Under the pieces are notes generated by a model. It had not been told where the DNA came from. It was given only the letters and a program-made list of their open reading frames with translations, and did no database searches. Of a stretch of 60,311 nucleotides of DNA, positions 1 to 60,311 are shown piece after piece; positions within the stretch are counted from its first letter, which is position 1; each line of letters begins with the position of its first letter. A program made the position numbers and the translations under genes. The stretch is from assembly GCF_026151205.1 (NCBI RefSeq), contig NW_026971775.1, positions 1 to 60,311 on the forward strand, written 5' to 3'. Source of the DNA: Bolinopsis microptera. Lineage: Eukaryota > Ctenophora > Tentaculata > Lobata > Bolinopsidae.

Positions 1-1105
1 ATGTCAAAATATCCTATATATAAGGGCCGATTTGAAGCTGTTACTAGTAGGACAGCTTTGAACAGACAGAGGAAGGTTGTTGAAGATTTTGGGACCTATA
101 ATACTGATAACCGATATAGATAGTGACAAAAAACAGAATTATTTAAACAGAATTAACTTTTATCTTAGTTGGTTGTCGAACGTTAAGAAAGCTGTTCTAT
201 GTCCATATCCTCAAGTTCCCCTTTGAGTCTTTGACGCGTAGGATTTTCCATAATCTTGAACGCCACTGACATAAGTATAAGTTAAAAGAAGCTGGATTTA
301 GGTCCTTGCCTCTTTGCAAAGGTCAATCCAGTCAGTGTTCATGGTAGCTTGTAATCTGTCCCCAAATTTAAAGACCTGTTTTTGTGAGATCATCTTAATA
401 TAACACAAAGAAAGGAGGATGGCAGACAGGCAAAGAGTTCCTGCTTGATTCTGGCGAGCGAAACGGTACTAAAACAAATGTCATTATGCCATTAGGAAAA
501 CTATGGACAATACCCGGCCCTTAGAGCATCGCCCTGGCATTGCTCATAAGACAGCTGGGTCTTTGGTTATATTTCTAGAACACACTCTACGATCAAGTTG
601 AGCAAGGTACAGTGGCAAGTTCTTTTTGATATTACTCCAACTTGTTTCTGCCTCCCCAGCAGATCTATCAACTGATATCAGTGACCTCTACTCGACCTCT
701 ACCTGATCATTTTAGGGCATATGTTGCTTCATAAGTTGTATGTAAATGTGGCTATTGCAAGAATTTTGCACTAATCCAAAGCTTTTGAGACCTCCCGTGT
801 CCAAAATACCACATATCGTCCTGGTTTTTCTTAAAAAACCATGTTAAATAAACTTTCGAAATAATGACCATTCAAGTTTTTTTAAATGACTTTTTTGTGT
901 AACATTCGCCCTTTCAAAAAACCACGACGATATGTTTGCAGCATATTGCACGTAGATAGAGTACGTTATATGTGACATTCGACCACTATTATCAAACGCC
1001 CAATGTATAACATTCGGCGTTTTTTTTAATCTCGAAAATAACGCTCGCCCTTTGAAAATCTAAACTAAGCACGATAGAGCTTCAAACTGTTTGGAATGTT
1101 ATATA
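1..1105. other. No recognisable gene
   Basis: AT-rich sequence without a convincing exon. A 40-codon frame is open from base 1 to the stop at 121-123, but it matches nothing I recognise. Positions 901-934 hold a roughly 35-bp motif (acattcgccctttc... ending cgacgatatgt) that recurs as a direct copy at 3703-3738, just outside the TTAA element, so the two sites may be parts of one older repeat. Confidence 0.5.
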
Positions 1106-1679
1106 TTTCAGCAATACTCATAAGTATTTCCGTGGCTGTGGTTGCAATGCGCCTAGTCTACTGGAATGATTCTTCGGAATTTCGCTGGATTGTACAACTT
1201 TCGTCTTGGTAGATTCCAAACACAAGGAAATTTTCCTTCTGGTTGGTAATATACTCAATGATGGGAGTATAGTGTATTGGCTATGCCCCGCTTACTAGTT
1301 TAGCTCTTTCTAGTCCCCTGCTACACGGCATGTAAACAGGGATTGGCTAGTTAGAGGCGGTCCGTGTAGGCCTTACACTGTGCTTTCAGCAATACTCATA
1401 AGTATTTCCGTGGCTGTGGTTGCAATGCGCCTAGTCTACTGGAATGATTCTTCGGAATTTCGCTGGATTGTACAACTTTCGTCTTGGTAGATTCCAAACA
1501 CAAGGAAATTTTCCTTCTGGTTGGTAATATACTCAATGATGGGAGTATAGTGTATTGGCTATGCCCCGCTTACTAGTTTAGCTCTTTCTAGTCCCCTGCT
1601 ACACGGCATGTAAACAGGGATTGGCTAGTTAGAGGCGGTCCGTGTAGGCCTTACACTGTGCTTTCAGCAATACTCATAA
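1106..1679. repeat. Two identical 278-bp tandem units plus an 18-bp start of a third
   Basis: Unit 1 is 1106-1383 and unit 2 is 1384-1661; I see no differences between them. A third unit starts at 1662 and breaks off after about 18 bases. The end of each unit (gaggcggtccgtgtaggcc, followed by tacac-gtgctttcagc) recurs in reverse complement at about 25125-25170, next to LINE A copy 1, so the unit probably contains part of a dispersed element. No long ORF. I compared it by eye with 5S rRNA and the major snRNAs and saw no match. Confidence 0.9.
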
Positions 1680-1695
1680 TACTCATAGACCTCTA

Positions 1696-3674
1696 TTAAG
1701 GGGGCATACACTAAAAATGTCCAGCTCAAATGACCTCATAGGAAGTTCAGTGACCATCTAGCGCACCCTTTCCATACCATACAAATTTTGTTTGAGGATT
1801 CCCATTTTTCTAATCGAGCATTTCCTGGTCAAAGTGCATTATTCGGAAAAGCACAATTTGTTTTGTTGAGAGGCTTTAAGTTAATCATTTCTTGTGATAT
1901 CGAGCTGAAATGTTGCACGAAGTTTATTCATATCTTGTTCAAGATGTGTGTAAAATCTTGATATCGTATCTGAAAAGGCTTGTAATTGTATCTGCAAAGC
2001 CAAAAAATCACACTTTCTAGTTTCTACCATAACTTTAAAGGAAGCATTTTAGGGTGTTTTGTTATTAATAACTCATACATATATGTGCTAGTTGCGCTTA
2101 TTTTGCACCCTTCCAAAAGTCTCTAGCACATTCCTATCGAAATTTTAGAAAAATCTGTAAATATGAAAAACGAACAAAAAATGCGGCCGCTTTTCTTTTG
2201 TGGATGGCCGCTCAATTTCCCGATCCGTGATGGAGTATTTGATCATATTCCATACCACCTGGGGACCCCAGTCTTTACTGTTTATAAGCATGCAGATATG
2301 GTGGAGTGACAGGCCGAGCGCCGCCCAGTTGATATAATTCCATATTTAATTTGAAAATCGTGTATATTTCTATGTAAGTGTAACCATATGTTTATTGTTT
2401 ATGCAACCTGACACGGATCTGTGCAAAATAGTAATACTAACTCAAAATAATAATACTAGGTAGTGCGCCATCGACAGTGAGCCGCGCGTGCCGACTGTAG
2501 GATGGTTTTTTAGCGCTAATTTCGGCCAGCACAATTCTCTTCAAACAAATAAATATTAAGTATCCTTCCCGACCTCCGATTGCATCAAAAATTGGTAAGC
2601 TTACTCATAGAATTACAAGGAAAGTGTCCGAAAAGTTTAAAGCATATCAAACCATCAGACATTATGTTACAGCTAAAAGCAGCGTATTTTGCCCCATTTT
2701 GATCACTATATCAACTCCGATATCCACCAAATTTTTCGGACAGTTGTGAAAGCCCTATTGGAAGGTCGTCGCCAATTTTCAGAATGATATCATTTAAGGA
2801 ACTGAAGATATATCCAAATAATACGACAAAAATCAACGAATTTGGTCAAATTTGGTCAAATTACGCGACTTTTACAGCTAATTTTGCTCCAAAAGCCGCG
2901 CACCATCAAATATGGCACCTAGGCGAAACTCACTGATCTTTTTAAATAGGTATGACAAATTTGGTATCGTGAAAATTCTCACAGTCTCTAGAAAACAATG
3001 GTACAAAAATTTTTAAAATCCGAGCAAGTTTATTTTTATGGTGCACCCCGTAATAATACTATGTTATCAATTAGTCCCTAGCGTACATGGTGAAATTAAC
3101 AATGTACTTGAACATTTCAGCACCGCGCGCCAACAATTGATTTTCGCGCAAAATAACTTTTCGCAGGCAGACACGTGGGCGACACGTACGCAGGCACGCA
3201 CGCTCGCACGGTCGCAAAGCTACCATATCCCAAAAGAAAACCTCGATCGCTAACCCTTGTCCTTGACTCTTTTGTGCCTACGGCACTTTGAGTCATGGAT
3301 CGGGAAAAAATATGCCTAAATTTGTTGTTTGACTTTTGAGGTCCAAAGGATCAACTTTCCAGTTGAATAAACACATTTTTGGGGCATCAAAAACTGCGCC
3401 AGAATTCAGAGAACAATTTCGTGTCAAGAATCAAAAAAATCCGATGTTCCTTGACAACATTTCAGCTCGATATCACAAGAAATTATTGACTTATAGCCTC
3501 CCAACAAAACAAATTGTGCTTTCCCGAAATATGCACTTTGACCAGGAAATGCTCGATTACAAAAATGGGAATCCCCAAACAAAATTTGTATGGTATGGAA
3601 AGGGTGCACTAGATGGTTACTGAACCTCCTATGAGGTCACTTGGGTTGGACAGTTTTGGTGTATGCCCCCTTAA
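1696..3674. mobile_element. TTAA-flanked non-autonomous DNA transposon with long inverted repeats (element T1)
   Basis: Both ends carry TTAA (1696-1699 and 3671-3674), followed inward by GGGGGCATACACTAAAA on the left and its near-complement on the right. The inverted repeats run about 230 bp (roughly 1700-1925 against 3445-3670), with scattered mismatches and small indels. The interior has no transposase-like ORF, so it is non-autonomous. The TTAA duplication fits the piggyBac or Kolobok superfamilies; the G-rich terminus looks more like Kolobok, but that is inference. Its termini match element T2 at 16040-17459. Confidence 0.8.
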
Positions 3675-4752
3675 ACCTATGTTTTAAGCCATAGTGAAAT
3701 TTTACATTCGCCCTTTAGAAAATACCACGACGATATGTCCCTTAACCGTGCCGTGTCTGTGTGTTATCCGTGCCCTAAATTTCCACCGACAAATTACCGA
3801 ATTGCCTCAGGAGATAATTGAAAGTTTATGTCTCCTCTATGATAAGGCTACCCTGATGATATCATAGTAGAAAGGAAATAATTTCTCAACGTTTTAGTGA
3901 TTTTGAAATGTGGATCAGTTTGAGGAGATTGGTTGTTATCTTAGCTATAACAGTGAAAATGTACCATGGATCAACAGGTTTATTTTATTTCTGAATACTA
4001 TATAATGTCAATTATAGTCAATTTTTAAAGTTGTCAACAGATCATATTTTATGAGTTAACACCATTATTAACTCCGTTGTAAACAACAAGTCTGTAACTC
4101 CATTTACTTTGCTCAGGGTGGGATACTGTGACAGAAAGAAAACGTTATCCTTTAACATCTGATCAAACAGCAGTAATAAAAACACGGAAAATCAGGTTGA
4201 AAGTTATGTTGAAGTAATTTTCGATTCAAGTACAACCTGCTTCATCTTCAAAAACAACGGTAGCAGATGGCTATGTGTGATTAAAAGATGCATGACATAC
4301 TCATGGAGCACGGACCATTCTCTGAACGGAGTCCCTAACGAACACACTTAAGTGTGGAAAATCCAGAAAACAAGTACAGCCTTGATAATGGTATGCAATG
4401 GTGTGACAGTCCTTAACTTCCACTTTGCAAGTCATTATTTTAGCGGATTTACTAACTGTCACAAAGAGTGGACCGGACAGGACAATCTGCATCGATTTAT
4501 TTCGGATGGCAATTGGACTCTGATCTGTTTATCTCGAGAGGTGAAAATCTGATATTAGCTACGTCTTTAAAGTTGGCAGTCATGCACTGGTCCAAGTTTA
4601 GCGATCAGATTCTAGATTACATCTTATATGGAATAACTGAGATCGCGTGTTAATGTTTAGTTGATATGACAGTTTGCTGTGTTTACGAAAATCAATGAAA
4701 CATATCTTGTCCAAGAAGAGTTAGTTACAATTAAACTCAATTAAATCTACAG
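3675..4752. other. Intergenic or intronic sequence
   Basis: No supported gene. Short ORFs at 4301-4653 lie on both strands and resemble nothing known. The stretch ends at the polypyrimidine-poor but usable acceptor of the first sushi exon. Confidence 0.5.
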
Positions 4753-4929
4753 GATGTAGCGGACTTCCCCCGACCTGGACCCACATGACCAGCTCCCCCG
4801 AACTTCCTGTAGAGACAGAAGTTGTGATAACAGTGTCCTGCACACCTGGCTACACTCTCACAGGAGATAACCACGTGACTTGTCAAGCTTATCAGAGTTT
4901 CCAGTACAGTGTGCCGCCTAGCTGTAAAT
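4753..4929 (+). CDS. Exon encoding a sushi/CCP domain (phase 1-1)
   Basis: The 177-bp segment between acceptor ctacag and donor gtaaga reads in one frame, with codons split 2/1 at the ends. It encodes about 59 residues with sushi features: GCSGLPP at the start, a central SCTPGYTLTG, then VTCQ and a terminal PPSCK. That gives the expected four cysteines (Cys1 near the start, Cys2 before PGY, Cys3 in VTC, Cys4 at the end). The usual Trp before Cys4 is not evident. Sushi domains are extracellular binding modules in complement-like and adhesion proteins. The next exon (5114) is a second sushi domain in the same phase. Confidence 0.8.
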
Positions 4930-5113
4930 GTAAGACAGTCAGAATCATACTGATTCCTTAACTTTGAACAGCTTTAAAAAAAACTCAAAATCAATGATTA
5001 ACCTGTTATGATTATTTCAAAAGATCTTACATTATTTGAGAGGGTTTTCAGTTTTGACATAATTATGTAATTATTAAAAGCCTCTACTCCCCAAACAGAA
5101 AAAACAATTTCAG

Positions 5114-5308
5114 GCGAGTGCAAGGCCCCACCTCCAGATTGGGACGTTAACCTAGTCCTTGAACCCCCATTCCCCCAAGTACACGGAACAGAGGTTACAG
5201 TGAGGTGTGCTCCAGGGTTTACTATGGAGGGTGCTCTCAGTACTCAGCAGGCTACTTGTCAGGACGGGGTTCTCGTACCTACTGGACAGCCTTCCTCCTG
5301 TCTTACCG
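5114..5308 (+). CDS. Second sushi/CCP-domain exon (phase 1-1)
   Basis: The 195-bp segment lies between acceptor atttcag and donor gtatgt and again has phase 1 at both ends, so it can join directly to the previous exon. The joined codon gives Cys. The reading frame has ECKAPPPDW, a central RCAPGFTMEG, ATCQDG and PSSCL, the four-cysteine sushi pattern at about 65 residues. No further exon of the series is obvious immediately downstream; the gene probably continues across a long intron. Confidence 0.8.
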
Positions 5309-7489
5309 GTATGTTACTGAGATGTGTCAGTACTTTACCTAAATTACAAAGATATAAAACAAAAGCCCGAAGGCCGAATCCCCTCCCCCGTATCCCGAGC
5401 TCCCCCTCAACCTCCTTAATACGGACCCTTTCAAAAAAAGTACCTTGACACAGATATCGATTAAAGAGAGATCAGTGATGGACAATGTTAACCAGGTGAA
5501 TAGTTATCCCAGCTATTAACAAACTGTAAAATCTAACCATGTTTATCATGTTTGATGTTTCATTGTGACTTACATAAATGGGCTGTAAATTTTAAGTCTG
5601 TTTTAAAGTTACTATGTAACTAATCATCATGTACAATCAATGGGCTTCATGAACGCTATTACGCACTTCTCACAAATTGGTCCACGGTAAATAAACTATG
5701 ATAGGATTTGACCAAAACCCATAATCATGGGTAGAGTGGACCGCTGCCAGTGTCTCTCTTTCCCAAACAAAAGGAAATGATATTAATTTGATTGACCGTT
5801 CTCAAATGCAAAATGATACCGAGAATGAAATCGGTCGCTCGCTTTTCCCATTCATTCACGGCTTACGAATTGTAATAAGTTTCGATTGATTACATCAATC
5901 AGATGCTGTAAAAATCTCTTTGGGTTGCGTTCGGGTCGATACCTAGTATTAGTAGTATTTCGGGGTAAGGGACAAGGGTGGTAGTTATTACTTATTGAAT
6001 TAGCTGAAGTTTATTGAAACTTTATTGCCGAGTACAGCTGCCTTCGGGTAGTTCTTTTTAATGTATTACAATTGTAAATGAAATATCATCTATTTTTGAT
6101 TATAATGTCAGGGTACTTTAATTTTATATAGTTGAAATACAAAATATAAACTGATATCTTCATCAATAAGGAAGAAGTTTCAACGATTTCGAAATTTTTC
6201 CTTTAAAAACATTTTCTTGTGTTTAGGTAAGCATATCAGTCGATCACTGACTGAATATGCCACTTTATACTCATTCAAGTTGGCATTAAATTCATATATA
6301 ATGACATTAAACTGTCGTGGCAAAGCAGTATTTGTTGGAAATCACGAATGAGCAAAATTCTCACCTTTCGCACGTGCGGTCGTTGCGTGCGCATCCAATA
6401 CTGAATCGCCGTAAATTTTTTCATGTTGGTGTTTTATATATAGTTTGATAAGCTTGCAAAGTTTCAATGTATTTCAAAAAGAACTGTAATCACAACGGCA
6501 CTCTATAGTTGACAGAAAATGACGAAAACAGCAATTTTCAGTGATTTTAGCAATTTTCTATCAATTTGGGCGTGTCCCCACGTGTGCAACTTTTCGATTT
6601 TCAACTTTAAAACTAGCCTAATGCACAATGTATACCTATAGGAAGCAGAACTGAGCTCAACCCAAGGCATGGCCCAACACCAGAGAATACTTAATCGCAA
6701 AATTGACGTTTTTATAAAATAATTCTTCAAAAAAGCACAAACTTCAATGACGAATATCTTTATGAAGGAGCAAGCTAAAAAACTTTCCGGTAGATTTTCA
6801 GAATGCTTAAACAATTATCTAACTTCAATATGTGCTCAAATCTTGAATAAAATTAATTCTTAATGGTGTAAAATCGATTTTAAAAGTGATTACTTTGTCA
6901 AAAATCAAGTTTTTAAAACGGTTAACTTGATGACGTCATCAAGGGGTGTTTATGACGTCAAATAATTTTTTTATACAATGTAAACTAAAGTGTAAATAAT
7001 TATTCGCAAGACCTGTGGTCGGAAATGGCTATATCTTTTATACTTTTGAATCTATGGACACTTAAATACAGGCTATAATTTACTGGCAAAGCGTCTATCC
7101 CTGAATATATAATATGTATATATACAGATATATCTGTATGTATATGTCCCGACAATCTGTTGTAAAACAGGGGTTCTAGAAAACCCATTTCCCGATGCTC
7201 CTGAAACTTGAAACTTTTTTTACAGTCGATTTGGTCAACGTCTAGACGCCCTGCAAAATTTCAGATCTCTAACACAATTTTAACATGGTTTTTAAAGCAC
7301 CTGAATATGGCGATTTTGGGTTTTTTACCGAATTTCGTATAACATGCTGGAGCGTATTTTGCGCAAATTTCTCAAAAACCTTCACATAACTATTTCTTAT
7401 TCCTGACATATTTAAAATTAAATTAGAATGTTTTGAACTTAAATATACCTGCTGAACTACTTTCGATGAGTCTTAATGCTTGAAAAACA
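5309..7489. other. Non-coding stretch with one dispersed repeat
   Basis: No convincing exons. About 5703-5885 is a copy of a dispersed repeat described separately. About 6930-6960 has two TGACGTCA-like palindromes (gatgacgtcatc and tatgacgtcaaa) that could be CREB/ATF-type sites, but nothing ties them to a promoter. 7105-7145 is TA-rich (atatgtatatatacagatatat). Confidence 0.5.
5703..5885 (+). repeat. Dispersed repeat, copy 1 (pairs with 30246-30425)
   Basis: About 180 bp containing ccaaaaccc, gggtagagtggaccg, aaaggaaat and gagaatgaaatcggtc in the same order and orientation as at 30246-30425. Divergence is substantial, with many substitutions and small indels, so both are old copies. No terminal repeats or tail were identified; the element class is unknown. 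Confidence 0.7.
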
Positions 7490-7670
7490 ATAAAGGGGTA
7501 TACTAGTAAAGGGGGTAAATAGTAAAGGGGTTAAATAGTAAAGGGGGTAAATAGTAAAGGGGGTAAATAGTAAAGGGGGTAAATAGTAAAGGGGGTAAAT
7601 AGTAAAAGGGGTAAATAGTAAAGGGGGTAAATAGTAAAGGGGGTAAATAGTAAAGAGGGTAAATAGTATT
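7490..7670. repeat. Minisatellite, 16-bp unit (taaagggggtaaatag), about 11 copies
   Basis: Units of 16 bp with G-runs of four or five, regularly spaced and varying by single bases. The strand with G-runs could form G-quadruplexes. ORFs across it are artefacts of the repeat. Confidence 0.92.
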
Positions 7671-7865
7671 GTGAATATAAGAGGCACGGTCATGCTTGCC
7701 AGCATTGTGATTGAGGATAACTTTATAAATTAAAAAGGGCGTTTGGGATGTATAAAATTTAAAAGTCGATAAAAATTGGCAGTTTCTGGTGTGTGTTAAC
7801 AGCGGCCACTATATTTCCATTACCAGACCTCAATAGGGTCTACAGCTGTAGTTCCCCAAACTAAC

Positions 7866-7989
7866 CGTGACAATGGCACGTGGTTTGCCGACAAGTTGGT
7901 CGAGATACCGCGCAGCAGTGTTCAGATTATTGTTCCTCATCTCTCGCTCTGCTTTGTTAAGGTAATACAGCGTCCACGATCCTCCCTCC
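7866..7989 (-). CDS. Candidate internal exon of mitofilin/MIC60 (IMMT-like)
   Basis: Read on the minus strand, an open 124-bp segment is bounded by acceptor ttaatacag and donor gttagt. It encodes GSWTLYYLNKAEREMR, then NNLNTAARYLDQL, then VGKPRAIVT. MIC60/mitofilin, the inner-mitochondrial-membrane organiser of crista junctions, has a conserved C-terminal stretch of the same form (Leu/Tyr-rich helix, a gxL-xAaryLnqL block, then G-x-P-R-x-v). The match is from memory and by pattern only. No neighbouring exon of the gene was found, so it could also be an isolated or decayed copy. Confidence 0.4.
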
Positions 7990-8120
7990 CTGTATTAAGA
8001 ATTAGGAACTTTTATATATAGTCTTAGTTTAAAGCATTGACAACAACATCAGCTAACTCTCAAGATAAAGTAAACATATTCAAGTGAACTTAGATTCGGT
8101 TTTTAATAAGAAAATATTTA

Positions 8121-8241
8121 TCATTTCACTAACTCGGGATTAGTATCATACGTGTCATCGTGTAGTGTTAGGACTGACATAGCACGTGACAAGATACTGT
8201 ACCCAATACCACAGTCTTCTGACGTCATCAGTGCTACTTTT
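8121..8241 (-). CDS. Possible terminal exon, unknown product
   Basis: On the minus strand an acceptor-like aaatgcag precedes 40 codons ending in TGA. The peptide (TSEDCGIGYSILSRAMSVL... ending DTNPELVK) has coding-like composition but I do not recognise it. It could be the last exon of an unidentified gene or chance. It lies upstream of the mitofilin-like exon on the same strand but contains a stop, so it cannot be part of that transcript's coding sequence in this form. Confidence 0.2.
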
Positions 8242-8574
8242 CTGCATTTACGGGGGTGAAACACAGTTATAACTGCGAACAAACGAACCACACTAGTAAT
8301 CACACCACAACCAACCAAACACCACACCAATCAAACTCCCAAACCAGCTACTCTCTCACCAAAACATCTCTCCCTCACCGGAACTTTCATCGGAATCATC
8401 AGCCACAAACCTGGTACCCGTTTCGGGGCTTTAATCGCAGGACGGTTCTGTACCAGGCGCCCCAGCAGTCTGATCTTAGACCACTTTCCGACTAGGCAAA
8501 CACTTGAAGTAACCTGTTAGGCCTCGCAATTGACGACGAGATAACGTTATGGTTCTTCTAGCTGTTAGTGTTCC

Positions 8575-9533
8575 CTAAGTTCCTACCTTCCTAAACTCCC
8601 ATTCCATTTTCCTCGACAGCAAATAAATCCATCTGGAGCAGTGGGCCGCTTCTCTACCACTCTCCCTAACCAACATCTTCAACTCCCTTCCTCCAAACCC
8701 TATCCTCCTAGCAGCTCCCTCCAAAATACGACCAACTATCCCTCTAGCTCCCACTTCCACAGCGAAACTGAAACAAGACCATCCGTTGCTCTGGATTTCT
8801 GTCTGAAGGCTGCTATACCTATCCATCTTAAGCTCGTGGGATTCTGTAATCCTCTCCTCTGACAGTACGGTTAACTCCCACCACAGCACCTTCTTGGCTG
8901 ACCGGGAAAAGATTAAGAGGTCCGGTCTCAGCCGGGTCTTGGCAATCTCCTTTGGAAACTTCAGTTGCTCATCAAGATCAGATATCACCACCCAGTCCCG
9001 AGATGCACTCAGGATACCAAAACTACGCTCTGCACTCTTCTTCGCTGGAATCTTCTTGCTTCCCTCAGGCATAAAATCAATACATTGCTTGGTCTCCTTC
9101 ACTCTATTCTTAGAGGTGTTCACTCGGCGTTCACAATGGAAAGTCACGTGGTCTGTTAGTTGTTTGAGAACCTTATCATGCCGCCACTTGTAACGCCCTT
9201 GGCTCAGCGAGACACTACAACCGGATAGAATGTGTTGTATGGTCCCTGTCCTATCCTCACACAGTTTGCAAAGTCCATCCTCTTCTTCATTCCACTTCGA
9301 TGCTAAAGCTGGTGTGACCACAGTACCATAAGTCGCACTGAGCATAAAACCTGTGAGCGAATCACCATACTAAAAGAGTGTATTCCAGCTCATGTCCGTC
9401 TTCATAACCTCTTCCGTCCACTGACCCCATCTTGACTGCATCTCAAGAGAGCCGCATTGAACTTCCTTTTCATGCTCGAGGTTTCTTTTAACTCTCTGAA
9501 GGACCTCAGCTTGTTGTTCCCGGGCGTTCATCC
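8575..9533 (-). pseudogene. C-terminal part of a LINE-type polyprotein with CCHC finger and PD-(D/E)XK-type domain
   Basis: The minus-strand frame runs from about 9533 with one in-frame stop near 9370 and is then open for 256 codons. In order it shows WGQWTEEVMKTDMSW, LSATYGTVVTP, a zinc-knuckle-like CKLC...HILSGC with GRYKWRHDKVL, and a restriction-like block RPDLLIFS...WWELTV, where Asp and Glu-x-Thr are the expected catalytic positions. It ends with GARGIVGR and a helical tail. CCHC plus a restriction-like endonuclease is the C-terminal design of R2/NeSL/Hero-type LINEs. The reverse transcriptase part is absent, so this is a truncated, inactive copy. Assignment to a clade is inference. Confidence 0.65.
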
Positions 9534-9800
9534 TCTCCTACGGCTTCTTCCATTATCCAAAACCAATCTCTGCCCTGCTGTATGGCTGGACCATTCCTCT
9601 CACCGCTTCACAGACTAAATCCCTCTCAGCACAAACTATAAATGTCCGTAACATCGATAATATTGTCTCTTTTAAGGGTAAGTTAAAGAAATATTTGTAT
9701 GATCAGCTATAGCCTGGTTAAGCTATTTTTTGTGGCTTCTAGTCGTTTTTTTGTGTTTTTTGTTTTGTTTTTCTGGTTTTTATCGGTGTGTCAATAAAAT
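9534..9800 (+). pseudogene. 3' end of a CR1/L2-type LINE (fragment)
   Basis: About 50 codons, with a probable frameshift near 9580, end in SFKGKLKKYLYDQL and a stop at about 9711. FK-x-x-LK-x-yL is the typical C-terminus of CR1/L2/jockey-type ORF2. An AT- and GT-rich 3' UTR follows, ending around tcaataaaatcaattatg. Everything upstream is missing: the fragment abuts the oppositely oriented LINE remnant at 8575-9533. Confidence 0.55.
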
Positions 9801-10501
9801 CAATTATGTAATATGTATACTTTAACCATTTTTTGCGACAGTTAATCTGACATTATTATTATCTCTTTAACATTATTTAGTATTTTTTGATTTATGAGAC
9901 CCGTGTTTTGTTTTTAACTTTCTGCTCCGAGGAGGAGAGAAAGTTATTTGAGGAGAGCCGCTCAGACATGGGCACCGTATTGTGTAAATTATTTAGTTAT
10001 CTTTATACAATATCTTTGTCGCATAATAGCGGGGTAGTAATAATAAATACATTGTTTCGTTTCGTTGGCTTTCCAGAACAATCAAATTCGATTCGACGAT
10101 TTGTTCCAATCATTACTTCTTATCAAAATGTTTCGTCAAAATGATTTCGATGGTCTACTATAATTTCTGTATCTATTATTATCAGCATCTGATTGATTTT
10201 GGACACGAAGGGAAACACACAAATTTGGCTTGGAAACTTCGTTTATTACATCGCTAGAGCCTACAAAAAAGAAATAAATTAGTCAGATAAAATCAATCAT
10301 AATACTCAGTCAAAGAGATTCAAAAATTTATAAAAAGGTCATGATTAGAGAATATCATGAAAGTCGATCAGAAATTGGAATACGATAAAATTGTTTCACT
10401 GATAGCGTGGTAGATAAAATTTATAAAGAAAAATGACGCAAAATTGGCACAAAATTGTTAAAATTAATTAATTACAGATATTGGTAAAAACCACAAAAAA
10501 A
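9801..10501. other. AT-rich non-coding stretch
   Basis: No supported gene. The 85-codon ORF at 9887-10144 has no recognisable motif. From 10250 to 10500 the sequence is very AT-rich and probably is the 3' flank of the GIY-YIG ORF on the minus strand. Confidence 0.4.
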
Positions 10502-10879
10502 CTACCTTTTAATTTCCATCCTATTTAAACCCCAAACATTAGTTCTAAACTTTGCACAAAATCTAGCCTCTTCCCTATCTAATAGGGAAGGTTTAGTCTT
10601 TTTCACAATCCCGAATTTGAAACAGTCAAAACTGAAAGTGTCCTTGTGTACATCGTAACAATGCATTGATAAGGCTGAGTGCTCGTAGAGGGCACGGTCG
10701 TCAATGTTGAACTTGTTCCGGTGCCCATTGAGCCTAATGTGGAATGGAGTCAACGTCTGCCCAAAGTAAGTGTCCTCAGATCCCTCAATAGCCCTACACT
10801 GCTGGCATTGTGCAACGTAAATAATGTGCTTATCTTTGCACGTGAGGGATTCGTCTAGATTAAGCTCCATTATCAGCAT
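10502..10879 (-). CDS. GIY-YIG nuclease-like ORF of probable transposon origin
   Basis: A 125-codon frame on the minus strand. It has IIYVAQCQQC near residues 19-28 (equivalent to the GIY block), YFGQT near 38-42 (YIG block), R-x-x-GHR shortly after, and a Glu-containing LLDREEARF near the C-terminus. These match the ordered motifs of GIY-YIG endonucleases, which nick DNA; the Cys pairs around the first motif are typical of versions carried by Penelope-like elements and related repeats in invertebrates. It ends with a normal stop, which would fit the C-terminal end of a larger polyprotein. No reverse transcriptase lies next to it. Confidence 0.6.
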   Translation of the reverse strand: MLIMELNLDESLTCKDKHIIYVAQCQQCRAIEGSEDTYFGQTLTPFHIRLNGHRNKFNIDDRALYEHSALSMHCYDVHKDTFSFDCFKFGIVKKTKPSLLDREEARFCAKFRTNVWGLNRMEIKR

Positions 10880-11089
10880 CTGTTATACTTTTATCACGTA
10901 TATCTCACGGACAGGTTGGGCATGATCGTTTTTATTCCTTTTAGGAAATTGACCATCTTTTGTTAAAAATAACCAATGTAGTACCTAACCTTAACCCTAA
11001 ACAAAGCCAACATTGTTCGGACAACACGTATTGGCTTGCCCATGGTCACGTGATATCGATCCTGCATTCTTATTCGCTCTAGGGCTGCA

Positions 11090-11330
11090 TGTCTATAAAT
11101 ACCCACACACACACCAGTAAGTCAGTGACTTCTTAGTCTGGTCTGATATTGTTACCCAGTATAGTTTGATTCACGATGCCAATTCTTCGCAGCTCGGTGA
11201 GGCCCAGTGGTGCATCTCGCCGATCTACCGAAATAATTAGTTGCAAGAAAAATTATTTGATGCGCGCCGCGGCCCAGTTGTGCATCACGCTACAACCCAG
11301 TAGTGGAAGTTATTTTTTCTGACCTCGTAT
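11090..11330 (+). promoter_or_regulatory. Weak TATA-type promoter candidate with short ORF
   Basis: TCTATAAATACCC at about 11092-11104 is a good TATA box. The sequence 30-70 bp downstream (cagtgacttcttagtctggt) could hold a start site, and a 48-codon Arg/Ser-rich ORF begins at ATG 11176. Such TATA-plus-short-leader arrangements are common in LTR retrotransposons and histone-like genes, but no further gene or LTR is recognisable. Low confidence. Confidence 0.22.
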
Positions 11331-12069
11331 TCTGTTCTTTTTCTCTCGTCTTTTTAAACCATAACAATTTTGATGAGGATCAAAGAATCAAAGAATTTTT
11401 GCCTGCCTGTTTTAACTTTTTAATATCAGCTGGTATTGTCTCGAAGCCCATAGCCATTTCTATAAAAAATGCCATTATTGCATCTCTGATAAGTCTAGAT
11501 CTTGTAATTGTATCCAAGTACAACAGTCCTCGACATCTCACTTCGTGCCCCAATATACCTTTAAAACAGGATCTACAGCTGATATGATGAACCACATAAA
11601 ATTTGACTTTAAAAAAAACCATCACCCGCCACATTAGCAAAATTTAACAAAATTTTGCAAATTTTGCTGTCCGCTAATGTCCGCCAATGTCCTGCCCTTT
11701 TTTGGACCCCCCCCCCCCCCTATAATAACATCTATGACATTCAAGTGCATTTTAAAGCAAGTTTTATCGTGTTCAGCGTCCTCGAAAACATAGGGTCACA
11801 TGCTTGGTTCCATATTCATTAACAAAAATTCCTTCTATTTTAAAATTTTTGGCCCAGCTAGCTGCCTGCTGGGTTTCAGAAGGTGATACCTGATCAATAT
11901 GCTACAATGATTGCGCAGCTCTAATAATTGGATCCAATTAAACGCAATACACTATATTATTCCATATAAGGCCTGATCAAGTAGCTTGAGCTCTGGTGAC
12001 GTCACAGAATATTCTAGTCGGCATACGACACGTTACGAATGTGATCGCGTGCCCGAGGGTTTACGAATC

Positions 12070-12125
12070 AAGGTCACGTGATAGGATTAGCGGTCACGTG
12101 ATAGAACCGAATGTCACGTGACCTC
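12070..12125. promoter_or_regulatory. Cluster of three TCACGTGA palindromes
   Basis: GTCACGTGA occurs three times within about 55 bp, each an E-box core (CACGTG) for bHLH-ZIP factors. Similar sites lie at 11044-11052, 23505-23513 and 23687-23696. They might be binding sites or simply parts of a repeat; no gene start is adjacent. Confidence 0.35.
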
Positions 12126-12625
12126 AGTTATCCCCTATATGGCACAACTAGCTGTTATTGATCAGCTCTTAATTGGGCTGCAATCCTTGATAGGCATTTT
12201 TATAAATTTTTAATACTTTTCAAATTTTACAGAGTACAGCAATAGATGAATATAAAATAGAATCGTTCAAAATATCGCCCCCATCTGTAAAATATGATGG
12301 GCATCCAAACACGGTAAGCACATAGTGAACTATGTCCGCAGTAACTTGGACCCATTACAACGAATTAATCTAAATCCAAAAATTTATGAAAAACTATTTA
12401 ATAACAAACAAATCCATGGTGAATAACTGTGGATATAGAGTCAAAATTGGTATTTCAATACGTCAAATTCCAGATACATTAGATACAGGTCTGATGTGTG
12501 AGGAGGTGTGCGGGTGAAGTGTGATATGATGTTGAAAGTATAGGAAGGTAGATAAAAAATTAATAAAACAAAAATAATAATAATATGGGGAGCAAAGAGA
12601 CTAGGCTAGACTGTTGTTTCACTAT

Positions 12626-14311
12626 CTAATAAACATTTCCATAGATGCTTAGTATAGTGACCTCAGCTTTGAAAAGACTAGTAGACACAATCTGTCTTAC
12701 CTGTAAAGGGAGTCCATTCCACAGTATATGGGTTCTGTAGAAAAATGATTTTGCCAGTGGGCTATTTGAGGTACATATGGTGTGGGAATTCTGACTTAAC
12801 TTAGGTAAAATTGATGACACAATAGACAGACTGTCGAGGTGGCAACGTCTTAGTCGAGAAGTGCCCTGATATAAAGAGAGATAGTGAGGCAGCGATACAG
12901 GAATTAAATTATTCAGAACTTTGTGGAAAAAAATAAGATCATTCAAGTCAAACTTTTGAGACAAAGGGAGAATGTCGACAAGCTTGCACTTTTTGACATA
13001 TTGCTCAGGTGGATAACTGCGGCCCTCTCCAGACAGAATCCATTTAATAGCTCTCTTTTGGAGACTTTCTAATTTATCACTAAGTGATTTATTACAAGGG
13101 CGAAAGATTAAGGAACAATTTTCGAATTGGCTACGAACCAGGGAGAGGTAAAGCGCCCGGTGACGTTTCTGATCAATGACAATATGGCCATTTCTTCTGA
13201 CCATACCAAGTTGTTGGCAGGCCTTAGTATAAATTCTGTCGCACTGACTATTCCAACTTAGCTTAGGAGTAACATCGACTCCAAGATATTTTTCTAACTC
13301 TACATACACAAGAGGAGAGCCATCAAGATTATATGCGAATGGAGGAGATAAAGATGGTTTTCCTGAAACAATAAGCACTTTACATTTTGCTGGATGGAAT
13401 CACATTTTGTTTCTTAGTGCCCAGTCAGAGAGATAGTCTATATCCATTTGCAAATTAGTATTATCAGAAGATGAATGTATTTTACGCCAGATTTTTGTAT
13501 CATCGGCATACAAAACAATATCAGTATTATCCGAAAGGCCAATAGGAATATCATTGATAAACAATACAAAAAGTAAGGGACCAAGAATAGAGCCCTGGAG
13601 GACACCAGAATTAACTGAGAGGGTAGATGACATCTCATTACCAATAACCACTCTTTGGAAACGGCCTTGAAGGTAATTGGTAAGAAATTTGAGAAGTGTA
13701 CCATCAATGTTATATAAGGTCTTTAGCTTATGAAGAAGGATATCATGATTTACAGAATCAAATGCCTTAGCAAAATCAAAATACACAACATGATTGATAA
13801 TGTTTTCGTTAAGAGACAATGCCAGGCTATCACAAAAGTCAACCATATTGGTTGTGCATGACTTGTACTCTAGAAAACCATGCTGCCTGGGATCAAGAAG
13901 GGTACTTGTCAAAGAAAGCAGTTTACGTTTAACAATGCGCTCAAAAACTTTCATGACTAAACAAGTAAGGGATATTGGTCTATAGTTTTCAATCTCACTT
14001 TTCTTACCTTTCTTAAATATTGGGACAACATTTGCAAGTTTCCATTCTTGTGGAATGTAGCCGCTGTTGTCCCTGGGCTTTATTTGAATTAATATTTGAA
14101 AGAAGATTACGAACATCCCGATGATCGAAGTCAATATCAAAATCAACATCACTGACATAGGAGATGTCAGTGTCATAAAGTGAAAGATCTGAAAACTGGT
14201 TATAAAAGAAAGAATTGAAAAGTTCAGCTTGATCTTTGGGTTTGAACCGAAGCTGTCCAGAATAAAAAACACAATTAGGAATACGGCAGGAGTTAGATTG
14301 ATACTTAACAT
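12626..14311 (-). pseudogene. LINE B ORF2: reverse transcriptase and C-terminal region
   Basis: The reverse transcriptase blocks appear in order: [48 protein letters not shown] (block A Asp), VLQGSILGPLLF, VLYADDTKIW (catalytic YADD), then, after an in-frame TGA at about 13398, FHPAKCKVL and the C-terminal region ending ILSIYGNVY at 12626. Upstream of about 14085 the frame shifts and a block-1 segment appears deleted: NKAQG is followed too closely by YIPQEWK. The enzyme would copy the element's RNA at a nicked target site; this copy cannot be functional. Confidence 0.85.
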
Positions 14312-14702
14312 GTGACCAAAACTTCTTAGTTATAAGCGCTGGATCATCACTATTGAAAAGATTGTCTCTTATTTTGGCTGATGAAAGCCTCTTAAAATCT
14401 TTACGGCTAGTAACAAACTTTAACTCATCAGAAATAGAACCAGAAATTTTAAATCTAGCTCTGAGTCTATATTTTTTACGGCATGAAGAAAAAAGTTCAC
14501 TGTCGAACCACGGGGGTTGGAACTCTGATTTAATAGTTACTTTAGGAATATGTATATCAAATAAATTCATAATGCAGTCTTTAACTAACTTCCAAGACGA
14601 ATCAGGATCTAGGCATTCTAGGACTTGCCAATTAATCGAGCATAATTCACGATTAATCATGTCCCAGTTTGCTTTCTTAAAATTATAGATTTTACGTTTA
14701 GG
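14013..14702 (-). pseudogene. LINE B ORF2: linker between endonuclease and reverse transcriptase
   Basis: Minus-strand frame with [38 protein letters not shown] and [18 protein letters not shown], the linker typical of CR1/L2-type ORF2 (PWf-d-el...kkk-yr...kr...fW-yvk). It stays open into the adjacent (GTCTTT)n microsatellite, which is read as Ser-Leu repeats, giving a spurious 591-codon ORF. The genuine coding part ends at the junction near 14702. The linker continues in sense from the endonuclease part at 19701-20496. Confidence 0.8.
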
Positions 14703-15701
14703 AGACAAAGACAAAGACAAAGACAAAGACAAAGACAAAGACAAAGACAAAGACAAAGACAAAGACAAAGACAAAGACAGAGACAAAGACAAAGACAAAG
14801 ACAAAGACAAAGACAAAGACAAAGACAAAGACAAAGACAAAGACAAAGACAAAGACAAAGACAAAGACAAAGACAAAGACAGAGACAAAGACAAAGACAA
14901 AGACAAAGACAAAGACAAAGACAAAGACAAAGACAAAGACAAAGACAAAGACAAAGACAAAGACAAAGACAAAGACAAAGACAAAGACAAAGACAAAGAC
15001 AAAGACAAAGACAAAGACAAAGACAAAGACAAAGACAAAGACAAAGACAAAGACAAAGACAAAGACAAAGACAAAGACAAAGACAAAGACAAAGACAAAG
15101 ACAAAGACAAAGACAAAGACAAAGACAAAGACAAAGACACAGACAAAGACAAAGACAAAGACAAAGACAAAGACAAAGACAAAGACAAAGACAAAGACAA
15201 AGACAAAGACAAAGACAAAGACAAAGACAAAGACAAAGACAAAGACAAAGACAAAGACAAAGACAAAGACAAAGACAAAGACAAAGACAAAGACAAAGAC
15301 AAAGACAAAGACAAAGACAAAGACAAAGACAAAGACAAAGACAAAGACAAAGACAAAGACAAAGACAAAGACAAAGACAAAGACAAAGACAAAGACAAAG
15401 ACAAAGACAAAGACAAAGACAAAGACAAAGACAAAGACAAAGACAAAGACAAAGACAAAGACAAAGACAAAGACAAAGACAAAGACAAAGACAAAGACAA
15501 AGACAAAGACAAAGACAAAGACAAAGACAAAGACAAAGACAAAGACAAAGACAAAGACAAAGACAAAGACAAAGACAAAGACAAAGACAAAGACAAAGAC
15601 AAAGACAAAGACAAAGACAAAGACAAAGACAAAGACAAAGACAAAGACAAAGACAAAGACAAAGACAAAGACAAAGACAAAGACAAAGACAAAGACAAAG
15701 A
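14703..15701. repeat. Microsatellite (AAAGAC)n, about 166 copies
   Basis: Nearly perfect hexanucleotide array of about 1 kb. Only three interruptions are visible: AGAGAC near 14779 and 14881, and ACAGAC near 15139. It lies exactly at the 5' truncation point of LINE C, whose own first bases include gataaagac, so the array may have grown from that junction. Confidence 0.97.
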
Positions 15702-16043
15702 TCCTGTTCTTGATAAAGACTGCATCTTTGATAATTTCTCTGAGATAACAGCTGATGAACTCAAAGACCTGGTATCAAAGATGTCCAAAAAGTTCTGCTG
15801 CTTGGATCCGATCCCAGCATTTCTCTTAAAAAACTGTGTTGATGAACTAACACCTTTTTTACTTCATGTATTGAACTCATCCTTGAAGACTGAAGTCTTT
15901 CCCTCAGATATGAAGAAAGCAGTCATCAAACCGACTTTGAAGAAGGAAAATGCTGATGTTGATATTCTCAGTAACTATCGACCAGTGTCTAACCTTTCTG
16001 CCTTCTCTAAGATCCTAGAGAGAATTGTACTAAACCAGCTTAA
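15702..16043 (+). pseudogene. LINE C reverse transcriptase, N-terminal half
   Basis: In frame from the microsatellite edge: [63 protein letters not shown], ending in NQL at the TTAA insertion of element T2. These are the start of an L2-like reverse transcriptase (blocks 0-2). The endonuclease and all upstream regions are missing, as is usual for a 5'-truncated LINE. Joining 16043 to 17460 (one TTAA retained) continues the frame exactly into the second half at 17460. Confidence 0.88.
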
Positions 16044-17459
16044 GGGGACATACACCAAAACCTTTTTTGCCGGGACCCGGGATTTGACTTCATATTATGA
16101 AAGTATAGATTACAACTGTAAGATTTTAGGCATTGAAAAATTTTTTTGAGAGTACGCACATTCGAAAAAAAAATTATTTTCTTTTTCGAAAGTTTTGGAA
16201 ATTTTTAGAAGTGTGTCACTGTTATACCGATATTTCAGTCATTTTAAACGTTTTTTGGCTGATTGTTTAACTGAACATTATTTACAATCAGTACAAGAAG
16301 CCCTGTAAAGGATTTTATAATTAAAGAATAGATGACGAAGTTACAGACCAAACAAGGTCGAGAGAAGCAAAATTGAAATTTTTGTAAAAATCAGAGTTGT
16401 ATATTTTACCATTCACCCAGGTCATAAGATATCGCTTCAAAAATTCTTGTGAGTGTAGCTGATTATTATATCCAACTTTTTGGAACAGGATTTCTCTCAA
16501 TTTTGAGTTTTAAGGTATGAAATGTGGCCTCAAACGACTTAGTAAAATTCATCGTAAAAAAGGGCCAAACATGGCAGATTTAAGGCTTAAAATGCCTATA
16601 ACTCAAAAAGCATAAATTTCTTTGAAATAATTTTTACAGAATCGTAATCAGCTTGAGAAGACGAATCTTTTAGTACCAAATTTATAATAGTTAAAAGGTT
16701 AAAGACACAAAATTTGTTAAAAAATGTGTACAATTTGTACAAAATTTATATAAGGGGGGACCCTTGTGTTCGAGCTGGAAAATTATTTAAGACAATTTGT
16801 CTTCTAAAATCACCTATTTGGTACTAAAAGATTCGTCTTCTCAAGCTGATTACGATTCTGTAAAAATTATTTCAAAAAAATTGATGCTTTTTTGAGCTAT
16901 AGGCATTTTAAGCCTTAAATCTGCCATGTTTGGCCCTTTTTTACGATGAATTTTACTCAGTCGTTTGAGGCCACATTTCATACCTTAAAACTCAAAATTG
17001 AGAGAAATCCTGTTCCAAAAAGTTGAATATAATAATCAGCTACACTCACAAGAATTTTTGAAGCGATATCTTATGACCTGGGTGAATGGTAAAATATACA
17101 ACTCTGATTTTTACAAAAATTTCAATTTTGCTTCTCTCGACCTTGTTTGGTCTGTAACTTCGTCATCTATTCTTTAATTATAAAATCCTTTACAGGGCTT
17201 CTTGTACGGATTGTAAATAATGTTCAGTTAAACAATCAGCCAAAAAACGTTTAAAATGACTGAAATATCGGTATTACAGTGACAGACTTCTCAAAATTTC
17301 CAAAACTTTCGAAAAATAAAATAATTTTTTTTTCGAATGTGCGTACTCTCAAAAAAAATTTTCAATGCCTCAAATCTTACAGTTGTAATCTATACTTTCA
17401 TAATATGAAGTCAAATCCCGGGTCCCGGCAAAAAAAGGTTTTGGTGTATGTCCCCTTAA
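16040..17459. mobile_element. Foldback TTAA element T2 inserted in LINE C
   Basis: TTAA at 16040-16043 and at 17456-17459 bracket a 1412-bp insert beginning GGGGACATACACCAAAACC and ending with its complement. The two arms (about 16044-16682 and 16817-17455) are near-perfect inverted repeats around a spacer of about 134 bp. There is no transposase ORF. Removing the insert with one TTAA restores the LINE C reading frame, so insertion was recent relative to decay of the host element. Ends match element T1 (TTAAGGGG-purine-CATACAC). Confidence 0.93.
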
Positions 17460-19120
17460 TGTCCATCTAACGAACCATAGCCTTTACTCAAAAGTCCAAT
17501 CTGGATACCGCCCTAATCACAGCTGTGAAACATTACTTGTGAGAATGTGTGATGATCTTAACAAAGAAATTGAAGCTGGGAATGTTGTCATAGTTGTACT
17601 TTTTGACTTAAGTGCAGCATTTGATACCATTGACCACACAGTCTTATTGGAAAAGCTTTTGAAAGATTATGGAATTACTGGAAGTGCGCTGCAATGGATA
17701 AAGTCCTACCTTGAGAAAAGACATTTCTGTGTCAAGATTGATGATACTCTTTCTTCTTTCTTGGAGCTTTTGTTTGGAGTTCCCCAGGGATCACTCTTGG
17801 GGCCTATTCTTTTCATCCTCTATATCAAAGCTCTCCAGAAAATTGCGGCCAAATATGGTCTTGATATACAGCTCTATGCGGATGATTCTCAACTGTACAT
17901 CTCATTTCAACCAAACCGTGTGGTACAGTTCACTGATGTCCAAGACAGAACAAACAAATGTCTCGCAGAGATAAAAGCATGGATGGTGAAGGATTACATG
18001 AAACTGAATGAAAGTAAAACAGAACTATTGGTGTTAGGAAAGAGACATATTCTAAAGAAGTGTGAACTCAGTGTCAGACTGCAATTTGGAAGCACTGAAA
18101 TTCTGCCTACGGAGTGTAAAGGAGACAGCTGGAAGAGTCTGGGTGTCAAATTTGATGAAACTCTAAATATGGAAAGACAGATCAATAATGTCAAAAGGAA
18201 ATGCAGCTGGACAATGATGAATCTAAGAACCATTGGTCGTTACCTTGATGAAGGCATTAAATTGATGCTGGTGAAACAACTGGTCATATCTAAATTAGAC
18301 TACTGTAATTCTCTTTACATGAATCTACCCAAGACCAGATTGAACAAACTTAGATCAACCCTTAATGGGGCAGTTCGTTTCATCTATAACATAGAAGAGA
18401 GGACCACGGACTTGGTTCCCTTCTATAAGAAGGCCCACATACTCCCTATAGACCAACGAATCTTCTTTAAAGTTTGTCTTTTAACCCACAAATCAGTTCA
18501 CAGTACTGCACCTGATTACCTCAAAGCACTACTGGATGTGGATGTAGTGGATAAAGAACTCTCAAAAACCATGACCATGACCGGGTCGAAGAGACCTGAT
18601 GACCATCTCATGCTCAAAGTACCAAAGAATAAAAGGTCCAAAGTTGATGACAGACGTTTCTCAAGCCATGCACCGATTGCATGGAACTCTCTTCCCCTGA
18701 TGTTGAGATGTATTACTGATACCAACTGTTTCAAGCGAATGTTAAAGAATCATTTATATAATCAGTTCTGATGTTTTTCTTTCCATTGTCTTCACTTTGC
18801 AAGACACATTGGCTTTTATTTTTACCGCACTCCATTTTATGCCTTGATCTCTTACTTACTTGGATCTGATTCTTTCTTGATTGATTATGTCACTGTAATT
18901 ACCTTTATTATACCTACATGTACTGTATGGTTTCTGCTTCTATTTAGTTTAGTGTGGTTTACAATAAATGATGTTTTAATTTTGTCTTTGCCTTATGCTG
19001 AGTTATACTTTAGTTCACTTTTATACTTTTGCTCACATTACTCACAGTCAGCCGCTCTGACATGGTTAACCACCTTCCTTGTGTTGTTGGTTAATCATAT
19101 GAGCGGGATATAAATACCTC
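17460..19120 (+). pseudogene. LINE C reverse transcriptase, C-terminal part and 3' UTR
   Basis: The frame continues from 17460 (VHLTNHSLYSKVQSGYRP), then FDLSAAFDTIDHTVLLEKL (block A), FGVPQGSLLGPILFILY, QLYADDSQLYISF (catalytic YADD), KTELLVLG, and the thumb and C-terminal region to the stop at 18771 (FKRMLKNHLYNQF). A T-rich 3' UTR follows, ending gagcgggatataaatacc before the (TCATT) array. The YADDSQLY form and the 3' repeat tail resemble the L2 clade. From 15702 to 18771 the only interruption is T2. Confidence 0.88.
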
Positions 19121-19700
19121 ATTTCATTTCATTTCATTTCATTTCATTTCATTTCATTTCATTTCATTTCATTTCATTTCATTTCATTTCATTTCATTTC
19201 ATTTCATTTCATTTCATTTCATTTCATTTCATTTCATTTCATTTCATTTCATTTCATTTCATTTCATTTCATTTCATTTCATTTCATTTCATTTCATTTC
19301 ATTTCATTTCATTTCATTTCATTTCATTTCATTTCATTTCATTTCATTTCATTTCATTTCATTTCATTTCATTTCATTTCATTTCATTTCATTTCATTTC
19401 ATTTCATTTCATTTCATTTCATTTCATTTCATTTCATTTCATTTCATTTCATTTCATTTCATTTCATTTCATTTCATTTCATTTCATTTCATTTCATTTC
19501 ATTTCATTTCATTTCATTTCATTTCATTTCATTTCATTTCATTTCATTTCATTTCATTTCATTTCATTTCATTTCATTTCATTTCATTTCATTTCATTTC
19601 ATTTCATTTCATTTCATTTCATTTCATTTCATTTCATTTCATTTCATTTCATTTCATTTCATTTCATTTCATTTCATTTCATTTCATTTCATTTCATTTC
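19121..19700. repeat. Microsatellite (ATTTC)n, 116 perfect copies
   Basis: A 580-bp uninterrupted pentanucleotide array directly after the LINE C 3' UTR. L2-type LINEs end in short tandem repeats used in priming; this array most likely expanded from such a tail. It directly abuts the LINE B target sequence (gggaaaaggag) at 19701. Confidence 0.97.
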
Positions 19701-21018
19701 GGGAAAAGGAGTTTTTAATTGAGAAAGTGACAGGAAAATGATCAGATTTGCACACGGAATGAGGGTCACAGACATTCAAGTTATCGATTGTGTTATCTCA
19801 ATTACTGAGAAGAATGTTTAATGTATTACCACTTTTATGGGTGGGTGATGTGATCAACTGGGAGAGAGAAAGATCACTGAAAGAATCTATGAAGGATTTC
19901 TCAATAAGTACGGTACTGGATGGGGGAGATTTAAAATCACCAATAACATAGATTTTAGGGGGATTCTTTTTGGAAACTAGCTTGCCAATATAACTAACTA
20001 TGACATCATGATTAGGTAACCCAAGAGTTCCTACTCTATAGCAAGTACAGATTACAATATTCTCTTTGTTAGGAAAAGCAATTTTAACGGCAAGCATTTC
20101 TGCACCTAGGCTAACTGGTAGTCGGGTTGTAGTGGCGTCGAGATCAGACCGAACAGCCAAAAGAACACCACCTCCATTTTCCCTAAACTTTTTAGGGTTA
20201 TTAGGATCTTGAGGATGAGTCTTTCTCGTGCGGTCATTGCGGAAGATTTTATATTGAGAAGAAGGAAACATTTCGTTGCTAGAAATAGACTTTTTGAGCC
20301 AAGTCTCATTTAGGGCAATTATGTCAGGCTGCTCTATGTTAGCAAAGGTTTGAAGTTCGGAAATCTTATTACCATCAAGAAGGGGATGGGAGGAGCTTAG
20401 GTTACTGAAAGGAATAAGACCTTGGTCATTTTGGTAGAGTACAGATAGGGAGTTGGGACCTGGATTAAGCATAGAAGGATTAACAAGAGTTATCAAAAGA
20501 AAGTTAAGATAGAAAACCTAAAGAATGAATAAAAAGACTAGACGCCTGAGGCGGCTGGAATACTTGACTCTATTCATCTTACCAGGGAGAAGAACATTTC
20601 TTATAAACCATGAGGAGATAATTACAAACAAAAGTTTGAGGTGGGAGCAAGCAAGAAATGGTATAAGATAACGTGGGCTGTCAAGGAGTAGAACTAGAGA
20701 GGAATGAATATTAGAATCTAGGGGGAATACGGTGTTCATGGACCTAGTCGTGGATAGAAGAATTGGGAGAAAGTAAGTCATGATGAGAGAATAGAAGAGA
20801 AACATATGATTATGATAATTGTAGTTGATGTGTGGGGTGCATGGAGAATTAAATGTGTAAATTTTGTTAGGTATAAACGTGTTGATATGTATATGTGCAT
20901 TTCTTGACTGTGTACGAGGCCTTTTGCATGCAAAAAGACCTATTCTAAGTCTAAACGATTCATTGTCTAACATATGGGAAAATGGGCAGTGACCGAATGT
21001 ACCTGAAATAGGAGGCAT
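19701..21018 (-). pseudogene. LINE B ORF2: N-terminal leader and APE-type endonuclease
   Basis: From 21018 the minus frame runs through hydrophobic segments (YSLIMTYFLPILL, LKLLFVIISSWF, LVFLFIL), an in-frame TAG at about 20517, then LLITLVNPSMLNPGP. The endonuclease follows: IIALNETWL (catalytic Asn/Glu), GGGVLLAVRSD, YVIGDFKSP (normally GDFN; Asn replaced by Lys), SPTHKSGNTLN, a TGA at 19798, then SDHFPVTF. The enzyme family nicks target DNA for priming. The altered DFN motif and two stops mark it as inactive. The leader plus NPGP resembles the 2A-like leader known in some CR1/L2 ORF2 proteins, lacking the usual Asp and Glu. Confidence 0.8.
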
Positions 21019-21115
21019 AAAATTGAGAAAAAGTTTAAATCAGAGATTTGTTTGAGTTTTAATTATAGGCGCAACGTCTTAATCAAAATATTAAATGAAA
21101 GAAAAGATCAAAGAT

Positions 21116-21769
21116 TTAAATTCCCAGAAGATTATTTACAACCCTATCAAAACTGTGTTCGTTTACAACAAACTTAAGCCAAGTGGACAGTAAACCTAGT
21201 CCTCTCATGTTGAGATGAAGCCAATCATGGTATAGAAGTTCATTACAGGATCTAAAGTCTCGAGTTAAAAAGTCTGAGAAACAGTCTAAGAACACGCAAT
21301 TATTATTTAGGCATAAATCTTTAAGTAGATTATTAAAATCTAGAACATTCTTTGCTATGTAGGAATATAAACACTTAATAGGAAGACAACATTGGATAAT
21401 TATAATTGCAGCGGGAAATAACTGCTTAGTGGTGTCAATTAAGTCAGTAAGATACTTCCTAAGGAACTGAACCCCATACTTAAAATGTTTTATGTCATTT
21501 GTACCAACACTCAATAAAATTTTTTCAATATCGTCAGCTTCTGCAGCTGCATGTGTTTTATAAAAATGCTGAATGTTTTCAGTGATGTCTCTAATTTTTG
21601 CATCACTTTGGGACACATTGATTACTTTCCTACCCCGGAATCCCAACTTATTTGTCCGTACGAATTTTGTCATTGACGTACCAAACAGGACAGTGGTTTT
21701 CCTGCTCTTCGGTTTTCTTGGAGCATTTCGGTAGTAGAGGGTTGGTGTTGAGGTGGTGGTGGGCGGCAT
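21116..21769 (-). CDS. LINE B ORF1, C-terminal SGNH-hydrolase (esterase-like) domain
   Basis: An intact 217-codon frame on the minus strand. After a Pro/Thr-rich linker it has TVLFGTSMTKFV (block I, catalytic Ser in G-T-S), LSVGTNDIKHF (block III, G-T-N-D), and DWLHLNMRG near the C-terminus (D-x-x-H catalytic pair). These are the ordered motifs of SGNH/GDSL hydrolases. SGNH domains are established in ORF1 of CR1-like LINEs, where they may act on lipids or carbohydrates or serve in particle assembly; their role is unsettled. It directly follows the AlkB-like domain, from which it is now separated by a frameshift near 21765. Confidence 0.82.
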   Translation of the reverse strand: MPPTTTSTPTLYYRNAPRKPKSRKTTVLFGTSMTKFVRTNKLGFRGRKVINVSQSDAKIRDITENIQHFYKTHAAAEADDIEKILLSVGTNDIKHFKYGVQFLRKYLTDLIDTTKQLFPAAIIIIQCCLPIKCLYSYIAKNVLDFNNLLKDLCLNNNCVFLDCFSDFLTRDFRSCNELLYHDWLHLNMRGLGLLSTWLKFVVNEHSFDRVVNNLLGI

Positions 21770-22130
21770 AGGAATACATTTGTATCTGTCTTCGGTATCT
21801 GGCAGCGAAAAGATAAGCTATACCGAGTCTCCTTAGCTGAGCTCTCTGCACGAACCTTGTGAAGACAATATTCCTGACACCCCGGTTTCATAATATACAA
21901 ACTACAGTCCTTTGGGTGATATGGCATTTACTGTTACATCGCTTATCCCCATTTTCTGGAATTATGTCGAGGGTCCTCTCAGCTCCAAATGAAACTACAT
22001 AAATACCTTGCGACTGGTCAAGAGACACATCGTCGTCGTTGTGGTACCTAGTTGCACAAGAACCAGACTTGTACATGCTTGCTAGGCATGAGTTTAGCTT
22101 GCAGCCAAACTTGGAGTTGATATCATGCAT
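21770..22130 (-). pseudogene. LINE B ORF1, AlkB-like 2-oxoglutarate/Fe(II) dioxygenase domain
   Basis: In two minus-strand frames joined near 21910-21940. First part: INSKFGCKLNSCLASMYKSG then ATRYHNDDDVSL, whose H-N-D supplies the first two iron ligands, then IYVVSFGAERTLDI. Second part: CSLYIMKPGCQEYCLHKV (third ligand His) and ETRYSLSFRC, with the Arg-x5-Arg that in AlkB proteins contacts 2-oxoglutarate. Order and spacing match AlkB-family demethylases, which remove alkyl groups from nucleic-acid bases. A frameshift inactivates this copy. A 313-bp retroposon cuts the upstream part at 22130. Confidence 0.75.
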
Positions 22131-22443
22131 TTTGATGATCCAACATATCCTGTAAAAATGGGAAAGTTTTTTTCGTTTATCTCAAAACCACTAAAAACTA
22201 CTTAGCCCACTCTTGCATGTGCAGGTTCATATGCTGTCTCGTCTCGTTTTACTTTTCCAAACCCAGCTGGCATTTAAGCGTATCATTTTGACTCATATAA
22301 CAGCTTACACCATCCTCCACCAATCACTCTGATTTCACCGCCAACCTTCCCCAAGGTTGCCACACCCCAGAGGTAGGCAGAGCATCTCAATGCTATCCTC
22401 TCGTGGGCTATCTTGGCCCAGCCTCTCTTTAAAAAAAAAAAAA
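22131..22443 (+). mobile_element. Poly(A)-tailed retroposon inserted in LINE B ORF1
   Basis: A 313-bp insert ends in an A-run at about 22431-22443 and is bounded by a 9-bp duplication ATCATGCAT (22122-22130 and 22444-22452). Removing it joins minus-strand codons for YLGISEL to MHDINSKFG, restoring the start of the AlkB-like domain. It has no coding capacity or recognisable A/B boxes, so it may be a SINE or a retrocopied transcript. Confidence 0.7.
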
Positions 22444-22452
22444 ATCATGCAT

Positions 22453-22747
22453 AAGCTCTGATATCCCAAGATAATTTAAAATATCGATTGGCTCCTTAGT
22501 CGTGGTGTGTCCACTTTGTGGCAGTTTTCACAGCAGTTTGCTTGGCCATAAGTGTTTTAAGTTCAGACATCAACGTGCCATGTTGAACACTCTTGTTCTG
22601 AACAAAATCTGAATGCAACTCCAAGAAGTCCTCGCATTTAACAGAATCCCTCTTAAGTTTCATGACATTCTCAACACTGGCCTTAAGAGCTTTCAGCTCA
22701 TTTAATGAAAACGAGTTTAAAACATTGGTAACAGAATTCAGATCCAT
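22453..22747 (-). pseudogene. LINE B ORF1, N-terminal coiled-coil-like region
   Basis: From ATG at 22747 the minus frame gives MDLNSVTNVLNSFSL, LKALKASVENVMKLKRD, LMSELKTLMAKQTAV, a Leu/Lys-rich helix-forming stretch suited to multimerisation of ORF1 protein, ending in a stop at 22496. One base shift downstream gives PIDILNYLGISEL, which leads into the AlkB-like domain. No PHD finger is present, unlike in LINE D ORF1, so the N-terminus is either shorter or has been replaced. Confidence 0.6.
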
Positions 22748-22983
22748 AGTGATGGTGGGAAGTGGGAGGAGAAAATGGCGGTGAGGGAGGAGAAAATGGC
22801 GAAGTCAATACTGTAGCCCAGGAAGTAAGGAAGTAGATGCGTTGCTTAGGATACAAACGGTCACGTCATAGTCTCTTCTATCGCTTTGACATTGGGACCT
22901 CAAACTATTTGTTATGTAGTAGTGTTGAAAGTATTAAAACTTTTTAAAAACTTTAAAAAAAAATTGCCCAATTTTAAATGAAC

Positions 22984-24372
22984 GATATCTGGTTCTTTTG
23001 CGATAGTCAAAACGTGACAACTAGCGCTGGATGGCGGCAACTAGCGCTATCCAGCGCTAGTTGTCGCCATTCAGCGCTAGTTGTCGCTATCCAGCGCTGG
23101 ATAACGCTGGCCAGCGCAAAATATATATGTTCGATAATTGTCGCTATCCAGCGCTAGTTGTTGCCATCCAGCGCTAGTTGTCGCCATCCAGCGCTAGTTG
23201 TCGCTATCCAGCACTAGTTGTCGCTGGCTATGCGACACTGTCGCACGCGATAGTTTGAGATGGCCAGCGCAACTGGCCATCGCAGAAAACAGTTCGATAA
23301 CTAGCGCTGGATAGCGACAACTAGCGCTGGATAGCGACAACTAGCGCTGGCCAGCGCTGGTCATCGATATCCAGCGCATAATTTTTGCGCTATTACTCGT
23401 CAATAGCGCTGGCCAGCGTTAGCCAGCGCTAGCCAGCGCAATGTATCAAAATCCTATACTTGCGATATTACTCGGATGATGATTAATCACTTTACACTCG
23501 ACTGTCACGTGACTTTTTTAACCCATTCTCTGACTCTAGCTGGTTCTGAACGACTTTTCGAAACCCTAACCCTCTAATCTGATCCCAACCCTAACCCTAA
23601 CCCAATCCTTAACAAAAACATATGCTGAAACCCTAACCCTAACGAGAAATTAGACTAACTTCCTTATACGGTCATATCACGTGATCAATACAGTTTTTCG
23701 CCAATATCTCGTCAGGAGAGCATTTTAACCCTATGTCATGGGGGTTGATTCGTAATTAGCATTCGAATATACATTGCATCGATTGAAGTTGGTTACAACC
23801 ATCAGGGGCCCTTTTAGAACAATCTCGAAGATCGACTGTAGAGTGATTTAGCACGCTCGATATTAGTATTACTCGTCAGCGCAATATAGTTGCGATATTA
23901 CTCGTCAGCTAGCGCTGGCCAGCGCTGGCCAGCGCTAGCTGACGAGTAATAGCGCAAAAATTATGCGCTGGCTATCGCTTAGCGCTGGCCAGTGGCCAGC
24001 GCTGGCCAGCGCTAGTTGTCGCTATCCAGCGCTAGTTGTCGCTATCCAGCGCTAGTTATCGAACTGTTTTCTGCGATGGCCAGTTGCGCTGGCCATCTCA
24101 AACTATCGCGTGCGACAGTGTCGCATAGCCAGCGACAACTAGCGCTGGATATCGACAACTAGCGCTGGATGGCGACAACTAGCGCTGGATGGCGACAACT
24201 AGCGCTGGATAGCGACAATTATCGAACATATATATTTTGCGCTGGCCAGCGTTATCCAGCGCTGGATAGTGACAACTAGCGCTGGATGGCGACAACTAGC
24301 GCTGGATAGCGCTAGTTGTCGCCATCCAGCGCTAGTTGTCGCGTTTTGACTATCGCAAAAGAACCCGATATC
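22984..24372. mobile_element. Foldback element built of 20-bp subrepeats (agcgctagttgtcgctatcc)
   Basis: Ends carry GATATC-n-GGTTCTTTTGCG continuing to gatagtcaaaacg in inverted orientation (22984 on, and complement ending 24372). Arms of about 480 bp (to about 23470, and from about 23900) consist of many copies of a roughly 20-bp unit, itself containing the palindromes agcgct and ctag. The central spacer (about 23470-23900) has telomere-like repeats. No ORF. Foldback elements with internally repetitive arms are known in invertebrates; the superfamily of this one is unclear and no target duplication is evident. Confidence 0.85.
23561..23645. repeat. Interstitial telomere-like (CCCTAA) repeats
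   Basis: Several short blocks of ccctaaccctaac, broken by other bases, lie within the spacer of the foldback element. CCCTAA/TTAGGG is the telomere repeat of most animals. The blocks may come from telomere-mediated repair or capture by the element. Confidence 0.75.
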
Positions 24373-25447
24373 TCATTCTACAGTATGATGAGGGCGTAAA
24401 GAGAATGCTTCTCGGAATCAGCATAATAAAGGGAACGAGATGCTGTTGAAATTTTAATCATTCATCTTCCACCCGTAGTCCCTACGTCACCGAGCGTCAT
24501 TAAGCGTCATCTAGCGTCATTTTGCGTCATCTAGGATCATCTAACGTCATTTCACGGTAGATGATGCTAGATGACGAATTTCAACAATCGGCAAAGGTCC
24601 TTCTCTGTCTCTAGATTAACGGAAAAATATTCTGTACATCCCAAATCTGCCTGTTCTGTACCATACTGCTTGCTACTAAACCTTTCCTCTGTCTCTAGAT
24701 TAACAGAACAATTAAAGTTTGTTTAACCCATATCTGCGTGTTTATTATTCGGTTGTATTTGCTTCCATGTGGAATGCAGTGGATATTTTATCGCAAATTT
24801 ATTTATTGGCATTTAATTATTTATTTTGTTTTATCGCTGATATTGACCAGAATATAAGTAAGATTTTAGTTTTTCCAAACTACGATATGAGGACTATTCT
24901 GATATCATGTTTGATATGGTGAGAGCTATATCATTATATTATATCTACATTTAGACTTAGAGGGGTAGTGAGTTATATATTTCTAGATATTTTAGTATTT
25001 TTGTGGGCTCTGGAAGTCAAGAACTGTTTTAACCCTTCGGATCGTTGTTTTAGCTGAAGACGATTTAAACATGTATTTTGAAAGCTCCCGCTAAGCAAAC
25101 TGTTCGTATCACTTATATTTGTAAAGCTGAAAGCACGGTGTATGGCCTACACGGACCGCCTCTAACTGGTACGGAGATGGTGTGGCCCTACCTGTGGTCA
25201 GGGCATGATGCGCGGGGGCTGATTTGATTCTGTCTGTGGATTCGTCAATGGCGTTGTTGAGTCTGTAGTTTTGTAGATACAAGAAGCCGGATGACCCAAT
25301 CCACCTGGGGTCAAGCGGTATCTTTAAACTCTCCCGGGCAATTGCACATAAGATCCTAGGTAGCCCCGTTGATGGGAGGTTGTTCAGTGATGTTACCAAG
25401 GCCCAAAAAAGATTTTCCCCACGTTCTCGTAGATCCATAGTTATGTC
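24373..25447. other. Non-coding stretch between foldback element and LINE A
   Basis: 24486-24556 holds five or six copies of a 12-bp motif (agcgtcatctag) with mismatches. About 25125-25170 is reverse-complementary to the end of the 278-bp tandem unit at 1106-1661. A 109-codon ORF on the minus strand (25109-25438) ends exactly where LINE A copy 1 begins to be recognisable; it has no identifiable domain and may be part of the LINE 5' UTR read backwards or of an older repeat. Confidence 0.45.
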
Positions 25448-26767
25448 ATGATAGCCAAACTAATATGCGAAATTTGCTGCTGCTGCAATAGACCTGTGCG
25501 TGCTGGACATCCATTCATAACTTGTCAGATGTGTGACAAGATAATGCACAAAAAATGCAAAACTGATGATAACATAGTCAAATTTCGAGATGCAACATAC
25601 TGCAAAATATGCACTGATGCCAATGATATCGTTCGGTATAACCCTTTCTACCAAGCTCCCCACTTTGCAAACAATGGCCTCATTGATGATGAGCCAGTTA
25701 ATTATATTGAATCTATCTACAATAGCTCAAAGATTCTTGAAAATTGCAAAACATTCTCAATAACAGAGTTGAATGCCACCATCCTACCTAAAAATTCAGC
25801 TAAATATTTGTCCAAATTATTTCTAAATATTGATGGAAATGCATCAAACTTCGACAACTTTGCAGTTGAATTGTCTTGTATCGACCACAAATTCTCTGTT
25901 ATCGGCCTTGCAGAAACAAACACTAATCCCGAAAATGGAACTCTGTATCAGCTTAACGGATACTCCTCCTGTTACCAATCACGCTACTTTTGCCAAGAGA
26001 AAAACCAGTTCAAGGGTAAAGGGTCAGGGGTGTGTCTTTACCTACACGATTCCCTTAACTTTAACAAAATCACTGACTTATCTCTCTGTAATGAACACAT
26101 AGAATCACTGTTTGTATCTATCACTAGCTTGCAAGATCCAACTGTCGTAGGGGTTATATACCGTCCCCCAAACGCATCACTTGAGATGTTCAACAAAGCG
26201 TATGAATGTATTCTCTCAAAACTGAATGGCAAAAAAGTATATATTCTTGGTGATTTCAATGTTAACATTTTGAACGACCCATCTCCATCAGAGGACAAAT
26301 TCCAAGAAATAATATTCAACAACGGCTTCATACCAACCATATCAGTACCAACTCACCAAATGCCTGGCTGTTCCAGGACCTGTATTGACAATATCCATAC
26401 CAATGTCGTAGATCAATCCCTTATTTCTGGTGTGATATCTGACAAGATCTCCCACCATCACCCTATATTCACTCTTATTGAACTTTCCCCTGACTCTGTG
26501 CCAACACCTGATTCATCAGACAAAATTACTATACACTACGACTATAGTAATGCTAACTTAGAGAAGCTCTGTCTTGAAATAGAAAACGATATAGATAGGT
26601 TCCACCACAGCTGTAACACATTTGACTCTTTCGTGCAGTTATTTCAAGAAAAGATAGATTTGTCTTGCAAACTTCTAACTCCTAGAACCACTAAACGTAA
26701 CAGCATAACCAACCCTTGGATCACCCAGGGCCTCATTAACTCCATCGACAAGAAAGCTAGGTTGTGA
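25448..26767 (+). pseudogene. LINE A ORF2: PHD-like finger and APE endonuclease
   Basis: The N-terminus has a Cys/His cluster of PHD type (CCCC, ITCQMCDKIMHKKC, YCKIC; residues about 10-57). The endonuclease follows: LNIDGNASNFDNF, VIGLAETNT (catalytic Glu), GSGVCLYLHDS, GVIYRPPNA, VYILGDFNVNIL (GDFN), HQMPGCSRTCIDNI, ISHHHPIF (catalytic His region). All key residues appear present. The frame ends at a TGA in codon 440, and the same frame continues downstream, so one substitution separates it from the reverse transcriptase part. PHD-type fingers are known in CR1-like LINEs. Confidence 0.83.
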
Positions 26768-27886
26768 TTCGAATGGAAGAAGACTTGTACATTAAAACTA
26801 CCTGATGGGGATCCAAACAAGCACATCTACTACAAGGAATTCGACAAGTTTCTCAAGAGCTCAATAAAGATGGCAAAGGCCATGTGCTATACTCAAAAAT
26901 TCGAGAAGTACAGCATGAACTCAAAAAAGACTTGGGAAATTATAAATGAACTCCGTGGCAAAAATTTGTCTAGATGTAAGGACGATTTTGTCATAGATGG
27001 CCAGAGAGTTACTTGCAGACGAATAATTGCTAACAAATTCTGTGAATATTTTACATCTCTTGCAAGTAATCTCAATAAAAATGTACTGTCAAACAATAGT
27101 ATTTCTCTGGAACCAGTAGAATCATTTGCTCAGTTTATGTCTAATTCGGTATCTGACTCCATATACCTGGAAGAAACTAATGAAGAAGAAATTATAGAGG
27201 TGATCCGAGACTTTCAAAATGGTAAGGCGAGTGACATACCTATAGTTGTTGTAAAAAAACCGGCCAAGCTCATTGCTGGTACCTTAGCTAGGCTTTACAA
27301 CACATGTATACAAAGTGGTACATTCCCAAGTATTTTTAAAACTGGTAAAGTTATTCCTATTTACAAGAAAGACAATAAAGAATGCATTGAAAATTATCGG
27401 CCTGTATCAATATTACCTTTATTTGGAAAGATCTTCGAGAAGGTCATTTATAAACGCCTCTATAATTTCTTCACATCTAAAGGTGTACTAACAGACTCAC
27501 AGTTTGGATTTAGAAAAGGCCATTCTACCACCCATGATCTACACAAATCTATAGACTCCGTTACTAAGTCTCTGGCAAGCAATAAACATGTCCTAGGGAT
27601 ATTCATTGACTTGAGCAAAGCCTTCGACACCCTTGATCACGATATTCTTTTATGCAAATTAAATTCCTACGGTATTAGGGGCACAGCACTTACCTTACTA
27701 AAAAGCTATTTGACTAACAGAAAGCAGTATGTTATGTATAACGATGTACCATCAGAAACAATGGACGTGAAATTTGGAGTACCGCAAGGGTCAATTCTAG
27801 GGCCGTTACTCTTCCTATTGTATATGAACGATATAGTAAACTGCTTTTCAGACAGTGAGGTGAAATTTGTACTTTATGCTGATGAC
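26768..27886 (+). pseudogene. LINE A ORF2: reverse transcriptase up to the YADD motif
   Basis: Same frame as the endonuclease. Motifs: WEIINELRGKNLS, NGKASDIPIVVVKK, KTGKVIPIYKKD, ENYRPVSILPLFGKIFEKV, SQFGFRKGHSTT, GIFIDLSKAFDTLDHD (block A), FGVPQGSILGPLLFLLY, FVLYADD. After YADD at about 27884 the sequence dissolves into C- and A-homopolymers that are probably not genuine. Up to that point the domain looks intact. Confidence 0.88.
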
Positions 27887-28697
27887 CCCCCCCCCCAAAA
27901 AAAAAACCCCCCTGCGGCCGCAGGCCAACACGAACTTTCCCCTTTTTCGAAAACCCCCCTTTCAAAAACAAAAAAACGAAAATCCCCCACAAATTATTTT
28001 TTTCCCCCCCCCCCAAAACCCCTTTTTCCCCCCCCTAAATTCCCAAAACCACGGGTTTAAAAACCCCCCCCCCCCCAAACCCCCCCAAAAACCCCCTAAC
28101 CCCCCCCCTACCCCCCCAAACGCCCCCCCCCCCCCCCCCCCAAAAACTTTTTAAAAAACCCGGAATTGGGCCCCACCCCCCAAAAAAAAAACTTTTCTCC
28201 CCCCCAAAAAAAAATTTTCCCCAAACGGCAAAAAACCCCCCCGGCACCCCCCCACCCCCCCCCCAAAACTTTTCTTTTCCCCAAAAAAACCCCCAAAACC
28301 AAACGGCCACAAAACAACAAAAAACCCAATTTTAAATTTTTCCCCCCCATTTCAAAATAATCCCCCCAAACAACCCCAAACCACCAAAACCCCCCGAACA
28401 TAGCCCACCCCACCAACCTTTTTTCCCCGGCGGTAAACTAATAAACTCTGGTATTTCAAACCCCAGGCCAAACATTTTTTTAATAAAAAAGTCAAAGCCC
28501 CCTATCCCCCCCAAACAAAACCCCCAAACAGAATTCCACCATCCCTTCTAACTAAAAAAATAAAAATTCTTTTTTAACACACCTTTTATGTTTTGGGGTG
28601 GTTAAAAAAGCCCAAAAGCTTTTCATCCACAAAGACTAAAGGGTTTTTTTTTGGGCCCTAATTTAATAAAAAACAACTGTGCACAAACCCCCCGGGT
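27886..28697. other. Probable sequencing or assembly artefact inside LINE A
   Basis: About 810 bp made largely of C-runs and A-runs with few G or T, starting abruptly in the codon after YADD and ending abruptly before a clean LINE A C-terminus. Copy 2 needs only about 580 bp for the same interval. Proline-, glycine- and phenylalanine-rich ORFs on both strands here are meaningless. A NotI site (GCGGCCGC) near 27914 could come from a vector linker. It looks like a low-quality read end incorporated in the assembly. Confidence 0.75.
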
Positions 28698-29635
28698 ATG
28701 CAAAAACTAGACCATAAACACTTTGAAAAGGAGCATACAAAACCCATTTTTAATAGATTAAAAATTCTTACGGCTCAAAACTTGTACAAATATCACTGTA
28801 TTTTAGAATTCTCTAAGATTATCAAGTACCACTGCCCATACTCCCTTTATGAGGCTATCAACATTTCAAACCGTGCAACGAGTCTAATGGGTTATTCTCC
28901 TAAATAAATCAAACACCTTTTTGTTTAATGCAGCCAAGCTTTGGAACGCTGTTCATAGAAAAATTTTAACTTCAAGCAATTGCTTAGAAACGTCCATTAG
29001 CTTGATAAAACTGAGAACCAAAGCACTATTAATACAAGCACAGGCAGCTGACTTAAAAGATACTTGGACTCCAAACAATTTCAAATTGCAGTAATCAAAT
29101 CTAATTGCAGCCAGCGGCACACACTTACTATTACTATCATGATTGTACTATAGACAGAAAATCTTTCAGATAAGTTAAACATCTAAATTTATAAAAATTT
29201 TTATCGGAATGAATTAATTGATATTTAATAATTTATTCGGTAGGTTTATCTGATATTGATATTGATTATATTGATATTGTTATTATTGAACGAAGCTAAC
29301 TCTAGACATAGTTAATACTACTTCTTTTAAGAAAAGGACTTGGAGTATAAACGACCAAGTTTGCATAAATTTCTATCCAACCAAGAACTCAGGAGGCAAA
29401 GGTGGGTGCGTAAACTTTTGGTCTGCACTCTCCGATCCTGTATCACCCTGGATTCTTCTCGACGTATCTTTGTAAAAGTTATATACCTTCTAGTCAATCT
29501 CTTGCTACTCCAAGTCCCCTAAGATATCTGATCTAAAGTTCGTGCTAGTTATATATATATGAAATATATTTTTGTGTGCTTTAATTGATACTAAATAAAA
29601 TTGTTGTTTTCTTGAAATTGTTGTTTTCTTGTAAC
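28698..29635 (+). pseudogene. LINE A ORF2 C-terminus and 3' UTR
   Basis: From 28698 the frame gives HKHFEKEHTKPIFNRLKIL, NLYKYHCILEFSKIIKY and YEAINISNRATSL, matching copy 2 at 51867-52166 nearly residue for residue. A frameshift near 28900 leads to AAKLWNAVH and a Leu-rich C-terminus ending near 29092. The 3' UTR includes ccaagtcccctaagatat and ends in two copies of ttgttttcttgaaat, the family's tail. Confidence 0.8.
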
Positions 29636-29770
29636 ATCGTTCGTGTTCTTTCATGCGGTGAATCAAGGGTCTGTAAGTCTGTCCGGTGTATTTGGAGGGG
29701 CACTGTGAGCAGGAAATTTCGTAGAGGTTTCGTATAAAGGTTGTTATTGTAATTAATGCTGTATACAATA
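29633..29770 (-). pseudogene. GIY-YIG nuclease fragment, probably Penelope-like
   Basis: On the minus strand: FIRNLYEISCSQCPSKYTGQT followed by RPLIHRMKEHERC. LYEI-x-C-x-x-C (GIY block), Y-T-GQT (YIG block), R-x-x-x-H-R-x-x-EH is the pattern of the GIY-YIG domain at the C-terminus of Penelope-like retroelements. It is cut at 29633 by the 3' end of LINE A copy 1, which appears to have inserted into it. No reverse transcriptase of the element is in the window. Confidence 0.5.
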
Positions 29771-29810
29771 TACAGAAGGAATTCGAATCACTCAACCGGT
29801 GTCTGAACAC

Positions 29811-30719
29811 TACACCTTCATTCTATGTTTAATTTTAATGCAAAATGCGGATTAATTATATATACTTTTGTGCGACATTATATTCCCCTATAATTTCACT
29901 AATTGTATAATTAGTAGAACTTTTTCATCTAATTATGAATCATATTCCTTCTCCCATCACGTGACTCTACCCTCCAAACTGACAAAGTATTTACCGTCCC
30001 GCTACCCATCAATTCTTTTTGTGTATTTAGATTACCTGATTAACTTTTGACTGTTCGGTATATTTCATTTTACTTCTTCAAGATTGCTAGAGTTGATGAG
30101 AATTTAGGTACGATTTTTACAACGACGATGTGCTTCGTGATCTCATGTTTAATAGGGTAAGAAATGCTGTTATGTTGTTTAAACAAGTTGTTCTACTTAA
30201 TTTAAATTAATATGTAACACTTTGGTGAGTATCAGATATAATATAAATTTTAACCAAAACCTAAAATTGGGTAGAGTGGACCGTCGCTAGTGTTTCATTT
30301 TTCCAAAGAAAAGGAAATTATATCAATTTAAATTACCGTTTATACCGTACTTAAATAGTCAAATGATACAGAGAATGAAATCGGTCATTCGCTTAATTCC
30401 CCTTTCATTTACAGCCTGCAAATTGTTACGAGCTCAGTTACCATAGTTAACCTATAAGTTTCCATGTTGAGGTGAGTATCATGTGATCCACCCTCGTATC
30501 TGCCCTTTTTAGAAAAGTCCTTGTGTCCTCTGCCATATTCTCCCCCATCCTCATCTCTTTTTCCCGACACAATACGTGCTTGCAAGAGGATATTGGCTGA
30601 TGCGGTATAAGATACTCTTAGCAGGGTATTTAAGAGGATATTGGCTGGGGAGTGGGGATTATGATCATACTTTGAGCCATGGTATAACCATTAAATTTAT
30701 AAACTTTTTCTACCTGCAG
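29811..30719. other. Non-coding stretch
   Basis: AT-rich, no ORF of note. It contains the second copy of the dispersed repeat (30246-30425) and a small duplication of gaggatattggct at about 30577-30590 and 30631-30644. Confidence 0.5.
30246..30425 (+). repeat. Dispersed repeat, copy 2 (pairs with 5703-5885)
   Basis: Direct-orientation, diverged copy of the repeat at 5703-5885; shared landmarks are ttttaaccaaaacc/gaccaaaaccc, gggtagagtggaccg, gaaaaggaaat and gagaatgaaatcggtc. Both copies lie in presumed introns of the + strand modular gene. Confidence 0.7.
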
Positions 30720-30793
30720 TTTAACGCTGGTGCTTAATCATGGAGTGAGAACTGAGGACACAGAAGATGTTGAAACTGCGAAGGAAAACCAGG
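30720..30793 (+). CDS. Candidate exon upstream of the Ser/Thr-rich exons
   Basis: Between a good acceptor (tttttctacctgcag) and donor gtgagt, one frame is open: LTLVLNHGVRTEDTEDVETA then KENQ, ending with one base of a split codon (phase 1). That base plus the CT opening the next exon gives Ala, so phases agree. The acidic, Thr-containing peptide would suit an extracellular stalk or the mature N-terminus after a signal peptide. Evidence is limited to splice signals and phase. Confidence 0.4.
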
Positions 30794-31216
30794 GTGAGTC
30801 ACTGCTATAAATTTGTAATCCTCTAATTTACATACTTTTAATACGGTATCTTTGGATAAAAACGTCTTAGAAACATTTGCAATTCTGCAGCACAGAAAAA
30901 CGTTCAACATGACCACATTAAGATAACATTCCCTTAGTATCACATGCAATAAAATCGTAAGTTTTGATGTAATTGCAAAATGCTTCATCCAGTTTCAGAA
31001 GCTCATTCCAGCTTTCTCAGAAAACTGCCTTGTTACTCCTTTAGTTATCTCAAACTCCTTCAATTTCAAATTTTATATAATATCTAACCTTCTTCTTAAA
31101 GCTACCACAAATAGTTTTATTTTATGAGTTCACATTTCTAAGTTAAAGATGAAAAAATATTTATCTAGCTTGCTAGTCTCTTACTCAATTGCTCAATTGC
31201 TCGCTTCTCTCTTCAG

Positions 31217-31303
31217 CTGTTGGATTAGAATCAAGTGGAACTACTGCGAACTCCCGGTCACCAACACACGAGACTTTAGATCCCACTGAGGCACCTCTTT
31301 CAA
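31217..31303 (+). CDS. Ser/Thr-rich exon, copy 1 (87 bp, phase 1-1)
   Basis: Acceptor ctcttcag and donor gtgagt flank 87 bp (29 codons, phase 1 at both ends). The peptide reads VGLESSGTTANSRSPTHET, then LDPTEAPLS: rich in Ser, Thr and Pro, suited to O-glycosylation as a mucin-like stalk. The next exon is a copy 202 bp downstream, made by duplication that includes flanking intron (shared ttgctcaattgctcgcttctctcttcag). Confidence 0.6.
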
Positions 31304-31418
31304 GTGAGTATGCTAGTTTTATTGTATGAGTTTACATATTCTAAGTTAAAGATGAACAAATATTTACCTAGCTTGCTAGTTGCTAGTCTCTTGCTCAATT
31401 GCTCGCTTCTCTCTTCAG

Positions 31419-31505
31419 CTGTTGGATCAGAATCAAGTGGAACTACTACGAACTCCCGGTCACCAACACACGAGACTTCTGATCCCACTGAGGCACCTCT
31501 CCCAA
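31419..31505 (+). CDS. Ser/Thr-rich exon, copy 2 (87 bp, phase 1-1)
   Basis: Same length, phase and splice signals as 31217-31303, with few differences: VGSESSGTTTNSRSPTHET then SDPTEAPLP. The donor region gtgagtatgctagttttattg is also shared. Symmetric phase means both copies can be included without a frameshift, lengthening the stalk. No downstream partner exon is visible before the repeat-filled interval that follows; the next + strand phase-1 exons seen are the SRCR exons at 50 kb. Confidence 0.6.
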
Positions 31506-31603
31506 GTGAGTATGCTAGTTTTATTGTATGAGTTTACACTTTACATATTCTAAGTTATTAAACTACTACTAGGTCGGAACTATAAAGTCCGATCTACGCC
31601 AGA

Positions 31604-31607
<4 letters not shown>

Positions 31608-31639
<32 letters not shown>
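31608..31639. repeat. Poly(C) tract of about 32 bases
   Basis: Uninterrupted C homopolymer just before an inverted-repeat element. Similar tracts are at 11708 (C) and, as G, at 46707 and 48365. The true length is uncertain because homopolymers are poorly resolved by most sequencing methods. Confidence 0.9.
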
Positions 31640-33040
31640 ATACATTAGGATCCACCAGCGGGCTATATTTTGTCATCTGAGCACTCGCAGCCCGATGTTA
31701 CAAGACACAGTGCGCGTCCAGCCCGCTTAAAATACAGCACGCGAGCAGACGACACTTAACGTGACAAGTAACAATACAGCCAATATAGCCCGCATGAAAT
31801 TTGTCCAGTATATATTTTTGTGTCCGGTAGGGCTGATGATACATCTCGTGAGCAGATGACATGAAATCTGAACACTGAACAGTGTTATTGATCCACACTT
31901 ACACACTACACAGTACACTTTAATAGTTCCCACGGCAATATGTGGATGTAAAGAATGTATCATCTCTGAACTCTGAGCTCACCTTATATCACGCAGGTTG
32001 CCATGATTGGCTCATAATTAACACGTGACACACTGTTACTATGGTTACCAAATTCGTGGAGACGTTAAGTCTAAGCCGGTGATATTTTACAGTATCGATA
32101 ATTGTTTTGTGTTTACCATTTTCAGTTCACTATTTCAGTTGATAAACCTTGAAATTTAGGCCGAAATTTTACATGTTATTCTATTGTGTTCCCGAAAGAT
32201 ATTTTGCCCTGTTTTTGTTTTGAAACTGCCATTTAAATTGATGTTATAAATTTGATTTTTAACTTTCATATTCAATGTCCATGATCAGACTGTGATCTCG
32301 AGCTCTCTGGGTTACTACTTTTGATTGTACAGTCACTCAGTAGCTGCTACATAAACTCTAGTAACTCGTTACCCGGGTAAGCCTGGTTACCCTGTTAACT
32401 GATAATGACAACTCACGTGGTAGTAGCAGCTGCTCTGTTGCGCGTGCAATATTTCATATGTCCCCGAGGGCGCTAGCCCGAGGAGGACATATTTTCGTAT
32501 AGCACGGAGGGCCCATCGGGCCCGAGTGCTATACGATTTTTCCGCCCGCGGGTCGAGGTGATGTGGATTATATCCACCAGCGGGCGTATTACAGTTAATA
32601 TATAATTTTATAAATAAACAATGGAGCTTGTATAAAAGCTAGAAAGGCAACTCTAGAAAAGGTCGCCACTAATTGTTGTAACCATGGTAACACGTCACGC
32701 ACGTGTTCAATGTAAGCCAATCATAAAGGGCTGTGTGGTATATTATATAGGGGCTGGAGATAAGAGATCCATACTGGCACTGCATTCCTGGGCCGTGAGA
32801 ATAATGAATGTAATGTCAGTGACGATGAATATCAATAATAGAGGGATTATTATAGTGCTGATGTGTATTATGTACCTAGTGTGTTATAATAACTTTGATA
32901 TAAATCAAAGTATCATGTCATCTGCCCACGAGCTGAGTGAGCAGCCCTACCGGACACAAAAATAAAATATATATATCTCCGTGCTATGAAAATATTTTAG
33001 AGAACTCCGGGCTATATTGCTACTGGTCAAATTAAATGTC
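31640..33040. repeat. Diverged long inverted repeat with promoter-like arms
   Basis: Arms at about 31760-32060 and 32670-33030 are homologous in opposite orientation. Reading outward, each has taaccat-ggtaacac, tcacg, AGCCAATCAT (CCAAT box), a TATATA-like or gatataagg box, and then TCATGTCATCTGC...CGAG, CAGCCCTACCGGACACAAAAATA and gggctatatt. So two promoter-like units point away from each other around a hairpin-rich centre. No convincing coding sequence follows either. It may be a transposon carrying divergent promoters, or two copies of one element inserted head to head. Confidence 0.65.
32453..32592. other. Three consecutive GC-rich hairpins
   Basis: Stem 1: atatgtccccgaggg...ccgaggaggacatat (32455-32491). 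Stem 2: cgtatagcac...gtgctatacg with inner gggccc pairs (about 32496-32536). Stem 3: cgcccgc...gtgga...tccac...gcgggcg (about 32542-32587). They sit at the centre of the inverted repeat. Strong local structure like this could form in RNA or as cruciforms in DNA. Confidence 0.75.
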
Positions 33041-33154
33041 ACTTGTACTTAGCGGAAAAAAAGTTATGTGTCTTCGAAGTCTGTGGCCACGCCCTTTTAT
33101 AAGAGCGTGGGAAAATCTTACAATTTCCTGAAATAAATTCATATTTTGATAATA

Positions 33155-33570
33155 AAAGCATATAGGATATCCAAACCAATGTTTTTTGGCTCGGAAACCG
33201 ATTGGCGATGTCTATTTGACTCTTAGACCACTCCCTGATAAGATAACCACGCCCATATTCATAATTGAGCTTCAAAATTTCAGAAAATTTAAGTGATTTT
33301 CTTGGACAAGTTGGGTGTCGAAACCAATGTTTTTTGGCTCGAGAAATCGATTGGTGATGTCTATTTGAATCTCAGACCACTCCCTGATAAGATGGCCACG
33401 CCCATATTCATAATTAATCTTCAAAATTTACAAAACTTTAAGTGATTTTCTTGGACAAGTTGGGTGTCAAAACCAATGTTTGTTGGCTCGGGAATTCGAT
33501 TGGTGATGTCTATTTGACTCTCAGACCACTCCCTGATAAGATGACCACGCCCATATTCTCAATTAATCTT
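33155..33570. repeat. Tandem repeat, about 148-bp unit, three copies
   Basis: Landmark aaccaatg starts at 33174, 33322 and 33471. Each unit contains gttttttggctcg (once gtttgttggctcg), gattggtgatgtctatttga (with minor changes), accactccctgataagat and ccacgcccatattc. Copies differ by about 5-10%. No coding potential. Confidence 0.88.
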
Positions 33571-34001
33571 CATTTGTTTTCGCAATTAATGCAAAGGCAA
33601 AAGTCTGAACATTTTTACCCCTCCGCTTTAACACAAGGACAATGTTTAGTTTTGCATCCAGTTTTACATCGGCAAGTGTTGCAAAGTTCATCAGGAATGA
33701 GGTTAAGTTACTTGTTGGCATAAAGATCGCCCCTTCCCCATCATTGCACATTCACTCCATTTTACATCTCATCCAACACATTTGACGTTTCAGTATACTT
33801 TATTTATTTTCAATCGTACTTTATAACTCATTAACTAGCCTTAAATCTACTGGTGATTCCTGCTAAGCTTAACGTGATCACTGATAAATTTATGTTTCTC
33901 ATCTCACTGCCGCCTAGCTTGTTTCAGGTTTACTGGTCTGGTTCGATGGGTCTGACCCTGGCCCCCTCCGCTCACCCCTGTACTCCGCATCCATTATCAC
34001 C
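33571..34001. other. Flank and 5' UTR of LINE D
   Basis: No gene is seen in 33571-33850. From about 33900 the sequence becomes GC-richer (gtctgaccctggccccctccgctcacccc) and leads to the ATG of LINE D ORF1 at 34002, so this is probably the element's 5' UTR. The exact 5' end and target duplication were not found. Confidence 0.5.
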
Positions 34002-35003
34002 ATGAAAGGGAACGACAAGAAACTCGACAGGAGATCGGACCTCTTTAATGCCACGTCTCGAGGGTGCAAGTCAGCTGGATCCACCCCTATTTCAAACCCT
34101 GTTTTAAGCCGAAAAGTCACTAGCAGAATGCATAGTAGGAACACAGTTCTAGATGCAGATCTAACATCTGACAGAGACTTTGTAGATGTAGAGAGCAACG
34201 AACCAGCATCGATCCCAGGCACGATACTCTCTAAGTGTCCCTGCTTTGTAGAGTCAAAGAACCCCGCAATCTTATGTGTTAATTGTAAGCAGACCTTCCA
34301 TGCCACCTGTGTTAACCTGGCTGGCTTAACAGTAGCTTCTCTAAGGAAGCTCAGCACTTCCTGGAAGTGCCCGGACTGCTTTATCTTTCCTTACACAAGA
34401 AGATTGAAGGAGGAGGATAAATCCAAAGCCTTAACAGAATTCTTTAGCAACATTGCTAAGATATCCAAATGTAATGAGGACCTCAAAGATAGTACAACAA
34501 CCATAGAGTTCTTCAACGAGCATATCAAACACCTCATACTCAAGGAGGACAGTTACAAAGATCACTCCAAAAAAACAGAACGATTAGTAACTGGAATTGA
34601 AGACATCACTGAAGACATAGCTGTTATCAAGGATGTACTTACGAAAGTAAAGGAGAGTGGCTCAGCTCTTGAGACAACCAGTTATTCTCTCAAACAGGAG
34701 ATTGATGACCTGAAGGACTCTCTCAAAAGTATTCCTATTACAGAGCAACTCCCGACCAACAGCAGTACTTTCGATCATGTTGATAACCTGATGACTCAGA
34801 TCAAAGTGCAATTGGAAAAGATCAATGATCATGTTTGTCCCTCAACGTCCACACAGAAATTTGATGAAGGTGAACTACCCAACAACGACTCTATCGTTAT
34901 GACCCCTAACACTACTTCCCCTCACTTTGCTCCATCTCAAATTTCTATAGACCCTGCATGTGACCCTTATATAACTTATCAGGAAGATATAGTGCCTGTT
35001 TAG
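34002..35003 (+). CDS. LINE D ORF1, N-terminal part: PHD finger and coiled coil
   Basis: 333 codons from ATG 34002. After a basic Ser/Thr-rich leader there is a PHD-type finger at about residues 77-126: CPCF...ILCVNCKQTFHATC...WKCPDCF (C-x-C, C-x2-C, H-x2-C, C-x2-C). PHD fingers bind histone tails, which could guide insertion. It is followed by long Lys/Glu/Leu heptad-like helices (for example IEDITEDIAVIKDVLTKV) that suggest a coiled coil for multimerisation. The TAG at 35001 ends this frame, but the same frame continues directly into the AlkB-like domain, so the stop is probably a mutation. Confidence 0.83.
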   Translation: MKGNDKKLDRRSDLFNATSRGCKSAGSTPISNPVLSRKVTSRMHSRNTVLDADLTSDRDFVDVESNEPASIPGTILSKCPCFVESKNPAILCVNCKQTFHATCVNLAGLTVASLRKLSTSWKCPDCFIFPYTRRLKEEDKSKALTEFFSNIAKISKCNEDLKDSTTTIEFFNEHIKHLILKEDSYKDHSKKTERLVTGIEDITEDIAVIKDVLTKVKESGSALETTSYSLKQEIDDLKDSLKSIPITEQLPTNSSTFDHVDNLMTQIKVQLEKINDHVCPSTSTQKFDEGELPNNDSIVMTPNTTSPHFAPSQISIDPACDPYITYQEDIVPV

Positions 35004-35344
35004 CTTCACAGCAAACTTATAAAGCTGCTGGAGGACAGTAGTGCAGCTTTTTCTTCGGTTGGTAGCAGCAGGGATGTCATCTACTTTGGTGAACATGGAT
35101 ACTGGTATACAGGAGCATATCATCAGGCAAAGGAAACTCCGGTAGAGATACAAGATCTTTTGGACTGTGTGCGCCCCTCTCTCCCCAATAGGAAGAGCTG
35201 GCTGAACTCTTGCCTTGTAACAAGATATACAGGCAACAGTAGCCATATCCCTCAGCACTGTGACAATGAGGTACTTATTGACCCTGAATCAATAATAGTC
35301 ACTGTGTCTCTTGGTGAAGAACGCACAATAAAGTTTACTCATAA
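35004..35344 (+). pseudogene. LINE D ORF1: AlkB-like dioxygenase domain, first half
   Basis: In frame after the TAG: VIYFGEHGYWYTGAYHQA, VRPSLPNRKSWLNSCLVTRY, then SSHIPQHCDNEVLIDP and SIIVTVSLGEERTIKFTH. H-C-D (35256-35264) is the HxD iron motif, followed by the N-E and S-L-G-x-x-R strand typical of AlkB-family proteins. The half-domain stops at the 7-bp target duplication of the nested RTE-like LINE; joining 35344 to 37443 resumes it in frame. AlkB enzymes oxidatively remove alkyl groups from DNA or RNA bases using 2-oxoglutarate and Fe(II). Confidence 0.8.
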
Positions 35345-37435
35345 CTTACTTGACTTACTGACTTAAGGCGGCTTCAGCGTCCGAGTATTGATGCGCTGTC
35401 TCCATAAAACTCTATCCGCCATAAGTCCGCCCATTTCTCCAGTGTCGTTGAGACCCGTGTCAGCTCGTAGGCTATCAACATAGGTCATGGCTGGTCTCCC
35501 CCTACTCCGCACCCCATGAGTTGGTTCCCAGAGTAGCAAGCGGTTTGCGACTAGTTCTGGGTGCCGGTGGATATGGCCTGCTAGTCGCATCCTGCGCTCT
35601 TGGATCTTCATGGTTGCTCTCGGTAGGTTGCCATAGACTTCTTTGTTGGTTTTTCGCTGCTTCCAATCCACATTAAGTGCCATCCTTAGCATTCTAGTGT
35701 AGCAGCCATCAATGCGTTTCTTCAATTGCTCTGTCAACGTCCAGGTTTCAGAACCATAAAGAAGTATTGACTCCACAGTAGCAACAAATAGACGGATCTT
35801 TAGTCCTCTTCTAAGGTCAGACTTCCACATCTTCTTTAGCTTGTGGCAGGCTGCCCAAGCCTTAGCTTTTCTGACCCGCAGGTCCCTCTCTGTTGTTGCT
35901 ATCCAAGCTCCAAGGTAAACAAAGTCTGTCACCTTTTCCAGCTGGTTTCCAGAACAGCTATTAAGACTACTCGCCTCCTCTGTCATGTTCAGAGTCATGA
36001 ACTTAGTTTTAGAGCCGTTCATGGCTAGCCCAACACTCAGTGCTGCTTTCTCAAGCCTGTCCAGGAGTAGTTTTGCCCCTTCAATGGTATCAGTGATAAG
36101 GGCAACATCATCTGCAAACTCGACGTCTGCGATCTTCTCGGCACCAATCCTTCTACTCCGTGCAGGCCTGAGGGTAAACCCAGAGTCCGAGTCATCATCG
36201 TCTATAGTCACTGTCATGATATAGTCAATCACGATAATGAACAAGTACGGGGCAAGAGTGTCTCCTTGCAGTACTCCAGCCAGGATATCAAAAATTTCTG
36301 TTATACCATCGGCTGTAACTACTTTAGCCTTTGTGCTCGTATAGATACCCTCAATGAGCCGCACTATGGCTTCTGGTATGCCATATGCTTTTAATATCTT
36401 CATGAGCAAACCTCTATGCACACTATCGAACGCCTTTTTGAAATCAATGAAAACCATGGTGGCCTTAAGATTTTTGGCTCTAGCACCCTCCATAATTCTT
36501 CGTAGAGCAAGGATGTGCGATGTTGTAGAGCGCCCAGGTCTAAAGCCATTCTGGTTGTCCCTTAAAACTTCCTCAAGACTTGGCTTCATCCTGTTCAGCA
36601 ACATTTTGTTCAGAGTTTTACTGACTATCGATGTCAGAGATATTCCTCTGTAGTTGTCGGTCTTAGTGAGGTCCCCTTTCTTTGGCACAGGAACAATATT
36701 ACTGAGCTTCCATTGATCGGGCATGAGACCATCACATAACGCATCGTTGCAGAACTTCAGGATGACGTCATCGATGTCCACCCTCTTCATCACTTCAGGT
36801 GAGATACCATCATCACCATAAGCTTTGCCTTCTACTATCTGCTTTTTGGCAAGACGTAGTTCCTCAATGGTGAACGGGCCATCCTCTATATTCAGTGGAG
36901 GGTGTATATTCCTGATCGGAATACTATTGTCAGGGACTGTGGGTGGCTGTCCAAGTAACCCAGAGAAGTGCTTCCTCCAGTTCTCAAGACGTTCTGTTGA
37001 GCTGCCCCCTTCCACGAGTCCACAGCTGGGATTTGTCCTCCCTGAAATATCGTTGACAAGCTTCCAGGATTCCTTGTTCTTACAACGATCAGCAGTATCC
37101 TCAACTTTCCTGATCTTTCCTTTCAGGATCTCCTCCTCTACCTCTTTGTAGCAGGCCTTTAACAAATCCTTTTTAGTGGCGACTTCCTCTCTCTTCTCCT
37201 CACAAGGCTCCTGATGGTATTGGTCCTTGGCCAAGAACAGTCCCCTCCTTGCACTGTCCACTCTTGGGTCACTTGAGGGGTCAATCTGCTTTTGTCGAGT
37301 CTTCTTTGGCAGAAGGCTCTTGTTTGCCGCCTCAATAGCAACCATAAGCTTCCCGTAGCTTTCAGTGGCCCCATCATCCTCCTCTACCAGGCCAGAGAAT
37401 CTATTCCGAACTTCAATTGCATACTTTTTTTGAAG
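35345..37435 (-). mobile_element. RTE-like LINE inserted in LINE D ORF1
   Basis: Minus-strand element between duplicated CTCATAA (35338-35344 and 37436-37442). It begins mid-ORF (KKYAIEVRNRF at the 5' truncation) and ends with a tetranucleotide-like tail (gtcagtaagtcaagtaag on the minus strand), as RTE-clade LINEs do. Excision with one CTCATAA restores the host frame exactly. Confidence 0.9.
35363..37432 (-). CDS. RTE-like LINE: reverse transcriptase (5'-truncated, otherwise open)
   Basis: About 690 codons open from the truncation point to the stop at 35363. Motifs: QWKLSNIVPVPKKGD, NYRGISLTSIVSKTLNKML, QNGFRPGRSTTSHI, ATMVFIDFKKAFDSVHRG (block A), LAGVLQGDTLAPYLFI, DVEFADDVALI (FADD catalytic motif), VYLGAWIATTERDLRVR, ILLYGSETWTL, and a C-terminal GHIHRHP...RGRPAMTYVDSL. 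The GNYRGISL and FADD forms are typical of the RTE clade. No stop or frameshift is visible, so insertion into LINE D is young. Confidence 0.88.
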   Translation of the reverse strand, partial: QKKYAIEVRNRFSGLVEEDDGATESYGKLMVAIEAANKSLLPKKTRQKQIDPSSDPRVDSARRGLFLAKDQYHQEPCEEKREEVATKKDLLKACYKEVEEEILKGKIRKVEDTADRCKNKESWKLVNDISGRTNPSCGLVEGGSSTERLENWRKHFSGLLGQPPTVPDNSIPIRNIHPPLNIEDGPFTIEELRLAKKQIVEGKAYGDDGISPEVMKRVDIDDVILKFCNDALCDGLMPDQWKLSNIVPVPKKGDLTKTDNYRGISLTSIVSKTLNKMLLNRMKPSLEEVLRDNQNGFRPGRSTTSHILALRRIMEGARAKNLKATMVFIDFKKAFDSVHRGLLMKILKAYGIPEAIVRLIEGIYTSTKAKVVTADGITEIFDILAGVLQGDTLAPYLFIIVIDYIMTVTIDDDDSDSGFTLRPARSRRIGAEKIADVEFADDVALITDTIEGAKLLLDRLEKAALSVGLAMNGSKTKFMTLNMTEEASSLNSCSGNQLEKVTDFVYLGAWIATTERDLRVRKAKAWAACHKLKKMWKSDLRRGLKIRLFVATVESILLYGSETWTLTEQLKKRIDGCYTRMLRMALNVDWKQRKTNKEVYGNLPRATMKIQERRMRLAGHIHRHPELVANRLLLWEPTHGVRSRGRPAMTYVDSLRADTGLNDTGEMGGLMADRVLWRQRINTRTLKPP

Positions 37436-37442
37436 CTCATAA

Positions 37443-38265
37443 GTCGACTGAAAAGTCCTTAAAGCTCAAAGATGGAAGTGTGTACGTGATGTCCAGGTTG
37501 TCCCAGGAAATCTGGAATCATGGTATTGAACCTCTCACTAATGAAGAAGATGAAGAAGAATCTGATGAGAAAAATTCTGTGAGGTACAGCTTTACCTTTA
37601 GGCATATTGCGCCTTACTACAAAAATAGCACAGTTTTAATTGGGGACTCAAACACTAAATACATTAAATTTGGTAAAGATGTTGGAACTCTCGGAAAATG
37701 GGTTCCTGGTAAGCGAATGTGGGCTGCTAAAATTGACGATATTCTTGCTCCGAAAGACATAGGCCCTTATCGGAACATTGTTATACACACGGGAATCAAT
37801 GATATTCGGGATGATTCCAACAGACCATCTACTAGAACACTTATTGCTAAGCTTAAGAAGAAATGTAGTGAAATTCAGCAATTTTATCCTAATAGTAAAG
37901 TTCATATTAGTCTACTCTTGCCCACTAAATCACAGTTTGTTAACTCACGTATAGGGGAGTTAAACAGTTTAATTGTCGACATGGTTTATAATAGGAAAAA
38001 CATGTTTATTATAGATAACTCTGTACTAGGTTCTGTTAACGGATGCATGCCTTCTAAGTATGGTCGATTCTCACGTGATGGCACACCATTGGTCAATGAT
38101 GTGGTACATCTCGGAAGAGAAGGCCTGAAAATATTTTGCATGAGTATAAAACGATGTATTGTACAACGTGGTGGAAGTCAGTCCACGGAAAGATTTAAAG
38201 GTGGAAATGGTGACTATAGGAGTGCCCTAAGTAGGGGTAGTAGGGGTGATATCTTACCGATATGA
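37443..38265 (+). CDS. LINE D ORF1: AlkB-like second half and SGNH-hydrolase domain
   Basis: The frame resumes with KSLKLKDGSVYVMSRLSQ and WNHGI (third iron ligand His at 37519-37521), then VRYSFTFRHI, whose two Args (37582-37584, 37600-37602) match the AlkB R-x5-R. About 20 residues later the SGNH domain starts: TVLIGDSNTKYI (block I Ser), VIHTGINDIRD (block III, G-x-N-D), a central LLLPTKS, and NDVVHLGREG (D-x-x-H). It ends with stop TGA at 38263-38265, overlapping the ORF2 start. Both domains keep their catalytic residues. Confidence 0.85.
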
Positions 38266-38932
38266 CCTCAATAAACTTTAATATTACAAGAGAGAGATGT
38301 CCAGGTTGTGATAGCAATGTACTAAGCCATCATAAAGTCATAATATGTGAGTGTTGCGATACAATATATCATGCCAAATGTTCTGAACAGAGCTTTAAAT
38401 TTGACCATGTTAAACAAATGTGGCACTGCAGTCAATGTTTCGCCTTCAAATCCCAAAGGTACAATCCTTTCAACTCAATTATTTATGACAAATATGATCC
38501 CAACACTGTAGAAAGAGACGAAGATATGGAGACTATTTCAAACATTCTAAAAGACTGTAGGTCTTATAACATGACAAATTTCAACCGGCTGTCAAAAAAC
38601 ATACTTAACCATAACAAGCCGTTTATATCTATTGTGTTTAACAACATTGTGTTTAACAACATAACAACATTGAGGAAAATAAAGATTTATACAAAATTGA
38701 TGGTTACAGCAGTGAGTACAACTCCAAAACTGATGGGAAAAAGAAAGGTAGTGGCCTTGGTGTATATATTGACAATAAGTACCAATACAGCCGAATCGAA
38801 AAGTTATGTAAATGCTCTGACAATCTTGAAACACTTTTTGTTGAGATCACTAACACAGAGGTTCCACAGATTGCTGGTGTTGTTTACAGGCCCCCTAGTG
38901 GTGATATTCTAGATGCACTTGCTGAGCTTGAC
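38262..38932 (+). pseudogene. LINE D ORF2: PHD finger and damaged endonuclease start
   Basis: ATG at 38262 overlaps the ORF1 stop. A PHD-type C4HC3 finger comes first: CPGC...IICECCDTIYHAKC...WHCSQC. Then NPFNSIIYDKYD and FNRLSKNIL as in LINE A. At about 38640 a 14-bp duplication (gtgtttaacaacatt) is followed by loss of the endonuclease N-terminus, including the Asn/Glu catalytic region. The proper frame resumes from about 38668 (LYKIDGYSSEY, GLGVYIDNKYQ, GVVYRPPSGD). The endonuclease is therefore inactive. Confidence 0.75.
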
Positions 38933-41619
38933 GTGTTGATGAAATTCCTACCGTCTAACAATGTAGCCTTGACAGGTGACTTCAATGTTGATCTTTTGGC
39001 CCAGGGACGAAACATAGCTGAATTTGAACAAACTATCTACAGTAACAATTTAATACCTTTGATATCGATCGCCACCCATGCCAAGCCGGGTTGCAACGAA
39101 AGCTTAATTGATAATATTTTAGTGAACTCTACTGAGCGTGTCATAGGATCTGGAATTCTTGAATCCAAGATTTCACATCATAACCCAATCTTCTGTTTCA
39201 TATCGTGTAATACTAAAGAGAGCCCAAATGATACCAAACTTAAACCTAAGTATGATTACTGTGAGTCTAATATAGAAATATTCCTTAATGATATTGGAAG
39301 GGATATCTACCGATCGAACTTTTCGTATGATGAGGAAGGTTTTGAAAAATTTGTCGAAACTGTCCATGAAAAAATCGAACTGAATTTCAAATTGGACTCT
39401 ACTGCTGGTTTTCAATCAAAACGCAATAGATTGATGAATCCATGGATCACTTCTGCGTTAATTAAATCTGTGTTTACTAAAGGCTTTCACTACAAGCGAT
39501 GGAAGGCTTCGTGTACCAAAATCAACTCATTAGGTGAGGAAACTTTATATCTTAAGTATAAGGAGTATCGTTCTATCCTAAACAAAGCTATAAAATCTGC
39601 GAAAAAAGCCCACTATGGAAAAAAATTTGAACTTGCTAAAGGAAATATTAAAAAAACCTGGGAATTGATTAACGAACTCAGGGGTAAATCTAAAAAAGAT
39701 ATAAAAGCATCATTCTTAATTGATGGTCGAATTGTAATTGAACGCCGTGAGATTGCTAACGGATTTAACATCTACTTCTCGTCTATTGCTCGTAATCTTA
39801 ATTCAAAAGTTCAATCTTCTGTACCATCTCGTACGGTAACTGATGGCAATTTCATTAAAACGAAGTTTAAACAATACCTCAAGGGCAGAGAAAGAATAGT
39901 GAACTCTTTTTTTCTCAGCCCCTGTGACGAGGAAGAGATAAGTAAAATTATTGGTAGCCTTGAAAATGGGAAGGCAAGTGATATCTCTGTTAAAGTCTTA
40001 AAAAAGAGTGTAAATTATCTGTCTGGTCATATCTCTAGATTCTTTCATTGGTTCTTGGACAATGGGGTCTTTCCAAACAAGCTTAAAACGGGCTCTATTA
40101 CACCAATTTATAAAAAAGGAGACTCACGATGCCTTGATAACTATCGACCTGTTTCTACATTACCGATATTTGGAAAAATACTTGAAAAAATAATCTATAA
40201 TAGGTTATATAATTACCTCAGTGCTATGAACGTGATTTATGATCGACAATTTGGTTTTAGAAAACAACACTCAACATCTCATGCCGTAAAATATTCTGTC
40301 AATAAAATACTTAATGAGATTGAACAGAAAAATCATGTAATTGGAATATTTATTGATCTAAGTAAAGCATTTGACACAATTGAGCACGATAAACTCCTGC
40401 ATAAACTTGAACACTATGGAGTAAGAGGTATTGCACTAAAAACTTTTGCTAGCTATCTAACAAACCGTAGCCAAGTAACTTCTTTTCAAACTGAAAAGTC
40501 GGACAAGTGTTCAGTTGAGTATGGTGTACCCCAGGGGTCAGTGTTAGGACCTCTACTATTTCTGATTTATATAAATGATATTGTGAGCTCCTCAAGCTTG
40601 GCTGAATTCGTCCTGTTTGCTGATGATACAAATATTTTTGTGATGGTAGTTCAGCACAGGAAGCTTTTGAAAAAGCTAATCATGTAATGAAACAAGTCAG
40701 TAACTATATGGAGTCTAACAAGTTACATATAAATGCAGGGAAAAGTTGTTATATGCATTTTCAGCCAGGTTTGTCAAGAGCAACACAGACCTGTGCCAGA
40801 ACACGGCCCTTTAACAGGAATCTAACGATTTTAATAGATGGCAAAAAGCTAGAAAAAGTTCAATGTACAAAGTTTCTTGGGGTGATAATAGACGAACAGC
40901 TAAGCTGGGAACCACATCTTAATCATTTATCTTTAAAGCTGAACTCCAGTATTGTATCGATTAAGAGAATTTGGAAATTCATTCCCAAATCTGAATATTT
41001 GAAACTATACAATGCTCTTTTTATGTCACATCTTAGCTATTGTATAAGTTGCTGGGGTGGGATCCCTAAGTATAAGCTGAATAAAATCTTTGCAATTCAA
41101 AAACGATGTACAAGACTGCTATTTGGTAACATTCCCAATTTTGATCATAAAGAATACTATTTAACCTGTGCACGTTCAAGAACTTATAACGAACATATGG
41201 CTAGCAAGAACTACTGTCTTGAACATACTAAACCTCTATTCACCGAGCAGAAAATTATGAACCTGGAGAATCTGCACATGTACCATACATTTATGGAACT
41301 ATTCAAAATTCTTAAATTTGATGTCCCCCAGTCGATTAAAGATCTTTTCAAGTTCTGTCCCAGAAATGAAAAACTTCGTCTGATTGTCCCATTACTGAGG
41401 TTAGATATCTCCCAACAGAACTTTTTGTACACCTCTACGAAAATTTGGAATGACCTCAGCCCCTATGTATTCGAAATATGTGATGCTAATTTAGATGGGA
41501 TAATAATCCCGGGTTCTTCCAAGAATTCAGACTTATCAGCTTCGTCAGGTGTTATTAAATCTAACCTTAAAAAGCACTTGCTATCCCTCCAAAATCGAGA
41601 TGACCCTAATACATGGTAA
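38933..41619 (+). pseudogene. LINE D ORF2: endonuclease C-terminal half, reverse transcriptase and C-terminus
   Basis: Open from 38933: ALTGDFNVDLL, THAKPGCNESLIDNI, SKISHHNPIF, then the linker WELINELRGKSKK and the reverse transcriptase: NGKASDISVKVLKK, TGSITPIYKKGD, NYRPVSTLPIFGKILEKI, QFGFRKQHSTS, GIFIDLSKAFDTIEHD, YGVPQGSVLGPLLFLIY, FVLFADDTNIF (FADD). A one-base loss near 40640 shifts the frame; the rest (ANHVMKQVSNYMESNKLHI to the stop at 41619) continues in the next frame. Close relative of LINE A ORF2. Confidence 0.87.
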
Positions 41620-41935
41620 CTAATCTATATTATATCTCAAACTCTACATCCGGTACGGCTATGCACACATGATATCTCTCTCTGCCATGAAACATGGCTA
41701 ACCTTTTAAACTGTGATTCAAAACCTAAAGCTAAACTAAAACTCAACTGGGCTCTCCTTTGTCACCAAACTAAACCAATAAGTAATTTTAGATTATTATA
41801 TTTTTCTATATTTGTATAATAAGTATATTGACGTAGTGGATGGTTGAGGGGGTTTCAAGCACAGGTCACTCTCAAATCCTAAAGATAAGCAGTGGCCTTC
41901 GGCACTCGAAACCTCTTCAAACCTCCCCTGATTTA
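41620..41935 (+). other. 3' UTR of LINE D
   Basis: Follows the ORF2 stop and contains ttaatgcacacatg-like AT-rich sequence, ending near ctgatttatttattattg. It directly abuts the minus-strand repeat-gene remnant that starts at about 41940, so LINE D probably inserted into that gene. Confidence 0.5.
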
Positions 41936-41939
41936 TTTA

Positions 41940-42776
41940 TTATTGATATTGTTTGATTGTGCCGTAAAAATAAATATTTGTTTTATTATAAATATTTGTT
42001 TTATTAGTATCCTCTGATACCACTGTGGCACGGGACCTTGAAAACATAGTTATGTCCCATCCAATATGTGGTATTATCCTGAGGTCTGCTTCTTCGTATT
42101 TGAAGTTCAGCTGATCGATTTGTTGTACATTACCCAGGTCATTAAGATGGAGTGCTGGTTTAGAGACATTTTCCACTACTGTACCACTAAAAATAATTTG
42201 AATTTTGACCTTACGAGCCAAATCAAGAACATGCGACGTTACAAAGCTCTGGAACTTTTCTTTGTTTGCAGAGCATGCCCAAAACTTCGGCATCTGTTCG
42301 GGAACTTTAGTGTCGCTTCTTATTCTTGCTAGGCGGATAATACCACCAGCTGCTGCAATCCTGGTGGCTCTTTCACGACCTTTAAGAGAGTTGTCCATGT
42401 AGCTGTCAAAAACGATGTGAAAAAGTGCTACATCGGGGAACCTCTTGAAAACTCTAGCAAATGCCTCTGCCATCATCATCCTGAATGTCCAGACTGAAGG
42501 ATTATCTTGGATTCCAAATAAAGACGGTGCTTTCAGGTCCAAGCTTCGTCCTCTGATGAACGACATAAAGTCGACCACAACAGCCTTCTCGTAAGAAGGA
42601 TTGCATATAAGATCGTCAGTTTTGAAGGATGCTTTCTTTTCAAGTTCCTCCCTCATTTTATTTTTGATTGGTTTTACCATCAAAGAACCGTTGAAGAGCG
42701 TACTATAGTTTGTAATATCATACTTAAGAACTCTTGCTAAATCATCATCTTTACTAATTACTTTTTGTAATATAAA
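41940..42776 (-). pseudogene. Remnant of an unnamed invertebrate repeat gene, C-terminal piece
   Basis: Minus-strand frame with SPFILQKVISKDDDLARVL (42700-42780), LFNGSLMVKPIKNKMREEL, VVVDFMSFIRGRS, LFHIVFDSYMDNSLKGRERA, and EEADLRIIPHIGWDITMF then ATVVSEDTN. I recognise this order (short Phe-His-Val-Val-Phe-Asp block, then an E-E-A-D-x-R-I-I block, then a v-v-S-x-D-T strand) from a large family of uncharacterised, transposon-like proteins of invertebrates. The EEAD and DT acids hint at a PIN/FEN-like nuclease fold, but that is a guess. It is cut at 41940 by LINE D. Confidence 0.6.
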
Positions 42777-43032
42777 AGGTAGTGGTTAAGGGGTTTTCAA
42801 AACTCCAGGGGCTCGTGAAGTGTCTTACACAACCTCTCCGAGCCCAAAATCCGTAGTGCGTGGTGAAGAGCCACACCCTTCTCGAGGTGCCACTGTTAAG
42901 CTTAGTAGCCTGTTCTGGGTGATTCCAGTTAAAACAGGTGAACGGTAACAGAACACTGCGGCTCTAGACCTGTACAGGTCGAAAAATATAACCGGGACAT
43001 CTGTCTCGTTAGGACTGCATGCGGTTCATCGG

Positions 43033-44040
43033 GTGCGAAGGGCCAGCATCCCTTCCACCTCAAATAACAACGCTACTGAAACAACAAACACATCAAATGG
43101 ACGGAGTGCTACTTCCAATTCAAGGACGGATGGTTCCAGCATGACGGAGGCTGGGCAAAGCCTACGCGACCCCAATCGCCTGATGAGAAGAGGGGGTACT
43201 CGTCATCCGACCAGATTTATTAGTCAACAGATCATCCATGTTGACCCTGCTTCCAACAAATCCAATCCAGTCAATTATTGCAAACAGTTCTTACGTTTTA
43301 GAAACATGGAACGTTCTATCTCTTGTCAGCTCATCTACACAGCTCTACCAACTTAGTCAAAACATTGATCAGTACAGATTGGATCTTTTGGGGATCACCG
43401 AGACTCACATGCCTGGATCTGGCACCACTCTACTGGACAATGGCAGTCTACTCATCCATTCCGGTAGAGTCGACGGGATCAAGAGACAGGGAGTCGGTCT
43501 CAGTCTTTCAAAACGAATCAGAAACTCCCTGATATCACTCCCACATCGGAGCGGGTTTTAACTGCTAGGCTGCATAGTAAGCAAATCAACATCTCTGTTG
43601 TTGTGGCCTATGCTCCAACTGAGGGTGCAGAGGAGAGTGAGAAAGATAAGTTTTATAGGACACTCACAGATACATTTGATGGGCTACCTCGTCACGATAT
43701 CAAGTTACTGCTCGGCGATTTTAATGCAAAAGTAACATCAGGCAGATATGGAAGTGAAGCGGTCATCGGTGGGGAATCACTCCATAGCTCATCAAATGAC
43801 AACGGGACAAGACTTGTGGATTTCTGTGCGACGAACCAGCTTGTCATCGGGGAACTCTCTTCGAGCACAAGAACATTCACAAGGGAACATGGCGGTCCCC
43901 CAACGGGCTCACGGTCAATCAGATAGATCATATTATCTGCATTGGAAAGCGGTTTCGTCAGTCACTTTTTGATGTTAGGGTATATCGCGGGGCAGACATC
44001 GGCTCCGATCATTATCTGGTTCTAGGACTGCTTAAAATCA
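43033..44040 (+). pseudogene. Second RTE-like LINE: N-terminus and APE endonuclease
   Basis: Three frames together give the domain: LETWNVLSLVSSS and LDLLGITETHMPGSG (catalytic Glu), GVGLSLSKRIRN, a stop near 43559, VVVAYAPTEGAEES, IKLLLGDFNAKVTSG (GDFN), NGTRLVDFCATNQLVIG, a stop near 43925, and IGSDHYLVLGLLKIK (SDH). The motif order is that of RTE-clade endonucleases. Frameshifts near 43310 and 43930 inactivate it. Confidence 0.8.
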
Positions 44041-44051
44041 AACTTCAGTCA

Positions 44052-46079
44052 GTGACAAAGATCAACGCCAACAGGCACAATGTGCCTGCCATTGAGCGCC
44101 TGAGGGATAGTACTAAGGTTACAGAGTACAATGTGGCTCTTCAAAACCGATTTGTAAGTCTGGATAGTGAGGTCGACCTCGAGGATATGTGGCGTAATCT
44201 CAGTCAGACCGTCACTGATGTCTCAATGGAGGTACTAGGCAAAAGACCCCGGAAGGCAAAGGAGCAACACCTGTCACGGAAGACCAAGGATTTATTGATT
44301 CAGCGGGCACAGTTTAAGCGCAGAGACCCAAACTCGGACGCTAACAGGTCAGAGTATTCTAAACTTAATAAGTTAGTCAAGAAAAGCAGCAAGCTAGACG
44401 ACAATAACTGGGCAGTTAGAGTAGCTACTGATCTTTAGGAAGCAGCGATCAAGAAGATCTCTGGTAAGAACAAAAAGCCTCAAGCATCTTGTGTCCGGGA
44501 CAAGGACGGTAGGAAGATCACGGATCCCCAACAGCAGAGGGATAGGTGGAAGGAGCACTTTACTGAACTTCTGAACCCTCCATTATCAAGTGTCGACCTT
44601 GCCGACCTTGATACAGTACCACCCCAACCCCACTTTGACTCTCTCTCTTGTTCGGATGGACCACCCACCACAGACGAGATTAGTTATTCCCTGACAAAGC
44701 TTAAGAACCACAAAAGCCCAGGAGTGGACGGGATAACTAACGAGCAACTGAAGTATGGTGCGAGTGCTCTAGTTGATCAACTAGAGTGTCTATTCAAGAA
44801 AGTGTGGGAAGAAGAGACTGTTCCTGAAGATTGGTTAAAGGGTGTGATCATTGTTATTGGGAAGAAAGGAGACACTTCAGTCTGCGGGAACAACAGAGGG
44901 ATCACATTAAGGTCTACAGCATCCAAGCTTTTTCAGATGATTCTTCTTAAGCGGTTACATGCTGGTATGGAGTGTCTTCTCAGGGAGAATCAGTGCGGAT
45001 TTAGACAGAACCGCTCATGTATTGATCAGATTTATTCTCTACGAACTATTATTCATAACTGTCTTGAGTTTAACATTCCTCTTTTCATTAATTTTGTCGA
45101 TTTCAAGGCAGCGTTCGATTCTATCAGAAGGGACTTTATTTGGTGCAGTATGAGACACTATGGGCTGCCTGAAAAATATGTCAGAATATTTCAGTCATTT
45201 TTTGGGGGTACCGTGAGTGCCGTGAGGGTTAATGGGGAGCTGACAGATTGGTTTGATGTTAACTCAGGCACAGGTCAGGGTGACATTCAAGCACCTCCTG
45301 TCTTTAATTTCTGCCTAAACTTTTCTGCATTTCTGGCTGAGACCAACAAGACCATCAGTCAAGGCGCAGTGCTGCAGAAGGAGATGAAGACGGTCGAGGA
45401 AAAGGTCATTCTGGACACCGATTATGCTGATGACATGGCTATTATGGACAACTCAGGGGAAGGCTTACATGAGTCAACTGATCTATTAGTTCATTACAGC
45501 TCCTACGCTGGGCTCAGAATAAATGCAAAGAAGACCCAATGCATGGCTGTAAGCAAGTGCGCCTCCCAGCGACCTTTCATCAAGGATGATTGTATTGAGC
45601 TGTCGGTTGAGGTTGAACCCGTCGAGCAGGTTAGCAACTTTGTCTACCTGGGTGCAACTATCAGTGGGGATGGGACAATCGACAGAGACCTGGATGTCCG
45701 TATCCAGAAGGCTAATGGCGCCTTTCATCAGCTCTGGAACATTTGGTATAGCAGAACTATAAAGACTCCAACCAAGATCAGGATCTATATTCTATAGGGC
45801 TGCTGTCCTCACCATCTTGTTGTATGGAGCTAAAGTCTGGAACACCACCAAAAAGCAGATGAAACGCTTCGAGGTTTTCCATCAGACCTCCTTGAGAAGG
45901 ATCCTTAGGATTAAATGGTTCTTTCATGTGACCAACGAAGAAGTTCTTAGGAGGGCTGGCATCAAGTCTGTTGAGACTTTCATCAGTGCTGCCAGGCTAC
46001 GTTGGTATGGACATGTAGTTAGAATGCCAGACTCTAGACTACCGAGGTTTCTGTTGAACTGGAAGCCAAATTATTGAAA
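44052..46079 (+). pseudogene. Second RTE-like LINE: reverse transcriptase and C-terminus
   Basis: Linker at 44052-44438, a TAG at 44436-44438, then reverse transcriptase: NHKSPGVDGITNEQLKYG, WLKGVIIVIGKKGD, NNRGITLRSTASKLFQMIL, NQCGFRQNRSCIDQI, NFVDFKAAFDSIRRDF (block A), GTGQGDIQAPPVFNF (Q-G motif), DTDYADDMAIM (YADD), VYLGATISGDGTIDRDLDVR, a frameshift near 45790, ILLYGAKVWNTTKKQ, and WYGHVVRMPDSRLPRF. Typical RTE-clade order; broken by the stop and frameshift. Confidence 0.85.
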
Positions 46080-46293
46080 GAGGTCAAGGGGCAGACCCCG
46101 TAAGAACTGGAAGTCCTGCGTACTCGAAGATGCTGATAAGTTTACAGGTGTTGAAAACATCGACAACAACACAACAGAAGCTTTGGCTACCAACCGAGTA
46201 CAGTGGAGACATATGTTACGCCGCCAACGCGATGTGTGTGATGCAGGCCACTCCAACGACTAGGAGGAGACCTTACCATGTATGTATGTATGA

Positions 46294-46702
46294 AATATAA
46301 AGGACTTTGATTGCCAGCCTTGATGCTCGCTCGTTTTTCTTGATAGACGTTTCAGTGGCATCTGATTTAGCAGCTGTAACATGATCCACAGGAAGTAAAT
46401 TTATCTTGCTGATCTTGTCTGCCAATAACCTTGTCTTTTATTTGTAAACTGATTTTAGGAACTCGTCATACTTTTCAGATACAATCTCAAAGAAATCACA
46501 ATGCATCTTGGCAACACTGTCTTCGGCATAAACTTGCGTAACAGTACAAGGTTTTTAACTTTGTCGTGATTCTCCTTGCAGAATGGATTTCCTTGACTAC
46601 TTATATAACTTCAGATACTGTCAGTGAGAGCATTGATCTCTTGAATCTTTCTAGGACTGAAATGATGGTGGGAAGATGCATTGGCAGTCTCTGTGTTCCT
46701 CC
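46294..46702 (-). pseudogene. Repeat-gene remnant, middle piece
   Basis: Between the RTE-like LINE and foldback element T3. The minus strand gives, with several frameshifts, NASSHHHFSPRKIQEINAL, NPFCKENHDKVKNLVLL, KISKINLLPVDHV and EKRASIKAGNQSPF, the last joining in frame to FILQKVISKDDD across the LINE insertion. This links the two flanking pieces of the same gene family into one broken gene. Confidence 0.55.
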
Positions 46703-47880
46703 TTAAGGGGGGGGGGGGGGGGGGTTCACCCTGATTTTTTTGTGAAACTTGGTTTTGAGATAGCAATTGACCAACAAACTAGGACCAGTGACCGAACTTT
46801 TGAGGGGGTCCCGGACCCTAACCGCCAAACGGTGCACGCAGGGCAGCCACGCCCATATTTGGTCGAAATTAGGCCCAATTTAGCCAAATACCCTGAACAT
46901 GCCCAAAATCCAGATTTTAGGTGCTCTACTTGTAGCTAGTGGTTCCCTGAACTCGTATATGAATTTTCATCAAGATTGGACAAAAAATGACTGAGTTATG
47001 AGCAAAAAACCATATGACCATATTTGGGCATACGCACCAAATTTGATCGATTTTGGCCCATAAATTGGTGAAATATCAATATTTTTGAATGAAACCAACT
47101 TTATATGGAAGGTAAGCCTATACTACACATTATCTATGATTATCAGCTCTGTATCTACCTAACTGTGGATTCTGTGTTCAAATAATCGCAAAAAATGAAC
47201 AAAATTGCCCATATCTCAGTTCGCGATATTTGCAAAACTGACTTCGCTCAAAACAATAGAACTCAATAGGGTTTCAATATTTTTACATGAAATTTTCAGA
47301 ATCAACGTAGAATTGTCTCATGACCTTAAGTTTTGGGACAGAATTTTGAGTTAGGCCTTTAAAAAAATTTGGCGGCCAAATTCTAAATTTAGCAGTGCAA
47401 ATTTTAGAATTTGGCCGCCAAATTTTTTTAAAGGCCTAACTCAAAATTCTGTCCCAAAACTTAAGGTCATGAGACAATTTTACGTTGATTCTGAAAATTT
47501 CATGAAAAAATATTGAAACCCTATTGAGTTCTATTGTTTTGAGCGAAGTCAGTTTTGCAAATATCGCGAACTGAGATATGGGCAATTTTGTTCATTTTTT
47601 GCGATTATTTGAACACAGAATCCACAGTTAGGTAGATACAGAGCTGATAATCATAGATAATGTGTAGTATAGGCTTACCTTCCATATAAAGTTGGTTTCA
47701 TTCAAAAATATTGATATTTCACCAATTTATGGGCCAAAATCGATCAAATTTGGTGCGTATGCCCAAATATGGTCATATGGTTTTTTGCTCATAACTCAGT
47801 CATTTTTTGTACAATCTTGATGAAAATTCATATACGAGTTCAGGGAACCACTAGCTACAAGTAGAGCACCTAATCCTTAA
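46703..47880. mobile_element. TTAA-flanked foldback element T3
   Basis: TTAA at 46703-46706 and 47877-47880. Arms 46918-47388 and about 47400-47873 are an almost perfect inverted repeat with a centre near 47394 (ttggcggccaaatt). The left end has a further 210 bp (46707-46917, starting with a G-run) without a counterpart on the right, so the right end has probably lost its terminal part. TTAAGG...CCTTAA at the outer ends agrees with elements T1 and T2. The insertion supplies the stop codon that ends the host ORF at 47877. Confidence 0.75.
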
Positions 47881-48290
47881 TCCGAGTTTGTTATCTCTCT
47901 AAAGGTGTTGGTTATAGACTTAGAGAGAACCTCGTGATAAATGAGGGCCCATTCCGCAGCGTATTCCTGTTTCCTAGTCTGCCCTATGATTCCGTGTGAA
48001 CTCTTTGAACTACGTTGTATTTTTTGTTCAAGAGCAAGATCTGGCGACACTGCGTTAAAAGATCCCGAGGTTCTTTTTACTACAAAATGCTTCTTCAAGT
48101 CATGTAACTTTGGGTGAGTGTGCTTGACATTTTTAAGAAGCTCCAAGTAAAAAGAGCCGTATCTCAAATAGTGTAGACTGTCACAACCAAGAAACACAAA
48201 AGGTCTTGAATAGTAGTGAATAGTATGAAGTTTCTTATGAGGTTCATGATTTTCAGAAAGATGAACCAATACTTGCATTGTGACGAACAA
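47877..48290 (-). pseudogene. Repeat-gene remnant, N-proximal piece
   Basis: 137 codons on the minus strand, with PFVFLGCDSLHYLRYGSFYL, KHTHPKLHDLKKHFVVKRT, SGSFNAVSPDLALEQKIQ and SHGIIGQTRKQEYAAEW. I know this pattern (yl-r-s...h-P-x-l...f-x-v-x-R-t-x-x-x-F-x-x-v-x-x-D-x-a-l-E-q, then s-x-G-i-i-G-x-t) from the same uncharacterised invertebrate family as 41940-42776. The stop comes from the TTAA of element T3, confirming that the gene was open before that insertion. Confidence 0.6.
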
Positions 48291-48356
48291 ATTTTCTCAA
48301 AACGATCAATATCCTGTTTTAACTTATTGACAGTGTTGCATTCTAAGCAGGGGTGT

Positions 48357-48827
48357 AGGAAGCGGGGGGGGGGGGGGGGGGGCGCCATCGCCCCCCATGA
48401 AATCCGGTCAAGGGGCCAAAAAGGGCCAACTTTTTAATTTAGGCTTCTAAAAATTTTTGGGACAAATTTTTTTTCCCCGAAAATTTTAAAGTCAAAATTA
48501 TTTAAAGTCAAAAATGTTTTATGTCAAAAATTTTCAAAGTTTTCTTGAAAACCACTTTTGTTCATGTTTCATGCTACCCTGATCATTATGAGCCAAATAT
48601 ATTTTTTTCGGTTTTCGAAGTTCGATATACGATTTTGGACTCGAGGGTTCCCCTTTGTAATGCGATCTCGGAAGGCAGGCCTCCCCTTCGCAATACGAGC
48701 ATGGGGAGGCCTGACGAGCATGGGGAGGCCTGACGAGCATGGGGAGGCCTGACGAGCATGGGGAGGCCTGACGAGCATGACAGTTCATAACATACATGTA
48801 TAAAGATACCGATGCATTACTGAAACA
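48357..48827. repeat. Poly(G) tract and 19-bp minisatellite
   Basis: 48364-48381 is a G-run after caggggtgtaggaagc, a sequence that resembles the terminus of a DNA transposon, but no matching end was found. 48696-48778 contains about four and a half copies of gagcatggggaggcctgac (19 bp). ORFs across the repeat on both strands are artefacts. Confidence 0.8.
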
Positions 48828-49103
48828 ATGAAGATAGTGAAGAGTCAACAGCCCATATCCATGTATTCTCTCTTTAAGAAGTCTGAGCTCAGAGATGACA
48901 GATTTGTGACACCACACTCATCTCACAATTTCGCATATAAAGGGGCAAATCTATGGAATACGTTTCTTGAGCAGTCAAATGCACGTGGTAAAATAGGTTC
49001 ACTAGGCTCAATTAAATCCCGATTGAAGCATTCTATCATGAAGGCTCAACACCAACCTGACAATATTAACTGGCAAGATTTAAACTTCAACACTTTCCTA
49101 TGA
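48828..49103 (+). pseudogene. C-terminal fragment of another LINE (LINE E)
   Basis: A 91-codon frame: LRDDRFVTPHSSHNFAYKGANLWNTF, then LGSIKSRLKHSIMK and a polar tail ending NTFL. The R-x-x-x-P-x-x...G...lWN-x-f...slgsiKsrLK pattern is the C-terminal end of CR1/jockey-type ORF2. No upstream reverse transcriptase is present. The following 200 bp is AC-rich, like a LINE 3' UTR. Confidence 0.6.
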
Positions 49104-50240
49104 AAAGACCCCATTTATATTTATATCTTTTAAATTTTACACCTGTCACTCACATCATATATACACCACAAAAGAAAAATATCCATTCAATCATTACATT
49201 ATACACTCACTCCACCACACATGCACACAAACCATTGAACCAGGTTACACACGGGTGTACCGTTCACTTTATCCGAAGGGAAAAATGATGCTTTACGTAA
49301 CGCGCGATTTACGTCTTGGTAGCTAAATTATTCAAGCGCTACTTGTCAGAGGGACACAAATGCGCGCGCGAGCGCTTGCGCGGCTCACTTATCCAACACT
49401 CATGTTTACATCGTATCAAGCAATGGTTCAGTTTAATTATGGTAAGGGCACAGCCTGTCAAAAATACTTTTCGCATGATCCGTCGACACCGCCTGAAGGT
49501 GACTGCATAATAACGGATCAACGTTGAATCAAACATTAATAAGCTTGCAGCTTCCGATGACAATGTGTTCAACCTGGTGTCATGCTTGAATTGGTTTTGG
49601 ACCTCTTCATGCTTTTGATTTATTTATTATTGTTATTTGGTATTATGAGCTAACATGTACATATACATACGGTATCTAAAAGTTAAGTTTACTAGCAGGA
49701 ACCCGTATGATATAACCCTAAAATGGTGTCAAGACTTAAGAAACTAAAATAATTATTACTTATAATAATAAGTAATAGCGGAAAGTCGCGTTAAAGTTGA
49801 TGCCGTGGTGTCAGTAAAATGGCACAGATATATATATATATATATATCGTCTCGCTTTATATATAGTAAGATAGCGAGCATATTTAACAAATTTTAAGCA
49901 ATAATGTATTGCGAGCAGCTGTAACTTAAATATCGCATAAAAATCATATAACTCAAAACTAAAATTTTACTGGAATATAGGGAAAACTAAGATAAAATCT
50001 TTTCTCAAAGAATAAATACATCATTATTATATTATTATGTTATACATTCCCAATCATACTGTTGAGAGTATAACATCTATTAACTATAATGGAAATCCAG
50101 ATCGTTGATATTTTTATTATAAAATTACGACATCACTTACTTGGCAATGACAAGACAGTTTAAAATGAATTGGATTATACAATAACCAATGGTTCTGAGC
50201 AACAAAACGTCTAATAAAGCTGACAATATATTCAACTCAG
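49104..50240. other. LINE E 3' UTR, then intronic sequence
   Basis: 49828-49848 is a (TA)n run. From about 50020 the sequence is the upstream part of the duplicated SRCR-TSP1 block. No ORF worth reporting. Confidence 0.5.
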
Positions 50241-50576
50241 ATGTTGCACCAACTACTGAAACTGGTATCTTGTTCCGAATCGTTGATGAAAATGGAAACG
50301 ATCTTCCGGAGGATGAAAAAGGTCTGTTGCTTTACAAGGGTGGAACAGTGTGTGACGATGATTTTGATTATAATGCTGCACATACGATTTGTAAAGAAAT
50401 GGGATCTACTGGTGCACAAAGTTGGGAAAATGGGGAATATTTTAGCTTACAGGATAACTTGGACATCAAACTGGATAATGTGCAATGCCTTGATGAACAT
50501 GAGTGGTCATCTTGTAGTTACAGTGAAGTTCACAACTGTGACCATCGCGAGGATGTCTTCCTAACTTGTGGCGAAG
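50241..50576 (+). CDS. SRCR-domain exon, copy 1 (phase 1-1)
   Basis: Acceptor attcaactcag and donor gtaaac enclose 336 bp (112 codons, phase 1 at both ends). The domain: LFRIVDENGND, LLLYKGGTVCDDDFDYNAA, TICKEMG, QDNLDIKLDNVQC, EWSSCSYSEVHNCDHREDV, FLTCGEG. Six cysteines in the usual group-B-like spacing, and GTVCDD and HxC-x-H-x-E-D are hallmark SRCR sequence. SRCR domains bind ligands, often microbial, in secreted or membrane receptors. The ORF is open upstream to an ATG at 50189, but the exon starts at 50241 as judged by the acceptor and shared phase. Confidence 0.88.
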
Positions 50577-50782
50577 GTAAACTTTTTACATATACTGATG
50601 ATGACTACTTAAATTGTATAAAGGTTTTGTTAAACGTAGTCGTGGCTACACGGAAGTAATCATTTCCTAATTTTATCACGATTTTAATGAACACGTTATA
50701 AGCCGAACCAAAAATTAGTTTTATCATATTCTTACTTTCTAGGAGTACGATGCTATCGCTAATATAATTTTTTATTTGTCAG

Positions 50783-50950
50783 TTGATGGAGGGTATAGTG
50801 AATTCGGAGATTGGTCAGAATGTTTCACCTGTGGAGGAGGCAACCAAAAACGAATAAGAACTTGTACTGAACCTCCTCCGTCACAAGGTGGTGCAGATTG
50901 TGTCGGGGAAGCGTCCGAAACTCAACCTTGTTATGAAGATGACTGTCCAG
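50783..50950 (+). CDS. TSP1-domain exon, copy 1 (phase 1-1)
   Basis: Acceptor tttatttgtcag and donor gtttaa enclose 168 bp (56 codons). Sequence: DGGYSEFGDWSEC, FTCGGGNQKRIRTC, EPPPSQGGADCVG, ETQPCYEDDCP. This is a thrombospondin type 1 repeat with six cysteines, a W-S-x-C start and the C-G-G-G-x...R-x-R-x-C core (here KRIRTC). It lacks one residue present in copy 2 between the first two cysteines. TSP1 repeats bind glycosaminoglycans and matrix proteins. It lies 206 bp after the SRCR exon, so the pair forms a splicing-compatible module. Confidence 0.88.
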
Positions 50951-51163
50951 GTTTAAATCATACATCTTCATACAGAGTGTTCCACGCAAACGTTAAATAT
51001 CTTAAAATTGTTCATAGTTTAATTGCTTTCTGGAAAAGAGGAGGCCCAGTATATCAACGTACCCAGTATTATAGAGTTGCACGGTATAACCTTATAATAA
51101 TAAATAAACATTAAACATATCAAACGAATCAAGAATAATTCATGTGAGTAAAATCATAAAATC
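50951..51163. other. Intron between TSP1 exon copy 1 and LINE A copy 2
   Basis: AT-rich, no gene. The long ORF that reads through the TSP1 donor to 51114 is a frame extension into the intron. Confidence 0.6.
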
Positions 51164-51829
51164 GTGACCTTTCTTTATAAGAAAACAACTATTTCAAGAA
51201 AACAACAATTTTATTTAGTATCAGTTAAAGCAGACAAAAACATATTTTATAAATATAACTAGCGCAAACTTTAGACCATATATCTTAGGGGACTTGGAGT
51301 AGCAAGAGAGTGGCCAGAAAGTATATATACTTTTACCAAAAATACATCGATATGAATCCAGGGTGATACAGGATCGGAGAGTGCAGACCATGAAATTTAC
51401 GCACCCACCCTTGCCTCCTGAATTCTTGGTTGGATAGACAATTATGCAAAAAATTGGTCGTTTATACTCCAAGTCCCTTTGTTAATAGAAGTAGTATTAT
51501 TTATGTCTGGAGTTATAGCTTCATTCAATAATAACAATATCAATATAATCAATATTAAAATCATTATCAGACTAAACTATCAAATAAATAAATTATCAAA
51601 TATCAATTATTAATTCACTCTGATTAAAAAGTTATAAATTAGGATATCTAATATTTAAGAATTACAACTACAAGTGGTTAAAAACGCCCAAAATCGATCT
51701 GAGATATTTTCAGTCTATAGTACAATAATGATAGCAATAGTTTAAATTATGTGTCGCTGCAATTAGATTAAATTACTGTAGCTTAAAATTGTTTGGAGTC
51801 CAAGTATCTTTTAAGTCAGCAGTCTGTGA

Positions 51830-52689
51830 TTGTATTAATAGTGCTTTCGTTCTCAATTTTATCAAGTTAATGGAAGTTTCTAGGCAATTGCTTGAAGTTA
51901 ACATTTTTATGAACAGTGTTCCAAAGCTTGGCTGCATTAAACAAAAAGGTATTTGATTTATTTAGAAGAATAACCGTTAGACTCGTTGCACGGTTTGAAA
52001 TCTTGATAGCCTCATAAAGGGAGTATGGGCAGTGATACTTGATAATCTTAGAGAATTCTAAAATACAGTGATATTTGTACAAGTTTTGAGCCGTAAGAAT
52101 TTTTAATCTAATAAAAATGGGTTTTGTATGCTCCTTTTCAAAATGTTTATGGCCTAATATTTGCATGCCGTATGGTCTAGTTCTTGCACATGTTGAAATT
52201 GTTTATCTAGATATGAGTCGAGATCGCCAAAAAGGATTCTTATACAGTGCTTCTGTATGATAAAAAGACTATCATTTGACCGTTCTTTGAGGACAACTCC
52301 CCAAACACTTATACCATAACTGAGATGTGATTCAAATAGAGCATTATATATTTTTAAATATAGTTCAGCAGGTATCGAGTGCCGAATTCTACAGATTGCA
52401 CCAGTCATGGACCTTAGTTTTTTACGGATGTAGTGCATGTGGGCAGTCCAGTTTAGCTTACTATCTATAACAACACCTAAGAATTTGGTATCCTTGACTT
52501 TAGTAATAACCTTACCATTGATGAATATTGATCTAGATTCATCTAGCAGGGTAGCAAATGGTCTAGTCCGTGCACAAGTGTCATCATATTCAGAGGCAGG
52601 TTTAAAATGGATGTAGCAGCATTTCGGCATGTTGATATGAAGTAGATTGCATTTCATATAAATCGAGACATGTTTAAGCACTAAGTTGG
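51830..52689 (-). pseudogene. LINE A copy 2: reverse transcriptase C-terminal region
   Basis: Minus-strand frame 52681-52154: HVSIYMKCNLLHINMPKCCYI, FLGVVIDSKLNWTAHMHYI, LYLKIYNALFESHLSYGIS, and a frameshift near 52160 into QILGHKHFEKEHTKPIF and YEAIKISNRATSL (52166-51867). FLGV-x-ID...W-x-x-H-I and SHLSYgi are typical of the reverse transcriptase thumb and C-terminal region. It gives the true sequence for the part that is corrupted in LINE A copy 1. Confidence 0.85.
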
Positions 52690-52690
52690 A

Positions 52691-53950
52691 TCTTAAAATT
52701 TATTCCGCTTTTATTTTTATTCCCACTCTCGATTCCTTGCTAGCAGTCCGGTTAATTTAGTACCTTTAGTGGGTCTCATTTAATCATTAGCTCTAATTAA
52801 AGAACCTCTCAGTCTCACCCTCTCAGATTTTCACCGCTCCGTTCATTTTTATAGCTTTATTATTTTTATCTTTTTACTACACTTACTAACACGTGCATAT
52901 TACAAAGGAGCAATAGTTTGCAGAGGCATTCTAGAACGGTATATATTTTAGCTTTCAGTTTCTGTTTCATTATCTTAAAATTTATTCCGCTTTTATTTTT
53001 ATTCCCACTCTCGATTCCTTGCTAGCAGTCCGGTTAATTTAGTACCTTTAGTGGGTCTCATTTAATCATTAGCTCTAATTAAAGAACCTCTCAGTCTCAC
53101 CCTCTCAGATTTTCACCGCTCCGTTCATTTTTATAGCTTTATTATTTTTATCTTTTTACTACACTTACTAACACGTGCATATTACAAAGGAGCAATAGTT
53201 TGCGGAGGCATTCTAGAACGGTATATATTTTAGCTTTCAGTTTCTGTTTCATTATCTTAAAATTTATTCCGCTTTTATTTTTATTCCCACTCTCGATTCC
53301 TTGCTAGCAGTCCGGTTAATTTAGTACCTTTAGTGGGTCTCATTTAATCATTAGCTCTAATTAAAGAACCTCTCAGTCTCACCCTCTCAGATTTTCACCG
53401 CTCCGTTCATTTTTATAGCTTTATTATTTTTATCTTTTTACTACACTTACTAACACGTGCATATTACAAAGGAGCAATAGTTTGCGGAGGCATTCTAGAA
53501 CGGTATATATTTTAGCTTTCAGTTTCTGTTTCATTATCTTAAAATTTATTCCGCTTTTATTTTTATTCCCACTCTCGATTCCTTGCTAGCAGTCCGGTTA
53601 ATTTAGTACCTTTAGTGGGTCTCATTTAATCATTAGCTCTAATTAAAGAACCTCTCAGTCTCACCCTCTCAGATTTTCACCGCTCCGTTCATTTTTATAG
53701 CTTTATTATTTTTATCTTTTTACTACACTTACTAACACGTGCATATTACAAAGGAGCAATAGTTTGCGGAGGCATTCTAGAACGGTATATATTTTAGCTT
53801 TCAGTTTCTGTTTCATTATCTTAAAATTTATTCCGCTTTTATTTTTATTCCCACTCTCGATTCCTTGCTAGCAGTCCGGTTAATTTAGTACCTTTAGTGG
53901 GTCTCATTTAATCATTAGCTCTAATTAAAGAACCTCTCACCCTCTCAGAA
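52691..53950. repeat. Tandem array of a 282-bp unit, 4.5 copies
   Basis: Unit starts (tcttaaaatttattccgc) at 52691, 52973, 53255, 53537 and 53819; each interval is exactly 282 bp. The only visible difference among full units is one base (gcagagg in unit 1, gcggagg in the others). The last unit breaks off after about 130 bp. The repeat contains no hammerhead core that I can see. Confidence 0.96.
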
Positions 53951-54445
53951 AACTCCGTTTGGAGATATTCCTTATTACGCTCTAAGTTATTAATTTTCCT
54001 TGTGTTTGAATCCTGTCACTTTTTAACTGTTTTTAGTCTTTATTATTTTCGGCCGATTTTTGCACTTTTACACTGGGTCATCATTCATAATTTCTGGGAT
54101 TGAGACGACTTATATCAGCATTTAAGGAAGAGTTTGCTTGTCTGACTTACTTCATTAGACACTTCTGGTCAAGAATTGAACAAGAACCACATTCGAAAAC
54201 TGGAACATCTGAATGACTCCGCAACCCAGGAATCAACTACTCAGTTATTATCGCTCAATAATCGGTTTGGTATCGACGTTACATACTTTATTATTATTTT
54301 TTAAAGCTGATTTTAGAAACCAGGGAATTAAAGTTACCCTCCTAAGGCCAACATTAAATCGCTGATTTTATTTATATATATCACTTTTTTTGTTCTTTCT
54401 TTTCCTTCAAAACATTCCAGTACATTGTGCAGAAAGTTGGAGATG

Positions 54446-54609
54446 AAGCCGTAGTACGTACATGTAGCATTGCACTGGATCGAACTTGCAGAGTGTGGTT
54501 TCCTCCAGTCTGCGCCGCGCGCTTATATAAACATACGCGGCGCAGATCGACTGGAGGAGATTGCACTGTGTAGGCTCCGGTGTAATGTGATATGTATGTA
54601 CTACGGCTT
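54446..54609. repeat. Imperfect 164-bp palindrome (hairpin or small MITE)
   Basis: Outer arms aagccgtagtacgtacat and atgtatgtactacggctt pair; the inner stem is tcctccagtctgcgccgcg with cgcggcgcagatcgactgga, around a loop cgcttatataaacata. It might be a nested MITE or a structured RNA domain of the host retroposon. Confidence 0.8.
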
Positions 54610-54834
54610 TACAAATTTTGGAAGCATGTAGGGATATATATCTGATACCAATCGTATATACTAAAAATACTCTAGCACAATTGTAACTGCAGTTTTACAG
54701 AACTCTAAATGCTTAATGAACACTCTTGCAGGTACCACCCGTATTCACACTCAGACCTGAGTTTAGTCATTTTCCGATACGAGATTGGGGACGGGTTCTA
54801 TAAACAAACAAACAACAAACAAGCACTAAGTTGG

Positions 54835-55092
54835 CTTTTTTTTATGTTGCTTCTCTAGACGGTCCTGATATGAAGATATTAGTGTCATCAGCATAAAGTA
54901 CAAATTTCACTTCACTGTCTGAAAAACAGTTTACTATATCGTTTATATACAGTAGGAAGAGTAATGGCCCTAGAATTGATCCTTGAGGAACCCCGAATTC
55001 CACATCCATTGTTTCTGATGGTACATCGTTATACATCACATACTGCTTTCTGTTCGTCAAGTAGCTTTTTATAGTAAGGTAAGTTCTGTGCC
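54835..55092 (-). pseudogene. LINE A copy 2: central reverse transcriptase segment
   Basis: Minus-strand frame: LTLLKSYLTNRKQYVMYND (partly upstream of the ORF start), VEFGVPQGSILGPLLFLLYI, FVLYADDTNIFISGPSREA. It contains the catalytic YADD intact and shows the family sequence missing in the corrupted copy 1. Bounded on the left by the retroposon target duplication and on the right by that of the foldback element. Confidence 0.87.
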
Positions 55093-55694
55093 TAGGGTGG
55101 ATGGATTTTTTAACGTTTTTATGGAATTGGTACCGTTGTAAAGCTTACATTATGACAGTTCAGATGGCGAAAGTTTTATCGAAAATGGACCTGACATTGT
55201 TTTGGAAATAACAATAATATCAAATGAGTTTACAATAATATCCATGACCAATTTAACCATATAAAGAAATACGGTCGGTGATCAAGTATTGAGCATATGT
55301 GCAACTGTGCAAGTGCAGTATTCTAATTGCCCCTTCGATCAGCTAAGGTGCGTCTCACTTGCAGTCATGTGACCGAGATCACGTGATAACACCTTTAACT
55401 AACTTATAGCCCTGAGGATCAATTATTGGTACAATGTGTATTGAGGTAAATTGGTCGGGGTATGTTTTATTATATAATATCAGTATTTACACTGAAACAT
55501 TCAATAGCTTTCCTTAGCTATTGGAACAGTGAAAGACCAAAATATTAGATGTTAACCCTGAGCAAATTGTAGCTTGTAGTTGTGCATTTAATATAATCAA
55601 TAATACTACATACTACCTTGTCGGACTTTATTTAAACGGACTTTAGTTCATAGTTGGATGCTAGAAGCCCAAGTTTACAATTTACCGCAGAAAT

Positions 55695-56133
55695 TTAGCT
55701 CGTACCGTTTTAAAACCAGATCTCGGAGAAGAGTTCACCTTAGATTATTTTAAACCTAATTCTCGGGCAGACGTTTAGCTCGTACCGTTTTATAACTAGA
55801 TCTCGGAGTAAAGTTCCCCTTGGAGTATTTTGAACCTAATTCTCGGGCAGACGTTTAGCTTGTACCGTTTTATAACTAGATCTCGGAGTAAAGTTCACCT
55901 TAGAGTATTTTGAACCTAATTCTCGGGCAGAAGTTTAGCTCGTACCGTTTTAAAACCAGATCTCGGAGAAGAGTTCACCTTAGAGTATTTTGAACCTAAT
56001 TCTCGGGCAGACGTTTAGATCGTACCGTTTTATAACTAGATCTCGGAGTAAAGTTCACCTTAGAGTATTTTGATTTTTGAACCTAATTCTCAGGCAGAAG
56101 TTTGGCTCGTACCGTTTTAAAACCAGATCTCGG
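55695..56133. repeat. 80-bp tandem repeat, about 5.4 copies
   Basis: Unit starts (ttagctcgtaccgtttta) at 55695, 55775, 55855, 55935, 56015 and 56102; one interval is 87 bp because of a 7-bp insertion. Copies differ at several sites. The first unit overlaps the inverted arm of the foldback element. Confidence 0.92.
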
Positions 56134-56850
56134 TACAGTCGCACTGTTCGGAGATTGTTCACAATACAGTTACACTGTACGGAGATTGTACACAATATGA
56201 ATACAGTCACACTGTTCGGATATTGTACATAATACAGTCGCAAGCTGTACGGATATTGTGCACAATACAGTTGTACTGTTCGGATATTGTACATAATACA
56301 GTCACACTGTTCGAAGATTGTACACAATATAGTCACACTGTTCGGAGATTGTACACAATATAGTCACACTGTTCGGAGATTGTACACAATATAGTCACAC
56401 TGTTCGGATATTGTACATAATATAGTCGCACTGTTCGGAGATTGTACACAATACATTCGCACTGTACGGAGATTGTACACAATATAGTCGCACTGTACGG
56501 AGATTGTACACAATATAGTCACACTGTTAGGAGATTGTACCCAATATAGTCACACTGTTCGGAGATTGTACATAATACAGTCACACTGTTCGGAGATTGT
56601 ACACAATATAGTCGCACTGTTCAGAGATTGTACACAATACAGTCACACTGTTCGGATATTGTACATAATATAGTCACACTGTTCGGAGATTGTACACAAT
56701 ATAGTCGCACTGTTCAGAGACTGTACACAATACAGTCACACTGTTCGGATATTGTACATAATATAGTCGTACTGTTCGGAGATTGTACACAATACAACCG
56801 CACTGTACGGAGATTGTACACAATATAGTCTCACTGTACGGAGATTGTAA
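56134..56850. repeat. 31-bp minisatellite, about 23 copies
   Basis: Units of form agtcacactgttcggagatt followed by gtacacaatat, with many single-base variants (gattgt/atattgt, acaca/acata, ttcgg/tacgg). Located at the centre of the foldback element. ORFs in it on both strands are artefacts. Confidence 0.95.
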
Positions 56851-57604
56851 AACGTCTGCCCGAGAATTAGGTTTACAATACTCTAAGGTGAACCTTTCTC
56901 CGAGATCTGGTTTTAAAACGGTACGAGCTAAATTTCTGCGGTAAATTGTAAACTTGGGCTTCTAGCATCCAACTATGAACTAAAGTCCGTTTAAATAAAG
57001 TCCGACAAGGTAGTATGTAGTATTATTGATTATATTAAATGTACAACTACAAGCTACAATTTGCTCAGGGTTAACATCTAATATTTTGGTCTTTTACTGT
57101 TTCAACAGCTAAGGAAAGCTATTGAATGTTTCAGTGTAAATACTGATATTATATAATAAAACATACCCCGACCAATTTACCTCAATACACATTGTACCAA
57201 TTGATCCTCAGGGCTATAAGTTAGTTAAAGGTGTTATCACGTGATCTCGGTCACATGACTGCAAGTGAGACGCACCTTAGCTGATCGAAGGGGCAATTAG
57301 AATACTGCACTTGCACAGTTGCACATATGCTCAATACTGGATCACCGACCGTATTTCTTTATATGGTTAAATTGGTCATGGATATTATTGTAAACTCATT
57401 TGATATTATTGTTATTTCCAAAACAATGTCAGGTCCATTTTCGATAAAACTTTCGCCATCTGAACTGTCATAATGTAAGCTTTACAACGGTACCAATTCC
57501 ATAAAAACGTTAAAAAAACGATAAAAAACATTTGACACCCTTGATCACAATATTCTTCTAAGCAAATTAAATTCCTATGGTATTAGGGGCACAGAATCTG
57601 TGCC

Positions 57605-58379
57605 CCTAATACCATAGGAATTTAATTTGCTTAGAAGAATATTGTGATCAAGGGTGTCAAAGGCTTTGCTCAAGTCAATGAATATCCCTAGGACATGTTT
57701 ATTGCTAGCCAGGGACTTTGTAACAGAGTCTATAGATTTGTGTAGAGCATGGGCGGTAGAATGGCCTTTTCTAAATCCAAACTGTGAGTCTGTTAGTACA
57801 TCTTTAGATGTGAATAAATTATAGAGCCGTTTGTAAATGACCTTCTCGAAAATTTTTCCAAATAAAGGTAATATTGATACAGGCCGATAATTTTCAATAC
57901 ATTCCTTATTGTCTTTCTTGTAAATAGGAATAAATTTACCAGTTTTAAAAATACTTGGGGATGTTCCACTTTGTATACATATGTTGTAAAGCCTAGCCAA
58001 GGTACCAGCGATGAGCTTTGCCGATTTTTTTACAACGATTATAGGTATGTCACTTGCCTTGCCATTTTGAAAATCTCTGATCACCTCGATAATCTCGTCT
58101 TCATTAGTTTCTTCCATGTATATGGAGTCAGATACTGAATTAGACATGAACTGAGCAAATGATTCTACTGGTTCCAGAGAAATACTATTGTTCGACAATA
58201 CATTTCTATTGAGATTGCTTGCAAGAGATGTAAAGTATTTACAAAATTTGTTAGCAATTATTCGTCTGCAAGTAACTCTCTGGCCATCTATGACAAAATC
58301 GTCCTTACATCTAGACATATTCTTACTACGGAGTTCATTGATAACTTCCCAGGTCTTTTTTGAGTTCATGCTGTACTTC
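57605..58379 (-). pseudogene. LINE A copy 2: N-terminal reverse transcriptase segment
   Basis: Minus-strand frame: SKKTWEVINELRSKNMSRC, NGKASDIPIIVVKKSAKL, FKTGKFIPIYKKDNKE, NYRPVSILPLFGKIFEKV, QFGFRKGHSTAHALHKS, GIFIDLSKAFDTLDHNILL. Open and intact over its length and over 90% identical to LINE A copy 1. It ends at the 8-bp target duplication of the foldback element. Confidence 0.88.
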
Positions 58380-58528
58380 ACGAGTGCATATGCCTGGGCC
58401 AGCGTCCCGACTATGCTGCAGGGAAATCTGTACCGAAAGGACCGTGGCCGAGCGCTACACGAAAAGGAAATCGGCCCCTCGTTCCTAGCTTGCTAGGTTC
58501 GCCATGTTGTTGTTGTTGTTGTTGTTTT
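58380..58528 (+). mobile_element. SINE-like element with (GTT)n tail
   Basis: A 149-bp insert between perfect 11-bp copies TGCTGTACTTC (58369-58379 and 58529-58539) in LINE A copy 2. The body is GC-rich (gcctgggccagcgtcccgac, ggaccgtggccgagcgctac) and ends in seven GTT repeats. Length, target duplication and simple tail fit a SINE moved by a LINE. GGTTCG near 58496-58501 resembles a B box but lies too close to the 3' end, so a tRNA origin is not shown. Confidence 0.75.
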
Positions 58529-59022
58529 GCTGTACTTCTCGAATTTTCTAGTATAGCACATAGCTTTTGCCATATTTAATGAGTTTTTGAGAAACTTGTC
58601 GAATTCCTTGTAGCAGATGTGCTTGTTTTGATCCCCGTCAGGTAGTTTTAATGTACAATTCTTTTTCCATTCGATTTCTATTTCAAGACAGAGCTTCTCT
58701 AAGTTAGCATTGCTATAGTCGTAGTGACCTTTCTAAATAAGAATTATAAAGAATATATAAGGTATTATAAAGTATAACATAATATGATAATGATGTATAT
58801 ATACATCATTATTATATTATGTTATACTTTCCCAATCATACTGTTACGGGTATAACGTCTATTAACTAAAATGGAAATCCAGATCGTTGATATTTTTATT
58901 ATAAAATTACGACATTACTTACTTGGCAATGACAAGACAGTTTAGAATGAATTAGATTATACAATAACCAATGGTTCTGAGCAACAAAACGTCTAATAAA
59001 GCTGACAATATATTCAACTCAG

Positions 59023-59358
59023 ATGTTGCACCAACTACTGAAACTGGTAACTTGTTCCGAATCGTTGATGAAAATGGAAACGATGTTCCGAAGGATGAAA
59101 AAGGTCTGTTGCTTTACAAGGGTGGAACAGTGTGTGACGATGATTTTGATTATAATGCTGCACATACGATTTGTAAAGAAATGGGATCTACTGGTGCACA
59201 AAGTTGGAAAAATAGGGAATTTTTCAGCTTACAGGATAACTTGGACATCAAACTGGATGATGTGCAATGCCTTGATGAATATGAGTGGTCATCTTGTAGT
59301 TACAGTGAAACTCACAACTGTGACCATGACGAGGATGTCTTCCTAACTTGTGGCGAAG
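59023..59358 (+). CDS. SRCR-domain exon, copy 2 (phase 1-1)
   Basis: Same 336-bp length, splice sites and phase as 50241-50576. All cysteines and the GTVCDD and HNCDH motifs are kept. Changes relative to copy 1 include Ile to Asn (GNLF), Leu to Val and Glu to Lys (DVPKDE), Glu-Asn-Gly-Glu-Tyr to Lys-Asn-Arg-Glu-Phe, Asn to Asp (LDDVQC), His to Tyr, Val to Thr and Arg to Asp (HDED). Nearly all nucleotide changes alter the protein. Charge differs between the copies, which may change ligand preference. Confidence 0.88.
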
Positions 59359-59564
59359 GTAAACTTTTTACATAGACTGATGATGACTACTTAAATTATA
59401 TAAAGGTTTTGTTAAACGTAGTCGTGGCTACACGGAAGTAATCATTTCCTAATTTTATCACGATTTTAATGAACACGTTATAAGCCGAACCAAAAATTAG
59501 TTTTATCATATTCTTACTTTCTAGGAGTACGATGCTATCGCTAATATAATTTTTTATTTGTCAG

Positions 59565-59735
59565 TTGATGGAGGGTATAGTGAATTCGGAGATTGGTCAG
59601 AATGTTCAGTAATCTGCGGAGGAGGCAACCAAACACAATTGAGAACTTGTACTGAACCTCGTCCGTCACAAGGTGGTGCAGATTGTGTCGGGGAAGCGTC
59701 CGAAACTCGACCTTGCAATGAAGCTGACTGTCCAG
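59565..59735 (+). CDS. TSP1-domain exon, copy 2 (phase 1-1)
   Basis: 171 bp (57 codons) with acceptor tttatttgtcag and donor gtttaa. Sequence: DGGYSEFGDWSEC, SVICGGGNQTQLRTC, EPRPSQGGADCVG, ETRPCNEADCP. It is one codon longer than copy 1 and has the canonical C-S-v-x-C-G-G-G spacing, so copy 1 probably lost a codon. The second Arg of the Trp-Arg ladder is Gln here. Follows the SRCR exon by 206 bp, as in copy 1. Confidence 0.88.
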
Positions 59736-60072
59736 GTTTAAATCATATATCCTCAATAAAAGTCTATATTTGTACAATGTGCATACATTATTGTTTTGAA
59801 ATAGGTTTAAACCGCTTACATTGTGGTTTATGATTTTGTATGATCTTAAGTTTGTGAATTCGTTGACTTCTTAAGGTAGAATAGATAACGAGTGTTTATT
59901 TCATCTTTAGACTTGTAGACATAAAACCTGGACATAAATCCTGGGCTAAGATAAGTATGGTTTATATAAGATTCTTTACTCATTATATTATATAACATCG
60001 ACTGTGTTACATTTCATCGGCTGTATCTTAGGTCGAGAGTAATTAGTAATATGTCTTGATGCGTTGGGAAGT
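59736..60072. other. Intronic sequence after the last TSP1 exon
   Basis: AT-rich, no exon recognised before the minisatellite. The gene presumably continues beyond the window. Confidence 0.5.
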
Positions 60073-60311
60073 TACCATAATACCATAGTTACACTACTAG
60101 TTACCATAATAACACTACTAGTTAGTGGTTACCATATTTACACTACTAGTTACCATAGTTACACTACTAGTTACCATAGTTACACTACTAGTTACCATAG
60201 TTACACTACTAGTTACCATATTTACACTACTAGTTACCATAGGTACACTACAAGTTACCATAGTTACACTATTAGTCACCATAGTAACACTACTAGTTAC
60301 CATAGTTACAA
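60073..60311. repeat. 21-bp minisatellite, about 11 copies, running off the window end
   Basis: Units gttaccatagttacactacta with few variants (atttac, gtaacact, aggtac). Each contains the palindrome actagt. The Met-Val-Thr-Ser repeat ORF on the minus strand is an artefact. Confidence 0.95.

Follow-up and report, generated by a model that had tools for sequence, protein, structure and literature searches.

In Bolinopsis microptera, a LINE with two open reading frames encodes an ORF1 protein with the architecture PHD-like finger-coiled coil-AlkB-SGNH, and this ORF1 is one of many diverged AlkB-bearing LINE ORF1s in the genome. The identification of the dioxygenase-type domain in it as AlkB is almost certain. 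The stretch of DNA analysed (the window; 60,311 nucleotides) represents the first 60311 of the 124311 bases of contig C16, and the genome searched comprised 264.65 Mb in 232 contigs.

Layout and domains of the window LINE

Comparison with the intact copy L009 (blastn) placed the whole LINE copy at 33729..42006 on the plus strand, with matches at 33729-35344, 37436-38649, and 38671-42006 (98.6-99.8%) and a nested LINE inside. The 5' part of ORF1 (34002..35003, plus strand) runs from the ATG at 34002 to a TAG at 35001-35003 and is intact in copy L005. The nested LINE (35345..37435, minus strand; junctions set against L009) carries a reverse transcriptase (RT) frame at 35363-37465 (RVT_1, E 1.2e-31), and the seven bases CTCATAA are duplicated at its insertion (35338-35344 = 37436-37442, compared with intact L009). 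ORF1 ends at a TGA (38263-38265), which the start of ORF2 overlaps as ATGA. ORF2 (38262..41619, plus strand) comprises a zinc-finger-like N terminus, an endonuclease, and an RT (RVT_1, E 8.2e-32); it has suffered an internal deletion and a frameshift, and its intact counterpart in L009 is a 1147-aa frame. At its 3' end the element shows an AT-rich unit of 17-19 bases (TAAATATTTGTTTTAT...), present about twice. The raw sequence bears out the reading of an earlier note on this DNA, that of a single ORF1 frame with one TAG split by a minus-strand LINE. Since ORF1 contains both the stop and the nested LINE and ORF2 is damaged as well, the window copy is dead.

Within ORF1, a PHD-like finger (34251..34379, plus strand; residues 84-126 of the frame according to Pfam PHD) is followed by a coiled-coil region at approximately 34400..34840 (plus strand), delimited by similarity to the model of a close relative, P0001. 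The 5' part of the AlkB domain (34947..35344, plus strand; Pfam 2OG-FeII_Oxy_2, start placed by similarity to the modelled domain) contains HCD at 35256-35264, and the 3' part beyond the nested LINE (37436..37602, plus strand) contains the distal His in WNH (37513-37521) and the Arg pair in RYSFTFR (37582-37602). All three motifs lie, to the base, where the earlier note had placed them. The SGNH hydrolase domain and ORF1 end follow at 37603..38265 (plus strand), and the blocks GDSN, GIND, and DVVH, which had been reported downstream of the AlkB motifs, are present in the raw sequence.

The two ORF1 halves of the window copy were searched separately, unjoined and with the insert left in. Positions 35004-35363 matched Pfam 2OG-FeII_Oxy_2 (PF13532) with E 2.3e-7 (31.7 bits, cut-off 31.2; profile positions 56-139 of 194), and positions 37450-38262 matched it with E 2.3e-6 (28.4 bits, below the cut-off; profile positions 147-194); as judged from the sequence, the halves are complementary parts of one 2OG-FeII_Oxy_2 domain. 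The 5' part by itself retrieved ALKBH2 in a single-sequence PDB search, with an E of only about 0.01. All eight intact relatives examined (8/8) exceeded the PF13532 cut-off, so the AlkB domain proposed in the earlier note holds at the profile level. The HxD...H iron ligands and the R...R / N-Y 2-oxoglutarate residues were invariant in 12 representatives, and the iron and 2-oxoglutarate residues were found in 150-152 of 152 AlkB domains at each position. A double-stranded beta-helix of AlkB type, expected from the same proposal, was present in the predicted structure of P0001, the one close relative modelled, which stands for its own type and not for the others; the fold comparison with VIA-align spans model residues 311-681 and barely covers the N-terminal half. 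Profile matches, cofactor residues, and predicted fold thus all support a LINE with its own putative AlkB-type enzyme. Chance occurrence of the motifs was also considered and was ruled out by the Pfam matches, the 150 scored genomic matches described below, and the intact relatives.

For the SGNH domain, residues S176, G224, N226, D326, and H329 were invariant in the 12 representatives, and the predicted structure showed fold similarity with Z to 19.9. Pfam GDSL_2 matched the window copy at E 0.015; among relatives this match was mostly below the cut-off, and above it for P0040. The PHD finger named in the earlier note showed a C4HC3 pattern by eye, but its Pfam score (E 1.1e-4 to 3.2e-4; 22.6 bits) fell just under the cut-off of 24 bits. 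The coiled coil that the note had recognised is predicted in the model of P0001 as long helices at residues 130-171, 175-235, and 248-271.

The window contains additional AlkB elements. A 5'-truncated AlkB LINE of the L025 type (25251..28060, plus strand) consists of an ORF1 tail (25251-25448; tblastn 88% over 66 aa, E 2.3e-32) followed by endonuclease-RT. A decayed third AlkB-SGNH LINE (19714..22170, minus strand), spread over several frames, has an ORF1 like the P0040/P0156 group (tblastn with P0156, E 1.9e-28) and an ORF2 that matched the L017 ORF2 at 36% over 442 aa (tblastn, E 1.1e-67).

Other features of the window include a six-base repeat of about 1 kb (14690-15760; reading KDKDKD or SLSLSL) between LINE coding pieces, and a five-base repeat of about 0.6 kb (19095-19722) that reads SFHFI in three frames. 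Many repeated and inverted GCTAGTTGTCGC/CCAGCGCTGG motifs occur at 22900-24360 and may, by eye, mark a non-autonomous DNA element whose ends are inverted. Near-identical exon sets with an SRCR and thrombospondin type-1 look (by eye) at 50186-51114 and 58968-59833 represent a local duplication.

AlkB-bearing LINEs in the genome and in other sources

A genome search with a 120-aa AlkB piece yielded 716 candidates, of which 150 were scored, so that the counts given here are lower bounds. All scored places (150/150) matched at E 5.7e-11 or better. Identity was 88% or more at 33 of them, the window included (two of these, separated by about 1 kb on C1, may belong to a single element), and 13 of these 33 copies had open frames of 700 aa or more; the remaining 117 places showed 33-64% identity, many in long open frames. 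In copy L005, ORF1 is open over its full 721 aa and overlaps ORF2 at ATGA. Because intact, uninterrupted copies exist (L005 and the 13 long frames), the AlkB fusion cannot be put down to the nested insertion.

Twenty loci were picked from the AlkB match list to span the identity classes, and each has an AlkB frame by choice, short ones being those of L013 (403 aa) and L024 (441 aa). An RT-bearing frame of more than 500 aa lay downstream of the AlkB frame in 17 of the 20; L014 retained only the tail of ORF2, and L013 and L025 had no ORF2 within the fetched span. Pfam identified RVT_1 (E 2.1e-38) and Exo_endo_phos (7e-4) in the ORF2 of L009, and the same domains in that of L016 (E 5.9e-35 and 3e-12, respectively). 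By these domain matches, the AlkB-bearing elements are LINEs whose ORF2 is predicted to encode an AP-type endonuclease and an RT. The PHD/esterase ORF1, taken by itself, suggests membership of the CR1/L2 group (Jockey superfamily). The flanks of L009 and L010 differ.

The split window copy, with its stop, might be read as a host AlkB gene or another transposon lying by chance beside an SGNH ORF, or as a chimeric assembly. Against this stand the intact frames at many chromosomal places, the RT frames downstream at most of the selected loci, and the presence of the fusion in Mnemiopsis and other sources; the probability of such an artefact is negligible, and the multi-copy intact elements exclude it.

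Pairwise ORF1 identity among the 12 representatives was at most 56% (BLAST), and three types were distinguished. Type I (L009, L011, L018, L022, and L025) has a PHD-like finger by eye, except in L025. Type II (L014, L016, L017, and L020) and type III (L021, L023, and L026) have a spacer before ORF2, and Pfam detected no PHD finger in either. AlkB stood directly upstream of SGNH in all 12 representatives. In a further type, represented by P0040-P0042, SGNH is preceded by two AlkB domains according to profile matches, on which the tandem arrangement rests, the AlphaFold model of P0040 (from a three-row alignment) having a mean pLDDT of 35.9. A profile search with P0040-P0042 gave 19 proteins in all, including P0151-P0160, which are related to the tandem form; the doubling itself was checked in P0040-P0042 only.

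ORF1 and ORF2 did not always share the same relationships. L023/L024 and L021/L028 have ORF2s that are 98-99% identical and ORF1s that are just 52-55% identical, and both ORF1-ORF2 combinations of this set were seen twice each among the fetched loci. The L017 ORF1 grouped with type II (support 97/96), whereas its ORF2 was placed with another LINE present in the window (100/100). The RT tree comprised LINEs of this genome only, and because two of its branches were long and L017 was involved in a long-branch meeting, only strongly supported pairings were used. The L017-type ORF2 lies at the same distance from ORF1 in L029, and in L030 it occurs with an internal gap. Diverged ORF1s on near-identical ORF2s, together with the L017 mismatch, indicate that the AlkB-SGNH ORF1 can be transferred as a whole, which is consistent with the account of CR1/L2 LINEs in the available part of PMC4120745, where ORF1 evolution is reticulate.

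The same AlkB-SGNH fusion, which the earlier note had suggested seeking elsewhere, was found in Mnemiopsis and other database sources. Entries that named an organism all came from the ctenophore Mnemiopsis leidyi (3 of 42, 2 of 120 among the matches listed, and 3 of 19; seven different proteins). Several JGI protein entries were titled AlkB, and one was titled 'AlkB/lysophospholipase L1-like esterase'.

Eight pairs were examined for dN/dS, of which five were mostly saturated. In the three close pairs, the second of which differs by few sites, the values were 0.10, 0.20, and 0.28 for AlkB, 0.06, 0.15, and 0.27 for SGNH, and 0.47, 0.26, and 0.54 for the N-terminal part. Among the saturated pairs, L023/L028 gave the sole computable AlkB value (0.13) and showed no contrast with the N-terminal part (0.16); the other computable values were 0.38 (L016/L020) and 0.36 (L017/L020) for the N-terminal part and 0.25 (L009/L011) for SGNH. 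The AlkB domain therefore bears signs of purifying selection in these comparisons, and its strict conservation across many diverged families suggests that its activity pays for itself. The domain could instead be a structural or nucleic-acid-binding part for which catalysis is not needed, since esterase-type ORF1 proteins are described, in the available part of PMC3905857, as being without known RNA-binding domains, and an AlkB fold could supply one. However, the near-absolute conservation of the iron and 2-oxoglutarate residues across the 152 domains speaks for chemistry, and we consider a purely binding role highly improbable.

Class of the AlkB domain and its possible role

A search of the family profile against known structures ranked ALKBH3 (2.4e-22) and ALKBH2 (2.5e-22) well ahead of other AlkB homologues, with ALKBH8 (1.8e-10), E. 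coli AlkB (1.5e-6), a DNA 6mA demethylase (8.5e-4), and ALKBH5 (0.005) lower. In searches with single representatives, ALKBH3 was the top match for L016 and L023, and L022, searched by itself, matched only ALKBH2, weakly (E 7e-4). The LINE AlkB domain appears ALKBH2/3-like, a class assignment taken from search ranking. The m6A-demethylase class was not favoured, ALKBH5 reaching only 0.005 compared with 2.4e-22 for ALKBH3. Viral AlkB models were equally close in fold, the best BFVD match having E 8.1e-16. Structural similarity is therefore no specific sign of kinship, and on these models the LINE domain may have a viral origin.

ALKBH2 and ALKBH3 are m1A/m3C demethylases of DNA, and ALKBH3 also acts on RNA. 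Sequence class does not fix the substrate; E. coli AlkB-type enzymes accept several. Most LINEs, to our knowledge, manage without AlkB. Methylations of the m1A/m3C type hinder reverse transcription, and AlkB treatment, which removes both m1A and m3C, helps cDNA to be captured with the R2-derived RT of OTTR (PMC12140624, available part). Together with the ALKBH2/3 likeness, this hindrance and the benefit of AlkB treatment point to a template-cleaning model. The ORF1 protein would multimerise on the element's own RNA via the coiled coil, and the AlkB domain, as an ALKBH2/3-like demethylase, would take Watson-Crick-face base methylations (m1A, m3C) off that RNA and perhaps also demethylate single-stranded cDNA. 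Any m1A or m3C left in place would halt the RT of the element in the course of target-primed reverse transcription. The SGNH esterase would act at membrane or RNP steps, a role already suggested for ZfL2-1, and the PHD-like finger may anchor the complex on chromatin. We give this whole mechanism of a retrotransposon with its own template-cleaning enzyme, each functional step of which we infer, an even chance of being correct. Our wider proposal is more tentative and falls a little short of even: a large animal LINE radiation, with several RT lineages, would depend on an ALKBH3-like ORF1p enzyme that strips RT-blocking template methylations, AlkB-SGNH being an exchanged unit that was doubled to AlkB-AlkB-SGNH in one lineage.

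The enzyme might instead repair cDNA or target-site DNA, acting on 1meA/3meC in single-stranded DNA during target-primed reverse transcription and not on RNA. The nearest structures, those of ALKBH2 and ALKBH3, indeed show DNA repair enzymes in complex with damaged DNA, but cDNA is short-lived and, according to the available part of PMC3905857, the general view is that ORF1 proteins coat RNA; we judge this role clearly unlikely.

A counter-defence function would have AlkB strip host regulatory marks (m6A in RNA, 6mA in DNA) from LINE RNA, host RNA, or the target site, allowing escape from silencing. The AlkB protein of an orchid Ty3/gypsy element demethylates m6A in vitro and the same role was proposed there (PMC9289625, available part), and a PHD finger could read chromatin. 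However, ALKBH2/3 (2.4e-22) lies far nearer to the LINE domains than ALKBH5 (0.005) or the DNA 6mA demethylase (8.5e-4) does. For human L1, moreover, m6A acts in favour of retrotransposition and ALKBH5 against it (PMC7873242, available part), so m6A erasure would not be obviously useful, and we regard such a function as unlikely.

The elements offer natural pairs of AlkB and LINE RT, and laboratories already join AlkB treatment with R2-type reverse transcription (PMC12140624, available part). Under the template-cleaning model, the LINE ORF1 protein would gain a second named chemistry in addition to that of the esterase, and whether template base methylation limits retrotransposition becomes directly testable.

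Comparison with known systems

PHD/esterase-bearing ORF1s of CR1/L2 LINEs were reportedly described by Kapitonov and Jurka in 2003. To the extent of the source texts available, PHD- and esterase-bearing ORF1s in CR1/L2 LINEs (Metcalfe and Casane 2014, PMC4120745; ZfL2-1, PMC3905857) and AlkB in orchid Ty3/gypsy (PMC9289625) are already known. Like the CR1/L2 LINEs of these accounts, the present elements have a coiled coil and SGNH esterase, a PHD-like finger, no RRM that was found, an ORF2 with endonuclease and RT, and ORF1 exchange between ORF2 lineages. Unlike the elements so described, they include AlkB. The word AlkB is absent from the survey of 448 elements in PMC4120745, which, in its available part, reports esterase-type ORF1 from just two groups, both of vertebrates. 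Among the matches listed in the open-access literature, a scope that would miss subscription, preprint, or Repbase accounts, none described AlkB in a LINE, and orchid Ty3/gypsy was the sole mobile element with an AlkB of its own.

Bdelloid LTR elements with a GDSL ORF3 (PMC5408684) resemble the present LINEs in that enzyme ORFs, GDSL included, are common to several retroelement types; they differ in being of LTR type with separate ORFs, and the available text mentions no AlkB or dioxygenase. The AlkB of plant Alphaflexi-, Betaflexi-, and Closteroviridae is likewise a domain in an RNA-based mobile genome for which RNA repair was proposed (PMC9289625, available part), but it forms part of viral replicases, with no RT, SGNH, or PHD. 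ALKBH3 and ALKBH2, the nearest solved structures, share the fold and catalytic residues, but are stand-alone repair enzymes with a domain identity of about 19-26%. The orchid Ty3/gypsy case shares a captured AlkB domain with its cofactor residues kept; as described in the available part of PMC9289625, it is an LTR element of a plant, with AlkB in a separate ORF2, ALKBH5/ALKBH9B-like, with m6A activity shown, and confined to one recent lineage. In contrast, the elements described here are LINEs, their putative AlkB demethylase is fused with SGNH in ORF1 and appears ALKBH2/3-like, and they represent many old lineages.
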